Source: Cytophagales bacterium | Lineage (GTDB): Bacteria; Bacteroidota; Bacteroidia; Cytophagales; Cyclobacteriaceae | Assembly: GCA_016124425.1 (NCBI GenBank) | Contig: WGNT01000015.1 | Coordinates: 1-64,000, forward strand | Length of the DNA stretch: 64,000 nucleotides | Direction of reading: 5' to 3' | Part shown: positions 1 to 64,000 of the stretch, one piece after another | How the letters are laid out: the number at the start of each line of letters is the position of its first letter | Position numbering within the stretch: position 1 is the stretch's first letter | Notes under the pieces: model-generated | Told to the model about the DNA's origin: nothing | The model's input: only the letters and a program-made list of their open reading frames with translations | The model's database searches: none | Made by a program: the position numbers and the translations under genes

Positions 1-1023
1 CAGCCCCATTTTTGTACCTACGGCAACTACATCAACTTTTTCTCCCTCGTGATTTACTGTCAGTAAAGTCGGTGGTTGGGGAATGTCCAAATCCCAAAGA
101 TCATGATGCACAAGTTGGTGATGCCAAAGTCGTTTTCCTGTATTCGCATCGAGTGCAATCAGCGAGTTGGCAAATAAATTTTCTCCGTAACGATCGCCTC
201 CATAAAAATCCGGACCGGCCGTCTCAGTAGATAAATAGACGATTCCCCGCGGTATATCTAATGCCAAACCTGACCAGTCAGATGCCCCTCCAGTTTTTTC
301 TAAATAGTTTTCCGGCCAGGTATCTGATCCAAATTCACCCGGCCTGGGCAAGGTGTGAAAAATCCACTTTCGCTTTCCCGTACGAATGTCAAATGCACGC
401 ACCGCACCGGGCACATCTTCCCCTACATTGGCACCGATGATGAACATATCTTTGTAAATCTGCCCTGGCGTATTGAGCATTACATTAGGTTTGCCCGAAA
501 CATCCATTTCCTCACCCAAGTGAATCGATCCATTTTCTCCAAAGGAAGCAATGAGCTTACCATTTTTGGCATTCAATGCAAATAGCCGGCTTCCTTTCAT
601 TGTTAGGATGCGACCAACTTGACCATCATGCCAATACATCAATCCCCGTTGGTCCCCATTAGCGAGTGAGTCGTGAATACTGGAAGGATCAAAGGTCCAG
701 TATTCCTTCCCTGTAGCGCCATCCAAAGCAACGACCCGGCTGTTCGGGGTGGCTGTGTATAGCCAACCGTCGACGATAAGGTTATTTGTTTGATAGTTGG
801 CAGAGTCACCGGTATGATACGTCCAAGCCAATTCCAATTGATTCACATTGTCTTTGTTTATTTGATCCAATGTGGAGTACTGATTGCTTGTAGGGTGACC
901 CAAATACGTCGCCCAATCAGCCCCGGCACCTTCTGGTTGGGTCTGCGAGCATGCAGCGATGTATAAAAACAGGAAAGAACTGGCGATGAGCTTATACCTT
1001 AAAAAATAGTGATTGTTGTCCAT
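1..1023 (-). CDS. PQQ-dependent quinoprotein dehydrogenase (glucose dehydrogenase-like), partial at 3' end
   Basis: The reading frame opens with ATG at 1023-1021 and runs off the window edge without a stop, so only about 341 N-terminal residues are present. The N-terminus is a signal sequence ending in the lipobox-like AACSQ, so a lipoprotein facing the periplasm or surface is likely. After it come DWATYLGHPTSNQYS and QLELAWTYHTGD, the typical opening of PQQ-binding eight-bladed propellers of the membrane-type glucose dehydrogenase class, followed by repeated blade motifs such as GWLYTATPN and VALDGATGKEYW. Family members oxidise sugars or alcohols and pass electrons to quinone or cytochrome c. 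The substrate and any C-terminal cytochrome domain cannot be judged because the end is missing. Confidence 0.85.
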   Translation of the reverse strand, partial: MDNNHYFLRYKLIASSFLFLYIAACSQTQPEGAGADWATYLGHPTSNQYSTLDQINKDNVNQLELAWTYHTGDSANYQTNNLIVDGWLYTATPNSRVVALDGATGKEYWTFDPSSIHDSLANGDQRGLMYWHDGQVGRILTMKGSRLFALNAKNGKLIASFGENGSIHLGEEMDVSGKPNVMLNTPGQIYKDMFIIGANVGEDVPGAVRAFDIRTGKRKWIFHTLPRPGEFGSDTWPENYLEKTGGASDWSGLALDIPRGIVYLSTETAGPDFYGGDRYGENLFANSLIALDANTGKRLWHHQLVHHDLWDLDIPQPPTLLTVNHEGEKVDVVAVGTKMGL

Positions 1024-1139
1024 GTTTTACCAAATTATACTAGTGTGGATGATGCTTTATTGACAATGCAAAATATGAAAAATATTGATCATGTGTATAT
1101 AATGGGAAATCTTTCAAAAGATGCCTAGCTATCTTACTC

Positions 1140-2489
1140 CTATTCGTTGAAGAAAGCGGTTTCGTTTTTGCCGCCACGTTGCACGTTCGCCAAGCGCATT
1201 TCTATTGCATTGGAAATTTGCGTTTCATTATTCCGGGAGTAAATTTCCTTTAGCGCAAGTAACGTTTCAACGCTATTCGGATTAATCCGCTCCGCCTTCT
1301 GAAAGTAAGGAAGCGCCTCGTCAAATGCGGCGAAAACCTCACCTTCCATGACCTTGTATTTCTCCATACCTGCCGTGCTGTTGTCTGACGACAGTTCACT
1401 CAACGCCATCGTCAGGTTAGCAGCGCGGTTGTAGTACAGGGCACCAATGCTATACAGGGCGTCGAAATTGGTTGGATCTTTTTCCAGGCTCTGATTGTAA
1501 TAATTAACTGCCTCGTCGAAGTAATTCCTGGCCCTATCGCTGTCTCCGGCCGCGAATTCGCGCTGGTACAAGTTATCGTATACGCCACCGAGCGTAATAT
1601 AGAGGGTCGGGTTGTCTGGTTCTCTATTGATGGCCATTTTCAGCATATCACTAAGTTCATCCAGTTTGTTGAGCTTCAGGAAGTGATTGATTTCGGCAAA
1701 CAGCAGCGATACTTCTTCGGGGTATTTTTCCCTACCGGTCTTCAGGTACTGGTAGGCGGTTTCCAAGTCTGCGTCTACGCCGTTGGACTTGATGGTGTAA
1801 AGCGCTTCGTAGATTGCTGGGTTGTCGTAGTTCGCCTTATAGAGATCTTCAAATAACGGCTTCGCCGCCTCGGGCATGTTGTTGTTCAGGGCCGCAAGCG
1901 CCGTAACGTATTTTTGGTAATTCATGGTGTTGGCATCATCCAGTAGGCTTACCGCGCCCGCCTTCCTCAGGATTACATGGGAAGCCAGTAGGGAGGAGAG
2001 GTTTAGATAAGCCGATCCGTAGTCCTGGGCGTTGAAGGCGTCGACTCCAAAATTAGCTAAGTGCCCTTGTGATACCTGGATACCGTTCACCACATCCTGA
2101 AAAAGATAACTTGGTGAAGTAATGGCTTGCACATGCTTTTCCAAAGCGGTTTCAAACGCTACATAACCCCTGACCGCTAGCCTTTCTACCTGCGGGTAAT
2201 CTTCCAGGGAACCCAGTCCTGTCTCTTTCACAGTAATGATCTCGTTGGCCAGCGTGCCCAATATTTCTCCCTTCAGGATATAAAATCTCGGATCGGCAAC
2301 GTCTTCGCCGGTAGGGTCCGGCAAAATGGCCACCACTGCTTCTTTAAGCTTTTCTTTAGAACCAGAACGATCGACATTGAACTCGGTAAGTGCTCTCGCA
2401 GCGGCCTTCGCGTCCGCATGTTGCGCCTGTACCGAAACGGCAACCAACAGAAGGGCAAGCATTCCTAATAACATTTTATTCATAACCAT
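1140..2489 (-). CDS. Secreted tetratricopeptide-repeat protein
   Basis: 449 residues with a clean Sec signal peptide (MNKMLLGMLALLLVAVSVQAQ), so periplasmic or outer-membrane associated. An ATG two codons in (2483) is an equally good start. The mature part is alpha-helical; its second half contains clear TPR units, for example around NPTLYITLGGVYDNLYQ, NFDALYSIGALYYNRA and ALPYFQKAERINPNSVETL, the last two being the A/B helices of consecutive repeats. TPR proteins of this kind are scaffolds; no enzymatic motif is visible. It stands alone, about 115 bases downstream of the quinoprotein gene start on the same strand, so it is transcribed towards that gene. The partner is unknown. Confidence 0.8.
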   Translation of the reverse strand: MVMNKMLLGMLALLLVAVSVQAQHADAKAAARALTEFNVDRSGSKEKLKEAVVAILPDPTGEDVADPRFYILKGEILGTLANEIITVKETGLGSLEDYPQVERLAVRGYVAFETALEKHVQAITSPSYLFQDVVNGIQVSQGHLANFGVDAFNAQDYGSAYLNLSSLLASHVILRKAGAVSLLDDANTMNYQKYVTALAALNNNMPEAAKPLFEDLYKANYDNPAIYEALYTIKSNGVDADLETAYQYLKTGREKYPEEVSLLFAEINHFLKLNKLDELSDMLKMAINREPDNPTLYITLGGVYDNLYQREFAAGDSDRARNYFDEAVNYYNQSLEKDPTNFDALYSIGALYYNRAANLTMALSELSSDNSTAGMEKYKVMEGEVFAAFDEALPYFQKAERINPNSVETLLALKEIYSRNNETQISNAIEMRLANVQRGGKNETAFFNE

Positions 2490-2789
2490 TCAAATTTATT
2501 TGATCAGGTAACGGTTTTTTTTGATCGTAAAAACCAAATTAGCGCATGTGAATACATAAGCTTTAAAATAGGAAATATTTCTGTCAGAAACGATCAAATG
2601 CTTTATTTTCCCTCTTGCCGCGGTATTTCCGCTCTTATCCTTTTCGGTAGTCCACCCCGGAGGGTCATCAGGTGCTAGAATGTCTATTGCTTATTCCGGG
2701 TTTAAACACATTTGTGTCAGCTATCTTTTGTTACAGGAGAAAATCTTTATGATATTGTAATTCATATAGAGACCTTAAAACTCATTTAA
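2490..2789. other. Divergent intergenic region
   Basis: This 300-base gap lies between the divergent TPR and ABA4-like genes and must hold both promoters. A TATCTTTTG stretch near 2722-2731 resembles the Bacteroidota -7 element, but no matching -33 element at the right distance is seen. A 13-base near-palindrome (TTTCTGTCAGAAA) lies near 2578-2590. Nothing else is evident. Confidence 0.4.
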
Positions 2790-3221
2790 ATGGAACCATC
2801 AATCGTTTTTTCCTTCAGCAATTCATTTGTCCTTATCGGTTGGATCTTGCTTATATTCTTTCCTAATTGGAAGTACACGGCTGCCCTTGTGTTAAATGGC
2901 GTAATTCTCATCTTGTCGCTGATTTACAGTACATTGATTCTTACAACAATTCAGGATTTTGATGTAAATTCATTTAGCACACTACAAAATGTGAAAGAAT
3001 TGTTTCAAAAGGACATGGCGGTAGCGGCAGGATGGATTCATTATTTGGCCTTTGACTTATTTGTGGGCCTTTACATTGTAAATAAGGGAAAGGAATTGGG
3101 TTTTGCCCGATGGCAATATACGCTGTGCCTCCCTTTTACCTTTATGTTTGGCCCCATCGGCCTCCTTATGTTCCTGATCACCAAATGGCTAAAGAACAGA
3201 TTAAATCCAGAGAATAGTTGA
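2790..3221 (+). CDS. ABA4-like family membrane protein (DUF4281)
   Basis: 143 residues with four hydrophobic segments, no signal peptide; an integral inner-membrane protein. The stretch AAGWIHYLAFDLFVGLYI followed by a C-terminal FGPIGLLMFLI is the signature of the ABA4-like family, named after the plant protein needed for neoxanthin formation. Bacterial members are common in carotenoid-making Bacteroidota, but their function there is not established, and no carotenoid gene lies in the window. Length agrees with the bacterial family (about 140-150 residues). It stands alone, about 100 bases before the PUL lipoprotein gene; co-transcription is possible but not shown. Confidence 0.75.
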   Translation: MEPSIVFSFSNSFVLIGWILLIFFPNWKYTAALVLNGVILILSLIYSTLILTTIQDFDVNSFSTLQNVKELFQKDMAVAAGWIHYLAFDLFVGLYIVNKGKELGFARWQYTLCLPFTFMFGPIGLLMFLITKWLKNRLNPENS

Positions 3222-3319
3222 GCAAAATAAGTTGTTTACCGCTGTCATTTTTTTTCTGGAACCGGTTGTACATCTGCAGGTAATTTTGTTGATTTAGGAT
3301 TAGGTTAACCGCATCAAAC

Positions 3320-5797
3320 ATGAAAATTTCTTCCTTCGTACTAATAACGATTTGTTTCTTACAGCTCCATTGCCAGGTAAAGGAGCCCGCGGCATTGTCG
3401 GAATATCCTTCTTTTAGCGGCATCTATCCCCACTTGGCCTATTACAACGAAGAGGGAGAATGTGGGACCGGGGCAGTGGTCCCTTGGGCGGATCGGTTGT
3501 GGGTGGTTACCTATGGCCCCCATTTACCCTTTGGTTCATCCGACAAACTTTATGAAATAACCCCTGATCTGCAACAAATTGTCAGACCTGAAAGCATAGG
3601 GGGAACCCCCGCCAACCGCAAGATCCATAAGGAAAGCGAGCAGTTGTTTATTGGCCCTTACGCCATCGATAAGGAAGCAAACGTAAGAGCAATTTCTTAC
3701 GAGGTGATGCCCGGCAGGCATACGGGTATTGCAAGACACCTAACAGATCCGGAGAACAAACTATATTACGCCACCATGGAAGAGGGCTTTTACGAGGTTG
3801 ACGTCCATTCCCTTGAGGTAAACATGCTATACGAAGATGCCAACGTAGGCAACAAAAAGAATAATGATACGGACAGCAATCCTCCGGGAAGCCTGCTTTT
3901 GGGCGCACACGGCAAGGGCGTTTATTCCGGTCAGGGAGTCATGGTTTATTCCAATAACGGTGAGTCGGGTCAAAAGGCACTGGAACAATTTGATATCCAA
4001 GCGGGATCGCTATCCGAATGGGATGGCAACGAATGGAAACTCGTACGAAGAAATCAATTTGTCGAAGTAACAGGTCCGGGAGGAATCTATGGCAATGCAG
4101 ATCCTGCCAATGATCCCATTTGGGCAACAGGATGGGATCACAAATCGGTACTTTTGGGAGTAAGAAATCCCGCAACTGGTTGGGATTTTTACCGATTGCC
4201 AAAGGCAAGCCATAGTTATGATGGGGCACACGGTTGGAATACAGAATGGCCCAGAATTCGGGATGTAGGAACGGACGGAAATCCAGACTACTTGATGACG
4301 ATGCACGGGATGTTCTGGAAGTTTCCTGAAAATTTTACCGCGAAAAATGCAATGGGTATCCGTCCGCGCTCTGCGTATTTGAAAGTGATTGGAGATTTTA
4401 CGCGATGGAATGACCAGTTGGTATTTGGCTGCGATGACTCAGCACAGAAGGAATTTTTGAATAAACGAAGTGCTAAAGGAGACATTGGAGGACCGGGTCA
4501 ATCAAATTCAAACCTTTGGTTTACGGATGTTAACTTGCCAGATAATTTGGGGCCTGCTACCGCAAATGGGAGTATTTGGCTCTCAGAGATGGTGCCTGCC
4601 AACGAACCCTCTGAACCAATGCTTTTTACCGGCTGGACGCACACCTCTATGTGGCTTAAAAATGAGGGTGATCAGTCTGTTACCTTCCACTTGGAAGTGG
4701 ATAAGACCGGAAGTGGGGATTGGGAATCCTTCGAATCGACGACATTAGGTGCAGGCAAGGCCACTGTTATGACATGGAGTGATGAGAATAAGGGGGAATG
4801 GGTTCGGGTAAAAGTAGACAAAGAAACCACAGCTACAGTTCATCTTTCCTTTACAGATCAGGAAAAAAGGGAATCCAACCTTACGGGAATTTTTGAGGGT
4901 GTTCAGACAGATTTCGATAAGTCCATTCCAACTGGCCTAATGTATGGTTTGGGAAATAACAGGCGAAGCCTTGGAATAGCGGCAACTGGTTTTGATGAAT
5001 CCGAAAATACAGGTTATTATGAACTTGATGGTGCAATGCAGCTTATTAAAAAGGACGATGATGAAACATTTAATTTTATAGAGGAAAGTTTTGCCATTCC
5101 CGAAAACGTGTTTGTCGTGGATGAGGGCTCGGTTTTGGTAACAGATGATAAAGGCAGAAAATGGCGCCTTCCCTTGGGAGACGACAAGTTCACAAGTCCA
5201 TCGCTCACCGGTCAACTGAGAATTTGCCGGGAAGTAGCTACCGAGAGGGATTTGTTTAATTGTCACGGAACATTTTATGAGCTACCGGCTGAAAACGCGG
5301 ATGGATACGCCAAAATTCGTCCCATTTCATCCCATAACCTGATGATTCATGACTATGCCTCTTATCGTGGTCTGTTGTTGCTTTCTGGAGTCGATCCTAA
5401 AGCCGCTTCGGCTAATAAACACGTCATTGTTTCAGAGGACAAAAAACTCGCTTTGTGGGCAGGGGTCATTGATGATCTTTGGAAGTTGGGGAAACCTACC
5501 GGCAAGGGAGGCCCATGGAAGGAGTCATCCATTAAGGCTACTATTCCCTCAGATCCTTATTTATTTGGTTTCTATGACGACCGCAAGTTGGAGTTATCCC
5601 ATCAAAGTAGTAAACCTGTCACGTTCAAAATCGAGTTTGAACCCATTGGTCACGGACCTTGGATGACCTGGAAGGAAGTTACAGTAGCTCCGGGCGAGGT
5701 TTTTACCCATGAATTTGCAAAAGGCTTTGAGGCACGGTGGATTAGATTTGTTAGCGACACGGATTGCACCGCTACTGCATGGCTGACCTATCAATGA
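3320..5797 (+). CDS. Secreted beta-rich protein of unknown function with duplicated C-terminal domain
   Basis: 825 residues. The N-terminus is a signal sequence ending in LQLHC; the cysteine may be lipidated although the preceding residues are a poor lipobox. Residues about 25-430 look like a beta-propeller-type surface (repeated W/Y-rich strands, AVVPWADRLWVVTYGPH, GLYEVD-like turns). Residues about 431-515 and 744-825 are two copies of the same beta-sandwich: both begin with LF plus aromatic residues, continue with VTFxxExx, a GxGxWxxxxxxT core, a W-R/V-R-F/V strand and end in TATxxLxF/Y. No catalytic motif is recognised. It lies directly upstream of susC and is followed by a strong terminator, so it is its own transcription unit. 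I do not recognise a named family. Confidence 0.75.
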   Translation: MKISSFVLITICFLQLHCQVKEPAALSEYPSFSGIYPHLAYYNEEGECGTGAVVPWADRLWVVTYGPHLPFGSSDKLYEITPDLQQIVRPESIGGTPANRKIHKESEQLFIGPYAIDKEANVRAISYEVMPGRHTGIARHLTDPENKLYYATMEEGFYEVDVHSLEVNMLYEDANVGNKKNNDTDSNPPGSLLLGAHGKGVYSGQGVMVYSNNGESGQKALEQFDIQAGSLSEWDGNEWKLVRRNQFVEVTGPGGIYGNADPANDPIWATGWDHKSVLLGVRNPATGWDFYRLPKASHSYDGAHGWNTEWPRIRDVGTDGNPDYLMTMHGMFWKFPENFTAKNAMGIRPRSAYLKVIGDFTRWNDQLVFGCDDSAQKEFLNKRSAKGDIGGPGQSNSNLWFTDVNLPDNLGPATANGSIWLSEMVPANEPSEPMLFTGWTHTSMWLKNEGDQSVTFHLEVDKTGSGDWESFESTTLGAGKATVMTWSDENKGEWVRVKVDKETTATVHLSFTDQEKRESNLTGIFEGVQTDFDKSIPTGLMYGLGNNRRSLGIAATGFDESENTGYYELDGAMQLIKKDDDETFNFIEESFAIPENVFVVDEGSVLVTDDKGRKWRLPLGDDKFTSPSLTGQLRICREVATERDLFNCHGTFYELPAENADGYAKIRPISSHNLMIHDYASYRGLLLLSGVDPKAASANKHVIVSEDKKLALWAGVIDDLWKLGKPTGKGGPWKESSIKATIPSDPYLFGFYDDRKLELSHQSSKPVTFKIEFEPIGHGPWMTWKEVTVAPGEVFTHEFAKGFEARWIRFVSDTDCTATAWLTYQ

Positions 5798-5900
5798 TGT
5801 GCATAGCAGGCTTGATTAGGCTGAAGAATTAGTTAAACCCGCTTATATTTCCCCTTTTACCATGTTCTGATATATAATCTCCTTCTTTCCAGATTGTTTG

Positions 5901-5940
5901 GCCTAAAGCACGTTGCTTTAGGCTATTCTTTCTTGCTTTT
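5901..5940 (+). terminator. Rho-independent terminator
   Basis: A perfect 10-bp stem (GCCTAAAGCA, loop CGT, TGCTTTAGGC; 5901-5923) is followed by a T-rich stretch ending in six T. It lies about 100 bases after the stop of the 825-residue protein gene and separates that unit from susC. Confidence 0.85.
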
Positions 5941-5986
5941 TTGAAGAGGCCGCTTTTAAATCCTGAAATTTACCATTATCAAAATG

Positions 5987-6045
5987 GTAACGATTTCGAC
6001 ATTTCGTTATTGAATTTCAAAATGTAAACGTTTTCGATAACGATT
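5987..6045. promoter_or_regulatory. Putative operator cluster, LacI-family type
   Basis: TAACGATT occurs at 5988-5995 and again at 6038-6045, exactly 50 bases apart. An inverted copy (TCGTTA, 6004-6009) forms a 6-bp inverted repeat with the first. Between them is the 8-bp palindrome AAACGTTT (6026-6033) with a central CG, the core shape of many LacI/GalR-family operators. The cluster sits about 130-180 bases before susC. No LacI-type regulator gene, hybrid two-component sensor or sigma/anti-sigma pair is in the window, so the regulator would be encoded elsewhere. The reading as operator is inference. Confidence 0.4.
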
Positions 6046-6116
6046 ACGGAATAAAATATCTTGTTTTATTAAAATTTACCTTTTTAATTACGCATTAAAT
6101 CTATAATATTGATATA

Positions 6117-6136
6117 AATTCTGTAAAGTCAGAATT
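6117..6136 (+). promoter_or_regulatory. Small hairpin before susC
   Basis: AATTCTG and CAGAATT form a perfect 7-bp inverted repeat with the loop TAAAGT, ending 32 bases before the susC ATG. It could fold in the 5' leader of the mRNA or be an operator. The role is unknown. Confidence 0.35.
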
Positions 6137-6168
6137 GTGTTCGATGTTTAGCCAAAATAACAGTGAGT

Positions 6169-9100
6169 ATGAAAAAAATCTTACCGAGTTTATTTGCGTT
6201 GTTCTTTGTAATAATTGCAAATAGTGCTTTCGCCCAATCGATTACGGTCAGTGGTACCGTATTTGATGAAAATCAGGCCCCTTTGCCCGGGGTTAGCATT
6301 TTGATTAAGAATTCTTCTTCAGGTACAGTTACGGACTTGGATGGAAAGTATCAGTTAAGTGTACCTGCCGGAAATTCGGTTTTGGTTTATTCCTTTCTTG
6401 GCTATTTTAAGCAGGAGGTCACCGTAGGAACGCAAACAACCATTGATGTTAGTTTGCAGGCAGATATGAGTGACCTAAGCGAAGTTGTCGTGGTTGGCTA
6501 CGGGGATCAGCGAAGAATCAATCTAACAGGTTCCGTAGAATCTATTTCCGGAGCAGCGATTTCGAGGCAGCCGGTGTTTCAGGCCTCGCAGGCTTTGGTG
6601 GGTATGTCTCCAGGATTGACGGCCATTCAGTCAAGTAGCCGTCCGGGTGCGGATGGTGCCACATTACGGGTAAGGGGCACCGGGTCGCTTGGCGCATCCA
6701 ATGATCCGCTGATTCTTATTGATGGTATTCAGGGGGATATTAATGGCATAGATCCGGCCGATATAGAAACTATTTCCGTGCTGAAAGATGCCGCAGCATC
6801 ATCAATTTATGGTTCTAGGGGGTCCAATGGTGTTATCCTTGTAACTACAAAGCGGGGAAAACAAGGAGTGATGACCGTTTCATACAACGCGTATGCCGGC
6901 TGGCAGGAACCTCAAACGCTCCCTACTTATCTAGGAGCTATCGACTTTTTGAGAGCAACCAACAGGGATGAAGCTGTCATTGCAAATTACCAGCAAAATA
7001 TGGCGACAAATCCAGATGTGTATCCAGATACAGATTGGATGGGCTTGCTTTTTTCGGAAAATGGCTTTCAGCAATACCATAACCTCCGTGTAAACGGAGG
7101 AACAGAAAACATACAGCTGGCGGGGTCTATTTCTTATACTGACCAAGGCGCCAATGTGGTTAATTATAATTTTAAGCGGTATAATGGAAGGTTTAACTCT
7201 GACATCAAGATTAACGAAAAATTCAATGTCGCTTTTGATTTAAATTTTAGCCAAGAATTGACCACAGAGCCTAATTCCAGTTTAAATGCTATCTTTTTGG
7301 ATGCGTATCGAATTGACCCAACGCAAGTGGCTGTCCATTCAGATGGCTCTTGGGGAGACGGTTGGAGTGGTCAAAATCCTATAGCCCATGCCAACGACGG
7401 TGGTTTGAACCGCAACCAGAACAATTATTTTAGAGGCTTGATGCGTGTGAACTATCAACCAGTGAAAGATTTAAATGTAAGCCTAACATACTCTCCAGAG
7501 TACAGGGATGTTTTCGACCGGAATTTTAATAAAATGTACACCACAATATTGGATTGGGATTCTAAATCTACCAGAAACGTACCGGATCGAAATTCCCTCA
7601 GCAATACCAATACAAGGATATTCGAAGATAACCTTATAGGACTAATTACTTACAGCAAGGCGTTCAGAGACCATCAATTTACGATACTTGGCGGCTATGA
7701 AATGATCAAATCCAATTGGACTCAGTTTGGTGCGTCCAGAACAGATTTTATCATTGATCGATTTGAGCAGTTGAACGCAGGTGCAGAAACTAATATGAGA
7801 AATAGCGGTAGTGCCACCCACTCCAGTTTGGAGTCCTACTTTTCTAGGTTTAACTATTCCTATCAAGATAAATACCTTTTTGAGGCAAATGTAAGAAGAG
7901 ATGCTTCATCGAGGTTTGCTCCTGAAAATAGGGTTTCCATATTTCCCTCCTTCTCGGCAGGATGGCGTTTGACTGAGGAAGCCTTCTTTAGTCCGCTTGA
8001 CTTCTTTACCGAATTTAAACTGAGAGCTTCTTGGGGAAGATTAGGTAACCAACAAATCGGTAGTGATTTTCCTTACACATCTAATATCTTGTTGGGAGCT
8101 TCTAATTTCATTTTCGGCAATACGGTATCTACAGGTGCGGCACAGAATGTCTTAGCGAACAGGGGCATAAGATGGGAGTCAACGGAAACCGCTAACATAG
8201 CATTGGATGCAGGATTGATTAATAACAAACTGACCTTTACGGTGGAATATTATGTGAGAACAACCAATGATATCTTATTAGCCTTGCCTGTACCCCGTGT
8301 AGTAGGCTTGAGTGCTCCGCTTCAAAATGCCGGATCTGTTGAGAATAGGGGAGTTGATTTTTCCATGAACTGGCGAGACGCAATTGGTGAATTTAATTAC
8401 AGTGCCAACATTAACTTTTCCGATGTGAGGAATAGGGTAATGAATTTGGCAGGTTTGGGTCAGATAATTAGTGGAAATTCAATTACTACAGTAGGAAGCC
8501 CTATAGGTTCTATATTCGGATACCAATCAATGGGATATTTCCAAAATCAAGAAGAAATCACCAATTCACCCAACCAATTTGGCGCTTTGATACCTGGAAA
8601 CATTAGGTATGTAGATCAACTCACCGTCGATGCTAATGGAGACGGAATAGATGACTCATCCGATGGCGTAATTAATCCGGATGACAGGGTTATTCTTGGT
8701 GATCCATTTCCCCGATACAGCTACGCACTAAACTTAAATGCAGATTTTAAGGGATTTGATTTTTCGATTCTATTTCAAGGTGTTGGAAAGAGGGATTTAT
8801 TATTACAAGGCGATGCGATAATGCCGCTGTGGAATGCCGGTAAAATACAAGAATGGCATGTAGAAGATTCGTGGACACCTCAAAATCCAAATGCGAGGAT
8901 TCCTGTGCTAGCGCCGACGAGTTCTGGTAGTAATGATGCAAGATCTACGGATGTATGGGTATTTGATGCGTCGTATTTAGCTATTCGAAATCTTAGTATT
9001 GGATATAACTTTCCTACCTTCAAAGATAGGCTTAAGGCCAGGAACTTGAGAATTTATACGGCCATACAGAATTTGGCCAATTTCAACCGACTTCCTCCTG

Positions 9101-9189
9101 GAACGAACCCACTTACACCAAACGGTAGTTCTGGTGCCATATTTCCAATTGCCAGGGCCTATACTTTTGGTGCAAGTTTAACCTTCTAA
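6169..9189 (+). CDS. susC: SusC/RagA-family TonB-linked outer membrane transporter
   Basis: 1,006 residues. The ATG at 6169 gives a proper signal peptide (MKKILPSLFALFFVIIANSAFAQ); a GTG two codons upstream also reads in frame but is less likely. Domains in order: carboxypeptidase D regulatory-like domain (about 25-100), the TonB-box-like EVVVVGYG (105-112), plug domain with the SusC signature GSRGSNGVILVTTKRG (about 215-230), then the beta-barrel to the C-terminal strand ending in TFGASLTF. It imports oligosaccharides across the outer membrane with its SusD partner, using TonB energy. susD follows after 13 bases, so the two are translated from one mRNA. This is the normal length for the family. 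The glycan cannot be deduced from it. Confidence 0.95.
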   Translation: MKKILPSLFALFFVIIANSAFAQSITVSGTVFDENQAPLPGVSILIKNSSSGTVTDLDGKYQLSVPAGNSVLVYSFLGYFKQEVTVGTQTTIDVSLQADMSDLSEVVVVGYGDQRRINLTGSVESISGAAISRQPVFQASQALVGMSPGLTAIQSSSRPGADGATLRVRGTGSLGASNDPLILIDGIQGDINGIDPADIETISVLKDAAASSIYGSRGSNGVILVTTKRGKQGVMTVSYNAYAGWQEPQTLPTYLGAIDFLRATNRDEAVIANYQQNMATNPDVYPDTDWMGLLFSENGFQQYHNLRVNGGTENIQLAGSISYTDQGANVVNYNFKRYNGRFNSDIKINEKFNVAFDLNFSQELTTEPNSSLNAIFLDAYRIDPTQVAVHSDGSWGDGWSGQNPIAHANDGGLNRNQNNYFRGLMRVNYQPVKDLNVSLTYSPEYRDVFDRNFNKMYTTILDWDSKSTRNVPDRNSLSNTNTRIFEDNLIGLITYSKAFRDHQFTILGGYEMIKSNWTQFGASRTDFIIDRFEQLNAGAETNMRNSGSATHSSLESYFSRFNYSYQDKYLFEANVRRDASSRFAPENRVSIFPSFSAGWRLTEEAFFSPLDFFTEFKLRASWGRLGNQQIGSDFPYTSNILLGASNFIFGNTVSTGAAQNVLANRGIRWESTETANIALDAGLINNKLTFTVEYYVRTTNDILLALPVPRVVGLSAPLQNAGSVENRGVDFSMNWRDAIGEFNYSANINFSDVRNRVMNLAGLGQIISGNSITTVGSPIGSIFGYQSMGYFQNQEEITNSPNQFGALIPGNIRYVDQLTVDANGDGIDDSSDGVINPDDRVILGDPFPRYSYALNLNADFKGFDFSILFQGVGKRDLLLQGDAIMPLWNAGKIQEWHVEDSWTPQNPNARIPVLAPTSSGSNDARSTDVWVFDASYLAIRNLSIGYNFPTFKDRLKARNLRIYTAIQNLANFNRLPPGTNPLTPNGSSGAIFPIARAYTFGASLTF

Positions 9190-9202
9190 AGCGAAAAATG
9201 AC

Positions 9203-10927
9203 ATGAAAAAATATATAAACTCTCTTTTATTTGTGCTTTTTCTAGGCGCATGTAATTCTGATTTGTTGGACTTGGAATCGTTGACTGAACCAACCGATGC
9301 GACGTTTTTCTCAAACGAAGAGGAGCTTGACCTGGCTTTGACCGGGGTATACAACTCTTTAATTTGGTTGGGAGGATACGCGCTTCCCGTACAAGTTAAT
9401 ATGGATAATGGAGCTACCGACATTGGACTGGTTAGGGGAGGCTTTAGTAGTTTTGACGAGCTTGGAGCTGGCTCGCATAGTGCCAATAGCGGGGGGTTTC
9501 TTAGCGTTTATACCCACATGTACAGAGGTATCGGTCGGGCCAATAACCTGATTAATAATTTAGACAGGGCAGCAGATGTGGTTCCAGCTGAACGATTAAA
9601 TCAGATCAAATATGAAGCTATAGTCTTACGCTCCTATTATTACCACTATCTGGTATTTCTGTTTGGCGATGTGCCTTATACAGAAGATGTAATCGCTAAT
9701 CCATTGGATGCTTTATTGCCAAGGGTAAACCAAGAGGAGATAATTGACAAACTATTAGCTGATTTGCAGGAAGCTGCGCAGAATTTACCTGCTACTGCAA
9801 CGGAGAAAAACCGCGTTTTTAGAGATGTTGCACTTACATTACATGCCAGAATTGCGCTATATGCTGGAAGGTATAGAGATGCCGCTACCTCCTCCCAAGC
9901 AGTAATTAATGGAGGCAACTTAACCTTACATTCTGATTACGAACAGTTGTTTACGCCCCAAGGCGAAGGCTCAGCAGAAGCTATTTTGGCAATGCCTTTT
10001 ATGGATGGGTTTGGTTCATTGCCGCAGTTTCCGACAGCCCAAGGTTCAAGAAATTTTGGATCCTTTAGTGTTGTCATTCCAACGCAATCAATGATCGATA
10101 GCTATGAAGCTACTGATGGTCTTCCTATTGATGAGTCGGCGATATACGACCCGAAGAGACCCTTTGACAACAGAGATCCCCGATTGAAGGCATCCATCAT
10201 TACGCCTCAGAGCGAGTGGGGTGGGATTATCTTTGAAAGCCACCCCGACAGTATGCAGGTGCGGAACGCGAATGGATCCATAAGGGGAAGAAATAACGAT
10301 TCAAGAAAGGTTATTTGGCCAGCAGCATTCTGTGGCTACCTTTGGAAAAAATATACGAACGAAGACTCCCAAATGATTAATAGGGGATGGAGCGACACAG
10401 ATTTTGTCTTGATGCGGTATGCAGAGGTGTTGTTAACCTATGCAGAAGCCAAAATCGAGCTCGGTGAAATTGATGCTTCCGTACACGACGCACTCAACAG
10501 AGTAAGGGCCAGAGCATATGGGGTACCTGTTGGTGCTACGGGCAGTTATCCTGCTGTAACCTCCACGGATCAATCATTTTTGAAAACGTTGATCAAACGA
10601 GAACGGAAAGTGGAATTTGCAAACGAAGGTTTTCGCCTTTTTGATATCAGACGATGGAATATCGCGGAAAAAGTGATGCCGGTCGTGTTATACGGAAGAA
10701 TATTGGATCAGGCTAACGCCCAGCATATTCCTTCAATTGATGAAGACGGTTTTGTATCCTATGCCGGTATCGAATCGCAATATGATCGCAATACGGATGC
10801 TAGGTTCCCGAATGCGATTCGCGTATTTTCGAATCCAAGAGATTACTTGCTTCCTATACCACAAGCTGAAATAGATACCTATAGAGCAAACGGAGCTACA
10901 ATTACCCAAAACCCGGGCGGATATTAA
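9203..10927 (+). CDS. susD: SusD/RagB-family glycan-binding lipoprotein
   Basis: 574 residues, lipoprotein signal with lipobox GAC (Cys17), followed by the family N-terminus LDLESLTEPTDATFF. The first half contains the TPR-like helical bundle (REANNLINN-like and YYHYLVFLFGDVPYTED motifs around 135-160). The C-terminal half has the SusD_RagB signature with LMRYAEVLLTYAEAKIELG and FANEGFRLFDIRRW, and ends in LLPIPQAEI...NPGY, so it is complete. It caps SusC at the cell surface and binds the glycan. It belongs to the same operon as susC. A long hairpin follows within 30 bases of its stop and may separate susCD expression from the downstream enzyme genes. Confidence 0.95.
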   Translation: MKKYINSLLFVLFLGACNSDLLDLESLTEPTDATFFSNEEELDLALTGVYNSLIWLGGYALPVQVNMDNGATDIGLVRGGFSSFDELGAGSHSANSGGFLSVYTHMYRGIGRANNLINNLDRAADVVPAERLNQIKYEAIVLRSYYYHYLVFLFGDVPYTEDVIANPLDALLPRVNQEEIIDKLLADLQEAAQNLPATATEKNRVFRDVALTLHARIALYAGRYRDAATSSQAVINGGNLTLHSDYEQLFTPQGEGSAEAILAMPFMDGFGSLPQFPTAQGSRNFGSFSVVIPTQSMIDSYEATDGLPIDESAIYDPKRPFDNRDPRLKASIITPQSEWGGIIFESHPDSMQVRNANGSIRGRNNDSRKVIWPAAFCGYLWKKYTNEDSQMINRGWSDTDFVLMRYAEVLLTYAEAKIELGEIDASVHDALNRVRARAYGVPVGATGSYPAVTSTDQSFLKTLIKRERKVEFANEGFRLFDIRRWNIAEKVMPVVLYGRILDQANAQHIPSIDEDGFVSYAGIESQYDRNTDARFPNAIRVFSNPRDYLLPIPQAEIDTYRANGATITQNPGGY

Positions 10928-10956
10928 GGGAGATTGATTCAACTGCGCTGTATAAA

Positions 10957-11010
10957 ACTTATCATGACATTAGTAGTCTCTCTATTGAGACCGGCAATGT
11001 CATGATAAGT
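10957..11010 (+). terminator. Long two-part hairpin after susD
   Basis: A perfect 15-bp inverted repeat (10957-10971 with 10996-11010) encloses a second 5-bp stem (GTCTC/GAGAC, 10976-10980 with 10987-10991). It begins 30 bases after the susD stop and has no T-run behind it. It may be a partial terminator, or may protect the susCD mRNA 3' end from nucleases so that susCD is made in excess over the enzymes. The exact role is inference. Confidence 0.55.
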
Positions 11011-11070
11011 ATATACCAAAATTGCCTACGACCAATATGGCAAGAAAAGCATACATCCACTATGTGAATA

Positions 11071-11599
11071 ATGAATAAAATGGATTGGGAAAGAAAGAAG
11101 ATGGAGGTACTAAGAAGCATGGTAATTCTTCTTCAGGCTTGCTTACCTTTATTCTCCTGTGATAAACCAAATGAGATTCAATCCCTGCCAAACGTTATCG
11201 TCATTCTTGCCGATGACATGGGATATTCGGACCTAGGTGTTATGGGTTCTGAAATATCCACGCCCAACTTGGATGAGTTGGCTAACAATGGAATTTTGTT
11301 TACAAATTGCTACAATACACCACGGTGTAACCCCTCAAGGGCGAGCTTACTGACAGGCATGTATGCCCACAACGTCGGAATCGGTCACATGGACGAGAAT
11401 TTTGGTGTTCCATCGTATCAGGGCTTCATTCACTCATGCGGAAAATTGGGAGCTGTACGATCTTAAGGAAGATCCCTATGAATCTAATGAGTTGAAAGAT
11501 TCATAACCAATGGTAAAAGATAGTCTTATACAGAGGTGGAATCAGTGGGCTTCCATATCAGGAGTTGAACCGTGGCCGCTCAGAACCACAGGTCAATAA
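11071..11599 (+). pseudogene. Decayed sulfatase: N- and C-terminal remnants joined by an internal deletion
   Basis: The intact start encodes a signal sequence ending in LFSC, the sulfatase opening NVIVILADDMGYSDLG, and the formylglycine motif CNPSR with TG (Cys at 11326-11328), then the expected MYAHNVGIGHM. After about 125 codons this frame stops. In another frame, from about 11438, the C-terminal end of a sulfatase appears: AENWELYDLKEDPYESNELK, a TAA at 11504-11506 where family members usually have an Asn, then PMVKDSLIQRWNQWA and GVEPWP. Thus roughly 350 central codons are missing, the join shifts frame, and the tail has a nonsense codon. Members normally have 450-600 residues. It lies in the PUL between susD and the next enzyme gene. 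An alternative ATG at 11101 fits the signal sequence better than 11071. Confidence 0.85.
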
Positions 11600-11649
11600 A
11601 GGATAGGTGCGAAATACGTAAAGGAATCGTTTCATAATCGTCATACTAA

Positions 11650-14529
11650 ATGCTTAATTCGATTACTAGTTTATTCATAATGATATTTCTGATTCCGTTA
11701 GAAGGACTTGTTCTCTATGGTGCCCGCTATTCAGGAGATGAAAGGGATGTTTTTTTGATTGAAAACCAAGCGTATGCCATATCCGAAAGCGAAGGCGGCG
11801 CAAAAGTCGGAGACTGGATTGTTCGAAGAAAAGATGATGTAGTGGTTACTGGAAAGATTTCCAGCACCTTTACCGTATTCTACTCAAGCCAAGACCCCAA
11901 CTACGGCTTTGGAAAGCGAGCAACCGGTGGTTCACCCGTTGCCAACTGGGGAGAGGGAGAAATAAACGTTTGGAAGAGCGAACAACTTGTCGAATTGTCG
12001 CCGACAGGTTTTCAGGTGGATGGAAACACCATTCGAATTGCCTATGCTGAAAATGAACTTTTCAACTTCTCAGCATCTATTTTATTAGCCGACGGAGCAG
12101 GCGCGCCGCTTATTTCTTGGAATATAGCTTCAAAAACGAAGGGGTATTTTGCGGTTGTTTATACTGGCTTGGAGGAGAGGGAACCCGAAAAGTTGGATTT
12201 TCTTTATCAGCCTTTGATTTGGTCCTGGAAGCGGTTTCCCGATCAGGCCGTACTTACACCTGAATCCTATGCAACTACCCCTGCAGTATTTACCACGCAG
12301 GATGAGCTTACAGAAGGATTAGCTATTCCCGCAGGGGAAATTCCTTTTCGATTCGCAACGGCAAGCAACTCAAGGTTTGGCTTGATGCTTCGTACCAACG
12401 CGGGTACGGCCAAACCCATGGTGATGGCCCCCTTATTTGGAGGTAACGAGTCTTTTTTGGAAAAAGGTGACAGTCATCGTTTTTCCAATCGGTATTTTTT
12501 AAAATCGGGGACGTGGACCGAAGGAGTTGACTATCTGTACGAAGAAGTAATGGAATACCCATTGGAAAGGCAAAATGCCATGGTTTCGCTCAACGAAACC
12601 TTCCATAATATGATCGACCTTGCCATGGACGATTATTATTCCGGCTGGGTAAACGAATACAAAGGATATGATTATAAGTTCGACGCTCCAAGTACCGTAA
12701 AAAATGTTTCGGCCATTCACCCACTTAGCCTGGCGTTTACCACTGATAACCGACAAATATATGACCGCCGAGGCTTACCCATGCTGGAGTACCTAATGTC
12801 ACGGGAAAAATACCTCTATGCCATCAATGCGTTACCGGAAAAGCAAACGCAAAATCCCTCGCACTTCCTAAAGGGCCCGGCGATGGAACTGTGGGAAATG
12901 GCAAGCATACACCGACTACTTGGTGAGAACAATACTGCGATTCCGAAAGAAATGGAACGTCTGTTCGGCAAAAGCCGACAATTAAACTTAGAGACAGAGG
13001 TAAGTGGGGCAAGCTGGAAAGACTACCTTGCCAGGTATTTGGTAAACCATGGTCAAGAATACCTAGACTCGGCTATCCTTTTGGCAGACGAATACCTGGA
13101 CTTGACCTTTTATCATTACCCATCCGACTTTTCTACAAATGCCGGCCTTAGAGATGCCCAAGCCACATTCGTCAATGATTATTCCACTACATGGCAGGAG
13201 TTGTTGGAATTATATGAACTTACCCAAGACAAGAAGTACCTGGACGCAGCCTATGAAGGAGCAAAACAACTTTCGCTCTGGACCAGGTCAACCCCATTTG
13301 CTCCTGACAAATCCATTACCGTAAACGAAGGTGGAAAGGTAGAGGGCATTTTTCCAGGGAGAAGATTTAAGCCGGACGGTTATGAATGGCAGGAATTTGA
13401 CATGACAACCCATATTCAAGAGCAGGTTGTACCCGCATGGCATACGTCACTGGTGGGTCTACTTCCAGAACAGCCCGGGACCTACGTTTACGGTCCAATC
13501 ATGCTGTTTCATCAAGCGGGCGCCATGTTACGGCTAGCACACCTCAAACAGGATGAAACGCTTAAAAAAATTGCATATAATGGGATTTTAGGCAGATACA
13601 ATAACTTCCCGGGCTATTACTTCACCTCTCTGTTTACCAATGTCTATCAGCAAACTACCTATCCACTCCATGAATATTTGGATATCAAATACAATGCTGT
13701 TTTTTACAATCACCTATGGCCCCACATTGCCTTAATTCAGGATTTTTTGGTTAGTGATGCGTATTACAGATCCGGGGGACAGATAGATTTTCCATCATTG
13801 TTTTCGCCCGGATACGCGTTTCTTTCCAATAAAGTGTATGGTCATGCCCCGGGAAAAATATATGGAAATGACAATGTCAGCTTATGGTTACCCAAAAATG
13901 CGCTAAGAACAAGTCAAAAAGCATTTAATCATTTGTTAGGCAGGGATGGTGAAAACACCTTTCTGGTTATTATGAACACAGCTCCCACTGCAATTAGCGA
14001 CATTATTCATCTCAACCAAGACGTATTTCGCTGGGATGTTGGAAGGGAATATACCTATGAGATTTTGGAGGGTAATCGTTCTGAAGGTGATCATAAACTT
14101 TTAAACGGAAATTTATCTGTTCAAATAGCTCCAAATGGAATTGCCGTTTTCAAAATCAAAGAACTGAATCCCTTACAAAATTTAATAGCCAAACGTAAAA
14201 CTGAAGCGCTTTCTGAACCCGGCGTTGGAAGTTATTTTAGAAAGGATTATTCCGTAGGTGGGATTGGAACATTGACCGGAATGCGGTTACAAGGCATTGA
14301 GAAGCTTAAGGATTTCTATATTTATAGTAGTTCCACGGAAGATAATGTATCACATGTGCGATTAATTTATCAGATTGGTGACGAAGAGTGGCAGGAAATA
14401 GCCGATAAAAGTTATCCCTTCGAATTCAGTTTGAGGGTAGAAAACAACGATTCTCCCGTAAAATTCAAGTGGAAAGCTACAGACCTGAAGGGAGCTTCCC
14501 ATGAATCCGAAGTTTTTGAATTACGATAA
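11650..14529 (+). CDS. Large secreted protein with predicted alpha/alpha-toroid domain, function unknown
   Basis: 959 residues with an N-terminal hydrophobic segment (MLNSITSLFIMIFLIPLEGLVLYG) acting as signal peptide. Residues about 25-310 are beta-rich. About 330-790 is helical with repeated aromatic hairpins (FHNMIDLAMDDYYSGW, TWQELLELYELTQDKKYLDAA, GAMLRLAHLKQDETLKKIAYNG), as in six-hairpin glycosidases and polysaccharide lyases. A beta domain (about 790-845) and a C-terminal Ig-like domain (about 865-959) follow. The C-terminal part of the helical domain matches the 863-residue protein at 26020-28611 in the same locus (RSGGxIxFP, then YGxAxGxIxG), so the two are distant homologues. The next gene starts 4 bases after its stop. 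An enzymatic role on the PUL glycan is likely; the reaction is not known. Confidence 0.7.
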   Translation: MLNSITSLFIMIFLIPLEGLVLYGARYSGDERDVFLIENQAYAISESEGGAKVGDWIVRRKDDVVVTGKISSTFTVFYSSQDPNYGFGKRATGGSPVANWGEGEINVWKSEQLVELSPTGFQVDGNTIRIAYAENELFNFSASILLADGAGAPLISWNIASKTKGYFAVVYTGLEEREPEKLDFLYQPLIWSWKRFPDQAVLTPESYATTPAVFTTQDELTEGLAIPAGEIPFRFATASNSRFGLMLRTNAGTAKPMVMAPLFGGNESFLEKGDSHRFSNRYFLKSGTWTEGVDYLYEEVMEYPLERQNAMVSLNETFHNMIDLAMDDYYSGWVNEYKGYDYKFDAPSTVKNVSAIHPLSLAFTTDNRQIYDRRGLPMLEYLMSREKYLYAINALPEKQTQNPSHFLKGPAMELWEMASIHRLLGENNTAIPKEMERLFGKSRQLNLETEVSGASWKDYLARYLVNHGQEYLDSAILLADEYLDLTFYHYPSDFSTNAGLRDAQATFVNDYSTTWQELLELYELTQDKKYLDAAYEGAKQLSLWTRSTPFAPDKSITVNEGGKVEGIFPGRRFKPDGYEWQEFDMTTHIQEQVVPAWHTSLVGLLPEQPGTYVYGPIMLFHQAGAMLRLAHLKQDETLKKIAYNGILGRYNNFPGYYFTSLFTNVYQQTTYPLHEYLDIKYNAVFYNHLWPHIALIQDFLVSDAYYRSGGQIDFPSLFSPGYAFLSNKVYGHAPGKIYGNDNVSLWLPKNALRTSQKAFNHLLGRDGENTFLVIMNTAPTAISDIIHLNQDVFRWDVGREYTYEILEGNRSEGDHKLLNGNLSVQIAPNGIAVFKIKELNPLQNLIAKRKTEALSEPGVGSYFRKDYSVGGIGTLTGMRLQGIEKLKDFYIYSSSTEDNVSHVRLIYQIGDEEWQEIADKSYPFEFSLRVENNDSPVKFKWKATDLKGASHESEVFELR

Positions 14530-14533
14530 TTTT

Positions 14534-17350
14534 ATGAAAAAAGCTATAAAAACTTCTATATCGCTGGTTTTCCTACTCCTCTATTTTGGAATTGGGTTCC
14601 CTCTACCTGCCCAAACGGAATTTTCTTTAAACGGCACATGGCTGTTCAAAACGGACCCCAATAATCTTGGGGAATCGGAGGAGTGGTTCCGTACCGACCT
14701 AAATCGTGACGGATGGGATAGTATGGACGTGCCGGGAAACTGGGATTTGCAAAATGAATATGCCCATTTTGTGGGAAAGGGGTGGTACAGTAAAACGTTT
14801 ACACTCCCATCAGCGTGGGATACTAAGGCCATTATCCTAAATTTTGAGGCTGTTTATCATGATTGTACGGTTTGGCTCAACGGGAAAAAATTGGGGGAAA
14901 ACAATTCAGGCTTTTTGCCTTTTGAGTTTGATCTTACCGATCTCCTTGTTAATGGACGAGAGAATACAGTTACTGTCTGTGCGGATAACACCTTTAAAAG
15001 AGGGGCAATTTGGAATTGGGGAGGGATCAGGAGATCGGTAAAACTGAGTGCCTATGATGGATTTAGAGTTACCCGTCAACATATCACTCCAACTGTGAAC
15101 TTGGAAAAAATGGAGGCTGAGGTAAGCGTCCGGTTATTTCTGGAAAACTTTCTACCTGAGTCTTCAATGGCTGAGGGGGAAGTGCTGCTTACTTCAGGTA
15201 CCGGCTATAGGCATGTCTTACCCTTTTCCACGACAATTCCCCCAAACGGTAAAAAGGAAATTCTGCTAAATACCAAACTCAAAAAGAGAGATGTTCACTT
15301 TTGGCATTTTGACGATCCTTTTCTTTATAAATCTTCCATCACATTTAAAGGCCGGGAGAAAGAAGCTCTCGTTAATTCCTTTGGGCTGAGGAAAATTGAA
15401 TTGGATGCGGAAAATTATAGACTTTTGCTAAATGGGGAATCCGTTCGGTTAATGGGGCTAAATTTCGTTCCGGATGCTAGGACCACCGGAAATACGTTGC
15501 CGCTTTGGCAGATCAAGAAAGATGTGGATATCTTCAAAAGTTTAAACGGCAATTTTGCTAGGATGTCGCATCTGCCCTTACCGGAGGAAATGCTGGATTA
15601 CCTCGATCAACGGGGAATCTTAATCATTTCGGAAATCCCACTCTGGGGATTTGACGCCTTGGCAAATCCTGATAATGATGTTCCTTTTGATTGGTTAAAG
15701 AGGCTAGTGGCTTTACAATACAATCATCCCTCCGTAATAGGTTGGAGCACGGGCAATGAGTTGGGACATTTCCCTGAGGCGGACGCTTATGTCGAGAAAA
15801 GCATTGCGTATGCCCGAGAACTTGACAGTACACGAATGGTTACCGCGGTTTCCCATATGGCTCATTTAGAAGGAGATTACCTCAAATATTCAGACATGGG
15901 CCTAATCAACAAATACGGCAAGAACCTGGCACCGACGACTCGTCTACAACATGCTAATATCCCGAACAAGATACTCTTTTACAGCGAATATGGCATTGCC
16001 CAATTCGGAGAAGGATTAGATGCAACCTTTGAAATCAAGCCCCTTTTGGACTCCCTAAGAAATTTTCCTTATCTGGTGGGAGCCTCCATTTGGACCTACA
16101 ACGACTACCGAAGTAGCTATGACGGTACTCAAGAGTTTTCTGAAAACCGACCTTGGGGGGTAGTGGATGTCTATAGACGGAGAAAACAAGCTTTTTATGA
16201 TCTTCAACAAGAACACGCACCTGTTAGGGAAATGCGGGTAACTGTCTCCTCCAAAACGGCCAATGTCACGGTGTTGCCTAGAACAGTGCTGGATTTGCCT
16301 GCCCATTCTGTTGAAGATTATAAAATCATCTACCAGCTTTTGGATTCTGAGGGAAATGCCCTGGAAGGTGGGATTATAAATCTTCCTTTCCTTCTACCGG
16401 GCGACAACCCGTTGAGCATGGCGATTGATTGGAAAACGGAGGGCGCACATGCATTAAAAGTTTCCCTTTTGACTCCCCAAATGGATGCTGTCTTGGACAA
16501 GGTAATTTATTTCAAAAAGCCTGCCGAAAAGGTGCAATTCACTGCGTCTGGCGGGAGAACCCTTCACAACAGGATAGCCCCAAAAACAGGAGGAATACGG
16601 GTTTTCTATGATAAAATCCCACATGCCACCCATTATAAGTTGAAGTATGGAAGAGATGGGATGGTTGCTGAAACCGCACCCAGTAGGGAAGTGTTTTTGG
16701 ACATTGATAGTTTGGACATTGACCAAAGCTACCAAATTCAGGTGGTAGCTGTCAATGCCGTTGGGGAATCTCTTTCTGAACCTATGATGGTACATGTAAA
16801 TCCCCGCCATTTCCTACCACCCGGTGTTCGCCATGTAGAGGCAACCGATAAAGGATTTTTTGTGGGATACGCATCGGATGAAATGGATTTTCTATATAGA
16901 ACGAGGTACCGAGACGAAAAGGGAGAAGAAAAAATCATCCAATCCCGAACTCCCGGACTGATGTCAGTCAGCGGTCTTGAAAACGGAAAATCCTATTCCT
17001 TCGAAGTGCAGCGGGTGATGAATAACAATTCGAACAGCCTTTGGAGTCAGACCTATACAGTGATACCTGATGGAGGTCAAAAACCTGCTATGCCAAGAAT
17101 GAAAGGGGTTTTTCGCGATGGGATAGAAGCAATGATTACTTTTGATCCGATTCCCAAAGCGACAGGATATAAAATTCAATACAGAGAATCCGAAAGCAAA
17201 GAGGTGGATTGGACTTCCATGTTTTTGAACCGAGCAGAGGTATATATTGGCCGAATAGCTGATCTGAAACCTAACCGAAAGTATGACTTTCGAATGGCCG
17301 CAATCAATGAAAACGGGACCTCCGACTATACTAACGTAATCCAACAATGA
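14534..17350 (+). CDS. Secreted glycoside hydrolase family 2 enzyme with three C-terminal Fn3 domains
   Basis: 938 residues. The ATG at 14534 is chosen because it gives a signal peptide (MKKAIKTSISLVFLLLYFGIGFPLPAQ); an upstream in-frame ATG overlaps the previous gene. Domains: jelly-roll sugar-binding domain (about 25-190; NWDLQNEYAHFVGKGWYSKTF), Ig-like domain (about 190-285), TIM barrel (about 285-575) with acid/base Glu409 in STGNELG and nucleophile Glu485 in YSEYG, then three fibronectin type III domains (about 660-760, 765-850 and 855-938). GH2 members are retaining beta-galactosidases, beta-glucuronidases, beta-mannosidases and relatives; the substrate cannot be chosen here. The stop overlaps the next ATG by 4 bases, so translation is coupled. 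Confidence 0.9.
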   Translation: MKKAIKTSISLVFLLLYFGIGFPLPAQTEFSLNGTWLFKTDPNNLGESEEWFRTDLNRDGWDSMDVPGNWDLQNEYAHFVGKGWYSKTFTLPSAWDTKAIILNFEAVYHDCTVWLNGKKLGENNSGFLPFEFDLTDLLVNGRENTVTVCADNTFKRGAIWNWGGIRRSVKLSAYDGFRVTRQHITPTVNLEKMEAEVSVRLFLENFLPESSMAEGEVLLTSGTGYRHVLPFSTTIPPNGKKEILLNTKLKKRDVHFWHFDDPFLYKSSITFKGREKEALVNSFGLRKIELDAENYRLLLNGESVRLMGLNFVPDARTTGNTLPLWQIKKDVDIFKSLNGNFARMSHLPLPEEMLDYLDQRGILIISEIPLWGFDALANPDNDVPFDWLKRLVALQYNHPSVIGWSTGNELGHFPEADAYVEKSIAYARELDSTRMVTAVSHMAHLEGDYLKYSDMGLINKYGKNLAPTTRLQHANIPNKILFYSEYGIAQFGEGLDATFEIKPLLDSLRNFPYLVGASIWTYNDYRSSYDGTQEFSENRPWGVVDVYRRRKQAFYDLQQEHAPVREMRVTVSSKTANVTVLPRTVLDLPAHSVEDYKIIYQLLDSEGNALEGGIINLPFLLPGDNPLSMAIDWKTEGAHALKVSLLTPQMDAVLDKVIYFKKPAEKVQFTASGGRTLHNRIAPKTGGIRVFYDKIPHATHYKLKYGRDGMVAETAPSREVFLDIDSLDIDQSYQIQVVAVNAVGESLSEPMMVHVNPRHFLPPGVRHVEATDKGFFVGYASDEMDFLYRTRYRDEKGEEKIIQSRTPGLMSVSGLENGKSYSFEVQRVMNNNSNSLWSQTYTVIPDGGQKPAMPRMKGVFRDGIEAMITFDPIPKATGYKIQYRESESKEVDWTSMFLNRAEVYIGRIADLKPNRKYDFRMAAINENGTSDYTNVIQQ

Positions 17351-18468
17351 TGCAGTTTTTCAAACATATCGTATTTGCACTGGCTGGGTTGACTGCTTCA
17401 ATCCCCTTATTTACTGAACCAAACCTTTTCCTAGATACTGATCTAGAAAACAGAGAATTGGTGAAGCAGGTAGAAACGGATTCCATCCGGTACGAGTTGT
17501 GGCGAATAGATGCCGACAATGGCACACCCGAGCAATACATGGCCGAAATCTTCACACCCGTCTGTTATTCCAATAAGTGTTATCCCGTTTTTATAAATTT
17601 TTATTGGGACCTACTTGGGAATTTCCAGTACTTCGAAATGCCGCAAGGAAAAACCTTGACAAAGCTGGACCACCTGCCTTTTGAGCCCGAAGATTATAAA
17701 AAAATGCAAAAGATACTGGCAAATACCTCATCTTTACTTAAAGACTACAAGGCTGAGGATTTGGTGGTCAGTACAGAAAGTGACCTTCCTTACGGCGTAG
17801 ATGCCGTAACAGGAGCTACCTCCAAAACCATTCAGAATGAAGTGATCTCCGGCGCGGTCTATTCCTGCTATACCTTATGGCACCTGGCCCACGGGGATAT
17901 TGCTTCCTACATAGCGGCGCTAACGGAAGAAAATGTTGACGACTTGTTATTGATTTCGTTTCTTGAAAGCACTAATTATCATTACCAATATTGGGCAATA
18001 GACAAGGTATTGACTGCCAACCGGTGGGATGAAGCAAAATTTGAAACACCTCTGTTACAAATCATCAGAGGAGACAATCTCTTTGTTGCCGAACATGTGT
18101 TGGAAACTATGCCTGATAAGGTCTGGAAAAAAGCATCCACCCAACACTGGCTTTGGGAGAGCTATCTTTCTGCTCCATACCGGCTGCAACTAAAGATTCT
18201 AGACAAGCTCCAGCGCATCGATCTTGATCCTTCCCTCCATTTTCCGCTTGCCGCACAGCTGGAACACGCAAACCAAGAGCAAAAGAAGCGGATTTTTTTG
18301 GTGTTGGCTCAGGAATCAACGCTGACCAAGGAAGCACAGCAGGCATTGATCCCCTACTTGACTGACAGTAAGTGGAGGGGAATTGCGCATGGCATCCTAT
18401 CCTCCCAACGGAAACCGGAAAAGAACGTGACTGCTGCAATTAGTCAATTGAAAGAAGGGACAAACTGA
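17347..18468 (+). CDS. Secreted protein with FMN-attachment (ApbE-target) motif and helical C-terminus
   Basis: 373 residues. The start overlaps the GH2 stop (ATGA), which fixes it, and gives a hydrophobic signal region (FFKHIVFALAGLTASIPLF). Residues 152-158 read DAVTGAT, matching the Dxx(S/T)GA(T/S) consensus at which ApbE couples FMN to the final Thr/Ser in RnfG, NqrC and other FMN_bind proteins; Thr158 would carry the flavin. The preceding 100 residues (with CYSNKC at about 76-81) are beta-rich, compatible with an FMN_bind-like fold. Residues about 190-365 are helical repeats of HEAT or Armadillo type. No apbE gene is in the window. Between a glycosidase and a FAD oxidoreductase, a role as a periplasmic electron carrier is a reasonable but untested inference. 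Confidence 0.65.
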   Translation: MMQFFKHIVFALAGLTASIPLFTEPNLFLDTDLENRELVKQVETDSIRYELWRIDADNGTPEQYMAEIFTPVCYSNKCYPVFINFYWDLLGNFQYFEMPQGKTLTKLDHLPFEPEDYKKMQKILANTSSLLKDYKAEDLVVSTESDLPYGVDAVTGATSKTIQNEVISGAVYSCYTLWHLAHGDIASYIAALTEENVDDLLLISFLESTNYHYQYWAIDKVLTANRWDEAKFETPLLQIIRGDNLFVAEHVLETMPDKVWKKASTQHWLWESYLSAPYRLQLKILDKLQRIDLDPSLHFPLAAQLEHANQEQKKRIFLVLAQESTLTKEAQQALIPYLTDSKWRGIAHGILSSQRKPEKNVTAAISQLKEGTN

Positions 18469-18495
18469 AACGCATAAACCAAAAATAACAAAACG

Positions 18496-20316
18496 ATGAG
18501 AAAAGCCATTTTAGTAGCAGGAATATTCCTTTGCACCTTTTGGGCAAAAGCCCAACAGCGCGTATTTGTAGAAGCAGAATCCTTCGATCAGGTAGGAGGC
18601 TGGGTGGTAGACCAACAATCTTTTGATGTACTCTATTCCTCCTACCTCATGGCACATGGCATGGGGAGACCAGTCGTAGATGCATCGACCAAGGTTGACT
18701 TCCCAAAAAAAGGTGTGTATCATGTATGGGTACGCACCAAGGACTGGGCACCGTTTCCGAAAGGTCCCGGTGAATTCAATGTGCTGATCGATGAAAAGCC
18801 CTTGGATCGAGTCTTTGGTGCCGATGGATCGGATGAGTGGCAGTGGTATTATGGTGGCAGCAGGGAGATATCCGAAGAGACCGTTACCATATCACTCAAA
18901 GACCTTACGGGATTTAACGGGAGAGTGGATGCCATCTACTTCTCCACCGATAAGCAGGATGTACCTGTAAACGATCATAAGGAACTTTTGGCCTTTCGGA
19001 AAAAAATGCTGAACCTGACTGATGGACCTATAGATGCGGGAGAATTTGATTTGGTTGTAGTTGGAGGTGGGATTGCTGGAACCGCAGCGGCGATTTCGGC
19101 AGCAAGAATGGGGTTGAAAGTGGCGCTAATTCAAAACAGACCGGTGCTTGGCGGAAACAATAGTTCTGAAATCCGAGTGCATTTGATGGGAAACATAGAC
19201 CAGAATCATTATCCTCGGCTTGGCCGAATTGTTCGGGAGCTTGATAACGGAGACCCGGGGAACGGAAATCCGGACGGAGACCGCTACGGAGATAAGCGTA
19301 AGATGGAAGTTGTAAAAGCAGAACCAAACATCACCCTTTACCTCAACACCCATGTATATATGGCTGACATGAAAGGTAACAGAATCATGTCGGTCGTGGG
19401 CAGGAATATAAAGACCAATCAGGAATATAGTTTCCGTGGAACCTATTTCTCCGACTGCACAGGTGATGGGACCCTGGGCTATTTGGCCGGTGCGGAGTAT
19501 AGAATGGGGAGAGAAAGCCGTTCGGAGACAGGAGAATCCTTAGCAGCTGAGGTTGCGGATGATTTTACCCTTGGAACTTCAAACCTATGGGCATCCCTAC
19601 CAAAAGATCAACCCTCGGATTTTCCTGCTACTCCTTGGGCAATTCAGTTTTCCGATGAATACCATATCGATGACCATAAGGCAGACTGGCAGTGGGAGAC
19701 TGGATTTGGCAATTTCAATACCATCTATGAAGCCGAACAGATCCGCGACCACAACTTACGCGCGATTTTCGGAAATTGGTCCTACCTAAAGGAAAATAAG
19801 CCGGAAAAGTATAGCAACCATGAGCTTGCTTGGGTGGCTTATATTGGCGGAAAAAGGGAATCAAGAAGACTTATGGGTGACCACGTACTGACGCAAATGG
19901 ATATTCAGGACGGGATCAATTACCCCGATGGCTGCGTAACTGCGACCTGGACAATAGATCTTCATTTTCCGGATGAAAGAAACTCAAACTACTTCAAAGG
20001 AGAAGAATTCTTTGCGGCAACAAAGCATATTAAGGTAAAACCATATACCATTCCATACCGAAGCCTTTATTCCCGAAATATTGAAAATCTATTTATGGCA
20101 GGAAGAAACATCAGCACCACCCATGTTGCCTTTGGCAGTACCCGTGTGATGCGGACCTGTGGTATGATGGGCGAAGCTGTAGGTTATGCTGCTTTTGTTT
20201 CCAAATTGAAAGGGTGTAATCCGCGCGAAGTGTATACCGACCACTTGGATGAGTTTATGGGCATAATTTCGTCACCGACCAATATCTTCGAGTTTCCCAT
20301 AATCCCCAGAAACTAA
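18496..20316 (+). CDS. Secreted FAD-dependent oxidoreductase with N-terminal beta-sandwich
   Basis: 606 residues with a Sec signal peptide (MRKAILVAGIFLCTFWAKAQ) lacking twin arginines. Residues about 20-155 form a beta-rich, carbohydrate-binding-like domain (VFVEAESFDQVGGW, YHVWVRTKDW). Then follow the Rossmann dinucleotide motif VVVGGGIAGTAAAISAAR (about 184-201), RPVLGGNNSSEIRV, the flavin-contact motif DCTGDGTLGYLAGAEYRMG and, near the C-terminus, MAGRNISTTHVAFGSTRVM. This places it in the FAD_oxidored (PF12831-type) family. It is a paralogue of the protein at 23715-26015, which has no signal. Likely reaction: flavin-dependent oxidation of a sugar or a sugar-derived polyol in the periplasm. 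The flavin must be acquired after export, since nothing suggests Tat. Confidence 0.85.
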   Translation: MRKAILVAGIFLCTFWAKAQQRVFVEAESFDQVGGWVVDQQSFDVLYSSYLMAHGMGRPVVDASTKVDFPKKGVYHVWVRTKDWAPFPKGPGEFNVLIDEKPLDRVFGADGSDEWQWYYGGSREISEETVTISLKDLTGFNGRVDAIYFSTDKQDVPVNDHKELLAFRKKMLNLTDGPIDAGEFDLVVVGGGIAGTAAAISAARMGLKVALIQNRPVLGGNNSSEIRVHLMGNIDQNHYPRLGRIVRELDNGDPGNGNPDGDRYGDKRKMEVVKAEPNITLYLNTHVYMADMKGNRIMSVVGRNIKTNQEYSFRGTYFSDCTGDGTLGYLAGAEYRMGRESRSETGESLAAEVADDFTLGTSNLWASLPKDQPSDFPATPWAIQFSDEYHIDDHKADWQWETGFGNFNTIYEAEQIRDHNLRAIFGNWSYLKENKPEKYSNHELAWVAYIGGKRESRRLMGDHVLTQMDIQDGINYPDGCVTATWTIDLHFPDERNSNYFKGEEFFAATKHIKVKPYTIPYRSLYSRNIENLFMAGRNISTTHVAFGSTRVMRTCGMMGEAVGYAAFVSKLKGCNPREVYTDHLDEFMGIISSPTNIFEFPIIPRN

Positions 20317-20442
20317 GTATAAAACCTGATCGGCTTAGAAAGTCAAAGACGGATAAAGGGTGGTTTGACATCTTTAAGCAGACTGTTAACTATTCATTCT
20401 GCTTGAATGATGTAGTGCTATTGATCATCAGCTATATTGAAA

Positions 20443-21900
20443 ATGAGAAACATACATGCCAAAATAAATTGTTTGTTCAGATGCTCCCTTGTAGGCATCG
20501 TTCTGATGCTTACCTCGGGCGAATCGGCCTTTGCGATTAAAGCGCCCAATTTTGTCTTTATCATTACTGATGATATCTCTGCGGAAGATCTGGGAATATA
20601 TGGAAATACCGCTATCCCTACACCGAATCTGGACCGGATTGCACAACGGAGTTTGGTCTTCGACAATGCTTATCTGACCACAAGTTCCTGTTCCCCAAGT
20701 AGAAACTCCATAATTACCGGCCGGTATCCCCACAATACGGGTGCCCCGGAGATTCATGTACCACTACCTGAGGATCAGGTTACTTTTGTTCAGTTATTAA
20801 AAATGGCGGGCTACCATACGTTGCTTTCTGGAAAGAACCATATGGCCGTTCCTGAGCAACTGGGATTTCTAGCGTCTTCAGACAGCTATCCTGCTGGAAG
20901 TGAAAACTGGATCCGGCACCTGAGAGAGCGCCCAAAAGACAAACCTTTTTTCTTTTGGTTTGCGTCTCATGACGCGCATCGCGAATGGCAGATCAATGAC
21001 AAAGGCAGGACTTTTGACCCAAAAGACGTGGCTGTTCCGCCCTACATGTACGATGGTCCCCGAACAAGGGAAGACCTTATCGGCTACTACCACGAGATCA
21101 CCCGTAGTGATTATTATGCGGGTCTGGTATTTGAGGAATTGGAAAGACAGGGGATTCTGGACAATACGTATTTTATCTACCTAACTGACAATGGAAGGCC
21201 ATTTCCTCGGAGTAAGACATACCTGTATCAAAATGGAAGCCGAACGCCATTGATCATTTGCGGGCCGAAAGTGACGGCCGGCAGGACAAAATCGTTGGTG
21301 AGTTCAATTGATTTGGCGCCGACGGTCTTGGAATTGGCGGACCTACCGCTTCCTGAAAGCTTTCAGGGTATTTCATTTGTTCCCGTATTTGATAAACATG
21401 GTGCGGTTGTTCGTGAGGTAGCATTTGCTGAGCGAAATTGGCACCGGTATAGTGCGCACGAAAGAATGGTACGGATTGGCGACTGGCTCTATATCCGTAA
21501 CAATTTCCCCTTCACGAGAAACCTTTCCGGAGAATCAGACCCCCATCAACATCCCGCAGCGCAGGAATTGTGGTCTAAGCTGGACGAGGGAAGCCTAACG
21601 GCAGATCAGGCTTTAATCATGCGCTTGCCGCAACCTGCAGAGCAGTTGTTTCACCTGAAAAATGATCCCGATAATTTGGTTAACGTGGTACATGAACCCG
21701 AAAACCTACCTGTTTTGGCACAGATGCGGACCTTGCTTACCCGGTGGACCAATGAAACAGGCGATCATATCCCCGATGCGCCTACTCCCAATAAAGCTTC
21801 CCTTTTTGGAGAGCTTTTGGAGTGGGAAAGAGGAGAAATGCCTGGAGAAGCTACGAACGCGGTGCGAATTAACCATTCCGGGCCGATACTTATTGATTAG
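20443..21900 (+). CDS. Secreted S1-type sulfatase, intact
   Basis: 485 residues. The ATG at 20443 gives a signal peptide (about 1-31, ending ESAFA). The sulfatase core begins with NFVFIITDDISAEDLGIYG (metal-binding double Asp), then the formylglycine motif CSPSR at Cys83 followed by ITGRYPHNTG. YLTDNGRPF carries the second metal-binding Asp-Asn pair, and the C-terminal small domain has LFHLKNDPDNLVNV. All key residues are present, so the enzyme should be active after maturation by an anaerobic or aerobic formylglycine-generating enzyme encoded elsewhere. Family S1 members remove sulfate esters from glycans; the sub-family is not decided. It supports a sulfated substrate for the locus, and stands in contrast to the decayed sulfatase at 11071. 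Confidence 0.92.
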   Translation: MRNIHAKINCLFRCSLVGIVLMLTSGESAFAIKAPNFVFIITDDISAEDLGIYGNTAIPTPNLDRIAQRSLVFDNAYLTTSSCSPSRNSIITGRYPHNTGAPEIHVPLPEDQVTFVQLLKMAGYHTLLSGKNHMAVPEQLGFLASSDSYPAGSENWIRHLRERPKDKPFFFWFASHDAHREWQINDKGRTFDPKDVAVPPYMYDGPRTREDLIGYYHEITRSDYYAGLVFEELERQGILDNTYFIYLTDNGRPFPRSKTYLYQNGSRTPLIICGPKVTAGRTKSLVSSIDLAPTVLELADLPLPESFQGISFVPVFDKHGAVVREVAFAERNWHRYSAHERMVRIGDWLYIRNNFPFTRNLSGESDPHQHPAAQELWSKLDEGSLTADQALIMRLPQPAEQLFHLKNDPDNLVNVVHEPENLPVLAQMRTLLTRWTNETGDHIPDAPTPNKASLFGELLEWERGEMPGEATNAVRINHSGPILID

Positions 21901-22025
21901 TTTGGGGAAACAAAGGCTTTGAAATATTTAACACATATCAGTTTTAACGGGTCTATTTGGACACTATCTCGCGCAGCCGACTTTTTGCCGGCTGGGATGG
22001 CTTGTTTCTTTTTAGCAAAGTAATT

Positions 22026-23687
22026 ATGGCGCAACTAGATTATATCACGATCATTTTTTTTACCCTGATCATATTGGTTGCGGGATTATCTTTCGGGAAG
22101 AAGGGTGGAGATATGAAATCGTTCTTTGCGGCCGGAGGAGCAGTGCCCTGGCCGATCAACGGGCTATCCCTCTTTATGAGCTTTTTTTCGGCCGGTACAT
22201 TTGTGGTGTGGGGCTCCATCGCCTATGAATGGGGGTGGGTATCGGTCACCATTCAAATGACCATGTGTGCAAGCGGCTTTATAATTGGAAAATACTTGGC
22301 GCCCAAGTGGAAAGAGGCGCAGGTACTTACTGTCGCACAATACCTCACCAACCGGTTTGGGAAGCGGGTACAACAGTATTACACGTATATATTCTTGTTT
22401 CTTTCGCTCGGATACACGGGCGCCTTTCTGTATCCCGTTGCCAAAATTGTCAATGTCGTCACCGGGTTTGACATCTACTTTGCCATTCTTATTTTGGGAG
22501 GAATCATCATGCTGTATACCGCTGTGGGGGGGCTTTGGGCGGTCGTGGTGACAGATGTCCTTCAGTTTGTAATCCTTACGGCGGCAGTTTTGATTGTATT
22601 GCCCTTGTCGGTAGACCAAGTGGGTGGTTTCCCTACCTTTCTTGACGGAGCGCCGGATACGTTTTTCAAAGTATTTAATGGGGAATACACCCCGCTTTTC
22701 ATCTTTGCCTTTATCGGATACAACACCATCTTTATCGGTGGTAACTGGGCTTATGTTCAGCGATATACGTCGGTGGCTTCAGTACGGGATGCCAAAAAGG
22801 TAGGGTATCTTTTTGGTGCCCTATACCTTATCAGTCCGCTGATTTGGATGCTACCGCCAATGATCTATCGGGTAATCGATCCAAGTTTGGTCGGGCTGGA
22901 GTCTGAAGGTGCTTATTTGATGATGTGTATGGCAGTTTTGCCGATTGGCATGCTTGGCCTGATGCTTGGCGGGATGATATTTGCCACGGCAAGTTCTGTA
23001 AATACCTCCTTGAATTTAGCCGCTGCCGTGCTTACCAATGACGTTTACAAGCCCCTTTTTCCCGAGGCATCCAACAAGCAACTGATGCAGGTAGCCAGGA
23101 TGGCCACTTTGTTGTTTGGTCTGGGAACCATCGGCGTGGCATTTATGGTACCCATGGCCGGAGGGATAGTTGAGGTGGTCCTGAGCATTGGGGCGGTTAC
23201 AGGAGGGGCATTGTACGGGCCGGCGATTTGGGGGCTTTTCTCCAAAAGGCAAACCGGATCTTCCATCCTTTGGGTTACTGGGATTAGTCTCGGGGTCAAT
23301 CTGTTTTTTAAGTTTCTAACTCCCGTCTTTTGGAATCTAAAGCTGGATAGAAGTGAGGAAATGTTTTTGGGGGTAGGCCTACCGGTATTGTTGCTTGCGG
23401 TGTATGAGTTATGGGCACGGCAAAAGGGAAGCATAAGTTCGCAATATGTTGTTTTTATGCAGGGTAAAACCTCCCATAGGGTAGAAAATGAGGACGAAAC
23501 GAAGGAGAGTCTGCAACAAAATAGATATGGCATTAGAGTATTGAGTATGGCCTTTTTAGCGATAGGATCCATTTTTATCGCGCTTGGAGCCTATGCGGAC
23601 AAGGCGTCGGTATACACCTTTGCAATGGGGATATTGATCTGCCTGCTGGGCGTTTTGCTCTTCCGATTTGGAAATAAAAAAAAATAA
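22026..23687 (+). CDS. Sodium:solute symporter (SSS family)
   Basis: 553 residues with about 13-14 hydrophobic helices. The ATG at 22026 is chosen because the protein then begins at the first helix (MAQLDYITIIFFTLIILVAG), as in other members; an upstream in-frame start adds an unlikely leader. Family signatures are SFFAAGGAVPWPINGLSLF (about 30-48), VGGLWAVVVTDVLQFVILTAA (about 160-180), and GNWAYVQRYTSV in the middle. It brings a small substrate, probably a mono- or disaccharide or sugar acid freed by the PUL, across the inner membrane with Na+. It lies between the sulfatase and a cytoplasmic FAD oxidoreductase, so the imported compound may be the latter's substrate (inference). Confidence 0.9.
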   Translation: MAQLDYITIIFFTLIILVAGLSFGKKGGDMKSFFAAGGAVPWPINGLSLFMSFFSAGTFVVWGSIAYEWGWVSVTIQMTMCASGFIIGKYLAPKWKEAQVLTVAQYLTNRFGKRVQQYYTYIFLFLSLGYTGAFLYPVAKIVNVVTGFDIYFAILILGGIIMLYTAVGGLWAVVVTDVLQFVILTAAVLIVLPLSVDQVGGFPTFLDGAPDTFFKVFNGEYTPLFIFAFIGYNTIFIGGNWAYVQRYTSVASVRDAKKVGYLFGALYLISPLIWMLPPMIYRVIDPSLVGLESEGAYLMMCMAVLPIGMLGLMLGGMIFATASSVNTSLNLAAAVLTNDVYKPLFPEASNKQLMQVARMATLLFGLGTIGVAFMVPMAGGIVEVVLSIGAVTGGALYGPAIWGLFSKRQTGSSILWVTGISLGVNLFFKFLTPVFWNLKLDRSEEMFLGVGLPVLLLAVYELWARQKGSISSQYVVFMQGKTSHRVENEDETKESLQQNRYGIRVLSMAFLAIGSIFIALGAYADKASVYTFAMGILICLLGVLLFRFGNKKK

Positions 23688-23714
23688 AATAGAAAAAGGA
23701 ATCAGGTAAACTGA

Positions 23715-26015
23715 ATGAATATGATAAAGCAAGACGGTGTTTCCAAAAAAAGGGAATTGAATGAAAAGCGGATTGAATCGGATCTTGTTGTCGTTGGCGG
23801 AGGGATGGCGGGAACCTGCTGTGCCATCACGGCTGCAAGGGCGGGAGTACGGGTAACTTTGGTGCAGGACCGGCCTGTGTTGGGCGGAAACGCGTCTTCG
23901 GAGATACGGTTATGGATTTTGGGTGCCACATCCCATATGGGAAACAACAACCGCTGGTCGAGGGAAGGGGGCGTCATTGATGAGATATTGGTTGAAAATA
24001 TCTACAGAAATCCGGAAGGAAACCCGCTGATCCTGGATACCATCTTGTTGGAAAAGGTTTCTTTGGAGCCAAACATCAAACTCCTCCTAAATACAGCGGT
24101 ACACGACCTCACTAAAATCGGTGATGATCAGATTGAGCAAGTACATGCTTTTTGTAGCCAAAATTCTACAAGTTATATATTGCATGCACCGCTTTTCGTC
24201 GACGCTTCCGGAGATGGTATTTTGGGATTTTTGGCCGGTGCTGCATTTAGAATGGGGGCCGAAACATCCGACGAATTCGACGAAGCTTTTGCCCCAGACC
24301 ATGGCTATGGGGAACTGCTAGGCCATTCGTTGTACTTTTACAGCAAAGCGACGGATAAGCCGGTTCGTTTTGTGTCTCCTTCTTACGCACACAAGTCGCT
24401 TACCACGCTACCCCGATTCAAAAGCTTTAACCTCAAAGACCATGGATGTCGGTTATGGTGGGTCGAGTACGGAGGGCGTATGGACACCATTCATGAAAGT
24501 GAAACCATTAAATGGGAACTATGGAAAGTGATCTACGGGATTTGGGATCACCTCAAAAATTCAGGGGAATTCCCTGATATGGCTAACCACACCCTCGAAT
24601 GGGTGGGAACGATTCCCGGAAAGCGGGAAAGCCGCCGATTTGAGGGCGACTATATGCTGCACCAAAAAGACGTGGTAGAACAACGTGAACATGCGGATGC
24701 AGTTTCCTTTGGCGGGTGGGCGCTTGACCTGCATCCGGCAGATGGCGTCTATGGGGATAAACCCGGATGTACCCAGTGGCATTCGAAAGGGGTATATCAG
24801 ATTCCTTATCGTACCATGTACAGCCGCAACATCAAAAATCTCTTCTTGGCAGGGAGAATCATTAGCGCCAGTCATGTCGCTTTTGGATCGTCACGGGTTA
24901 TGGCCACTTGTGCACACAACGCGCAAGCGGTGGCGATGGCGGCAAAAATCTGCCTGACCCAAGGACTTGCTCCAAGGGATATTTCTGACGGCAATTGGAT
25001 CAAATTACTTCAGAGAGAACTGCTAAAAACAGGACACTACATCCCAAAACTGCGGCTAGATGATCCTGAAGATATGGTGCAGCACGCGGTCATTAGCGCC
25101 TCATCCACCTTTCAGCTCCGGGAATTACCTGCTGATGGTCCTTGGAAGCACCTCGAGTTTTCCATGGCTCAGCTAATCCCCTTCCCAGCGGGAAAGCTTT
25201 CCCCGATAACAATCCCCGTTCGATCCGCGGAACCCACCACTGTTCACCTGCAGCTGCTCGCATCTTCCAAGCCCGGAAATTTTACTCCGGACAGGGTATT
25301 AAGCGAACTGTGGATTCCTGTGGGTGTCGGTGAGCAGCGTATTAAGCCCGTTTTTGACTATACACTTGCCGAACCTGGCTATCTCTTCCTGGCTTTTCAA
25401 GCCAATTCCTCAGTAGAAGTAAAGTGTACCGAAAGCAGGGTAAGTGGCCTGCTCTCGGTTTTTCAGAAATACAACAAGGCCGTCGCAGTAAGCAGCAGGC
25501 AGGAACCACCTGCAGGCATTGGCATTGAGACCTTTGATTTTTGGCTTCCGGAGCGCAGGCCTGCTGGTCACAACATGGCGTTTTTACTGGATAATGCGCT
25601 GGATATCTTTCCCATTCAACACCTTACCAATGGAATTTTCAGACCAACCGAGTTATCCAACTGTTGGGTGGCTGATCCTAAAGACAACAAACCTATATTG
25701 GAGATTACATGGAGTCAGCCTCAGTCCATCATCGACATAAAGTTGTTTTTTGATGCCGATGCTGATCATCCCATGGAGTCTTCTCTGATGGGTCACCCGG
25801 AAAGCGAAATCCCCTTTTGTGTCAAATCGTACCAAATCAAAGATGATGCAGGCAAGCTCCTTCATAGGGAGGACCATAACCACCAAAGTATTGGGAGAAT
25901 TCATTTCGATGAACCGATAAGCACAAGCAGTCTCACGATTGAATTTGGGAAAAAATTGGATAATGTTCCTGTTTCTCTTTTTGGAATAACCTGCCACGGC
26001 AAAACCTTACTTTAA
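23715..26015 (+). CDS. Cytoplasmic FAD-dependent oxidoreductase with C-terminal beta domain
   Basis: 766 residues, no signal peptide or membrane segment. The Rossmann motif LVVVGGGMAGTCCAITAAR is close to the N-terminus (about 24-42), followed by RPVLGGNASSEIRL, DASGDGILGFLAGAAFRMG and the C-terminal flavin motif AGRIISASHVAFGSSRVM. These match the secreted paralogue at 18496 almost element by element. The FAD part ends near residue 440; residues about 450-766 are beta-rich and look like two sandwich domains, the last one discoidin-like. It begins 27 bases after the symporter gene and ends 4 bases before the next gene, so it is within the operon. Probable role: oxidation of the sugar brought in by the symporter; the substrate is not known. 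Confidence 0.82.
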   Translation: MNMIKQDGVSKKRELNEKRIESDLVVVGGGMAGTCCAITAARAGVRVTLVQDRPVLGGNASSEIRLWILGATSHMGNNNRWSREGGVIDEILVENIYRNPEGNPLILDTILLEKVSLEPNIKLLLNTAVHDLTKIGDDQIEQVHAFCSQNSTSYILHAPLFVDASGDGILGFLAGAAFRMGAETSDEFDEAFAPDHGYGELLGHSLYFYSKATDKPVRFVSPSYAHKSLTTLPRFKSFNLKDHGCRLWWVEYGGRMDTIHESETIKWELWKVIYGIWDHLKNSGEFPDMANHTLEWVGTIPGKRESRRFEGDYMLHQKDVVEQREHADAVSFGGWALDLHPADGVYGDKPGCTQWHSKGVYQIPYRTMYSRNIKNLFLAGRIISASHVAFGSSRVMATCAHNAQAVAMAAKICLTQGLAPRDISDGNWIKLLQRELLKTGHYIPKLRLDDPEDMVQHAVISASSTFQLRELPADGPWKHLEFSMAQLIPFPAGKLSPITIPVRSAEPTTVHLQLLASSKPGNFTPDRVLSELWIPVGVGEQRIKPVFDYTLAEPGYLFLAFQANSSVEVKCTESRVSGLLSVFQKYNKAVAVSSRQEPPAGIGIETFDFWLPERRPAGHNMAFLLDNALDIFPIQHLTNGIFRPTELSNCWVADPKDNKPILEITWSQPQSIIDIKLFFDADADHPMESSLMGHPESEIPFCVKSYQIKDDAGKLLHREDHNHQSIGRIHFDEPISTSSLTIEFGKKLDNVPVSLFGITCHGKTLL

Positions 26016-26019
26016 AAAA

Positions 26020-28611
26020 ATGAAAGCCTATACATTCAGCCTGGTATTCTGTTTGGTAAGTTTATTGGCCTATGGCCAAAACAATACAGCCATTGAGCTT
26101 AAAAACTCCCAAATTCATATTAAGTGGAAAAATAGCCCAAGGGGATGGGAAATAAACGAAATTGCGGTAAAATCCGGATCGTCGTGGAAAACTATACCCC
26201 ATCCGTCCGGTGAATATACCGCCTTGAGGGCTGCTAGCAAGCCACCCGTTCAAAATGAAGACACCTTCCGGACAATCACCGGTGAAGATTTTCCCGGGGA
26301 GGCTTACAAGTATCAAACTAACCTGTGGAAGGATAGAACAGGTACCGTCGCGTTAAATACGGCGGGTGAGGCTTTTTATTTTTTCCCGGAAAATGCGAAG
26401 CAACTTGCTCCAAACAAAATTTTATTTACAAAAGCGACAGCTTGGGGAGTGGTGAAAACCACATGGAGTCTCGATCAAATGTATGAACAGGATATCCAGA
26501 TAGAACAAACCGTTGAGATCCTAAAGGATGGATTCTACTCCTTCGCCAGTCCTACTTTGGCAAGTGTTCCTGCCGATCAACTTGAATGGGCAACCGTTCC
26601 CGGTTACTTTCATGGGAATAAATTAGAGGAAAATCTAGTTCTTAGCTACGGCTATGGTAATGGTGTACCCGTGAAGCCTATCGTGTTTAGTGAAACAACC
26701 GCGAGCACCCTTAGCCCAATAGTTAGTTCCAAGGCCGGATTTTCTTTCGCAGTTATCGCTAATCCCGACCTTGGGAGAGACCCCTGGGCGTCGGATAAAA
26801 ATACCCATTACGATTGGAATCTCGGTTTATCCCACATGAATAGAAAATCCGAACTAACGCCAACGCTATATTTTCCCGTGTTGGGAGAAAAGGGATCCGC
26901 CCTTCAATCTGGAGATAGCGTCACCTTCAGATTCAGGTATAGTTTATCTGATAAAGATTGGTTTGAAACATTAAACCATGCGATCTATGACGTTTTCGAT
27001 TTTAAGAAAGGCCTATCACTTAGGAAAAACAAACAGTCGCTGAGTTCGAGATTGAATCACATGCTGGGTTACCTAACTGACTCTGTCACCTCTCTTTGGC
27101 GGTTGGAAGAATATGAAGGCAATTTGATTGGCGCGCAGGCCTATAATGGCGGCGTCGTCGGTTCAGATAAAGACGCAATGAAAAATGCGGACTATGGCGC
27201 AATGTGGATGTTGGCGAACGCGACGGGCAGTTCGTATCTGAATAAAGAAGTGTTGCCTTACGCGCTAAATTTCAAAATGGCGCAGCAACAGACATCGACC
27301 GGTTTTTTTGAAGGGGCTGCAATTGGCCAGTATTATTTGTCGAAATCTAAAATCTTCGTAGAAGAATGGGGAAAAATGGTAGAACCCATAGCCCTCACCT
27401 ATTACATCATGTTGGATATTGGGAATATCCTGCTCTTCGAACCGGAAAATGATGGGCTTAAGGAGCGGTTAAAACTAGGTGCCGATTTGTTGATGGATTG
27501 GCAAAAGGAGGATGGAAGTTGGGCAGTTGCCTACAGTAGGGAGGAAGAAGAAATTTTCAAAGAGCTACAAGATTTCAGACCGACTTTCTATGGGTTGTTG
27601 GTTGCGCATCGGATATTGAAAGACCAAAAATACTTAGACGCTGCCATCAAGGGCGCAGATTGGTACTTGGAAAATGGGGTCAACAACGGTAGCTTTTTGG
27701 GAGTTTGTGGCGATATGAGGTATGCCCCGGACTTTGCTACAGGACAGACGGCGCAGGCATACCTAGATTTATTCGATATCACAGGAAAAAGCAGGTACCA
27801 AGAGGCCGCAGTCAAAGCGGCCAAGATTTATACTTCCTACATCTATACCCACCCCATCCCAAGCCAACAAACCAAGAACGTAAACGGTAAACAAGTTCAG
27901 GATTGGGAGATTGCGCAGGCCGGATTGAGTTTTGAACATGGGGGAACGTTAGGTTCTGCCAACTTTCATGGGCCGATCCTCTTAGCAAGTCATGCCGGAA
28001 TGTTTATCCGTATGTTTGAGATCACAGGTGAACCGCTATTTGCCGACATGGCCAGATCCGTGGCCATCGGGAGGCATGCTTTTGTAGATGAAAAAACCAG
28101 TGTAGCCTCCTATTATTGGACCGCCATGGATAAAGGGGCCGGACCTTTTCCCCATCATGCTTGGTGGCAGGTAGGATGGATTACAGATTACCTAATGGCG
28201 GAAGCGGAGCTGCGGTCAAACGGAAAAATCGTTTTTCCGAGGGGTTTCATTACCCCAAAAGTTGGTCCGCATCAGAGCTATGGGTTTGCAGCAGGAAGTA
28301 TATTTGGCCAAAAAGCCCTGCTAAAAATATTTCCAGACGCCGTTTCTGTCTCCAATCCTTCCATTGAATACGTTGTTTCTTCCAGTGAATCAGGCGAGAA
28401 AATTTGGCTGACGCTGCTCAATCAGGAAAATGTAATGGAATGTGGGAAGGTGAAAATTGGTTTTGATGCTTTCGAAACTAAGACATTGAAAAGCGTAAAA
28501 GTTTTGGATGATAAAGGTGCTAATATAGAAATGAAGGAATCAAGTGACGCATGGGAAATTTCAGTCCCCGACGTTGGGCTTGTAGTTCTTGAAATTGAGT
28601 TTGAAAAATAA
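26020..28611 (+). CDS. Secreted alpha/alpha-toroid protein, putative PUL enzyme of unknown activity
   Basis: 863 residues with signal peptide (MKAYTFSLVFCLVSLLAYGQ). Residues about 20-330 form a beta-rich N-terminal domain. About 340-740 is a helical-hairpin toroid (TSLWRLEEYEGNLIGAQAYNGGVVGSD; QTAQAYLDLFDITGKSRYQEAA; GMFIRMFEITGEPLFADMARS), and about 770-863 a C-terminal beta domain. The block HHAWWQVGWITDYLMAEAEL with RSNGKIVFPRGF, then YGFAAGSIFG, parallels the end of the toroid in the 959-residue protein at 11650, indicating common descent. Such folds act as glycosidases, lyases or unsaturated uronyl hydrolases; no catalytic set is recognised with certainty. It starts 4 bases after the preceding gene and is translated with it. 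Confidence 0.7.
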   Translation: MKAYTFSLVFCLVSLLAYGQNNTAIELKNSQIHIKWKNSPRGWEINEIAVKSGSSWKTIPHPSGEYTALRAASKPPVQNEDTFRTITGEDFPGEAYKYQTNLWKDRTGTVALNTAGEAFYFFPENAKQLAPNKILFTKATAWGVVKTTWSLDQMYEQDIQIEQTVEILKDGFYSFASPTLASVPADQLEWATVPGYFHGNKLEENLVLSYGYGNGVPVKPIVFSETTASTLSPIVSSKAGFSFAVIANPDLGRDPWASDKNTHYDWNLGLSHMNRKSELTPTLYFPVLGEKGSALQSGDSVTFRFRYSLSDKDWFETLNHAIYDVFDFKKGLSLRKNKQSLSSRLNHMLGYLTDSVTSLWRLEEYEGNLIGAQAYNGGVVGSDKDAMKNADYGAMWMLANATGSSYLNKEVLPYALNFKMAQQQTSTGFFEGAAIGQYYLSKSKIFVEEWGKMVEPIALTYYIMLDIGNILLFEPENDGLKERLKLGADLLMDWQKEDGSWAVAYSREEEEIFKELQDFRPTFYGLLVAHRILKDQKYLDAAIKGADWYLENGVNNGSFLGVCGDMRYAPDFATGQTAQAYLDLFDITGKSRYQEAAVKAAKIYTSYIYTHPIPSQQTKNVNGKQVQDWEIAQAGLSFEHGGTLGSANFHGPILLASHAGMFIRMFEITGEPLFADMARSVAIGRHAFVDEKTSVASYYWTAMDKGAGPFPHHAWWQVGWITDYLMAEAELRSNGKIVFPRGFITPKVGPHQSYGFAAGSIFGQKALLKIFPDAVSVSNPSIEYVVSSSESGEKIWLTLLNQENVMECGKVKIGFDAFETKTLKSVKVLDDKGANIEMKESSDAWEISVPDVGLVVLEIEFEK

Positions 28612-28669
28612 ACCCAAGATCCGAATAGCTGTTTAAATTAAAAGCAATTTTATCGAAAATTTAATTAGG

Positions 28670-30988
28670 ATGACAATGCGAAATATCATTTGGTATAAAA
28701 CCGCTTTAATAGTTTTGGTCACAACAGGTCTTATGGTTCAATTTGCTTCCGCTCAGCAAAAGAATAACCTTTCGCTTACTGGAACCGCTTCCGCTAGCTC
28801 AAGCCAAAATCTTTCCTCTCCAGATGCTACCATTGACGGAGACAGTAATACCTTTTGGTCCAGCAATTCGGAAGATCGAAATGCCTGGCTGACGGTTCGT
28901 CTGCCGGGAGCGACTGAACTTACGCGGGTTTCCATCCACTTTGGCCCCGAAAGAAAACCGAACAGCAAAATCCACATTCAATACTTGCTGAACGGCGAGT
29001 GGCGAAATGTGGAAACGATCGAAAATAACTCCAATAAGATACTTGATATACCCCTGAAGAAGGAATTGCTTACCGACCGAATAAGAGTTTCAGCCGCAGA
29101 CCAACAGCCGATGCAGGTGGTTGATTTTGGTCTCTTTGGTCAGGTGTATGTAGATACAGTGGATTTGGCAGCAAAGGCCATATTAGTTAATCAAAGTGGC
29201 TACAACCTCAACCGGCCAAAGCGCTTTTCTGCTCCCGAAATAGCGGATCATACCCCGTTTGTGATCACGGAAAAGGATAGCCATGAGGTGCTTTATAGGG
29301 GAACAATACTTGGAGGCAAGGGAGATTTTTCTGATTTTAATCCTACTTCCGCTTATGAATATGAGGTGAAAGCTGGCACAGAGAAATCCTTTCCCTTTCG
29401 TATAGGACCATATTGGCTGGAAAGGGTTAGCTATCGATCGATGCTTGACTTCATGATTGGTGCGAGACACTATGTTGGCAATGTGGCAGATATCCGGCCC
29501 ATATCCTTTGAATGGCGGGATGGAGATTTTTTCAATTGGTCCATGCAAAGTCTAGTCGCAATGTACCTCTCCAATCCGGAAGCCTACGAACGGATGGACG
29601 TGACCACTTCCTACGTCTCCAATGCATCGTTTCCAGAAAACTACCGCGGTTTCTGGGGGAAATTGGAGCCATACGCTTCGGAGACTCCCGATGTTGTCCA
29701 ACTAATACATTGGGATGCGGATGTGAAGGTTTCCAAAAAGCTGGACCATGAAATGCAAAAAGCCGAACTGGCCCATTTTCTTTATGCTTGGCCATATTTA
29801 AAAAAATGGCTTCCTAGACAAAACTTCGATGCGGTATATGCCTATGCGACTTCTGTATGGTCTAAGGCAGATGTTTCCCCCCATTCGCTATCCCAATATG
29901 ACCTTAGCCCGGAGCATAACTTACTTGCGCTCAAAACGCAGCTGGGTAGCACGAAAGGGGAGATGCCTCCCGGCTTTTCAGTTATTCCCAACCTGATGAT
30001 GTTCGAAGTAGCGCGCCGCGAACAGGCCCCTGATGCGAATAAATACTTTGAAGCGGCATTCAAGCAAATGGAATGGATGATTAAAAACTTAGATTGGGAA
30101 GATCCCATGACGACCAAGGGGCAACGCATGTCAGAGCATGTCACCATGCGGGCATTTGCTTATTTCTACACCCAATTTCCGGATAGGGCACCAGCAGGTT
30201 TGGAAGAAAAGGTGGTTGAATGGGCAAAAATTGCGCTATCCAGAGCTAATAACTACTGGGATTTCCGCAAATACGATGAAGAAGAGTGGACGCCTCCCGG
30301 ATGGAACGAAACGGGAAATATCCTTGGATTCCCCGCGTCAGTGTTTGCGGCAATGACGATTGTGAAGGATCCTGCATTAAACACGCAGCTTGAAATTCTT
30401 GCTTGGTCGCATTTCGAAAATGCCTTTGGCAGAAACCCCACAGGAAGACAGTTTTCTTACAAAGGACCTGAGGAAGTGGAAGGCGTTGACCTCGGATGGT
30501 ATAGCCGCCACAAAGGGGGTATAGGACTTCTGGACGAGCTTCCATTTGTATTTGACGGATCCCCAAAGTCCTTTCATTACCCCAATCATCCTGAGGCAGG
30601 CAACTTAGGCTGGACCGAGGGTTGGGTGCAGTTCAATACGGCTTATAACACCAGTATGGCATACATGGCCAATTATTACTCGGACATTTCGCTGCAGCGC
30701 ACTGATGGGAATCAGTTACTCATTCAATTAAAGGCACCGCTAAATTTTCACCAAGAAAAAATTGACACAGTAGCCGTACAGCTTTGCCACGAAAACGGAA
30801 AATGTATTCCCATACAATTGGTTGAAAGTGACCTTTATTCCGAATACCTTTCAGCAAGAATTGCCTTTTCTGGCGACGAACTACGATACGATGGGAAGAA
30901 AATACAAATCCGACAGGGGGATACCCTTTCAGTTAGCTATGGCTATGGTTTTTTTATGAAAGAGGCTGAATTAGAATGGGGTTGGTAG
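28670..30988 (+). CDS. Secreted discoidin / CelD-type Ig / GH9-like six-hairpin protein
   Basis: 772 residues with a signal peptide (to about residue 29, VQFASAQ); ATG at 28676 is an alternative start. Residues about 32-155 form an F5/8 type C (discoidin) domain (ASASSSQNLSSPDATIDGD, TFWSSN). About 168-250 is the Ig-like domain found before GH9 catalytic domains (AILVNQSGYNLNRPKRFSA). About 255-690 is a helical toroid, with Glu650 in NLGWTEGWVQFNTAYNTS at the place of the GH9 general acid near the C-terminal helices. The usual GH9 DAGD nucleophile motif is replaced by EWRDGDFFNW (about 280-290), so the activity may differ from cellulases. It is the last gene of the PUL, 58 bases after its neighbour. 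Confidence 0.75.
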   Translation: MTMRNIIWYKTALIVLVTTGLMVQFASAQQKNNLSLTGTASASSSQNLSSPDATIDGDSNTFWSSNSEDRNAWLTVRLPGATELTRVSIHFGPERKPNSKIHIQYLLNGEWRNVETIENNSNKILDIPLKKELLTDRIRVSAADQQPMQVVDFGLFGQVYVDTVDLAAKAILVNQSGYNLNRPKRFSAPEIADHTPFVITEKDSHEVLYRGTILGGKGDFSDFNPTSAYEYEVKAGTEKSFPFRIGPYWLERVSYRSMLDFMIGARHYVGNVADIRPISFEWRDGDFFNWSMQSLVAMYLSNPEAYERMDVTTSYVSNASFPENYRGFWGKLEPYASETPDVVQLIHWDADVKVSKKLDHEMQKAELAHFLYAWPYLKKWLPRQNFDAVYAYATSVWSKADVSPHSLSQYDLSPEHNLLALKTQLGSTKGEMPPGFSVIPNLMMFEVARREQAPDANKYFEAAFKQMEWMIKNLDWEDPMTTKGQRMSEHVTMRAFAYFYTQFPDRAPAGLEEKVVEWAKIALSRANNYWDFRKYDEEEWTPPGWNETGNILGFPASVFAAMTIVKDPALNTQLEILAWSHFENAFGRNPTGRQFSYKGPEEVEGVDLGWYSRHKGGIGLLDELPFVFDGSPKSFHYPNHPEAGNLGWTEGWVQFNTAYNTSMAYMANYYSDISLQRTDGNQLLIQLKAPLNFHQEKIDTVAVQLCHENGKCIPIQLVESDLYSEYLSARIAFSGDELRYDGKKIQIRQGDTLSVSYGYGFFMKEAELEWGW

Positions 30989-31047
30989 GGGAATAATTTG
31001 CTAGATTGGTTCTAGAATACCCCGAGTGCAAACCAAATTGATGAGAC

Positions 31048-31082
31048 AAAAAAAAGCCAGATGATTCTCAAGTCATCTGGCT
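31048..31082 (-). terminator. Rho-independent terminator of the pnt operon
   Basis: A perfect 10-bp inverted repeat (31055-31064 with 31073-31082) has eight A on its left side, which on the minus strand is a T-run behind the stem. It lies about 35 bases after the pntB stop. It also separates the PUL from the transhydrogenase genes. Confidence 0.85.
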
Positions 31083-31114
31083 TATCGGTGTTTAATGGGT
31101 AATGGAATGTACCA

Positions 31115-32482
31115 TTACATATTTTTAACTTCCGTTACCAACCCCGTTAATACCTTTTTGGCATCGCCAAACAGCATTCGGGTTTTCGCATCAAAGAATA
31201 GGGCATTTTCAATGCCAGCATACCCTGAGGCCATCCCTCTTTTAATAACAATGACATTTGTTGCTCGATTTACCTCTAAGATCGGCATACCATAGATTGG
31301 GCTTGAGGGATCGTCATTAGCTGCGGGATTAACAACATCATTCGCGCCAATTACCATTACGACGTCTGTGCTCGGGAACTTTTCATTGATATCATCCATT
31401 TCGATGAGCTTTTCATAGGATACGTCAGACTCCGCCAAGAGCACGTTCATATGACCCGGCATCCGTCCTGCTACTGGATGTATACCATACAGTACCTCAA
31501 CACCTTTTTCTTCCAATGCTTTTTCCAAATCATGTACGGCATGTTGTGCCTGGGCTACCGCCAATCCATATCCAGGGACTACAACCACGCGCTTTGCATA
31601 CGAAAGGAGGATTGAGGAATCATAGAGGTTGATTTCTTTGGCAACCTGATCGCCGGTGTCCGCACCCGAAGCCCCCGCGGAAGCCCCACCAAAAGAGGTA
31701 AATAGGATGTTGGCCACAGAACGGTTCATGGCTTTTGCCATGAGCAAGGTCAAAAGCAACCCTGCCGAACCCACCAAGATACCGCCCATCAACATCACCT
31801 TGTTGTTGTATAGCAGACCGGTCGTAGCTGCCGTGACACCAGTCAAGGCATTTAATAGAGAAATGACAACCGGCATGTCAGCACCGCCGATAGGATAGAC
31901 GAATGCTAAACCATAAACAAGCGAAACAAGTACGATTCCATATACTAAAATGGGCTGTGGTTCACCAGAGGTAAGCACATAGAACGCCATTACCAAAGCT
32001 ATGGCCAAAAGAACGAAAGCGAGAATCTTATTGATTCGGATATCTTTTATGACTCCTTCTAATTTCCCCATTGCGATCAATGAGCCAGAGAATGAAATAG
32101 ACCCGATAATCAAACTAGCCATAAGCACGGCCCCTTTTCCAATTTCATTTACGGGGAGATCCCCATACTCTACTAGCCCGATTAGGGCTGCTGCTGCTCC
32201 ACCCATTCCGTTGAAAAAAGAAACCAACTGGGGCATGGCAGTCATCTTCACAGATTTAGCATAATAAAGACCACCGCCGGTCCCTATTGCCATTGCCACT
32301 AGAATTAGCAGAATATTGTTCAGACCTGGAGTCAAAAAGGTCGCCGCAATGGCCACAAGCATACCAATGAGAGCGATGGAATTCCCCTTTCTAGCTGAGT
32401 CTGGGTGACTCATGAGCTTAATACCCACAATAAACAGGACTACAGCGATTAAATAGCAAATATCTATAATTTGAGAAATCAT
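31115..32482 (-). CDS. pntB: NAD(P) transhydrogenase subunit beta
   Basis: 455 residues. The N-terminal half has about nine membrane helices; the C-terminal third is the soluble NADP(H)-binding domain III, with VVVPGYGLAVAQAQHAVHDL (about 297-316), HPVAGRMPGHMNVLLAE and GANDVVNPAA, all hallmark motifs, and the conserved terminal KTRMLFGDAKK. With PntAA and PntAB it couples hydride transfer between NADH and NADP+ to proton movement across the inner membrane, supplying NADPH. It is the last gene of the three-gene operon; the gap to pntAB is 5 bases. Full family length. Confidence 0.95.
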   Translation of the reverse strand: MISQIIDICYLIAVVLFIVGIKLMSHPDSARKGNSIALIGMLVAIAATFLTPGLNNILLILVAMAIGTGGGLYYAKSVKMTAMPQLVSFFNGMGGAAAALIGLVEYGDLPVNEIGKGAVLMASLIIGSISFSGSLIAMGKLEGVIKDIRINKILAFVLLAIALVMAFYVLTSGEPQPILVYGIVLVSLVYGLAFVYPIGGADMPVVISLLNALTGVTAATTGLLYNNKVMLMGGILVGSAGLLLTLLMAKAMNRSVANILFTSFGGASAGASGADTGDQVAKEINLYDSSILLSYAKRVVVVPGYGLAVAQAQHAVHDLEKALEEKGVEVLYGIHPVAGRMPGHMNVLLAESDVSYEKLIEMDDINEKFPSTDVVMVIGANDVVNPAANDDPSSPIYGMPILEVNRATNVIVIKRGMASGYAGIENALFFDAKTRMLFGDAKKVLTGLVTEVKNM

Positions 32483-32487
32483 GGAGT

Positions 32488-32805
32488 TTATTTTTTAGCG
32501 GGTTTTTTCTTAAACATTTCCAACATTCTGTTGGTCACAGCAAATCCTCCGACCACGTTAAGTGTCGCAAGAAGCACTGCCAAAAAGCCAAGTCCTAAAG
32601 CAAGGTAATTTTCAGGTGATGTTTTGCCAAGAACGAGTATAGAACCTACAATAACAACTCCTGACAGCGCGTTTGAGCCCGACATCAAGGGGGTATGAAG
32701 TACTGTAGGTACTTTGGATATGACTTCTATCCCAACGAAAACAGCAAGAATGAAAACGTAAAACTCTTGTTGGTTAACTGAAATATACTGAATGATCTGT
32801 TCCAT
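32488..32805 (-). CDS. pntAB: NAD(P) transhydrogenase subunit alpha, membrane part
   Basis: 105 residues with four hydrophobic segments. VGIEVISKVPTVLHTPLMSGSNALSGVVIVG is present in overlapping parts (TPLMSGSNALSGV about 38-50), the hallmark of the domain II part carried on the alpha subunit. In split transhydrogenases this is a separate gene between pntAA and pntB, exactly as here, with 5-base gaps on both sides. It contributes the proton channel together with PntB. Confidence 0.93.
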   Translation of the reverse strand: MEQIIQYISVNQQEFYVFILAVFVGIEVISKVPTVLHTPLMSGSNALSGVVIVGSILVLGKTSPENYLALGLGFLAVLLATLNVVGGFAVTNRMLEMFKKKPAKK

Positions 32806-32810
32806 AATGA

Positions 32811-33920
32811 TTATTTTAAAGGTGCGTAAACGATTTCCCCTCCGTGCGTGATGCAGGTACCCTGTATGATCGCATCCTCGAAATTAAGGTTTAGTTTGTC
32901 GCCGTTAAGTAAAAGTTTCAATAGGTTATGCACGTTTTTACTGTACATTTTAGTTGCGTCCTCCGGCATTGTCGCGGGCAATGCGGAACTTCCGATAATG
33001 GTTACGCCTTCTATAGTGACGGTTTCGTTGTCCACCGTTCCTTCGCAATTTCCGCCATTTACAGATGCGAGATCCACTACTACCGCCCCCGGCTTCATCT
33101 TCACTAACATCTCATTGGTGATCAGAATCGGTGCCTTTCTACCCGGTATCAGAGCAGTAGTAATAACTACATCCGACTTGATGATGGATTTTTCCAGCAT
33201 TTCGGACTGCTTTTTCTTGTATTCCTCCGATTGTTCTACAGCATATCCGCCAGCTGCTTTGTCCTCCACTGCTCCTGGAACTTCTACAAATTTACCTCCT
33301 AGACTCTCTACTTGTTCTTTTACCGAAGCACGTGTGTCAAATGCCTCCACTACCCCACCTAAGCGCTTTGCGGTAGCAATTGCTTGCAGACCTGCTACCC
33401 CGGCACCGATAACCAATACCTTGGCAGGGGCGATTGTCCCTGCGGCCGTCATCAACATCGGAAAGAACCGCGGAAGGCTTGCAGCCGCTAATAAGACCGC
33501 TTTATATCCTGAAACAGTACTCATGCTAGAAAGTACATCCATACTTTGCGCCCGTGTTATCCGTGGAATCGCATCCATGCTCAATAAAGTAAGCCCCTGT
33601 GATGCTATCTCTGCCATAAGCTCACGTTCTACCAACGGCTGATATACACCTATGATGACTTTGCCGGCGCCTGCTGCAGCTCTTTCATTCGTAGGAAGTG
33701 GATTTATCTGAAAAATCATTTCTGCCTGATTAATCACTTCAATACGGGAGACGATTTTCGCACCGACCGCGCTGTACAAGTCGTCAGCCAAAAAGGCTTT
33801 CAGACCCGCACCGGTTTCAATGAGAACCTGGTTTCCCGCACTTATGAGTGCTTTCACAGCCTCAGGATGCAGAGAAACTCTTTTTTCCGTAGTGGGTTCT
33901 TTAAGTACTCCTAAAATCAT
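32811..33920 (-). CDS. pntAA: NAD(P) transhydrogenase subunit alpha, NAD-binding part
   Basis: 369 residues with the start at ATG 33920 (MILGVLKEPTTEKRVSLHPE), the usual N-terminus; a longer frame reaching 34004 adds 28 residues without family support. Domain I features: KEPTTEKRVSLHP (about 7-19), SMSTVSGYKA (about 129-138), the NAD-binding Rossmann loop VIGAGVAGLQAIATAKRLG (about 169-187) and DTRASVKEQVESLGG. It is a soluble cytoplasmic subunit that docks on PntB. It resembles alanine dehydrogenase, but gene order settles the call. First gene of the operon; the promoter should be in 33921-34192. Confidence 0.94.
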   Translation of the reverse strand: MILGVLKEPTTEKRVSLHPEAVKALISAGNQVLIETGAGLKAFLADDLYSAVGAKIVSRIEVINQAEMIFQINPLPTNERAAAGAGKVIIGVYQPLVERELMAEIASQGLTLLSMDAIPRITRAQSMDVLSSMSTVSGYKAVLLAAASLPRFFPMLMTAAGTIAPAKVLVIGAGVAGLQAIATAKRLGGVVEAFDTRASVKEQVESLGGKFVEVPGAVEDKAAGGYAVEQSEEYKKKQSEMLEKSIIKSDVVITTALIPGRKAPILITNEMLVKMKPGAVVVDLASVNGGNCEGTVDNETVTIEGVTIIGSSALPATMPEDATKMYSKNVHNLLKLLLNGDKLNLNFEDAIIQGTCITHGGEIVYAPLK

Positions 33921-34192
33921 AATAGTTAGGTTATTGACTAAGTTTAAAATGTTGTACCGTTTCTTTCGCTTTAAGCTTCTAGCCAATTGCTTGGCCAATA
34001 CCATACAAATCCGATCGACATTTTGTTTTGGCAGTGCAAAAAAAGCACTTTTTTATGGATATTGGTGGGGATCCTTTTAAATCTTTCAAAATTTAGCAGA
34101 CAAATCAACTATTTTTTATATTTTAGACAGTTTATGATTAGTTTGCCACTTGGATTCCTGTACCTTGATACCTAGCTAAAATGTAGTTATTT

Positions 34193-34369
34193 ATGAAAAA
34201 CTTACTATACATATTCTTGCTTTTCATCATCACCGCTGGCGAATTGTCAGCACAAGGGCAACCCTATTCCGATACCACTTTCCCTTTTGCGGATTATTGG
34301 CCGGTTTTACTTTTACCCATTTTTGGAATCATCTGGTATAGGTGGTGGAAAGCAAAGAAAAGGCGCTAG
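34193..34369 (+). CDS. Small membrane protein, 58 residues
   Basis: A short frame with an ATG at 34193 and TAG at 34367. It encodes a signal-like segment (MKNLLYIFLLFIITAGELSAQ), a short linker, one hydrophobic helix (WPVLLLPIFGIIWYRWW) and a basic KAKKRR tail, so it would be anchored in the inner membrane with the tail in the cytoplasm. The codon pattern and clear topology suggest a real gene, although its length makes this uncertain. It precedes the AGE-family gene by 56 bases on the same strand. Function unknown. Confidence 0.5.
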   Translation: MKNLLYIFLLFIITAGELSAQGQPYSDTTFPFADYWPVLLLPIFGIIWYRWWKAKKRR

Positions 34370-34425
34370 GAATCTTCGTTCCCTAGATTTATATTAGCCA
34401 GTAAAATCCATAAACCCGAAAATAT

Positions 34426-35793
34426 ATGCCATCTGGAATAACTTCCCGACAGTTAATTTTGATTTCCATTTTAGCAGTTATTGGTTCTTGTGTATCCGTA
34501 CCGAAGGAGGTCAATGTTCGTACGGAATATGCAGATATGCTAGCATATTCCATTGAAAATAAAATGCTAAACAAATGGTATCCTGCGGCCTATGACAAAG
34601 AATACGGGGGCTATATCAGTGCTTTTGAATACGATTTTACCCCGTCAGAAAATCAAAACAAAATGATCGTGTCTCAAGCACGACATCTTTGGACGACTTC
34701 TAAAGCCGCTTTGGATTTCCCTGACATAGCCCATTACAAGGATGGGGCGGATATAGGATTCGCTTTTATCCGTGATCATTTTTGGGATTCAACCTATGGT
34801 GGATTCTATACCTTGCTGGAGCGTGGGGGAGAAGTGGTTTCTACCAGCGCGGACGCAAAGACGGCGTATGGCAACGCCTTTGGCATCTATGGCTTAGCAG
34901 CATATTACGAAATGAGCGGAAATGAGGAAGCGCTGGAGTTAGCTAAAAAGGCATTTTTGTGGCTGGAATCACACAGTTATGATCCCGAATATGGCGGTTA
35001 CTTTCAGAACCTCTCCGCGGATGGTACACCCTTAAAACGAACAAGTGATACCCCTTCAACCGCTACAATTGGCTATAAGGATCAAAATAGTTCTATTCAT
35101 CTCCTTGAGGCGTTTAGCGAACTGTATCATGTATGGAAGGATCCGCTTTTGAAAACCCGGTTGGAAGAGCTTCTTTACCTGATACGCGATACTATTGTAC
35201 AGCCACAGGGATACTTGCAGTTATTTTTGTACCCGGACTGGACGCCTGTGAGTTTCAGGGACTCTTCAGAAGCCGTCATCGAAAAGCACCACGGTATCGA
35301 CCATGTTTCATACGGGCATGACGTAGAAACAGCCTATCTGATGATGGAAGCTTCCACAGTCCTTGGGCTTCCGAATGATACATTGACGTGGATTATAGGA
35401 AAGAAAATGGTCGATCATGCGTTAACGTATGGTTGGGATCCAAACACGGGTGGCTTTTATGATGGCGGTTACTATTTTAAAGGGGAATCGGAGCCAAGGG
35501 TTGTTAAAGATACTAAAAACTGGTGGGCCCAGGCGGAAGGGCTAAACACCTTGTTGATTTTTGCCGATTTATATCCTGAAGATCCACACGACTATTTTTC
35601 CAAGTTTGAGCAACAATGGGCGTACATTGATCAAAACCTTATCGACCATGAGCATGGAGAATGGTATTCCGGCGGAATAGATAAGCAACCACAATATAAA
35701 ACGGGAGCAAAAGGGCATATTTGGAAAACTGCCTATCACAACTATAGATCGCTTGCCAACTGCGTAAAAAGGTTAAGAAGTTCCCAGGAATAA
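34426..35793 (+). CDS. Lipoprotein AGE-family (N-acylglucosamine/cellobiose 2-epimerase-like) enzyme
   Basis: 455 residues with a lipoprotein signal (SILAVIGSC), so the enzyme should be exported. The rest is an (alpha/alpha)6 barrel of the AGE family: QARHLWTTSKA (about 83-93) with the conserved Arg-His, GNAFGIYGLAAYYE, SYGHDVETAYLMMEAS with His298, NWWAQAEGLNTLL with the conserved Trp-Trp and Glu, and AYHNYRS with His438. These are the residues used by cellobiose/mannose 2-epimerases, so the protein is probably active. Known members are mostly cytoplasmic, so export is unusual. Two heme-protein genes follow on the same strand after a 150-base gap. Substrate unknown. Confidence 0.85.
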   Translation: MPSGITSRQLILISILAVIGSCVSVPKEVNVRTEYADMLAYSIENKMLNKWYPAAYDKEYGGYISAFEYDFTPSENQNKMIVSQARHLWTTSKAALDFPDIAHYKDGADIGFAFIRDHFWDSTYGGFYTLLERGGEVVSTSADAKTAYGNAFGIYGLAAYYEMSGNEEALELAKKAFLWLESHSYDPEYGGYFQNLSADGTPLKRTSDTPSTATIGYKDQNSSIHLLEAFSELYHVWKDPLLKTRLEELLYLIRDTIVQPQGYLQLFLYPDWTPVSFRDSSEAVIEKHHGIDHVSYGHDVETAYLMMEASTVLGLPNDTLTWIIGKKMVDHALTYGWDPNTGGFYDGGYYFKGESEPRVVKDTKNWWAQAEGLNTLLIFADLYPEDPHDYFSKFEQQWAYIDQNLIDHEHGEWYSGGIDKQPQYKTGAKGHIWKTAYHNYRSLANCVKRLRSSQE

Positions 35794-35942
35794 GTTATCA
35801 GCTATTCAATGCAGCCGCGTGGCTTTCGATTTCCGGGTCGCCCCTGAAAAAAAATTCGTTTTTTGGTTATTTACTTTTCCCTATATTACGCGCCAATTTA
35901 ACAGTTCATGGTGCCTTGTGCACTTTCATGTTTAGCTAGTTT

Positions 35943-38900
35943 ATGAGAATTAAATCGATCAAACGAATCCCTTCACTAATTTCAGGAATTTTTCTGATAG
36001 CGACACTTTTTTTGTTATTCCAGCGATGCAGCAAAACCCCGGATGACTTACGCATCATACAGTTACAGCCTGACGAAGCAAAATCTGCGGCGGCATCAGT
36101 CGAGAGCCTAGTTAATCCTGAATTGGATGAGGGACTTACCCTGAGCCTATGGGCCTCCGATTCCTTGGTATTTGATCCGATTTCTATCAACTTCGACGAG
36201 CATGGAAGGCTGTATTATAGCCGCACAAACCGCCAGAAAAATTCCGAATTTGATATTCGCGGACATCAGGACTGGGAAATAGAATCGATCAGCTTACAGT
36301 CTATCGACGAAAAAAGGGCCTTTCTTAGAAAGGTTTTGTCGCCCGAAAATAGCGATAAAAATGAGTGGATGACAGACGTAAACGGTGATGGATCCCGGGA
36401 TTGGAGGGATATGACGATAGAAAGGGAACATATTTATCGGTTAGAAGATACTAATGGTGATGGCCTTGCCGACAAGTCGCAGTTAGTAGTTGAAGATTTT
36501 AACGATGAAGTCACAGACGTCGCCGGTGCTGTAATGAAGTTTGGCGATGACCTTTTCGTGGGTGTTGGTCCGGACATGTGGCGCATTAAAGAGCATCCTA
36601 AGCATGGATTAATGGAAGAAAAAACATCCATTGCCCACGGATTTGGTATCCACATCGGCTTTAGTGGCCACGGAATGTCAGGCTTGGAAATGGGTCCTGA
36701 CGGGAGGGTATATTGGGGTATAGGAGATATTGGATTTAACGGAACCGGACCGGATGGCGAGGAATGGAAATATCCCAACCGGGGAGTAATCGCACGTGCT
36801 AATCCAGATGGTACTGATTTTGAAATCTTTGCAATGGGCGTTAGAAATACCCATGAATTTGTTTTCGACGAATATGGTAACTTGATCAGTGTGGACAATG
36901 ACGGGGATCATCGCGGTGAGCGAGAACGCCTCGTTTACCTGGTCGAAGGTTCCGATACAGGATGGCGGACAAACTGGCAATTTGGTAAATATCGCGATCC
37001 GGACAACAATACCTATAAAGTATGGATGGACGAGAACATGCATACGCCGCGCTCGGAGGACAAAGCTGCCTATTTTATTCCCCCCATTAGCAACTATGTG
37101 AATGGACCCACAGGAATGGTATATAATCCTGGGACCGCCTTAGGACCGTCGTGGAAAAATACGTTTTTTGTAGCTGAATTTGTCGGAAACCCAGCCAGGT
37201 CTGGGATCCATGCATTCAAATTAAATCCCAAAGGAGCCGGATTCGAGTTAGGGGAAACAAAGAAAATAATGGGAGGCATCTTGGCAACGGGATTGGATTT
37301 TGCTCCGGACGGAGCCTTGTATTTTGCCGATTGGATCAACGGCTGGGGGACAAAGGACAGCGGCCGCATTTGGAAACTTGAAGCCAAGGATGGCGAAAAC
37401 CGGCAAGTCCAAGAAGAAACCGCGACGCTTATGGGGCAGGACTTCAACTCCTTTGATATGGAACAGCTTGCTGATTTGCTGGGACATGAAGATCAACGAA
37501 TCAGAAGGAAAGCTCAGTTTGCCCTTGCGGAGATGGGAAACAAGGGGATGGATGTCTTTAAGCAGGCATTGGCGCAAAAGGAAAACCGTTTGGCACGTGT
37601 GCATGCCGTTTGGGGTATAAGCCAACTTGCAAGAAAGAAGCGATCGGATGCAGAAGCCCTCATGCCTTATTTGAATGATAAAGATGAAGAAATTCGGGCT
37701 CAGGCAGCCCGTTGGATAGGGGACGTAAGATATGTAGATGCGGGTGAAACGCTGGTTCCCTTACTTGAAGATTCCTCTGACAGAACAAGGTTTTTTGCAG
37801 CCGAAGCGCTCGGACGAATTGCCTACCAGCCAGCCTTTTCGGCGATAGTGTCTATGCTCGCAGATAATGATGATAAAGATGTTTATTTGAGGCATGCCGG
37901 TAGTTTAGCACTGGCCCGTCTTGGACAAGTTGAGTCCTTAGTCGATTTGGCGGATAATCCATCAAAAGCAGTAAGAACCGCGGCAGTACTAGCACTTAGA
38001 AGAATAGAGGCACCTCAGATTTCTATATACCTTAAAGATAGTGATGAGTACATAGTTGCGGAAGCCGCACGGGCGATAAATGATGACTTTTCCATTCCCG
38101 GAGCTTTACCGGAACTTGGAAATGCCTTACTAGACAGCAGATTTTCCTCCGAACCGCTCCTACGAAGAGCTATCAATGCAAACTTGCGGGTAGGAACGAC
38201 ACGTGCCATGCAAAATCTAATCGAATACGTACAGCGTGAGGATGCACCAATTCCTATGCGTGTAGAAGCAATGCATGCGCTGAGCACTTGGACTAAGCCC
38301 TCTGTATTAGACCGTGTCGACGGCCGAAATAGAGGTAAGGTGGAACGTGATCCGCTAGAAATCCGTCAGGCATTATCGGGAATGCTCTTAGAACTTTTAG
38401 AAAATCAAGAAGCTGAAGTTCGTCTCGCTGCAGTAGGTGCTTTGGCAAAGCTTAACATTCGGTCATCATCTGAGAAGTTATTTGCGCTGTTGGAAAGGGA
38501 TAATAACCCACAGGTTAGGGAGCAGTCATTACGTGCATTGGCAGCATTGGACTGGGAAGACAATGACAAATCAATATCACGTGCGCTGAAAGATCCCGAA
38601 AAAAATGTGCGCGTGGCCGGGCTGGATCTGCTTGAACAGCTCAATCTCTCAGGTGACTTGATGGCTTCCTTACTTGCCGATGTGATTGCCAAGCAAACTG
38701 TAGAAGAAAAACAGGCAGCCCTTTTGACGCTCGGGAAGGTACCCTTAGCAGCTTCTGAGCCGGTGTTTTCCGCTCTCTTGGATGAGATGGAGCGTGGAAA
38801 ATTGTCCCCTGACATTGAGCTAGAACTGTCAGAGGCTTTGGATATCACTGCGTCTAAAAAACTTCTAGACAGATATGCTGATATTCAGGCGAAGCTTTCT

Positions 38901-39365
38901 CCGGATGAACTGTTGGTTTCTTACAAAGGGAGCATGTATGGCGGCGACGCAAGAAAGGGCAGAAATATCTTTTTCCAACATCAAACAGCGCAGTGTATCC
39001 GCTGTCACGCCTACGACGATTATGGCGGAAATGCAGGTCCAAGAATCAATGGAATCGGGAAACTGTTATCTAGAGAGGAACTGTTAGAAGCACTAATAGC
39101 ACCAAGTAAGCGGCTCGCACCTGGATTTGGAACCATTACTTTGGCCTTGCATGACGGAGAAACTGTATCAGGGGTATTGGAGAAGGAAACGGCTTCAAGT
39201 CTGTTCTTGAAAATGGGAAATAACCCGGACACTGAAATTAAAAAAAGCACTGTAAAAGACCGTACAATGGCGCCCTCAAGTATGCCAGATATGAAAGGCT
39301 TACTTTCACGGAGGGAGATTAGAGACCTTGTAAGTTTCTTAGCCACATTGACAGAGATAGAATAG
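35943..39365 (+). CDS. Propeller/HEAT-repeat/cytochrome c lipoprotein (PVC-type heme protein), copy 1
   Basis: 1,140 residues. Signal sequence ends in LFQRC, a likely lipid attachment site. Residues about 55-480 form a six-bladed propeller of the PVC-type dehydrogenase/soluble glucose dehydrogenase class, with Asp/Asn-rich calcium-loop motifs DVNGDGSRDW and DTNGDGLADKS, and NTHEFVFDEYGNLISVDNDGD. About 500-980 is an array of HEAT repeats (IRRKAQFALAEMG, IRAQAARWIGDVRY). The C-terminus carries a class I cytochrome c domain with heme motif CIRCH (Cys1018, Cys1021, His1022) and a distal SSMPDM Met. It probably oxidises a carbohydrate and passes electrons to periplasmic cytochromes; the substrate is not known. 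The following gene is its duplicate. Confidence 0.87.
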   Translation: MRIKSIKRIPSLISGIFLIATLFLLFQRCSKTPDDLRIIQLQPDEAKSAAASVESLVNPELDEGLTLSLWASDSLVFDPISINFDEHGRLYYSRTNRQKNSEFDIRGHQDWEIESISLQSIDEKRAFLRKVLSPENSDKNEWMTDVNGDGSRDWRDMTIEREHIYRLEDTNGDGLADKSQLVVEDFNDEVTDVAGAVMKFGDDLFVGVGPDMWRIKEHPKHGLMEEKTSIAHGFGIHIGFSGHGMSGLEMGPDGRVYWGIGDIGFNGTGPDGEEWKYPNRGVIARANPDGTDFEIFAMGVRNTHEFVFDEYGNLISVDNDGDHRGERERLVYLVEGSDTGWRTNWQFGKYRDPDNNTYKVWMDENMHTPRSEDKAAYFIPPISNYVNGPTGMVYNPGTALGPSWKNTFFVAEFVGNPARSGIHAFKLNPKGAGFELGETKKIMGGILATGLDFAPDGALYFADWINGWGTKDSGRIWKLEAKDGENRQVQEETATLMGQDFNSFDMEQLADLLGHEDQRIRRKAQFALAEMGNKGMDVFKQALAQKENRLARVHAVWGISQLARKKRSDAEALMPYLNDKDEEIRAQAARWIGDVRYVDAGETLVPLLEDSSDRTRFFAAEALGRIAYQPAFSAIVSMLADNDDKDVYLRHAGSLALARLGQVESLVDLADNPSKAVRTAAVLALRRIEAPQISIYLKDSDEYIVAEAARAINDDFSIPGALPELGNALLDSRFSSEPLLRRAINANLRVGTTRAMQNLIEYVQREDAPIPMRVEAMHALSTWTKPSVLDRVDGRNRGKVERDPLEIRQALSGMLLELLENQEAEVRLAAVGALAKLNIRSSSEKLFALLERDNNPQVREQSLRALAALDWEDNDKSISRALKDPEKNVRVAGLDLLEQLNLSGDLMASLLADVIAKQTVEEKQAALLTLGKVPLAASEPVFSALLDEMERGKLSPDIELELSEALDITASKKLLDRYADIQAKLSPDELLVSYKGSMYGGDARKGRNIFFQHQTAQCIRCHAYDDYGGNAGPRINGIGKLLSREELLEALIAPSKRLAPGFGTITLALHDGETVSGVLEKETASSLFLKMGNNPDTEIKKSTVKDRTMAPSSMPDMKGLLSRREIRDLVSFLATLTEIE

Positions 39366-39450
39366 GGTTTATCTCTGTTTATCCAAATTTCAACCTCAAT
39401 TCGACCTGCCGCCGAAACAGAAGTGCACGATAGTTTGTTTGTTAATACCT

Positions 39451-42400
39451 ATGAAATTTAATATAACCACCATTACTAAATATACTTCCATAGCTTTATT
39501 CGGCTCGATCTTCTTGTCACTTTTCGTGGTTTCCTGCAAAAAAGAGCCGAAAGACCTCCGGATAAAAACAATTTCCTTGGAAGAAGCGCGTACACAAGCC
39601 TCAGCTGTTGAGGCTTTGGTAAAGCCTGAACTTCACGAGGATTTTACGCTTCGGGTATGGGCAGTAGATTCGCTTGTAGCGGACCCCATCTCCATGCACT
39701 TTGATACAGAAGGCAGACTCTTTTATTCCAGAACGAACAGGAGAAAAATTTCTGAGTTTGACATCCGCAGTCATCAGGATTGGGAAATTCAATCCATCGG
39801 TATGCAGTCCGTTAACGACCGAAAACAGTTCATACATGAGGCCTTAGCTCCTGAAAACAGCGATAAAAATCAATGGCTTCCGGATATCAATCAAGACGGT
39901 TCGCATGACTGGAAGGACCTGACGGTTGAAAAGGAAAATGTGTACCGCATTGAAGACACAGATGGTTCCGGTATGGCTGATTTTGCACAGCTGGTTGTTG
40001 AGGATTTTCATGAGGAGATCACCGATGTGGCGGGTGCAGTCTTATACCACGATGGAGAGCTGTTCGTCGGTGTGGCGCCGGATTTGTGGAAATTAACAGA
40101 TACCGATGGTGACGGGCTGATGGATACAAAAACCTCTCTCATGCACGGATTTGGCGTTCACATCGGGTTTGGAGGGCATAATATGTCCGGCCTTACCATT
40201 GGTCCGGAAGGAAAAATTTACTGGGGAATCGGCGACATCGGTTTTTCAGGCACCGATGCTAGCGGTAAAAAGTGGCATTTCCCCAATGAGGGAGTCGTGG
40301 TACGCTGCAATACGGATGGCAGTGACTTCGAAGTATTTGCCCACGGCGTACGGAATACCCACGAGTTCGTATTCGATGAATTCGCCAATCTCATAAGTGT
40401 AGACAACGATGGCGACCATAGGGGGGAGCGGGAACGTATTGTCTATTTGGTAGATGGATCTGATTCTGGGTGGCGCATAAATTGGCAGTTTGGTAAATAC
40501 CGAGACAAAGATAACAACACCTACAAAGTGTGGATGGATGAAAATATGCATACTCCTGATTCACCCGACAAGGCGGCCTATTTTATCCCCACCATAGCCA
40601 ACTACGTGAACGGTCCGACGGGAATGGTATATAACCCAGGAACCGCACTTGGGCCGGAATGGCAGAACACGTTTTTTGTCGCTGAATTTGCGGGTAATCC
40701 TGCGCGATCTGGCATTCACGGATTCAAACTCAATCCAAAAGGGGCAGGTTTTGAACTTGGGGAGACAAAACAGATTATGGGAGGAATATTGGCAACCGGG
40801 ATGGATTTTGGTCCCGATGGGGCGCTTTATTTCTCCGACTGGATTGACGGCTGGGTGAATAAAGGCTATGGAAGAATCTGGAAAATGGATGTATCTAACA
40901 GTTCTTTCGAAGCGGAAAGAGCGGAAACAGCATCGCTAATGGGTGAAGATTTCGCTAAATTTGGCTCTGAGCGGTTAGCCGAACTACTTGGCCACCAAGA
41001 TCAACGGATCAGAAGAAAAGCCCAGTTTGCTTTGGCTAAAATGGGGAGTGAGGGAGCTGGCATTTTCCAGGATCAACTTAAGCAAACTGGTAATAGAATG
41101 GCCAGAATCCATTCTATTTGGGGAATATCCCAACTAGCAAAAGAAGATAATCAAATTGGAGGCAAACTTATTCCCTACCTTACTGACCAAGACGAGGAGG
41201 TGAGGGCGCAAGCGGCAAAATGGATTGGGGACATTCGATATTCCGAGGCAGGAAAAGACCTTCTTCCATTGCTACAGGATACAAATAGCCGAGTAAGGTT
41301 TTTCGCAGCGGAGGCGCTGGGTAGGATTGGCTACAAAGCGGCGGTAGTTCCAATTATTAGGATGCTAGAGGAAAATGACGGTGCTGACAACTACCTGCGT
41401 CATGCAGGAAGCCTAGCACTAGCACGTATCGGGGAAATTGATCCAATACAAGCCCTTAAAGACCATCCTTCCAAAGCCGTCCGAATAGCCGCAGTTGTTG
41501 CCTTGCGCCGCATGCGGCATCAAGCAGTCGCCGAATTTCTGCGCGATTCAGAGGAATCGGTCGTAGCCGAAGCGGCAAGGGCGATCAATGATGACTTTTC
41601 AATTCCAGAGGCAATTCCAGCACTGGCAGGTATCTTAAATAAGACAGATTTCTCTACCGAGCCAATTATACGCCGATCGATTAATGCCAACCTCCGGGTA
41701 GGAGGTACAGAGAATTTGCAGCAACTTATTACGTTTGTCAATAGCGGTAACGCCTCAAAAGAAATGAGAATTGAGGCCTTAGGAGCATTGGCGACTTGGG
41801 CAAAGCCATCAGTACTTGACAGGGTAGACGGAAGGTATAGGGGAGAGGTATCCCGGGATCCTGAACAACTCAGGCTTGCATCAAAAGATGCTGTCATCAA
41901 TTTACTCTCTAATAAGGATGAGGAGGTACGTATTGCTTCCGTGAATGCAATAACCAAAATCGGTATTGCCGACGCTGCTGATAAGTTGTTATCGATGCTT
42001 TTAGGTGATCCGTCTCCATTGGTGAGAGAAGCAAGTCTTGTTAGTTTTACCCGTATGGAAAATGTGGCGGTAGACAAAGCAATCGAGAGCGCACTTTCAG
42101 ATCCTGCGCTTCAGGTAAGGGTGGCTGGATTAGGCCTTATTGAGCAACTGGAAATATCCGACGATCTCAAGGCAAACCTGCTGATGGATGTTATCAACAA
42201 ACAGACAATAGAAGAGAAGCAGGCGGCTGTTTTATCCTTGGGAAAGCTTAATCCCGATACCGTAGTCCCTTTGTTTGAAGAGATTCTTACCAAGTTGGAG
42301 ACAAACAAACTTGCTCCGGAGATAGAATTGGAGCTTGTAGAGGCTCTTGAAACCCTCGATAATGCCAACTTGTCTGCGAGATATGCCGCCATTCGATCCA

Positions 42401-42864
42401 ACCTCAGTAAGGATGAATTATTGGCTTCCTACAGCGGAAGTATGTATGGTGGTGACCCCATAGCTGGGAGAAAACTGTTTTTCCAGCATCCCACCGGGCA
42501 ATGCATCAAGTGTCATTCCTATGACGATTTTGGAGGAAATGCCGGGCCGAGGCTCAACGGTATTGGCGCCTTGTTGAGTAGGAAAGAATTGCTCGAAGCA
42601 TTGATTGATCCCAGTAAACGACTAGCTCCGGGGTTTGGCGTTGTCATCCTAGATTTAAAAGAAAACCAAAAATTAGCGGGGATCCTCGCTGCTGAAAATG
42701 AAACCAGTATTACGGTGAAAATGGGTAACAAGCCGGATACTGTCGTGATGAAAGAGCATATCGTCGTTAGGAAGGATGCACCTTCAAGCATGCCGGATAT
42801 GAAGCAATACCTGAACCGCCGTGAGATTAGGGATTTGGTGAGTTATTTGGCTACCTTGAAATAG
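39451..42864 (+). CDS. Propeller/HEAT-repeat/cytochrome c lipoprotein, copy 2
   Basis: 1,137 residues from the ATG at 39451; a TTG further upstream is in frame but unlikely. Signal sequence ends in VVSC. The domain order equals copy 1, and the two align nearly without gaps over their whole length: the heme motif CIKCH begins at residue 1018 in both, and NTHEFVFDE, SVDNDGDHRGERER, NYVNGPTGMVYNPGTALGP and GGILATG are shared. This is a tandem gene duplication. The copies differ most near the N-terminus and in scattered HEAT-repeat surface positions. The distal Met in SSMPDM is also kept. The 85-base gap to copy 1 suggests one operon. Confidence 0.87.
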   Translation: MKFNITTITKYTSIALFGSIFLSLFVVSCKKEPKDLRIKTISLEEARTQASAVEALVKPELHEDFTLRVWAVDSLVADPISMHFDTEGRLFYSRTNRRKISEFDIRSHQDWEIQSIGMQSVNDRKQFIHEALAPENSDKNQWLPDINQDGSHDWKDLTVEKENVYRIEDTDGSGMADFAQLVVEDFHEEITDVAGAVLYHDGELFVGVAPDLWKLTDTDGDGLMDTKTSLMHGFGVHIGFGGHNMSGLTIGPEGKIYWGIGDIGFSGTDASGKKWHFPNEGVVVRCNTDGSDFEVFAHGVRNTHEFVFDEFANLISVDNDGDHRGERERIVYLVDGSDSGWRINWQFGKYRDKDNNTYKVWMDENMHTPDSPDKAAYFIPTIANYVNGPTGMVYNPGTALGPEWQNTFFVAEFAGNPARSGIHGFKLNPKGAGFELGETKQIMGGILATGMDFGPDGALYFSDWIDGWVNKGYGRIWKMDVSNSSFEAERAETASLMGEDFAKFGSERLAELLGHQDQRIRRKAQFALAKMGSEGAGIFQDQLKQTGNRMARIHSIWGISQLAKEDNQIGGKLIPYLTDQDEEVRAQAAKWIGDIRYSEAGKDLLPLLQDTNSRVRFFAAEALGRIGYKAAVVPIIRMLEENDGADNYLRHAGSLALARIGEIDPIQALKDHPSKAVRIAAVVALRRMRHQAVAEFLRDSEESVVAEAARAINDDFSIPEAIPALAGILNKTDFSTEPIIRRSINANLRVGGTENLQQLITFVNSGNASKEMRIEALGALATWAKPSVLDRVDGRYRGEVSRDPEQLRLASKDAVINLLSNKDEEVRIASVNAITKIGIADAADKLLSMLLGDPSPLVREASLVSFTRMENVAVDKAIESALSDPALQVRVAGLGLIEQLEISDDLKANLLMDVINKQTIEEKQAAVLSLGKLNPDTVVPLFEEILTKLETNKLAPEIELELVEALETLDNANLSARYAAIRSNLSKDELLASYSGSMYGGDPIAGRKLFFQHPTGQCIKCHSYDDFGGNAGPRLNGIGALLSRKELLEALIDPSKRLAPGFGVVILDLKENQKLAGILAAENETSITVKMGNKPDTVVMKEHIVVRKDAPSSMPDMKQYLNRREIRDLVSYLATLK

Positions 42865-42902
42865 TGGTTATATGGTTCCGCAAGGTTGCTCTTCATGATT
42901 CA

Positions 42903-42919
42903 GGCAATTTGAAATTGCC
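42903..42919 (+). terminator. Palindrome after copy 2, possible weak terminator
   Basis: GGCAATTT-G-AAATTGCC is a perfect 17-base palindrome beginning 39 bases after the stop. As RNA it gives a 6-bp stem with a 5-base loop, followed a few bases later by five T. It may end transcription of the heme-protein genes. Confidence 0.45.
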
Positions 42920-43159
42920 ATAATGTTTTTGCGGAAATAAACTGTGAACCACAAGGTTATTGCTGACTTACGAGAAGCTGGGTTTCGCCAATACGGTCAT
43001 TCTATATAATAGACCGCAGACAGGATAACTAGTGGTATATTGAACTTCCTTTCCGAGGTTGAAAAGGAGCTTGTAAGATGTAGCCTAAGGTAGGAAGCCT
43101 AACACATATCTTTATCGAGTTGAGCCAATAAACCGCTCCTTTCGTACAGTGACATCTCT

Positions 43160-43207
43160 AAAAAAACGGGTGGACTTCTCGAAATGATAAAACCCACCCG
43201 CGTTTTT
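43160..43207. terminator. Bidirectional terminator
   Basis: CGGGTGG (43167-43173) pairs with CCACCCG (43194-43200) over a 20-base loop. Seven A precede the left arm and CGTTTTT follows the right arm, so it can act on either strand. It lies between the converging heme-protein and GDSL genes. Confidence 0.7.
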
Positions 43208-43347
43208 GAAAATCAAAGCGTTTCTTTCGGGAAAACATTCTCCGGTTTAATCGCTCGGCACTAGATAAATTCACCTAGCAAGGGTCTCCTTAACGGCCTA
43301 AGCAATATAGAGAAGATAGCCCCTTATTGATTTCTAATCGGCTGTCA

Positions 43348-44811
43348 TCAGCGCGGCAAATCATTTCCCATGAATTCGTTCGGATTCACCGTTGGAATAG
43401 TCGACCCCCATTTCGCATTGATTGCTTCTATGAAATGGTTGGCAATAAAGGCACTTCCACGGTTGTTTGGATGGACACCGTCAGCTGAGAATCCCCCGTT
43501 TGGCGGGGCTATGGAAGCCGTCAATGGCACGCCGCCTGCACGTACGGTACCTTCTAAGACGTTACGTAACAGTCGATTAACATCTACCAACACCAAACGT
43601 TCCGAATTGGCTTGTACGGCGCTGTTAATAACACCGTTGAAGGTGGCAATTTTTGCCGCTATTTCAGCTTGTTCCGAGGGTATCAAAACGTATTCGTCTC
43701 CCACCGGCACAGATAGACCGATTATATTCAAGGGGCCTCCGACACTCTGCCCGAGCACCTGGGACAACGTTAGTGTAGCCCTGTCGTTTGAATTGCTTTT
43801 CCGTATAGACGGAAGTCCTAGCGCAGAAAGATCTGTCAATGTTTCATCTTCCATCACAAATCCATTTGCCCCGGGGGTGAATTGAATTGTCCGTAGTTGC
43901 CTTTCTTCTTGAGAGATAAGTTGAAATTGCTCCGCCTGTAGCAACCCTGCGTTATAGGGTTGAAAATTAGGGTTTACGAGAGAGACCTGTGCTGACGTAA
44001 GTGGAAGTGCATTCCAAGGTACAAGATTAAAATAAGGCAAAACATTCAAATCAGGAATGTTTGCCACTGCCCCCTTTGCATTTGGGCTTGCCTGTAGAAA
44101 AGCGCCTAACGCAGTTGAATATAACATTGAAAAATTACTATCCGAGGTAAGCAAGGCAGGATTAGCCGCGCCTAGCAGCGCATATCCCAAGACGTCATTT
44201 TTACCAAGCCAAAACGTAAAGAAAGTGCCGCCATTTGCCAAGGCTGCTGCTGCGTCGCCTACTAAGGTGGACGTTCCGGGATTGCTCGCAAATCGCGCAT
44301 ATTCAGGATTAAATGCAGGATGATTTTGCTGGGCAATATTTCCTGTTTCCGGAATTAACGATGTGCCTAAACTGATTCTATTGACACCGAAATTGTTCAA
44401 TGCGGCTTTGTTACCAGCAAAGGGTGTAAATGGATTACCAGGGACAATAGGCGCTGGGAGTATGCTTCCAGTAGTTGGGTTAACCCTTAGAATCAATCTT
44501 CCTAACGCAACACCCCCGGGACCTGGACCAAAAAAGCCAACTTCCGCATTAATGTCAGGTACATTAAAATCGCCTCCGCCAACGGCTTTCATTTGCTCTG
44601 CCAAAATAACCGCAAACGAGTTACGTTGGGAACGGTTATACAGTGCCCCATCCATAACGCCTGCCGTGATAGAAGAGCCAATGCTTACCATTTTCGTAAA
44701 ATCAGCAGCACCGGAACTTGGTTCTTCAACCGGTGCTTCGGGAAAATCATACTGACAGGAAAACGCTACAAAGAGGAAAAAAAATGCTGAAATTTTATAA
44801 ATACTTTTCAT
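43348..44811 (-). CDS. SGNH/GDSL-family hydrolase lipoprotein
   Basis: 487 residues with lipobox AFSC (Cys19). Block I is SIGSSITAG with nucleophile Ser47; block III is LGKNDVLGY; block V is ADGVHPNNRG with the catalytic Asp and His. The triad is therefore complete, as in secreted lipases and carbohydrate esterases of this superfamily. The central part is longer than in small GDSL esterases and rich in Asn, Pro and Ala. The gene starts 11 bases after the TonB-dependent receptor gene, and the two form an operon. This suggests the esterase releases the ligand that the receptor takes up, probably a lipid or acylated compound (inference). Confidence 0.85.
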   Translation of the reverse strand: MKSIYKISAFFFLFVAFSCQYDFPEAPVEEPSSGAADFTKMVSIGSSITAGVMDGALYNRSQRNSFAVILAEQMKAVGGGDFNVPDINAEVGFFGPGPGGVALGRLILRVNPTTGSILPAPIVPGNPFTPFAGNKAALNNFGVNRISLGTSLIPETGNIAQQNHPAFNPEYARFASNPGTSTLVGDAAAALANGGTFFTFWLGKNDVLGYALLGAANPALLTSDSNFSMLYSTALGAFLQASPNAKGAVANIPDLNVLPYFNLVPWNALPLTSAQVSLVNPNFQPYNAGLLQAEQFQLISQEERQLRTIQFTPGANGFVMEDETLTDLSALGLPSIRKSNSNDRATLTLSQVLGQSVGGPLNIIGLSVPVGDEYVLIPSEQAEIAAKIATFNGVINSAVQANSERLVLVDVNRLLRNVLEGTVRAGGVPLTASIAPPNGGFSADGVHPNNRGSAFIANHFIEAINAKWGSTIPTVNPNEFMGNDLPR

Positions 44812-44822
44812 CGTTTTCTGAG

Positions 44823-47705
44823 TTAGTTTAGCAATTCGTCAAAGGTGATGGATAAATAGTAAATTGCTCCCAGGGTAGGGCCGCCAAAGTTCATGATATA
44901 CCTATTGTTAAATACGTTAGAGCCCCCCAGTTTTAAAATGCTTTTTAAACTGCGAAGTCTATAGCTTACCTGTGCGTCCACATTATGAAACTCAGGTACC
45001 TGCCCTATCGCGAAAGAAGATTCCCACAGGAATGCGCTTTGATACCGGTAGGCCACATTGAACCCGAGGTTATCTGTCAGTTTGCGATTACCAAACATGA
45101 TGTTCATTTTGTGCTCGGGCGTGTTGAATCCGAGCAACAGATTCGGATCAATGTCCGTCAATAGCTGATTGAAATTGTAATTTCCACTTAAACTATAGTT
45201 GTTTGGAAGATTGTAGGTTATGCCAATGGCTGCACCATGGGCCCTTACATTTTTATCAATGATGTTTGTATAGGTCTGAAATGTATTCTCTTGCCCAGGA
45301 GTGGTAATGGGTGTGAGAAGGGAAGGTGCGTTAATGGCATTAATAGCGCCCTGATCCGTGGTGATACCTGCTCCTGGAAATACCGGCCCGGGTACTTTCC
45401 GTATTGCAGTCTGGGCGATAAAGTCGGAATAATCGTTGTAGTAATACGCGAAGTCTATCATCAAACGATTGTTTGAGAGGAGCCCCTTGTAACCTACTTC
45501 CGTAGATCGTACTTGTTCCGGCCTAAGATCCGGTAAAGGAGTAGCTGCCTCAAGGAGCGCGGTGGCCGCGGGGCTTATTGGGCTTGCACCTGCACCTACT
45601 GCTGCTGTATAGCGCTGTACGGATCCTAGGGTGAATCCGTTTTCGTAAATCCTATACTTGTCTCTATAGAAGGGAAGTCCTCCTATAAGACGGGCTGAAA
45701 CCACATTGAGATCTATATGTTGGGCCTGCGTTGTCGGCATACGGAATCCTGTCTGGTAGGACAGTCTGAAATTACTGTTTCCTGCTGTATACACCCCGGA
45801 GATGCGCGGGCTAAATTGCCCTTTGAAATTCTCGTTTTTGTCGTAACGTACAGACCCGGTAAGCTTTAACTTATCGTTGAGGAGCCGCTTTGCTCCCTGT
45901 GCAAACGCACCAAGCTCCTGAATCGTAATGTCGTTCCCCTCCACATCTGCGAAAATTGTTCCGTTGGATCGTAGGTCATAAATTCGATACGAACCACCCA
46001 CTTGTAGGTCGATCACACTGATTTCATTTTTGAAATCATATTGCCCCTCCACCATGTTCATTCTGGAGCGGTCATTGAAAAGAGACCCGGCGGGAATTTC
46101 CACACCTCTTATACGACTTGCTTCTGCATTAAAGTCAGTGCTTCCGGGTCCATACCGGCCGACATCTGCTTGGGACCGGGCAAACTGATGGGCAGCTGCT
46201 TGTTGTGCAACCGTGCCAAAGGCTCCCGGAGCTACCTGTTGTTGAGCCAATGCGCCTATGTAATTCAGCGTATACTCTCCAAACCATTGAGAATTCCCCT
46301 TCCACGAGTCATTGATATTCACGCCAGTAAGGTCAGCAATGTAGGAGTCCCCAGAGTTTTCACGGGTTGTGTAGGCTCTGGCAAAGAAATTATCCCCACG
46401 AAGCTCCACCTTATGCTGCGTAATGTTGAAGTTATTAAGCGAATACCTTTGGGCGCCTGTATAAACTGATGTGCCTGACCCATAATTTACTGTATAGGAT
46501 AGTTCAGCGCGATCCGACACCCTGTAATGTAAGGCTCCGTTCAGTTTGTAATTTTTAGCGCCATAATCAACCAAGCTGGGTTCTATGTATCCTGTTCGAG
46601 AAACAACTTGGTCTGGGATGCTCCCGATATAGCCGCCTAATCCTAGGGCATTGGCCTGGGCTTGTATGGCGCCTACGTTCCGAAGTAGCCCAATATTGTT
46701 GGATACTTCGTCACCGAATACGTGGACAAGGTTTTCACCTGGATTGAAAGGTAGATCGCCTTGTGCACTACTGTTAAGATCCGTTCGGTCAGTCCCGTAC
46801 CAGTCTTCAGCTTCCATAAACGACGCATTTATTTTAAATGCTACCTTATTATTAAATGCATGGGCGTACCGGATGGCACCTTCATACATGGGTTGAGGGG
46901 ATTGCGGTTCGCCCGGTCTGCCGCCAATATGGTTGAACCCTTGCTTGTAAAAGGCACTTACTCCTTGATAGTCGAAAGGGCTCTTGCTGTTTACTAACAA
47001 GATCCCGTTAAATGCGTTGGGCCCGTACAAGGCGGAAGAGGCTCCCGGGATAAATTCCAGACTCTCTACATCTAGCTCCGACGGCCCATTGAGGTTACCG
47101 ATAGGAAAGTTTAGCGCTGGAGCCTGCGTATCCATTCCGTCGGTTAATTGCACAAACCTCGTATTTCCCGTCGAGTTGAATCCTCGTGCGTTAAGTATCT
47201 GAAAATTGACGGAAGAAGTTGTTACATCCACCCCCTTTAAATTGGCTATGGCTTTGTAATAAGTATCACTTGCTGTTTCACGTATATCCAGTATATCCAT
47301 TTTTTCAATTGAAACAGGCGACTGAAGAATACTTTCCTCAACACGGGATGCAGAAACTACTACTTCTTGCCCTAAGAACAACTGTTCTTCCAAGCTGATG
47401 GTTAGCCCTTCCACGGAGCCTGACGTTATTTCCCTTTCCTGTGTTGAGAATCCCACCATGGAAAAAACAAGGGTTAATGGGGGATCCTGGTTTACCCGAA
47501 TGCTAAAGTTGCCGTTTAAATCAGTAATTGTGCCGAGGACCTTTCCCTTTACCAGTATATTTACTCCGATAAGAGGGTCGTTAGTTGAAGCTTCTACCAC
47601 TTTGCCAGATATGGTAGTTACCTGTCCAAGTACCTTAAAGCAAACACAAAAAAAGAGCACGCAGGCAGAAAAGGCATGCTGAGAGGATATTGTTTTTGTA
47701 TACAT
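44823..47705 (-). CDS. TonB-dependent receptor
   Basis: 960 residues from the ATG at 47705, which begins the signal peptide (MYTKTISSQHAFSACVLFFCVCFKVLGQ); a longer frame to 47774 adds an implausible leader. Domains: carboxypeptidase regulatory-like domain (about 28-115, ISGKVVEASTNDPLIGVNI), TonB box region QEVVVSASR (about 115-125), plug (to about 245, with GASSALYGPNAFNGILLV), and a beta-barrel to the C-terminal strand YYLSITFDELLN. It is not of the SusC subtype and has no SusD next to it. The GDSL lipoprotein follows directly. The ligand is not deducible. Confidence 0.92.
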   Translation of the reverse strand: MYTKTISSQHAFSACVLFFCVCFKVLGQVTTISGKVVEASTNDPLIGVNILVKGKVLGTITDLNGNFSIRVNQDPPLTLVFSMVGFSTQEREITSGSVEGLTISLEEQLFLGQEVVVSASRVEESILQSPVSIEKMDILDIRETASDTYYKAIANLKGVDVTTSSVNFQILNARGFNSTGNTRFVQLTDGMDTQAPALNFPIGNLNGPSELDVESLEFIPGASSALYGPNAFNGILLVNSKSPFDYQGVSAFYKQGFNHIGGRPGEPQSPQPMYEGAIRYAHAFNNKVAFKINASFMEAEDWYGTDRTDLNSSAQGDLPFNPGENLVHVFGDEVSNNIGLLRNVGAIQAQANALGLGGYIGSIPDQVVSRTGYIEPSLVDYGAKNYKLNGALHYRVSDRAELSYTVNYGSGTSVYTGAQRYSLNNFNITQHKVELRGDNFFARAYTTRENSGDSYIADLTGVNINDSWKGNSQWFGEYTLNYIGALAQQQVAPGAFGTVAQQAAAHQFARSQADVGRYGPGSTDFNAEASRIRGVEIPAGSLFNDRSRMNMVEGQYDFKNEISVIDLQVGGSYRIYDLRSNGTIFADVEGNDITIQELGAFAQGAKRLLNDKLKLTGSVRYDKNENFKGQFSPRISGVYTAGNSNFRLSYQTGFRMPTTQAQHIDLNVVSARLIGGLPFYRDKYRIYENGFTLGSVQRYTAAVGAGASPISPAATALLEAATPLPDLRPEQVRSTEVGYKGLLSNNRLMIDFAYYYNDYSDFIAQTAIRKVPGPVFPGAGITTDQGAINAINAPSLLTPITTPGQENTFQTYTNIIDKNVRAHGAAIGITYNLPNNYSLSGNYNFNQLLTDIDPNLLLGFNTPEHKMNIMFGNRKLTDNLGFNVAYRYQSAFLWESSFAIGQVPEFHNVDAQVSYRLRSLKSILKLGGSNVFNNRYIMNFGGPTLGAIYYLSITFDELLN

Positions 47706-48385
47706 ACTAGTGCAGTTTGGATTATTACATTTTTTTTGCTTTTCCTTTAAGTAATCAATAAGACTATCACACAATAATAACCGTGCAACTTTCCACTAAA
47801 GTGATAAACTTAATTTTGATTTTCAAGAAAATGGTAAAATTTTATTTAATAAATTGTCAGTGAAACAACATACTCTTCCTTTGTTAGACCAGTCTACCAC
47901 AGGAATCCATTCGTTACCGTACAAGAAACCTAATTCCCATTGGCCGCATAGGTACAAAATCCATCTTTTTAATACGATTTTTAACTTGATACGTTACGCA
48001 AATATTTTTATTTCAAAGTGATTTAACTCATCTTGACTGCTAATTACCTAAATATGACGGTAAAACGCTCTTTCGCCATATACTTCGACGTTTTAAATAA
48101 ATTTTAGAAATTGACAGGTTCATTAAGCACCATCCTGTTGCAATAGTAACAAATTTGTGGTATAATTCCACCTTTATGTAATGGGAGACGATGAAAGGTG
48201 AATGAAACGTACCTTCTCGTTTGTCAAACCATTACCTTTTGCATAAAAACGCTCAACCCAAAACAAACATAATAAAATTTTATAAACTAATTGTTATATT
48301 TAAAAAGATAGTTAATCTAATTAAATTTATAATTAAAATATGAATAATATAAATATGTATAAAAATATATATTTTTTTTAAAAAT
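47706..48385. other. Long intergenic region with operator-like site and AT-rich end
   Basis: 680 bases upstream of the TonB receptor without a supported gene. It contains a 16-base operator-like motif (47881-47896) and, from about 48259 to 48385, an extremely AT-rich stretch of runs of A and T. No transposon ends, tRNA or conserved reading frame were seen. The receptor promoter should be in the first 200 bases. Confidence 0.5.
47881..47896. promoter_or_regulatory. Operator-like palindrome, copy 1
   Basis: TTGTTAGACCAGTCTA; the arms TAGAC and GTCTA are inverted around CA. It lies 176 bases before the TonB receptor start. A second copy with 15 of 16 identical bases is at 51798-51813. Binding by a regulator such as a GntR-type dimer is plausible but not shown. 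Confidence 0.4.
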
Positions 48386-48766
48386 TTGGTCTACTTTGTA
48401 TTATACCTACTTTTGATCAATTCTCTAAGGATTGGCATTAGGTACCGATATAACGAGAACGGCAAACTCCCCACTTTTTCGTTTAGTGGGAATAGGAGCA
48501 TCGGCAGGAAAGTTTGGGATTTTAAGCAACTTGTTACTGTCGATCCTAAGAAATTCAAGAAACGGCTTATCGGTTTGTACAGTCCCGATGTGTGGTCAAA
48601 GATCCGTAAAGGTGTCGCTTTTACTTCGCACTTCATAATCCGGAGCCGTTCTCGTAAAATGAATCCGAAGCAGAAAAAGTTGCTGCAAGGGTCATTTCCC
48701 AAACGATTTTTGGGTAAAAAGATATTCTTAGGCTCTGAATGCCTCCTCGGTATTGCATTTGGATAG
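48386..48766 (+). CDS. Doubtful hypothetical protein, 126 residues
   Basis: The frame encodes a short hydrophobic start followed by a very basic sequence (RYRYNENGKLPTFSFSGN, DPKKFKKRLIGLYSPD, RSRSRKMNPKQKK). It follows the AT-rich stretch and has no homologue that I recognise. Frames in other phases over the same bases are also open, so coding is not certain. A worn remnant of a DNA-binding or integrase-like protein is possible, but nothing proves it. Confidence 0.25.
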   Translation: MVYFVLYLLLINSLRIGIRYRYNENGKLPTFSFSGNRSIGRKVWDFKQLVTVDPKKFKKRLIGLYSPDVWSKIRKGVAFTSHFIIRSRSRKMNPKQKKLLQGSFPKRFLGKKIFLGSECLLGIAFG

Positions 48767-48796
48767 CTAAGGGATATAAACCATAATCCAAATACG

Positions 48797-49153
48797 ATGA
48801 CAAAATGTGCATGTATAACGATGATTCTTTACTTGTCGACTTATAATATGGCCACTTACGGACAAAGCAGCGGTGAAATCTGGATAGCTGGAAAGGTTGG
48901 CAACTTGGTTTTATGCGTCATCGTGGGTATTTTACTTGCGTTTGCGTGCCAGTTCTTACTGGCAAATCTTGCAGTTGCTATTGGTATTACCGCTATAGGT
49001 GATGTTCTGGAGATGAGAAATGATTCCGGTTCATCATCTTCCGAAGATAACGGTGATTCGAGATCAACGGGTGTTAAAATATCAAATGGTGTGGGAATTT
49101 TTCTTACAATTTCAATGGCTGTTTTGCTATTGGGTGGGATTGCGGCATTTTAA
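48797..49153 (+). CDS. Small membrane protein, 118 residues
   Basis: It has a signal-like N-terminus ending near ATYGQ, a long hydrophobic pair of helices (GNLVLCVIVGILLAFACQFLLANLAVAIGITAIG, about 35-68), a Ser/Asp-rich linker (DSGSSSSEDNGDSRS) and a final helix (GVGIFLTISMAVLLLGGIAAF). The topology is self-consistent, so it is probably a real inner-membrane protein. No family is recognised. It lies 30 bases after the doubtful gene at 48386, on the same strand. Confidence 0.5.
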   Translation: MTKCACITMILYLSTYNMATYGQSSGEIWIAGKVGNLVLCVIVGILLAFACQFLLANLAVAIGITAIGDVLEMRNDSGSSSSEDNGDSRSTGVKISNGVGIFLTISMAVLLLGGIAAF

Positions 49154-49653
49154 AATGCTATTAACAGTATAAAAGCTAGGCCTCTTTTTGAAACCTGGCT
49201 ATTGTTCTTCCAAGATTCTGACTTGTTTGCTATATTAGAAACCATAGATGGTATCTCATTTAGCAAAATAATGAAAAGTACTTGCCGGACTGAAATTGTC
49301 TCACCATTTGGGTTTAGCAGCTTTTTTTGAGACTTAAAGTATATCCAGATAATTGTCGCTAAACCTAATAGCTCAAAACACTATAAAAATTCACCGCTGC
49401 AAATACCTCGTATATATCCGCGATGTCTAAATCAAACGGCGTAACTAAAGAATGTCAAATTTTGTACAACGGAAATACATTTAAACGAAAAAAAGCATCT
49501 TTGGCATAATATTAGTCCCATGTAGTAGTATATATCGATGTTGTGAAAATTCTAGAAAATTCAGTTTTCACTTTTTTCTGGAAAATCCAAACGGCATAAC
49601 GAATACTTTGTTACCTGCCATTTATTGTACTATTAACTAAACTAACTATTATT
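49154..49653. other. Gene-free interval with a 42-base near-palindrome
   Basis: 500 bases without a supported gene. The main structure is the near-palindrome at 49226-49267, listed separately. The part before 49654 is AT-rich and should hold the promoter of the DUF4136 gene; no clear -33/-7 pair was found. Confidence 0.45.
49226..49267. repeat. 42-base near-perfect palindrome
   Basis: The outer arms TTTGCTA (49226-49232) and TAGCAAA (49261-49267) and the inner arms ACCAT and ATGGT around AG (49241-49252) are perfect. The 8-base segments between pair at five of eight positions. Altogether 17 of 20 positions are complementary around the exact centre. There is no T-run behind it, so it is not a standard terminator. 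Confidence 0.6.
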
Positions 49654-50259
49654 ATGAAAAATTTATCGAGAACTTTCTTATTCGGATTAGCAACACTTGT
49701 TTTTTTCGGTTGCTCATCTAAAAACACCGTAACTGTTGGTGCAGATGAAAGATTAGATGCGAATATTTCGGAGTTCAGAACGTATAATTGGGTGTCTGAT
49801 GCGGGAGAAATGCCAACTACTCATATTTTCTTTGGGTCTCAAGGTACGTATGTGTTTCACAAAGAGCCTGCTAGAAGTGACTTAAAAAAAGCAATTGACA
49901 CCCAGCTTGAGGCAAAAGGCTTTACCAAAACATCAGATAATGCTGATATGCTGGTAAATTACTCCGTTTTGGAAGAAGGGGGGCAACTAAGGACGTATAC
50001 AAGAGAAAACCACTCCTATCTTGGAGAGGGACCTGTAGAGCGTGATGCAGAGATGGTTCAGGTAGAACCAGGAACTATTTTGGTTAATTTTCTAGATGCA
50101 GATACCGGGATGCAGGTTTGGCAAGGATTTGCTTCAGGTGCGCTGGAGGAAAGTGATGCGAAGGACAACAATACCTTGCAGGCTAAAGTAGCTGCCATAT
50201 TCGACCAATTTGATTTTAGTGCTTTTAATATCACCACCCGACAAGCGGCCACTAGATAA
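49654..50259 (+). CDS. DUF4136-family lipoprotein
   Basis: 201 residues with lipobox FFGC (Cys20). The body fits DUF4136: an early DFSEFRTYNWV-type strand (here ANISEFRTYNWVS), then DLKKAIDTQLEAKGFTKTSDNADMLVNYSV in overlapping stretches, and the C-terminal GTILVNFLDADTGMQVWQG with W-x-G-x-A. Members are periplasmic-side lipoproteins of Bacteroidota and Proteobacteria with unknown function, often linked to envelope stress. It is a single-gene unit ending in a strong terminator. Confidence 0.85.
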   Translation: MKNLSRTFLFGLATLVFFGCSSKNTVTVGADERLDANISEFRTYNWVSDAGEMPTTHIFFGSQGTYVFHKEPARSDLKKAIDTQLEAKGFTKTSDNADMLVNYSVLEEGGQLRTYTRENHSYLGEGPVERDAEMVQVEPGTILVNFLDADTGMQVWQGFASGALEESDAKDNNTLQAKVAAIFDQFDFSAFNITTRQAATR

Positions 50260-50815
50260 TCGTTTCACTCCTTTCGTTAAAAAGGAACATAAAGGCAGTT
50301 ATTCGATGAACGAATAACTGCCTTTTTTTATTTTATCAAAAAGCAGCGAAAAATTTTCGTCGATTTCGGAAGTTGTTCAATAACTTAATCCAACAAATGA
50401 TTTGAAAATAGTTCTAATCTCCGCTGAATATAGTTTCATTTGTTTATTAATTCAATAAATAGCGTCCACTTCTAAATTAAATTCTAGGAATGGAACGACT
50501 TTTATAGGAACCTTTTTGTACCTGTTGAGAAACAATTTCCACAGATTGATGCATTTTTGCGAAAAAAATAACAGGAATTTATTAGCAGCCATTTCAATCG
50601 CAAAATGATTTCGCTGTATAGGCTTCTGTAATCGGTGGTTTTGAAAGGAAAACTTGGAGGTTCTGACACTCCCATTTCTTTGGTCTTAGTTAGAATGATA
50701 CCGATTCAGCTTTCGAACGATGTAGGCCCTATTTTTCTGATATTTTAACTTGGTGGCTACTATATTCCCTTAAATCAACTTATTTTTGACTTCTTGATCA
50801 AAACACACTAATCCG
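50260..50815. other. Gene-free interval
   Basis: 556 bases that contain the terminator of the DUF4136 gene at the beginning. The rest is AT-rich and shows no convincing gene, repeat or RNA. The promoter of the exported phosphatase-fold gene must lie near its end. Confidence 0.45.
50294..50329 (+). terminator. Rho-independent terminator
   Basis: A perfect 12-bp stem (GGCAGTTATTCG, loop ATGAA, CGAATAACTGCC) is followed by seven T. It starts 35 bases after the stop of the DUF4136 gene. Confidence 0.92.
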
Positions 50816-51730
50816 ATGAAGCCCATTTTCCTTCTTCCGCTACTTTTAGTCCTATTCATCTGTAATGCGGCTGCACAAAGTACCACCCTTAAAGTAATAA
50901 GCTATAACGTGTGGAATGGCTTTGAGTGGGGAAAGGATTTGACTCGTGAAAAGGCTATGGTACAGTGGCTGAAAGAGCAAGATGCCGACGTGATTGGGTT
51001 GCAGGAACTTAATGCGTTCACTCCTGAGAAATTGGCTTTGCTCGCAAAGCAGTGGGGACACCCGTATTCGCTACTTTTAAAAGAAGAAGGGTACCCTATA
51101 GGTATTACATCCAAAACGCCGCTGGAACTGAAGAGCCGTATGCTTGGAGGTTTTTGGCACGGGATGCTCCATGCAAAAACGAGAGGTATAGATTTCCTAG
51201 TTGTTCATTTAAGTCCACATAGCTGGCAGGTTAGAAGGAGAGAAGCGGAAATAATTTCTTCCTATATCGAAGATGTTATCAACGCAAATCAACAGGAAAA
51301 ATACATGGTACTCGGAGATTTTAACTCTCATTCTCCGTTTGATGCCAATTTTGACCATGCAAACCCGGAGACGCTTAAACAGAATCAGCAGGGAGATAGT
51401 CTACGTTACGCGGAAAAGGGAGCTGATGCCCACCAAACTTTAAGAAACGGTGCCTTTGATTACAGCGTAATGTCCCGATTCCTATCGCTTCCTTTGATCG
51501 ACGTAGTACAAAACCACACAGCGGAAACTAGCAAATCTTCGTTTCCAACTCCGTTGGTCGCTCAGGAACTGTCACCGGAGAAGCGGGCACAGTACCGTCA
51601 ACGAATTGATTACATTATGGTGAGCCCTTATTTTGAATTTCGTTGTATCCGTGCCGAGATCATTAATTCCGGCCCTCCTGATGCCTTATCCGACCATTAT
51701 CCCGTAGTTGCCCTATTTGAATTAGACTAG
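50816..51730 (+). CDS. Secreted endonuclease/exonuclease/phosphatase-family protein
   Basis: 304 residues with a signal peptide (MKPIFLLPLLLVLFICNAAAQ). Family motifs: VISYNVWNGFEW (about 25-36), ADVIGLQELN with the metal-binding Glu (about 56-65), FLVVHLSPHSW, VLGDFNSHSPFD (about 163-174), RIDYIMVSP and the terminal LSDHYPVVA with catalytic Asp-His. All active-site residues are present. Exported members act as nucleases, sphingomyelinases or phosphodiesterases; the sequence does not show which. It is a single gene. Confidence 0.88.
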   Translation: MKPIFLLPLLLVLFICNAAAQSTTLKVISYNVWNGFEWGKDLTREKAMVQWLKEQDADVIGLQELNAFTPEKLALLAKQWGHPYSLLLKEEGYPIGITSKTPLELKSRMLGGFWHGMLHAKTRGIDFLVVHLSPHSWQVRRREAEIISSYIEDVINANQQEKYMVLGDFNSHSPFDANFDHANPETLKQNQQGDSLRYAEKGADAHQTLRNGAFDYSVMSRFLSLPLIDVVQNHTAETSKSSFPTPLVAQELSPEKRAQYRQRIDYIMVSPYFEFRCIRAEIINSGPPDALSDHYPVVALFELD

Positions 51731-51797
51731 CATTGTTTTTAAGGCCAAGTCCCTTATTGCTGTCACTGACGGTAGACCATCCGCGTTAACAGTTGAT

Positions 51798-51813
51798 TTG
51801 TCAGACCAGTCTA
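51798..51813. promoter_or_regulatory. Operator-like palindrome, copy 2
   Basis: TTGTCAGACCAGTCTA, 15 of 16 bases identical to the site at 47881. It lies between the converging phosphatase-fold and aminotransferase genes, where no promoter for either is expected. This makes a binding role here less obvious. Confidence 0.35.
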
Positions 51814-51921
51814 ATTTGAATGATATCCTTTCTCATTAATTAGATGGGCGAAGCTATCTCCTTAGGTTCAGAGAAAGTATGGTTCCGGTCCAAAGACTGT
51901 ATCATACCTAGGTTAGAGTAT

Positions 51922-52965
51922 CTACAGTAGGTAATTCCAGCGGCGATTATCTTGCAAGATACCCCTTCTTATCTCAGTTAGCCGCTGCTTTATTCCATAC
52001 ATGGCGGCATCTAGGCCTGTATAGGTCGAGTAGGATTTGCCAAGGTAGGAGATCGACTCAAAAGGTGAAATAACCGCGGCTGTTCCAACGCCGAACGCCT
52101 CAACGCGAACCCCAGCTTGTATCCAGGAGGTCAACTCATCCACCGCCACGGGAGTTTCCTCAACTTCAAGGCCCTGTTCGGGCGCAAGTTTCAGAATGCA
52201 GTCCCTCGTAATACCTTCCAGAATGGTATCGCCGGTGGGAGGGGTAATCAGCGTCTTACCATCAAGAATGAACATCACATTCATTGTTCCGGATTCCTCG
52301 ATAAACCGTCGTTCAGCGGCATCAAGCCATAGGATCTGGTCAAATCCTTCCTTTTTGGCAAGCCTTTGCGGAAGCATGGAGGCACCATAATTCCCGCCGT
52401 TTTTTGCAAATCCCGCTCCCCCATGGGCCGCACGAATAAATTCGGTTTCTACTTTGACTTTCAGATTTTTCGCGTAGTAGGCCTTTAGCGGGGAAAGAAT
52501 GATCATAAACAAATACTCATTTGCGGCATCTACCCCTAATCTGGGTTCTGTGGCGATGACAAATGGGCGAATGTATAGGGAATAATCAGGATCATCAATC
52601 ACCCATTGCGCCTCGGTGGAGATCAAGCTCTTTAACCCCTCACTAAAAAGTTTTTCAGGAACCTCAGGCATGGCCATGCGGCGTAAAGAGCGGTTTAGCC
52701 TGTCATGATGGTTTTTCATCCTGAACAGGTTTATTTTTCCGTCAATCATCCGATACGCTTTCATGCCTTCAAACACGGTCTGCCCGTAGTGGAAGCACAT
52801 AGATAAAGGAGATAAGGTGACCTCTCCAAAGGGAATAATTTGAAAATCCTCCCAATCCAAATCTTTGTATCGGGCAAGAAGCATGTGGTCAGTAGCCTGA
52901 ACACCAAACGTAAAGTTGGCGAAATCAAAGGATGGCTTTGGGGAAAGCGTAGATGGCATAGTCAA
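51922..52965 (-). CDS. ilvE: Branched-chain amino acid aminotransferase
   Basis: 347 residues, no signal, cytoplasmic. Fold-type IV PLP enzyme: FHYGQTVFEGMKAYR (about 58-72), YIRPFVIATEPRLGV (about 131-145), the PLP-binding Lys188 in FAKNGGNYGASM, EESGTMNVMFI (about 222-232) and TGDTILEGITRDCIL. It transfers amino groups between glutamate and the 2-keto acids of leucine, isoleucine and valine. Length fits the eukaryote-like BCAT type common in Bacteroidota. ATG at 52959 is an alternative start. The DinB-type gene lies 14 bases upstream on the same strand and is likely co-transcribed. Confidence 0.95.
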   Translation of the reverse strand: MTMPSTLSPKPSFDFANFTFGVQATDHMLLARYKDLDWEDFQIIPFGEVTLSPLSMCFHYGQTVFEGMKAYRMIDGKINLFRMKNHHDRLNRSLRRMAMPEVPEKLFSEGLKSLISTEAQWVIDDPDYSLYIRPFVIATEPRLGVDAANEYLFMIILSPLKAYYAKNLKVKVETEFIRAAHGGAGFAKNGGNYGASMLPQRLAKKEGFDQILWLDAAERRFIEESGTMNVMFILDGKTLITPPTGDTILEGITRDCILKLAPEQGLEVEETPVAVDELTSWIQAGVRVEAFGVGTAAVISPFESISYLGKSYSTYTGLDAAMYGIKQRLTEIRRGILQDNRRWNYLL

Positions 52966-52979
52966 AGGTGATTTGAGGA

Positions 52980-53507
52980 TTAAAGGGATGAATTAGCGGC
53001 GGCAATTAGGTTTAGGTGCCCAAGATGATGATTCCCATGCCATTGATATAGGAGTACGTTTTTCCGAAGCGTAATGCTTGACTTATTTTCTGGATGGTAG
53101 AATGTTCGTTCCCATTGTTCGTTTGAAAGTGAAGAAAGCAGGAGTTCCAGCCGATTGTGGATGGCTGAAATAAGCTGCAAGGATGGGTCCACTGAGGTGG
53201 TATAGTCAGGCAAATTAGCCCAAAGCGCTTCTTTGTAAGGCTTTATAGTAGGGTTATCTTCTGTTAAGGCCAATTTGAATCGGATTAATGCGTTCATGTG
53301 GCTATCCGCAATATGGTGAATCACTTGACGGCCTGTCCATCCGCCGGGTCGATAGGGTTGGTCTAAAGCAGTTTCTCCCATCTGTTGTAGCACTGATAGG
53401 ATTTTTTCCGGCAAGGCGCCAATATCCGCTATGGCAGCTGATACCAATTCGTCAGAAATAGTTTCTGGAAAGGATAACCGTCCAATCGGGTATTTTAATG
53501 CGTCCAT
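52980..53507 (-). CDS. DinB/YfiT-family metal-dependent protein (putative thiol transferase)
   Basis: 175 residues, cytoplasmic, four-helix-bundle type. It has YPIGRLSFP at the start, RPGGWTGRQVIHHIADSHMN (about 53-72) and YQWHGNHHLGHL (about 154-165). His66-region, His157/160 and His161/164 give the three-His metal site of the YfiT/BstA group. Characterised relatives are bacillithiol S-transferases, or hydrolases of unclear substrate. It precedes ilvE and is divergent from the MocR-type regulator gene, so it is a candidate target of that regulator. Confidence 0.85.
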   Translation of the reverse strand: MDALKYPIGRLSFPETISDELVSAAIADIGALPEKILSVLQQMGETALDQPYRPGGWTGRQVIHHIADSHMNALIRFKLALTEDNPTIKPYKEALWANLPDYTTSVDPSLQLISAIHNRLELLLSSLSNEQWERTFYHPENKSSITLRKNVLLYQWHGNHHLGHLNLIAAANSSL

Positions 53508-53557
53508 AAGCTAAATCAAAACAGATCTGACTGCAAATTAAACAACCTTCCTTGTAT

Positions 53558-53595
53558 GGTTACAGATACATTTTTGATAAATTTGTAGGGTACAG
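53558..53595 (+). promoter_or_regulatory. Direct repeat around a promoter-like element before the MocR gene
   Basis: GGTTACAG (53558-53565) and GGGTACAG (53588-53595) are direct copies differing at one base, exactly 30 bases (about three helical turns) apart. Between them is TAAATTTG (53578-53585), matching the Bacteroidota -7 consensus TAnnTTTG. A TTG at 53552 would be the -33 element, but is 2-4 bases too far. MocR/PdxR-type regulators are known to bind direct repeats in their own control regions, so this is a candidate autoregulatory site. Confidence 0.4.
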
Positions 53596-53725
53596 TTAAG
53601 CCGTCAATTGAAGCAAAAGAAAAACCTCACGCAGAGGAGCGATTAGCTTACGGGCGAGATTCTCCCGATATGGCTACCCTGTTATTTGGGAAGAAGTTAT
53701 AGGCGCCGAAACAAAATTTAAGCAA

Positions 53726-55135
53726 GTGAAAGATAAAACCTTATATGCAGGATTGGCGGACACACTGAGCCAGCTAATCGCAAAGGGGGCCATAAAGTCA
53801 GGAGAAAAGCTTCCTTCTATCCGGACCGTCAGCAAGGCTTACGGTGTGAGTAAAAACACGGTGATTGAGGCATACCTTCTTTTAGAAAGCCGTTCCCTGA
53901 TCCATTCGCGACCTCAATCAGGCTTCTATGTAAGTGGAGAAGCCACCCGGGTATTGCCCGTCCCGACCGTCAGTAATCCGGGTCAGGAAGCCCCGCCTAA
54001 AGAAGCAGATGGGTTGATCGGAAAGGTGTTTCAGAACCTAAATAATAATTCCATTACCCAACTTTCCTTAAGTGTACCGGATCAGTCCTTTCTTCCGGTC
54101 GCTAAGCTAAACAAAAGTATGGTTGCCGCTATACGTGCATTGCCTGGGGGAGGGACTTCCTACGGGGATATACAAGGCAACGCCCGGTTGCGAAACTACA
54201 TAGCCAAGTGGTCTTTTACGTGGGGCGGAAATTTAGGAATGGATGATATTGTCACCACTGCGGGCGCGATGAATGCGATATCCTTTGGACTGATGGCGCT
54301 TACAAAACCCGGCGATATGATCGCTGTTGAAAGTCCTGTGTATTACGGTATCCTCCAATTAGCAAAACATTTGGGACTAAAGGTACTGGAACTCCCCACG
54401 CATCCTGTGACGGGGATAGACGTGAATGGACTTCGGGAAATAGTGCAAAGCATACGCCTTTGCCTATTGGTGAGTAATTTTAACAACCCGCTCGGAAGCT
54501 GCATGCCGGACGAACAAAAGAAACAAGTCGTGGAGCTTTTGACAGAAGCCCAGGTACCGTTAATTGAAGATGATTTGTATGGCGATGTCTATTTTGGGGA
54601 TAAACGACCAAAACCCTGCAAAGCTTATGATAAGGCAGGTATCGTGCTTTGGTGTGGTTCGTTCTCGAAAACGTTAGCACCGGGGTACCGCGTCGGCTGG
54701 ATAGCGCCCGGAAAATTTATCAAGAGCATATTGCGACAAAAGGCCTTCCATTCCATTTCAAGTACCGCCCTTACGCAAGAGGCTACCGCCCATTTTTTGG
54801 AAAATGGCTGGTACGAGAAGCACCTCATCCAATTGCGAAAGAAACTTTTTCACAACAGCCAACAGTTTATCCGAAGCCTCGGAGAATATTTTCCCGAGGG
54901 TACGAAAGTAAGTAGGCCACAGGGAGGCTTTGTGCTTTGGGTGGAATTAGGAAATAGCATCAACACCGCAGTGCTTTACGAAAAGGCAATGGCGCACGGG
55001 ATAAGTATAGCGCCAGGAAGGATGTTTACCCTTCAGGATCAGTTTCACCATTGTATGCGCCTTAGCTATGGGCTGGAATGGAACGATCGGCTGGAAGAGA
55101 AGCTAAAGACGTTGGGTAAACTGGTAGCACAATAA
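53726..55135 (+). CDS. MocR/PdxR-type transcriptional regulator (GntR HTH + aminotransferase domain)
   Basis: 469 residues, starting at a GTG (no ATG fits before the HTH). Residues about 1-70 are a GntR winged helix (SGEKLPSIRTVSKAYGVSKNTVIEAYLLLE). About 110-469 is an aminotransferase class I domain with SNFNNPLGSCMP, LIEDDLYGDVYF and PLP-binding Lys315 in SFSKTLAPGYRVGW. These proteins use PLP or an amino-acid adduct as effector and control vitamin B6, amino acid or related genes. No pdx gene is nearby; the divergent DinB-ilvE genes are natural targets. A direct repeat upstream may be its operator. Confidence 0.9.
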   Translation: MKDKTLYAGLADTLSQLIAKGAIKSGEKLPSIRTVSKAYGVSKNTVIEAYLLLESRSLIHSRPQSGFYVSGEATRVLPVPTVSNPGQEAPPKEADGLIGKVFQNLNNNSITQLSLSVPDQSFLPVAKLNKSMVAAIRALPGGGTSYGDIQGNARLRNYIAKWSFTWGGNLGMDDIVTTAGAMNAISFGLMALTKPGDMIAVESPVYYGILQLAKHLGLKVLELPTHPVTGIDVNGLREIVQSIRLCLLVSNFNNPLGSCMPDEQKKQVVELLTEAQVPLIEDDLYGDVYFGDKRPKPCKAYDKAGIVLWCGSFSKTLAPGYRVGWIAPGKFIKSILRQKAFHSISSTALTQEATAHFLENGWYEKHLIQLRKKLFHNSQQFIRSLGEYFPEGTKVSRPQGGFVLWVELGNSINTAVLYEKAMAHGISIAPGRMFTLQDQFHHCMRLSYGLEWNDRLEEKLKTLGKLVAQ

Positions 55136-55311
55136 TACCTTACAACTCCTCAACTAAAGGCAGACGTTTGGTTCTGCATAGAATAAGGATATCGGTGTGC
55201 CTATTGGTTTATTATAGAAATTACAACAAATACGTGCTGGTTCAATTTGGAGCCACTGTAAAAAATAGGCTAAGTTCCATTCTACTCAAATCTGCACTTT
55301 TTGCGGGTTTC

Positions 55312-56121
55312 CTATGGTGCCAATTCTTTTATGCGAATCTCACGAAACTCAACTCCTTGTCCCTCGGCTTGCAAGCCTATGTACCCTTCCGTAAGTGCCT
55401 TTCCGTCGATTTTTATCTGCGGATCATAACCATTCGCGACGCCTCCGCCAATTTGCGGCTTTGTATATTCGAGGACATTTTCTCCATTTACTTTGTGGAT
55501 CACAAGTGAATCTCCATACACGATGAGGTCCGCCTTTACCCATTCGTCCCAAGGAAATGTAGGAGAGGAGGAACTGATACAATGTCTGGGGTCCATTTCC
55601 CCTCGAAAAAAGACTTCAGTTCCAGGAGAACACATGTTTCCGGTAGGACGTGACTTCCCCGCTTCCTCCTCGGCCAACATCTGATATTCTACCGAAATGG
55701 GCCAGTCCTGTTCCTTTAAGATAGATTCCGGCGCCTGGGAATGAAACATTACGCCACTGTTGCGATAGGTATAGCTTGGGGCATCTTTCATCCACTGATC
55801 GGTAAAGCGGTATTCAAACTGAAGGTGGTAGTGAGAAAAAGGTTTGTTAAAAAACAAGTGTCCATAACGCTGATCAAAGGTATCATATTCATCGTAATTG
55901 ACCTGGATAACGCCGTCTTTTACCCGAAAGGTGTTGGCGTAATTATCGCCTACCTCATGGTGGTGAATCTTGGGAATCCACCCCTCAAGGTCCTTTCCGT
56001 TAAACAACACCTGCCATTCCGATTCTTCTATCGTTTTTAAGGAAGATGAACTACAGGCGGAAAGAAGGAAAGCAGAAAAAACAACTAGGAGCAAAAATAC
56101 TCTTTGATAGGATGAAGTCAT
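55312..56121 (-). CDS. DUF1080 lipoprotein (3-keto-disaccharide hydrolase family)
   Basis: 269 residues with a perfect lipobox LSAC (Cys22). The family opening WQVLFNGKDLEGWIPK follows (about 37-52), then YHLQFEYRF, the SGVMFHSQAP region and the terminal GYIGLQAEGQGVEFREIRIKEL in parts; this is the single concanavalin-like beta-sandwich of PF06439. Members have been linked to cleavage of 3-keto-glycosides made by sugar dehydrogenases; others have unknown roles. It is the last of three minus-strand genes (SGNH protein, heme protein, DUF1080) separated by gaps of about 165 and 190 bases. This set recurs in Planctomycetota and Bacteroidota. Confidence 0.88.
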   Translation of the reverse strand: MTSSYQRVFLLLVVFSAFLLSACSSSSLKTIEESEWQVLFNGKDLEGWIPKIHHHEVGDNYANTFRVKDGVIQVNYDEYDTFDQRYGHLFFNKPFSHYHLQFEYRFTDQWMKDAPSYTYRNSGVMFHSQAPESILKEQDWPISVEYQMLAEEEAGKSRPTGNMCSPGTEVFFRGEMDPRHCISSSSPTFPWDEWVKADLIVYGDSLVIHKVNGENVLEYTKPQIGGGVANGYDPQIKIDGKALTEGYIGLQAEGQGVEFREIRIKELAP

Positions 56122-56311
56122 ACTAGCGAATAATGTTTAGCATATAAAGGTAAAGTAAAAGCTAAGCCCTCAAAGCATTGATCAGAATCAAACGGAGATC
56201 TGCCTGCTTTTCAATATTAAACTGTTTTTTTGACAAGATAAATTAAGCTATTGATTGTTAGCTACTAATAGTCAACGATATTAAAGGTGTTTCACGCCTT
56301 CGACCCGAACG

Positions 56312-59300
56312 TTACCGACCCATGGTTAGTCGCGTCTGGGCGGTAGATCCGTCTACAAGTTCGATTTTCAAACTTCCTGAACCATGCATGTTTCTATCTA
56401 TGGCAACGGTTATAACTTGTTTCCCTTGAGAAAGCTCAGGTGAAATTTTATTGGCCGTGAATGATAAGGGGTTATCTCCAGCCCACGCCTTAATCCCGTT
56501 TTCGTCACTGAACGCCATTTGTAAGGTTCCCGCTGTAAGTACCTCTACTTCAAATTGCAGCATACTGATCAAATTCCCGTTTTTCAGTGGGATAGAAGCA
56601 ATCTCACTCAAAGGAAGTTCTCCTGATACCTGACTGTACGTAGGTTGCAAACGCATGCGTGTATTATCTTTCAAAACAACATCGATGCTTTCTTGATTAA
56701 TTTTGGTAACCAATTCTTCAGTGGGAGAGACAGCTCTCCATCGGCGTACAAAGCGTTCGTTGGGGACACGGAAATTTCCCGATTCTCCAAGTTTTGAAAG
56801 GTAGCCTACTAAATCCACAAATTCCTTTCTATCAAGACCGGCAGTCAACCCAGGAGGCATAAGCGATCCGGGAATATTCTCTCGGGTAGCGATTTGGCTC
56901 TTTGGAATGGACTCTTCCATGCCGGCAACATTCCGAAGGACCAATTCATTCGCGCCATCACCGACCAGATACCCCATTACCACACTTCCATCCGCCTTTG
57001 TTATTTTTTGAAGCTCATATCCTTCTTTTATAGATTCAGTAGGATCTATCAAGGATTTGATGATGTTGTCGATCGGAGAACTGGTGCCCAAGCTGCTTAA
57101 GTCCGGACCAATTAGTCCGCCGGCTCCTCCAAGGGCATGGCAAGTTTGACACATCAACGTATTTCGTCTGTAGATCGCTTCACCCAGTACCGGATCGCCA
57201 TTATTTTTAACATCCTGTACAAGCGCATACATTTGACTATCCGACAACTGCTGAGGCATTCGTTCAGGAGGTAAAATCCCTCCAGATGCCTCTAGTGCAG
57301 TCCTAAGAGCTTGGGAGGCGTGGTTATTTTGTCTAAACCAGGAAATTTGCCGCATCGCCTGCCTTCCGATTTTTGCCATGTCCGCAGGAACCTTGTTCGT
57401 CGTCAGCGTATTCGCCAACACAGTGACAGCCTTGTCACTTTCCAAGAAGGCTCCAAAAAGTTCGCCGGCATCAGCAGGGTCAAGCTCTTTGTTGAAGAGG
57501 GCGACTGCCAATAGGGCAGCATTTTCGGGGTCAATTCGTGCTAATTCTGCTGTTGCCATTAGCTGTATGTCAGGGGAAAAGCTGGTGGTGGTCATCTCCT
57601 GTATCAGCCTGCGGCTTTGGGAATCATCCAGTTTTGCTATCGTACTAACAGCCGCTTTGCTAATCGGACGCGCTCCGTTTTGGGCCAATAATAGCAGCCG
57701 GGGAATGAGCTCAGTTTGGTTCCACAAGCCGGCAAGCTCTAGCGCAGCTACGGCCAACTGTTCATCTTCCGCGCCTATAAAGGCACCAATTCTTCCCGGA
57801 TTTTGATCAGGTTTTAGTCCCCGTTGCTTTGCCGCGCCACTTAATGCTTTAATTTGCAGCGTCTTATCGTCCGTTGTGCCCGGACCATCTACAGCTATAT
57901 CCAACACTGTATTCAACGTAGAAACCGATCCATATTTAGCAATAGCAGCAAGAACATCATTGGCATAGGCACTAGGAACCGTGCCCCCCCTGTAAAGATC
58001 GACTAGAAGATCAATGGCTTCAGGATTTGTTACGGACTTCAACGCGAAGGCCGTTTTCCTCTCATTTCCCAGAAAAGTCGGTTCAGTAGCAAGATTTTCC
58101 ATCCATAATTTTTCCTGGGACTTGACCGTCTGCCATAAAGCATAATCCAAAAACTCATCCATTGGGTAGTCCAATACGGACAAGGCGATACGGGAAGCCT
58201 CAGCTGATGGAATGGATTGCAACGCAATTACTGCCTCAAGCCGCACTCTTGGGTGCGAATCTTGGGCCGCCTTGGCTAATAGGCCCAAAGGATCTGGGGA
58301 TTTTTTTAGCCAGTTACCCAAAATCCTTACCGCAGCGGCTCTAGCGTTTGGGTTTTTAGCTACAAGCAATTGCTCTAGCAAGCTTAAATCGGTATCTCCA
58401 AGAGCCTGCACCACCCAAATCCCCTCGAGAATATGATGTTCATAATCTAGATCATTTTTATCCAGGCCTTTGATCCACACATCCAATTCCGGCAATACCT
58501 GTGATCTTCCTTTACTTTTCAATAATTGTTTCGCCTGTATTCTTGTCCAGTCCTCCGGCAACTTGAGTATGTCCAGCAATTCTTTTACCGATAATGTTGT
58601 TAGATTGGGGATAGTTACTGTAGGGCTACCTTTTGCCGAAATGCGCCAGATTCTTCCATGTTGTTGATCCCGTCTAGGATCGTGAAAGTCTACTTCCCCA
58701 TGCTGTATAATGGGGTTATACCAATCTGCGACATAGATGGCCCCATCTGGGCCTATGGTAATGTCTACCGGTCGGAATGCGATGTGGTCCGTCCACAATA
58801 TATCCTCCGCTTGCCTTGAAACAAAGCCACTTCCTTGGTCTTCTATTACAAATCGGTTTATACGATTCGCCCGGAAATCATTGGTGATTAAGCTACCCTG
58901 CCAGGAAGCAGGCAGGTGACGGCCTGACACGCGGTCCAACCCACTATGTTTGGGTTGACCTGGGTTAAGCCCTCTTATAATTCGCTCTGCACCCGGAGCG
59001 GATACAAAGGTAGCGCCTGGAAATGCAAAGTTAATCCCTTCTCCCCCTGCCCCGTCCGTAAGGAAGGACTGACCCCATCGGTCGAATTGAAGCCCCCACG
59101 GGTTGATAAGTCCCCGCGCGTATACTTCAAGTTCCATCGTACTTGGCCTGAATTGCCATACACCGCTCCCTTCTAAGCGTCTGATCCCCCAAGGGGTTTC
59201 AACATGGCTGTAGATATATATGGACTGGTTAAAATACATCAGACCATCTGGACCCCAGCGGAAAGTATGGATCAGATGGTGGGTGTCGCCAGTACCAAAG

Positions 59301-59788
59301 CCGGTGAGGATGACTTTACGTTTGTCCGCTTTTCCATCTCCATCTGTGTCACTGAAGTGCAAGATTTCTGTAGAATTTGCCACATAAACGCCCCCGTCGC
59401 CTGGAAGAATGCCCGTTGGTGTGATTAAGCCTTCTGCAAAGACGGTAGATTTGTCCACCCGACCATCGCCGTTTGTGTCTTCCAAAACAAAGATTTTATC
59501 ATTGGCAGTTTCACCGGGTTTCAAATGGGGATAGACGGTACTACTGACAACCCATAGCCTTCCCTCCGCATCCCAGTTCATCTGAATGGGTTTGATTACT
59601 AGCGGATCTGCCGCGTATACGCTCACTTCAAATCCCTCTGCAACCTGGAATGATTCCAGTTGGCGCTGTAAATCAGGGGAGGGAATTTCGCGGAGATTGT
59701 TTTGTGCCCACGTGCAAGTCGGTATAAGGCCCACTACTACCGCAAAAACCTTCCAAAAAGACCGGGTGTTCATTCGAATATTTTGCAT
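56312..59788 (-). CDS. Propeller/HEAT-repeat/cytochrome c protein (PVC-type), copy 3, with extra C-terminal domain
   Basis: 1,158 residues with a Sec signal peptide (ending PTCTWAQ), not a lipobox; ATG at 59773 is an alternative start. Residues about 40-400: PVC-type dehydrogenase propeller (FEVSVYAADPLVIKPIQMNW, DTNGDGRVDKSTVFAEGL, GPDGAIYVADWYNPII). About 410-830: HEAT repeats (ARAAAVRILGNWL, PRVRLEAVIALQSI). Heme motif CQTCH at about 880-884, then GPDLSSLG and a MPPG Met region. Unlike copies 1 and 2 it continues about 160 residues past the cytochrome in a beta-sandwich domain (FRVPNERFVRRWRA onward). It is clearly more distant from the tandem pair than they are from each other. Confidence 0.87.
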   Translation of the reverse strand: MQNIRMNTRSFWKVFAVVVGLIPTCTWAQNNLREIPSPDLQRQLESFQVAEGFEVSVYAADPLVIKPIQMNWDAEGRLWVVSSTVYPHLKPGETANDKIFVLEDTNGDGRVDKSTVFAEGLITPTGILPGDGGVYVANSTEILHFSDTDGDGKADKRKVILTGFGTGDTHHLIHTFRWGPDGLMYFNQSIYIYSHVETPWGIRRLEGSGVWQFRPSTMELEVYARGLINPWGLQFDRWGQSFLTDGAGGEGINFAFPGATFVSAPGAERIIRGLNPGQPKHSGLDRVSGRHLPASWQGSLITNDFRANRINRFVIEDQGSGFVSRQAEDILWTDHIAFRPVDITIGPDGAIYVADWYNPIIQHGEVDFHDPRRDQQHGRIWRISAKGSPTVTIPNLTTLSVKELLDILKLPEDWTRIQAKQLLKSKGRSQVLPELDVWIKGLDKNDLDYEHHILEGIWVVQALGDTDLSLLEQLLVAKNPNARAAAVRILGNWLKKSPDPLGLLAKAAQDSHPRVRLEAVIALQSIPSAEASRIALSVLDYPMDEFLDYALWQTVKSQEKLWMENLATEPTFLGNERKTAFALKSVTNPEAIDLLVDLYRGGTVPSAYANDVLAAIAKYGSVSTLNTVLDIAVDGPGTTDDKTLQIKALSGAAKQRGLKPDQNPGRIGAFIGAEDEQLAVAALELAGLWNQTELIPRLLLLAQNGARPISKAAVSTIAKLDDSQSRRLIQEMTTTSFSPDIQLMATAELARIDPENAALLAVALFNKELDPADAGELFGAFLESDKAVTVLANTLTTNKVPADMAKIGRQAMRQISWFRQNNHASQALRTALEASGGILPPERMPQQLSDSQMYALVQDVKNNGDPVLGEAIYRRNTLMCQTCHALGGAGGLIGPDLSSLGTSSPIDNIIKSLIDPTESIKEGYELQKITKADGSVVMGYLVGDGANELVLRNVAGMEESIPKSQIATRENIPGSLMPPGLTAGLDRKEFVDLVGYLSKLGESGNFRVPNERFVRRWRAVSPTEELVTKINQESIDVVLKDNTRMRLQPTYSQVSGELPLSEIASIPLKNGNLISMLQFEVEVLTAGTLQMAFSDENGIKAWAGDNPLSFTANKISPELSQGKQVITVAIDRNMHGSGSLKIELVDGSTAQTRLTMGR

Positions 59789-59952
59789 TTTAAGTGTTTA
59801 TTTTTTGGTTTTAATCGGCCGCAACTTGTCCTGTTCAGAATCGGGAGAATCGCTCGTTAGTATTCATCTGATAACTTGGCCGGTATGTTGCGCTCGATCT
59901 CGTTTCAATTTTGGGCTACTTGATTGATGATGAAAAAGCAAATGCGTGCTCC

Positions 59953-61221
59953 TCATCGGACAGGGAATAATCTATAGTGCATTTTCAAAGGAACTTTTGC
60001 AGCAGTGATTTGTCCCTGAAGCCAAGTGAGTACCACATCAAAATCCTTCAAATCATTCACGTGCCGTCCCTGTTCATATTCTCTAAACCCGATAATATAT
60101 GTTCTGTTTAAAGGCCTATACTGATAGAAAAAGACCTCATCTTTTTTGTTTAGCAATTGCTGTAAATACTTTGCCTGGTCAAGATCCCCACCACTTCGTA
60201 GGTTCTGCCCTTTTTCCCAATCGGTAGCAGAAGCAGTGGCGACCAGTTGCCCGTTGATTTCAAGTGAATAAATACCCTTCTTAAGTCCTTTAACAGCTAG
60301 TGACCGTTCTCCGCCCGTCAAGTAGTCGGAAGGCGCAGGTACGGGAAGCATGGTCGGCGTTATATTGAATGCAATAACCCGGTCCTTGGTATCGTGGGTA
60401 AATGCAGTGACGGGAACCGCACTGTCAACAGTGCCATCAATAGCATTAATGGAAATTTCGAGTAGGTTTGGCTGAAGACCTAATTCCGCTTCTATGATGG
60501 TTGCGAGTGTATTGTATCCTAGAGCCGTAAGGTGAACACCGTTTTCAGAAAGCAGTGTCTTTTCCGAAAACTTGTTCATTGGCTCAATAACATCCACGAA
60601 GCGCAGGTTGTTGGATTGGGCTACTTTCCGCATCCGCTCCGAGTATAGCTTTAGGTTTTGGTTTCTTTCTGCTATTATCTCGGGAGTAGCTCCGCCAAAC
60701 TGGGGGATAGGGGAAATAAGTATCGTCTCGGCCCCTAATTCGGCTATTTTCGCGAGAAGCGTTTCAAGTCCATCTTCGAAGTCATCAAGGCCATCTGAAC
60801 CATTAATAGCCTCCATTCCTCCATATGCCAAGAAAACATGTGTAGGCTTCGCTTCAGTTAACTGCGAAATCAACAGCTCGTAAGGGCTAGGGGGACTCGT
60901 GTAATAACTTCGGGCTTCACCAAAAACATTGTCTCCAGACCACCCCAAATTTCGAAACGTAATGGATCTTTCGGGCCAATGCCTGGTCAGTCTAAACTCG
61001 AGGAAATTGAAAGCTCTTTCATTTTCCATCAGTGCGTTACCCAAATAAACCACGCGGTCTCCCTTTTCGAGTTCTAAGGGCGAATGGCCCCCTCTTTGGC
61101 CAAAAGAACTGGTAGGATAAAGACCAGCATAAAGGCATACTAGAAGGTGAAAAAGCGATGCCTTGAAAAACGCGGTAGGAATGGCATGTGGTCGGAATTT
61201 TGGGTTTACTGTTTGTTTCAC
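59953..61221 (-). CDS. Secreted SGNH-fold protein with altered active site
   Basis: 422 residues with a long signal region (hydrophobic stretch about 20-40, ending SSFGQ). Block I, normally GDS, reads YLGNALMEN: Asn62 and Ala63 replace Asp and the nucleophile Ser. Later blocks are kept: FRNLGWSGDNVFGE (about 88-101), YGGMEAINGSDG and ENGVHLTALGY with the catalytic His. The sequence begins LEKGDRVVYLGN, a form seen in SGNH proteins next to, or fused with, PVC-type heme proteins. It is encoded 164 bases upstream of heme-protein copy 3. It may bind rather than hydrolyse, or use another residue. Confidence 0.82.
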   Translation of the reverse strand: MKQTVNPKFRPHAIPTAFFKASLFHLLVCLYAGLYPTSSFGQRGGHSPLELEKGDRVVYLGNALMENERAFNFLEFRLTRHWPERSITFRNLGWSGDNVFGEARSYYTSPPSPYELLISQLTEAKPTHVFLAYGGMEAINGSDGLDDFEDGLETLLAKIAELGAETILISPIPQFGGATPEIIAERNQNLKLYSERMRKVAQSNNLRFVDVIEPMNKFSEKTLLSENGVHLTALGYNTLATIIEAELGLQPNLLEISINAIDGTVDSAVPVTAFTHDTKDRVIAFNITPTMLPVPAPSDYLTGGERSLAVKGLKKGIYSLEINGQLVATASATDWEKGQNLRSGGDLDQAKYLQQLLNKKDEVFFYQYRPLNRTYIIGFREYEQGRHVNDLKDFDVVLTWLQGQITAAKVPLKMHYRLFPVR

Positions 61222-61734
61222 GGGTTTATATTAGAATGCAGGTAATGTATATTTGGAGCCTACATTAGCTATACGAAGTATAGGTCCAAGGTCCCTTTCA
61301 TGCCACTTGCTTGACTACAAATCGACCAAGAGCATTGTGACGTGCAATATAGTTAAGTGACCGAATATCGAATGGATATAGGGAGACATTTTTTATAAAC
61401 GGATTGCCAAAAAGGTTTTACCATTGGTCAATTAAGTTGAACATTGTTTTAGCCATACCTTTGTCTTTGGTCGATTAATCCAAATACTGATTAAAATTAA
61501 CACTTGGTCAATTTATTTAAATACTGTTAAAATTATCAGTTGGTCAATATTGTTAAACAAAGTTTAAGACGCTTTTTAATTGCAACTGCCGATGGGATAG
61601 TACCCTTACAAACGATTCATCCATCTAAAACTAATTCTCTAAAAATCAGACGGATAGGATAGGGGGTTTCTTATACAGGTTGAAAATGACTTTATTTACG
61701 GATGGTTGAAATTTTGAAATTAAATATACACCCA
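61222..61734. other. Divergent intergenic region with repeat array
   Basis: 513 bases between the SGNH-type gene (minus) and the alpha/beta-hydrolase gene (plus). The central feature is the array of TTGGTCAAT repeats (61424-61572), listed separately. TATATTTG (61248-61255) and TACCTTTG (61456-61463) both match the -7 consensus TAnnTTTG, without a well-placed -33 element. Confidence 0.5.
61424..61572. repeat. Four imperfect tandem repeats, TTGGTCAAT-type
   Basis: TTGGTC(A/G)AT begins at 61424, 61467, 61504 and 61540, at steps of 43, 37 and 36 bases. The bases between are related too: AAATACTG is followed by (A)TTAAAATTA in units 2 and 3, and units 1 and 4 keep shorter parts such as TTGAACATTG and TTAAACAAAG. 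The array lies 160-310 bases before the alpha/beta-hydrolase start and contains a TACCTTTG promoter-like element (61456). It looks like a set of binding sites made by duplication. Confidence 0.65.
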
Positions 61735-63033
61735 ATGTTTATAAAAAAGTGCTACGCTCCATTTCTTGTCACGCTAATGTTCATGGGGGCGAGTATAACA
61801 ACAGGCGCCCAAACAACGAACTTCTATTATGGAGACCCACTTCCTGACGCCCCCGAATTAGCGGCACCTGGTCCTTTTGCCGTAGGCGTGACAGCCATGG
61901 AACTGATCAATGAGGCACAACTGAATATACAGGAAATTTCAGCGGGAGTAGCACCAACCTATGACAGAAAATTGACCGTTGAAGTCTGGTATCCCGCAAA
62001 GGGCAGCAAAGAGGGCAATGCCGTTTATGCCGATGTATTGGGGATCCCCGGCAATCCCAACCGCCCCCTAGTTCCTTTTAGTTTTCTCGGTCGTGCAGTC
62101 AGAGAGGCTGAACCAGATCAATCAGCGGGTCCATATCCATTGCTGATCGTTTCCCATGGATATTTGGGTTCACGCGTTCTCATGACCTATCTCACTGAAA
62201 ATTTAGCCTCAAAGGGATATGTGGTAGTTGCCATTGACCATCCGGAATCCACGCATCGTAATCCGGGTAAATTCACCAGTACATTGTATTACAGGGCCTT
62301 GGATGACCTATTTGTGCTAAATGAGGTCGCTTCTCTTGGAGCGCCCGGATCAACTAGCCTGCTATCTGGCATGGTGGATTCGGATAATACCGCGCTCATT
62401 GGGTATTCTATGGGGGGATATGGTGTGCTAAACGCCGCAGGTGCAGGGTATAGCGATCAATTGCTTCAAATGTTTTCCCAAATGACAGGTGGAAATAAAG
62501 CCATTTCAATTCGTACAAGCGGCGATAGTGAATACCAGGCGTCTATGGATCAGCGTATCAAGGCCATAGTGGCATTTGCTCCTTGGGGTATGCAACGTGG
62601 TGCATGGACGAAGGAAGCATTAAGTGGGATCAGGGTTCCTACCTTACTTATCGCAGGTGATCAAGATGATATTTCAGGATATGAGGATGGGGTAAAGGCC
62701 ATCTACGACGGAATAACCGATGCTGAAAAATACCTATTGGTGTATCAAAATGCGAGACATAATGTAGCTCCCAATCCACCTCCTTCTGAATCGCTTGCTC
62801 CGGGACTGGATATAAATGAATACTACCACTATGCAGAGCCCGTCTGGGATCAGCGGAGAATCAACAATATCAACCAACATATCTTGACTGCATTTCTTGG
62901 AAAAATCTTAAAAGGACTGGATTATGATCCTTATTTGAAGCTACCGCAAGAATCAGGGGAAGGTGAATGGAAAGGATTTAAGCCAAGAACATCTCTTGGG
63001 TTGCAACTTTTTAGTGAAACTACGGCCGAGTAG
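61735..63033 (+). CDS. Secreted alpha/beta hydrolase (dienelactone hydrolase/PAF-acetylhydrolase-like)
   Basis: 432 residues from the ATG at 61735, chosen because it begins the signal peptide (MFIKKCYAPFLVTLMFMGASITTGAQ); an upstream in-frame ATG adds 11 residues. Core: LTVEVWYPA (about 77-85), PLLIVSHGYLGSR with the oxyanion region, VVAIDHPEST, the nucleophile elbow GYSMGGYG with Ser225, then RVPTLLIAGDQDD with the acid Asp and YQNARHN with the His. The triad is complete. Relatives cleave short-chain esters or lipids. The gene is alone and preceded by the repeat array. Confidence 0.87.
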   Translation: MFIKKCYAPFLVTLMFMGASITTGAQTTNFYYGDPLPDAPELAAPGPFAVGVTAMELINEAQLNIQEISAGVAPTYDRKLTVEVWYPAKGSKEGNAVYADVLGIPGNPNRPLVPFSFLGRAVREAEPDQSAGPYPLLIVSHGYLGSRVLMTYLTENLASKGYVVVAIDHPESTHRNPGKFTSTLYYRALDDLFVLNEVASLGAPGSTSLLSGMVDSDNTALIGYSMGGYGVLNAAGAGYSDQLLQMFSQMTGGNKAISIRTSGDSEYQASMDQRIKAIVAFAPWGMQRGAWTKEALSGIRVPTLLIAGDQDDISGYEDGVKAIYDGITDAEKYLLVYQNARHNVAPNPPPSESLAPGLDINEYYHYAEPVWDQRRINNINQHILTAFLGKILKGLDYDPYLKLPQESGEGEWKGFKPRTSLGLQLFSETTAE

Positions 63034-63048
63034 TCTTAGCTTGCCCGA

Positions 63049-63795
63049 TTACTTGCTGTTTTCTTCTTTTTCAAAAACTAGAAAGTGCTGAATGCGCATG
63101 AACTGTCCATTTTGAGTAAGTTTGAATCCATTTGCGTTTAGTTCTTTCTCAATTTGGGCAACGGTCATCTTGTGAAGCGGTTTGATGGCTACCTTTGGAT
63201 CTTCACCGCGGTACTCTATAAGCAGGAGTTTGCCGTCGGGCTTTAGCGCTGCTTTGATTTCCTGAAGCATTTCCTGAGGATGAAAAAGTTCATGGTATAC
63301 GTCTACCATGATGGCCAGGTCGGTGGAATTCTCTGGAAGATTGGGAGTTGCATCAGAACCTTTAACTGTTTTTACATTGTTTATTTCCAACTCCTCTGCC
63401 CTGCTTTCAATGTATTGAATGGCCTCATCCTGTATTTCCACGGCAAATACTTTCCCTTTAGGTACCATGGGAGCGATCCGAAAGGTATAGTAGCCTGATC
63501 CCGCCCCAATATCCGCCACGACACTAGCAGGAGTAAGCGGGAGATTTTTGAGCGCTAGGGATATGCTTTCTTCTTGTTCCCGCGTTTCCCTTTCCAACCA
63601 GTCTTTTCCATGGAAACCCATGATGTGTGATATTTCCCTACCCATGTATACCTTTCCAGTACCGTCCCTATCCGGGGTTTTGTATGTATATGGCAGTTTC
63701 TCCTCCGATTGTTGCTGTTGCGCTTGGCAACAATTGAAAGTCAACGCCAACGGCAACAGTAGGACTACTACCCATAGTGATCTCATCTTTCTCAT
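63049..63795 (-). CDS. Class I SAM-dependent methyltransferase with signal peptide
   Basis: 248 residues from the ATG at 63795. The first 25 residues are a signal sequence (MRKMRSLWVVVLLLPLALTF, then NCCQAQ); a longer frame to 63879 lacks support. The methyltransferase core follows: VVADIGAGSGYYTFR (motif I, DIGAGSG at 95-101), VFAVEIQ (motif II), STDLAIMVDVYHELFHPQEML (motif IV region in parts) and LKPDGKLLLIEYRGED. It would be active outside the cytoplasm, where SAM is not expected, unless the N-terminus is only an anchor. Converges with the hydrolase gene, 15 bases apart. Confidence 0.85.
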   Translation of the reverse strand: MRKMRSLWVVVLLLPLALTFNCCQAQQQQSEEKLPYTYKTPDRDGTGKVYMGREISHIMGFHGKDWLERETREQEESISLALKNLPLTPASVVADIGAGSGYYTFRIAPMVPKGKVFAVEIQDEAIQYIESRAEELEINNVKTVKGSDATPNLPENSTDLAIMVDVYHELFHPQEMLQEIKAALKPDGKLLLIEYRGEDPKVAIKPLHKMTVAQIEKELNANGFKLTQNGQFMRIQHFLVFEKEENSK

Positions 63796-64000
63796 AATCT
63801 TATTAATGTAACAAGTTACTTCCATTCTTGTTGGATTCCAATTGTTATCATCTTTTTGCATTGCCCATCGGTTAGACATTCAATGGGTGGCTATTCTCTC
63901 CGGCACCGCGGTTGCCAATGCTGTTGGCTTCGAAAATTCGTAAACTGGTTTTTGAAAATCTCTACTGAAATTAATCCGTATATTTGTAAACGCTTGCGAC

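Follow-up and report, generated by a model that had tools for sequence, protein, structure and literature searches.

Why should a locus dedicated to glycan uptake and hydrolysis encode an exported protein with a putative attachment site for FMN? The question is raised by a gene at 17347..18468 (+ strand, as are all features given with coordinates below) of the window, the stretch of 64,000 nucleotides from a Cytophagales bacterium of the Cyclobacteriaceae that was analysed here. Its translation yields 373 amino acids and contains, as had been noted in a preliminary description of this DNA, the sequence D152-A-V-T-G-A-T158 (17800..17820), an ApbE-type flavinylation motif under the rule given in PMC12052999, with T158 as the presumed FMN acceptor. 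The preliminary description also had the gene overlapping a GH2 gene by 4 bases, lying 27 bases ahead of a secreted FAD oxidoreductase and encoding an exported protein with a helical-repeat tail, and all these points were borne out. The overlap consists of the ATGA at 17347-17350, because the GH2 ORF ends at 17350; the stop codon ends at 18468, with the next ORF beginning at 18496; the N-terminus has the hydrophobic character expected of an exported protein, a feature shared by 115 of 123 homologues; and residues 196-373 of the structural model match ARM/HEAT solenoids. The candidate covalent flavoprotein, hereafter the carrier, is thus predicted to comprise an export signal or anchor, an N-terminal FMN_bind-like domain (residues ~30-195) and an ARM/HEAT solenoid (196-373). 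Export-type N-termini were recognised by a hydrophobicity heuristic rather than by a signal-peptide predictor, and on this measure characterize not only the carriers but also 95 of 116 partner oxidoreductases. The gene is present in a single copy in the genome from which the window derives. Searches of the carrier against Pfam and NCBIfam profiles gave no match, and a search against PDB sequences returned nothing useful.

The surroundings had been interpreted as a polysaccharide utilisation locus (PUL), and the presence of a SusC/SusD pair, a GH2 enzyme and a sulfatase confirms this assignment. The locus contains a SusC-like TonB-dependent transporter (6163..9189), which clusters with PF07715/PF13715 proteins, and a SusD-like glycan-binding protein (9203..10927), which clusters with PF07980/PF14322 proteins; these are followed by a cut sulfatase, an unknown protein of 959 amino acids, the GH2-family glycoside hydrolase with FN3 domains (14501..17350), the carrier and the exported FAD-dependent oxidoreductase of family PF12831 (18496..20316; E 1.2e-80). 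Further downstream are a sulfatase (PF00884; 20437..21900), a sodium:solute symporter (PF00474; 21957..23687) that recurs in 51 of the 123 homologous loci, a second PF12831 oxidoreductase (23715..26015) that does not adjoin the carrier and has no obvious signal peptide, an unknown protein of 863 amino acids and an F5/8-type C protein. Within the window, no ApbE gene was found near the carrier, and none of the carrier's neighbours was recognisable as a membrane electron acceptor. Occasional neighbours in the homologous loci include proteins of the Gfo/Idh/MocA and xylose-isomerase-like TIM-barrel types, which would fit sugar oxidation, although we regard this as a hint only.

On sequence comparison, the carrier is a member of a real, previously unnamed family. 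A first scan of the contig collection with the single protein gave nothing, whereas a query built from an alignment succeeded and produced 148 related stretches, 80 of which were kept; the hosts include Cyclobacterium, Runella, Spirosoma, Dyadobacter and Larkinella as well as Chitinophaga, Parapedobacter, Olivibacter and Draconibacterium, among others. Homologues are encoded by 37 of the 196 genomes of the window's own taxonomic family, in several copies in some of them, the closest being that of Lunatibacter salilacus (Cyclobacteriaceae; 68% identity). Across the phylum the family is rare (8 of 395 genomes in an even sample), and a plasmid collection contributed two distant matches with uninformative annotation. 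After removal of duplicates, the comparison set comprised 123 distinct homologues, all from Bacteroidota. Six positions, D152, A157, T158, C73, C78 and G91, are invariant in this set, and W87, L104, H109, F112 and Y172 are each retained in 121 or 122 of its members. The preliminary description, which had staked its reading on the motif being conserved and named D152, T155 and T158, is therefore upheld for D152 and T158, each fixed in 123/123 along with A157, and not for T155: this fourth position of the motif varies (T 57, S 39, A 25, G 2), being A or G in a fifth of the homologues, and position 156 is G in 110 of the 123. The strict form of the motif occurs in 83 of the 123 family members compared to 2 of the 1546 non-family ORFs of the same loci which, together with the invariance of D152, A157 and T158, places it beyond chance. 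The fixation of these three residues further indicates that the presumed FMN-carrying part of the motif is under strong selection.

The near-constant companion of the family is the PF12831 oxidoreductase, whose gene directly adjoins that of the carrier, on the same strand, in 117 of the 123 loci (116 detected by ORF calling, plus locus L156, where the oxidoreductase was missed by the ORF caller), with a median gap of 10 bases. The oxidoreductase gene lies downstream of the carrier gene in 67 loci and upstream in 49, and the pairing therefore survives rearrangement. In locus L168, the PF12831 gene is two genes away, and for the five homologues that lack such a neighbour (L167, L171, L078, L163 and L170), a search of the loci for a hidden oxidoreductase yielded none; in L167 and L171, the neighbours of the carrier are a DPPIV peptidase and an efflux system. 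The two proteins also appear to have evolved in concert, with a mirror-tree correlation of 0.83 against a permutation maximum of 0.13, and in the matched subset of loci containing SusD the carrier-partner correlation amounts to 0.86, compared to 0.45 for carrier and SusD. The association is no by-product of an abundant family, because only one of the nine full-length PF12831 genes in the window's genome directly adjoins the single carrier gene. No fusion of carrier and oxidoreductase was seen in the family, and a search for cytochromes next to the remaining PF12831 genes in the genome showed no clear pattern.

A second line of evidence connects the carrier to the flavin transferase ApbE (PF02424), whose gene belongs to the carrier's gene run in 27 of the 123 loci and is absent from the run in the other 96. 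The order is carrier-oxidoreductase-ApbE in 24 cases, and in three ApbE directly precedes the carrier; another ApbE gene lies just upstream of the carrier in genome G345. All 49 carrier genomes tested encode ApbE, compared to 257 of 390 across the phylum, a contrast inflated by kinship. In the excerpts of PMC8238504 considered here, a genome survey of flavinylation takes FMN-binding domains, DUF2271 and DUF3570 as the ApbE substrates, the latter two having been demonstrated experimentally. Yet 32 of the 49 carrier genomes lack a match to FMN_bind, and 13 of these 32 also lack DUF3570 and DUF2271, so that in 13 genomes the carrier family is the only candidate ApbE substrate among the families tested. 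The genome of the window encodes a single membrane-anchored ApbE, which would therefore be available in trans, and an Nqr operon including NqrC, both away from the locus. The carrier resembles DUF2271 and DUF3570 in being extracytosolic and in the way it was recognised, namely, by a neighbouring ApbE gene together with conservation of an [S/T]GA[S/T] motif (PMC8238504, in part), but it matches neither Pfam model and differs from them in size, neighbours and genomic setting.

Structural modelling points in the same direction. The full-length AlphaFold2 model has a mean pLDDT of 90.9, and its predicted C-terminal solenoid matches ARM/HEAT repeats with Z ~13; because these repeats swamped the fold search, the N-terminal domain was modelled alone (pLDDT 85, dropping to ~52 in the loop just before the motif). 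The two best VIA-align matches of this domain were RnfG subunits from two Rnf complexes (7zc6_G, Z 7.1, rmsd 4.0, 126 residues aligned; 9eri_G, Z 6.3, rmsd 4.3, 130 aligned), and NqrC was also matched (4xhf_D, Z 5.0, rmsd 4.2, 129 aligned; 8evu_C, Z 4.6, rmsd 3.9, 128 aligned). These alignments span the whole N-terminal domain, whereas most of the other matches listed cover only the beta sheet. The fold comparison with FMN_bind proposed at the outset accordingly came out in favour of RnfG and NqrC as the best whole-domain matches, but at modest Z scores (4.6-7.1); since Foldseek alone returned no significant match for this domain, and a Z of ~7 can arise without kinship, we consider the resemblance supportive and not conclusive. 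RnfG and NqrC (FMN_bind, PF04205) are likewise exported and carry an ApbE-type motif with a Thr acceptor. By contrast, the PF04205 profile does not match the carrier, and 11 of 59 N-terminal domains from the family gave no more than sub-threshold hits (E of 1 or below, best 0.038); the carrier adds an invariant CxxxxC hairpin and the ARM/HEAT tail; and its gene resides in a PUL beside PF12831 instead of in an Rnf or Nqr operon. The cysteines of this pair, C73 and C78 (17563..17580; 123/123), flank the turn between strands 61-74 and 77-87 of a predicted beta hairpin, which suggests a disulfide. An hhalign comparison of the family profile with FMN_bind reached 38.6% probability and vanished when the motif was masked; this similarity was dropped as a sign of homology, the masking control having shown that the motif alone carries the score.

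Motif conservation, near-universal pairing with PF12831, co-evolution, linkage to ApbE and the RnfG-like model together support the original proposal of a PUL-borne flavinylated carrier, and we assign a probability of roughly 0.72 to the carriers being a new family of ApbE substrates that serve as electron carriers for periplasmic PF12831 FAD oxidoreductases in polysaccharide utilisation loci. Under this scheme, the membrane-anchored ApbE encoded elsewhere in the genome would attach FMN to T158 through a phosphoester bond in the periplasm, with the RnfG/NqrC-like N-terminal domain as the FMN-bearing part, and the ARM/HEAT tail would probably dock partners, perhaps the exported oxidoreductase itself. 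The carrier would then exchange electrons with the FAD of the adjoining PF12831 enzyme, whose substrate may be a sugar unit within the glycan that the locus processes. Oxidation of the sugar seems the likelier direction, with electrons passing from the FADH2 of the oxidoreductase to the FMN of the carrier and on to the respiratory chain, given that the locus is devoted to the uptake and hydrolysis of glycans and that most of the named hosts are aerobes. Exported FAD-dependent sugar and alcohol dehydrogenases with cytochrome c subunits hand their electrons to the respiratory chain through these subunits; the proposed role of the carrier is the same, with flavin in place of haem, and the haem-binding CxxCH motif is absent from both carrier and partner and almost absent among their neighbours.

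Several other interpretations of these data have to be weighed. The DxxTGAT-like sequence might never be flavinylated and could instead be conserved as a structural turn, the protein then serving the FAD oxidoreductase as a flavin-free adaptor, a view that gains from the masking control, in which sequence similarity to FMN_bind reduced to the motif, and from the poorly modelled loop that precedes it. Against such an adaptor stand the invariance of the acceptor Thr together with its Ala and Asp, ApbE in 27 of the 123 gene runs, the 13 genomes that encode ApbE and in which no known substrate domain was found, and RnfG as the top structural match, and we consider it quite improbable. There is likewise only a slim chance that the flavin-binding domain acts in maturation or assembly and not as an electron carrier, delivering FMN to the partner or controlling its redox state via C73/C78. 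An invariant cysteine pair placed, in the predicted structure, where a disulfide could form and a tail suggestive of a binding protein would suit this role, but that disulfide may be purely structural, and the ApbE-linked FMN domains of known role described in the consulted sections of PMC8238504 and PMC11334425 are electron-transfer subunits.

The remaining alternative retains the flavin and reverses the current: electrons would reach the FAD oxidoreductase from the membrane by way of the carrier, for the reduction of an extracellular substrate, as in the flavinylated fumarate and urocanate reductases. These enzymes, too, combine a covalent FMN domain with an FAD oxidoreductase outside the cytosol, fumarate-reductase-like enzymes being the best-studied pairing of this kind in the available part of PMC8238504, and flavocytochrome c fumarate reductases are among the many flavoproteins to which the Rossmann region of the PF12831 partner shows a weak match. 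However, they possess an FAD domain of the PF00890 type, to which the partner shows only a short Rossmann match, whereas carrier and partner are two separate proteins in a glycan-degradation setting. Furthermore, the loci contain genes for glycan uptake and hydrolysis and none for respiratory reductases, and the hosts are for the most part aerobic. A reductive direction thus seems unlikely, and electrons in the carrier pair probably flow the opposite way to those in the fumarate and urocanate reductases.

If the carriers do serve exported oxidoreductases in the oxidation of sugars, a respiration-linked step could be widespread in the glycan degradation of Bacteroidota: a sugar of the polymer, or of an oligosaccharide, would undergo oxidation by the exported FAD enzyme, perhaps yielding a keto-sugar for subsequent cleavage by elimination, and a covalent-FMN carrier dedicated to the task, from a new ApbE-substrate family, would relay the electrons to the membrane. 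For this broader proposition, we regard the odds as even. The type of mechanism, covalent attachment of FMN by ApbE, is already known, and covalent flavin carriers are familiar from respiration, iron uptake and extracellular electron transfer. The carrier family, however, was not met among the ApbE substrates in the portions of PMC8238504 and PMC11334425 covered here; polysaccharide loci go unmentioned in the same portion of the former survey, and no study linking such loci to flavinylation was found among open-licence papers. Our results suggest that many Bacteroidota wire extracellular glycan breakdown into electron transfer. If so, the new substrate family would assign a role to the PF12831 enzyme, a common but unexplained secreted protein of PULs, would account for some of the orphan ApbE genes, and would allow a test of whether Bacteroidota use redox chemistry, beyond hydrolysis and elimination, to open sulfated glycans and others that are resistant.

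Parapedobacter and Olivibacter each encode a single ApbE flavin transferase per genome, and its gene is placed in a cluster other than that of the carrier, the candidate covalent-FMN protein (L218:3265-7658, and likewise L219, L220 and L221; L-numbers denote stretches of other Bacteroidota genomes). There it is flanked on one side by a Tat-signal gene resembling Gfo/Idh/MocA and on the other by a gene with a similar signal, and no protein with an [S/T]GA[S/T] motif was found near it in these clusters. The carrier may be the natural substrate of this lone ApbE in the two genera. Some Dyadobacter loci contain two pairs of carrier and FAD oxidoreductase with a single ApbE gene between them (L152:7315-12295, L158:7125-12223). 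A group of carriers from Runella, Spirosoma, Larkinella and Dyadobacter (L109-L145), often accompanied by an ApbE of their own, display the motif DAKAGAT, whose Ala at position 4 departs from the accepted D-x-x-[S/T]-G-A-T rule; they provide a natural test of ApbE specificity.

Within the polysaccharide utilisation locus, the sulfatase following the SusD-like gene (window 11071-11466) is shortened to 131 N-terminal residues, covering profile positions 1-73 of 301, and a stop codon closes its frame ahead of the next ORF. Because the same slot in the related L034-L036 is occupied by a sulfatase ORF, it appears to be either a decayed copy or the product of an assembly break. Two large proteins, of 959 (11650-14529) and 863 residues (26020-28611), had no match in Pfam, NCBIfam or PDB sequences; proteins related to them turn up again in roughly half of the homologous loci, and both are probably unclassified carbohydrate-active enzymes. 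Finally, a 590-residue family member (L055:1-1770, L161:9364-11133) has a CBM9-like carbohydrate-binding domain after its flavin domain and helical part, an arrangement that ties the carrier directly to glycans.
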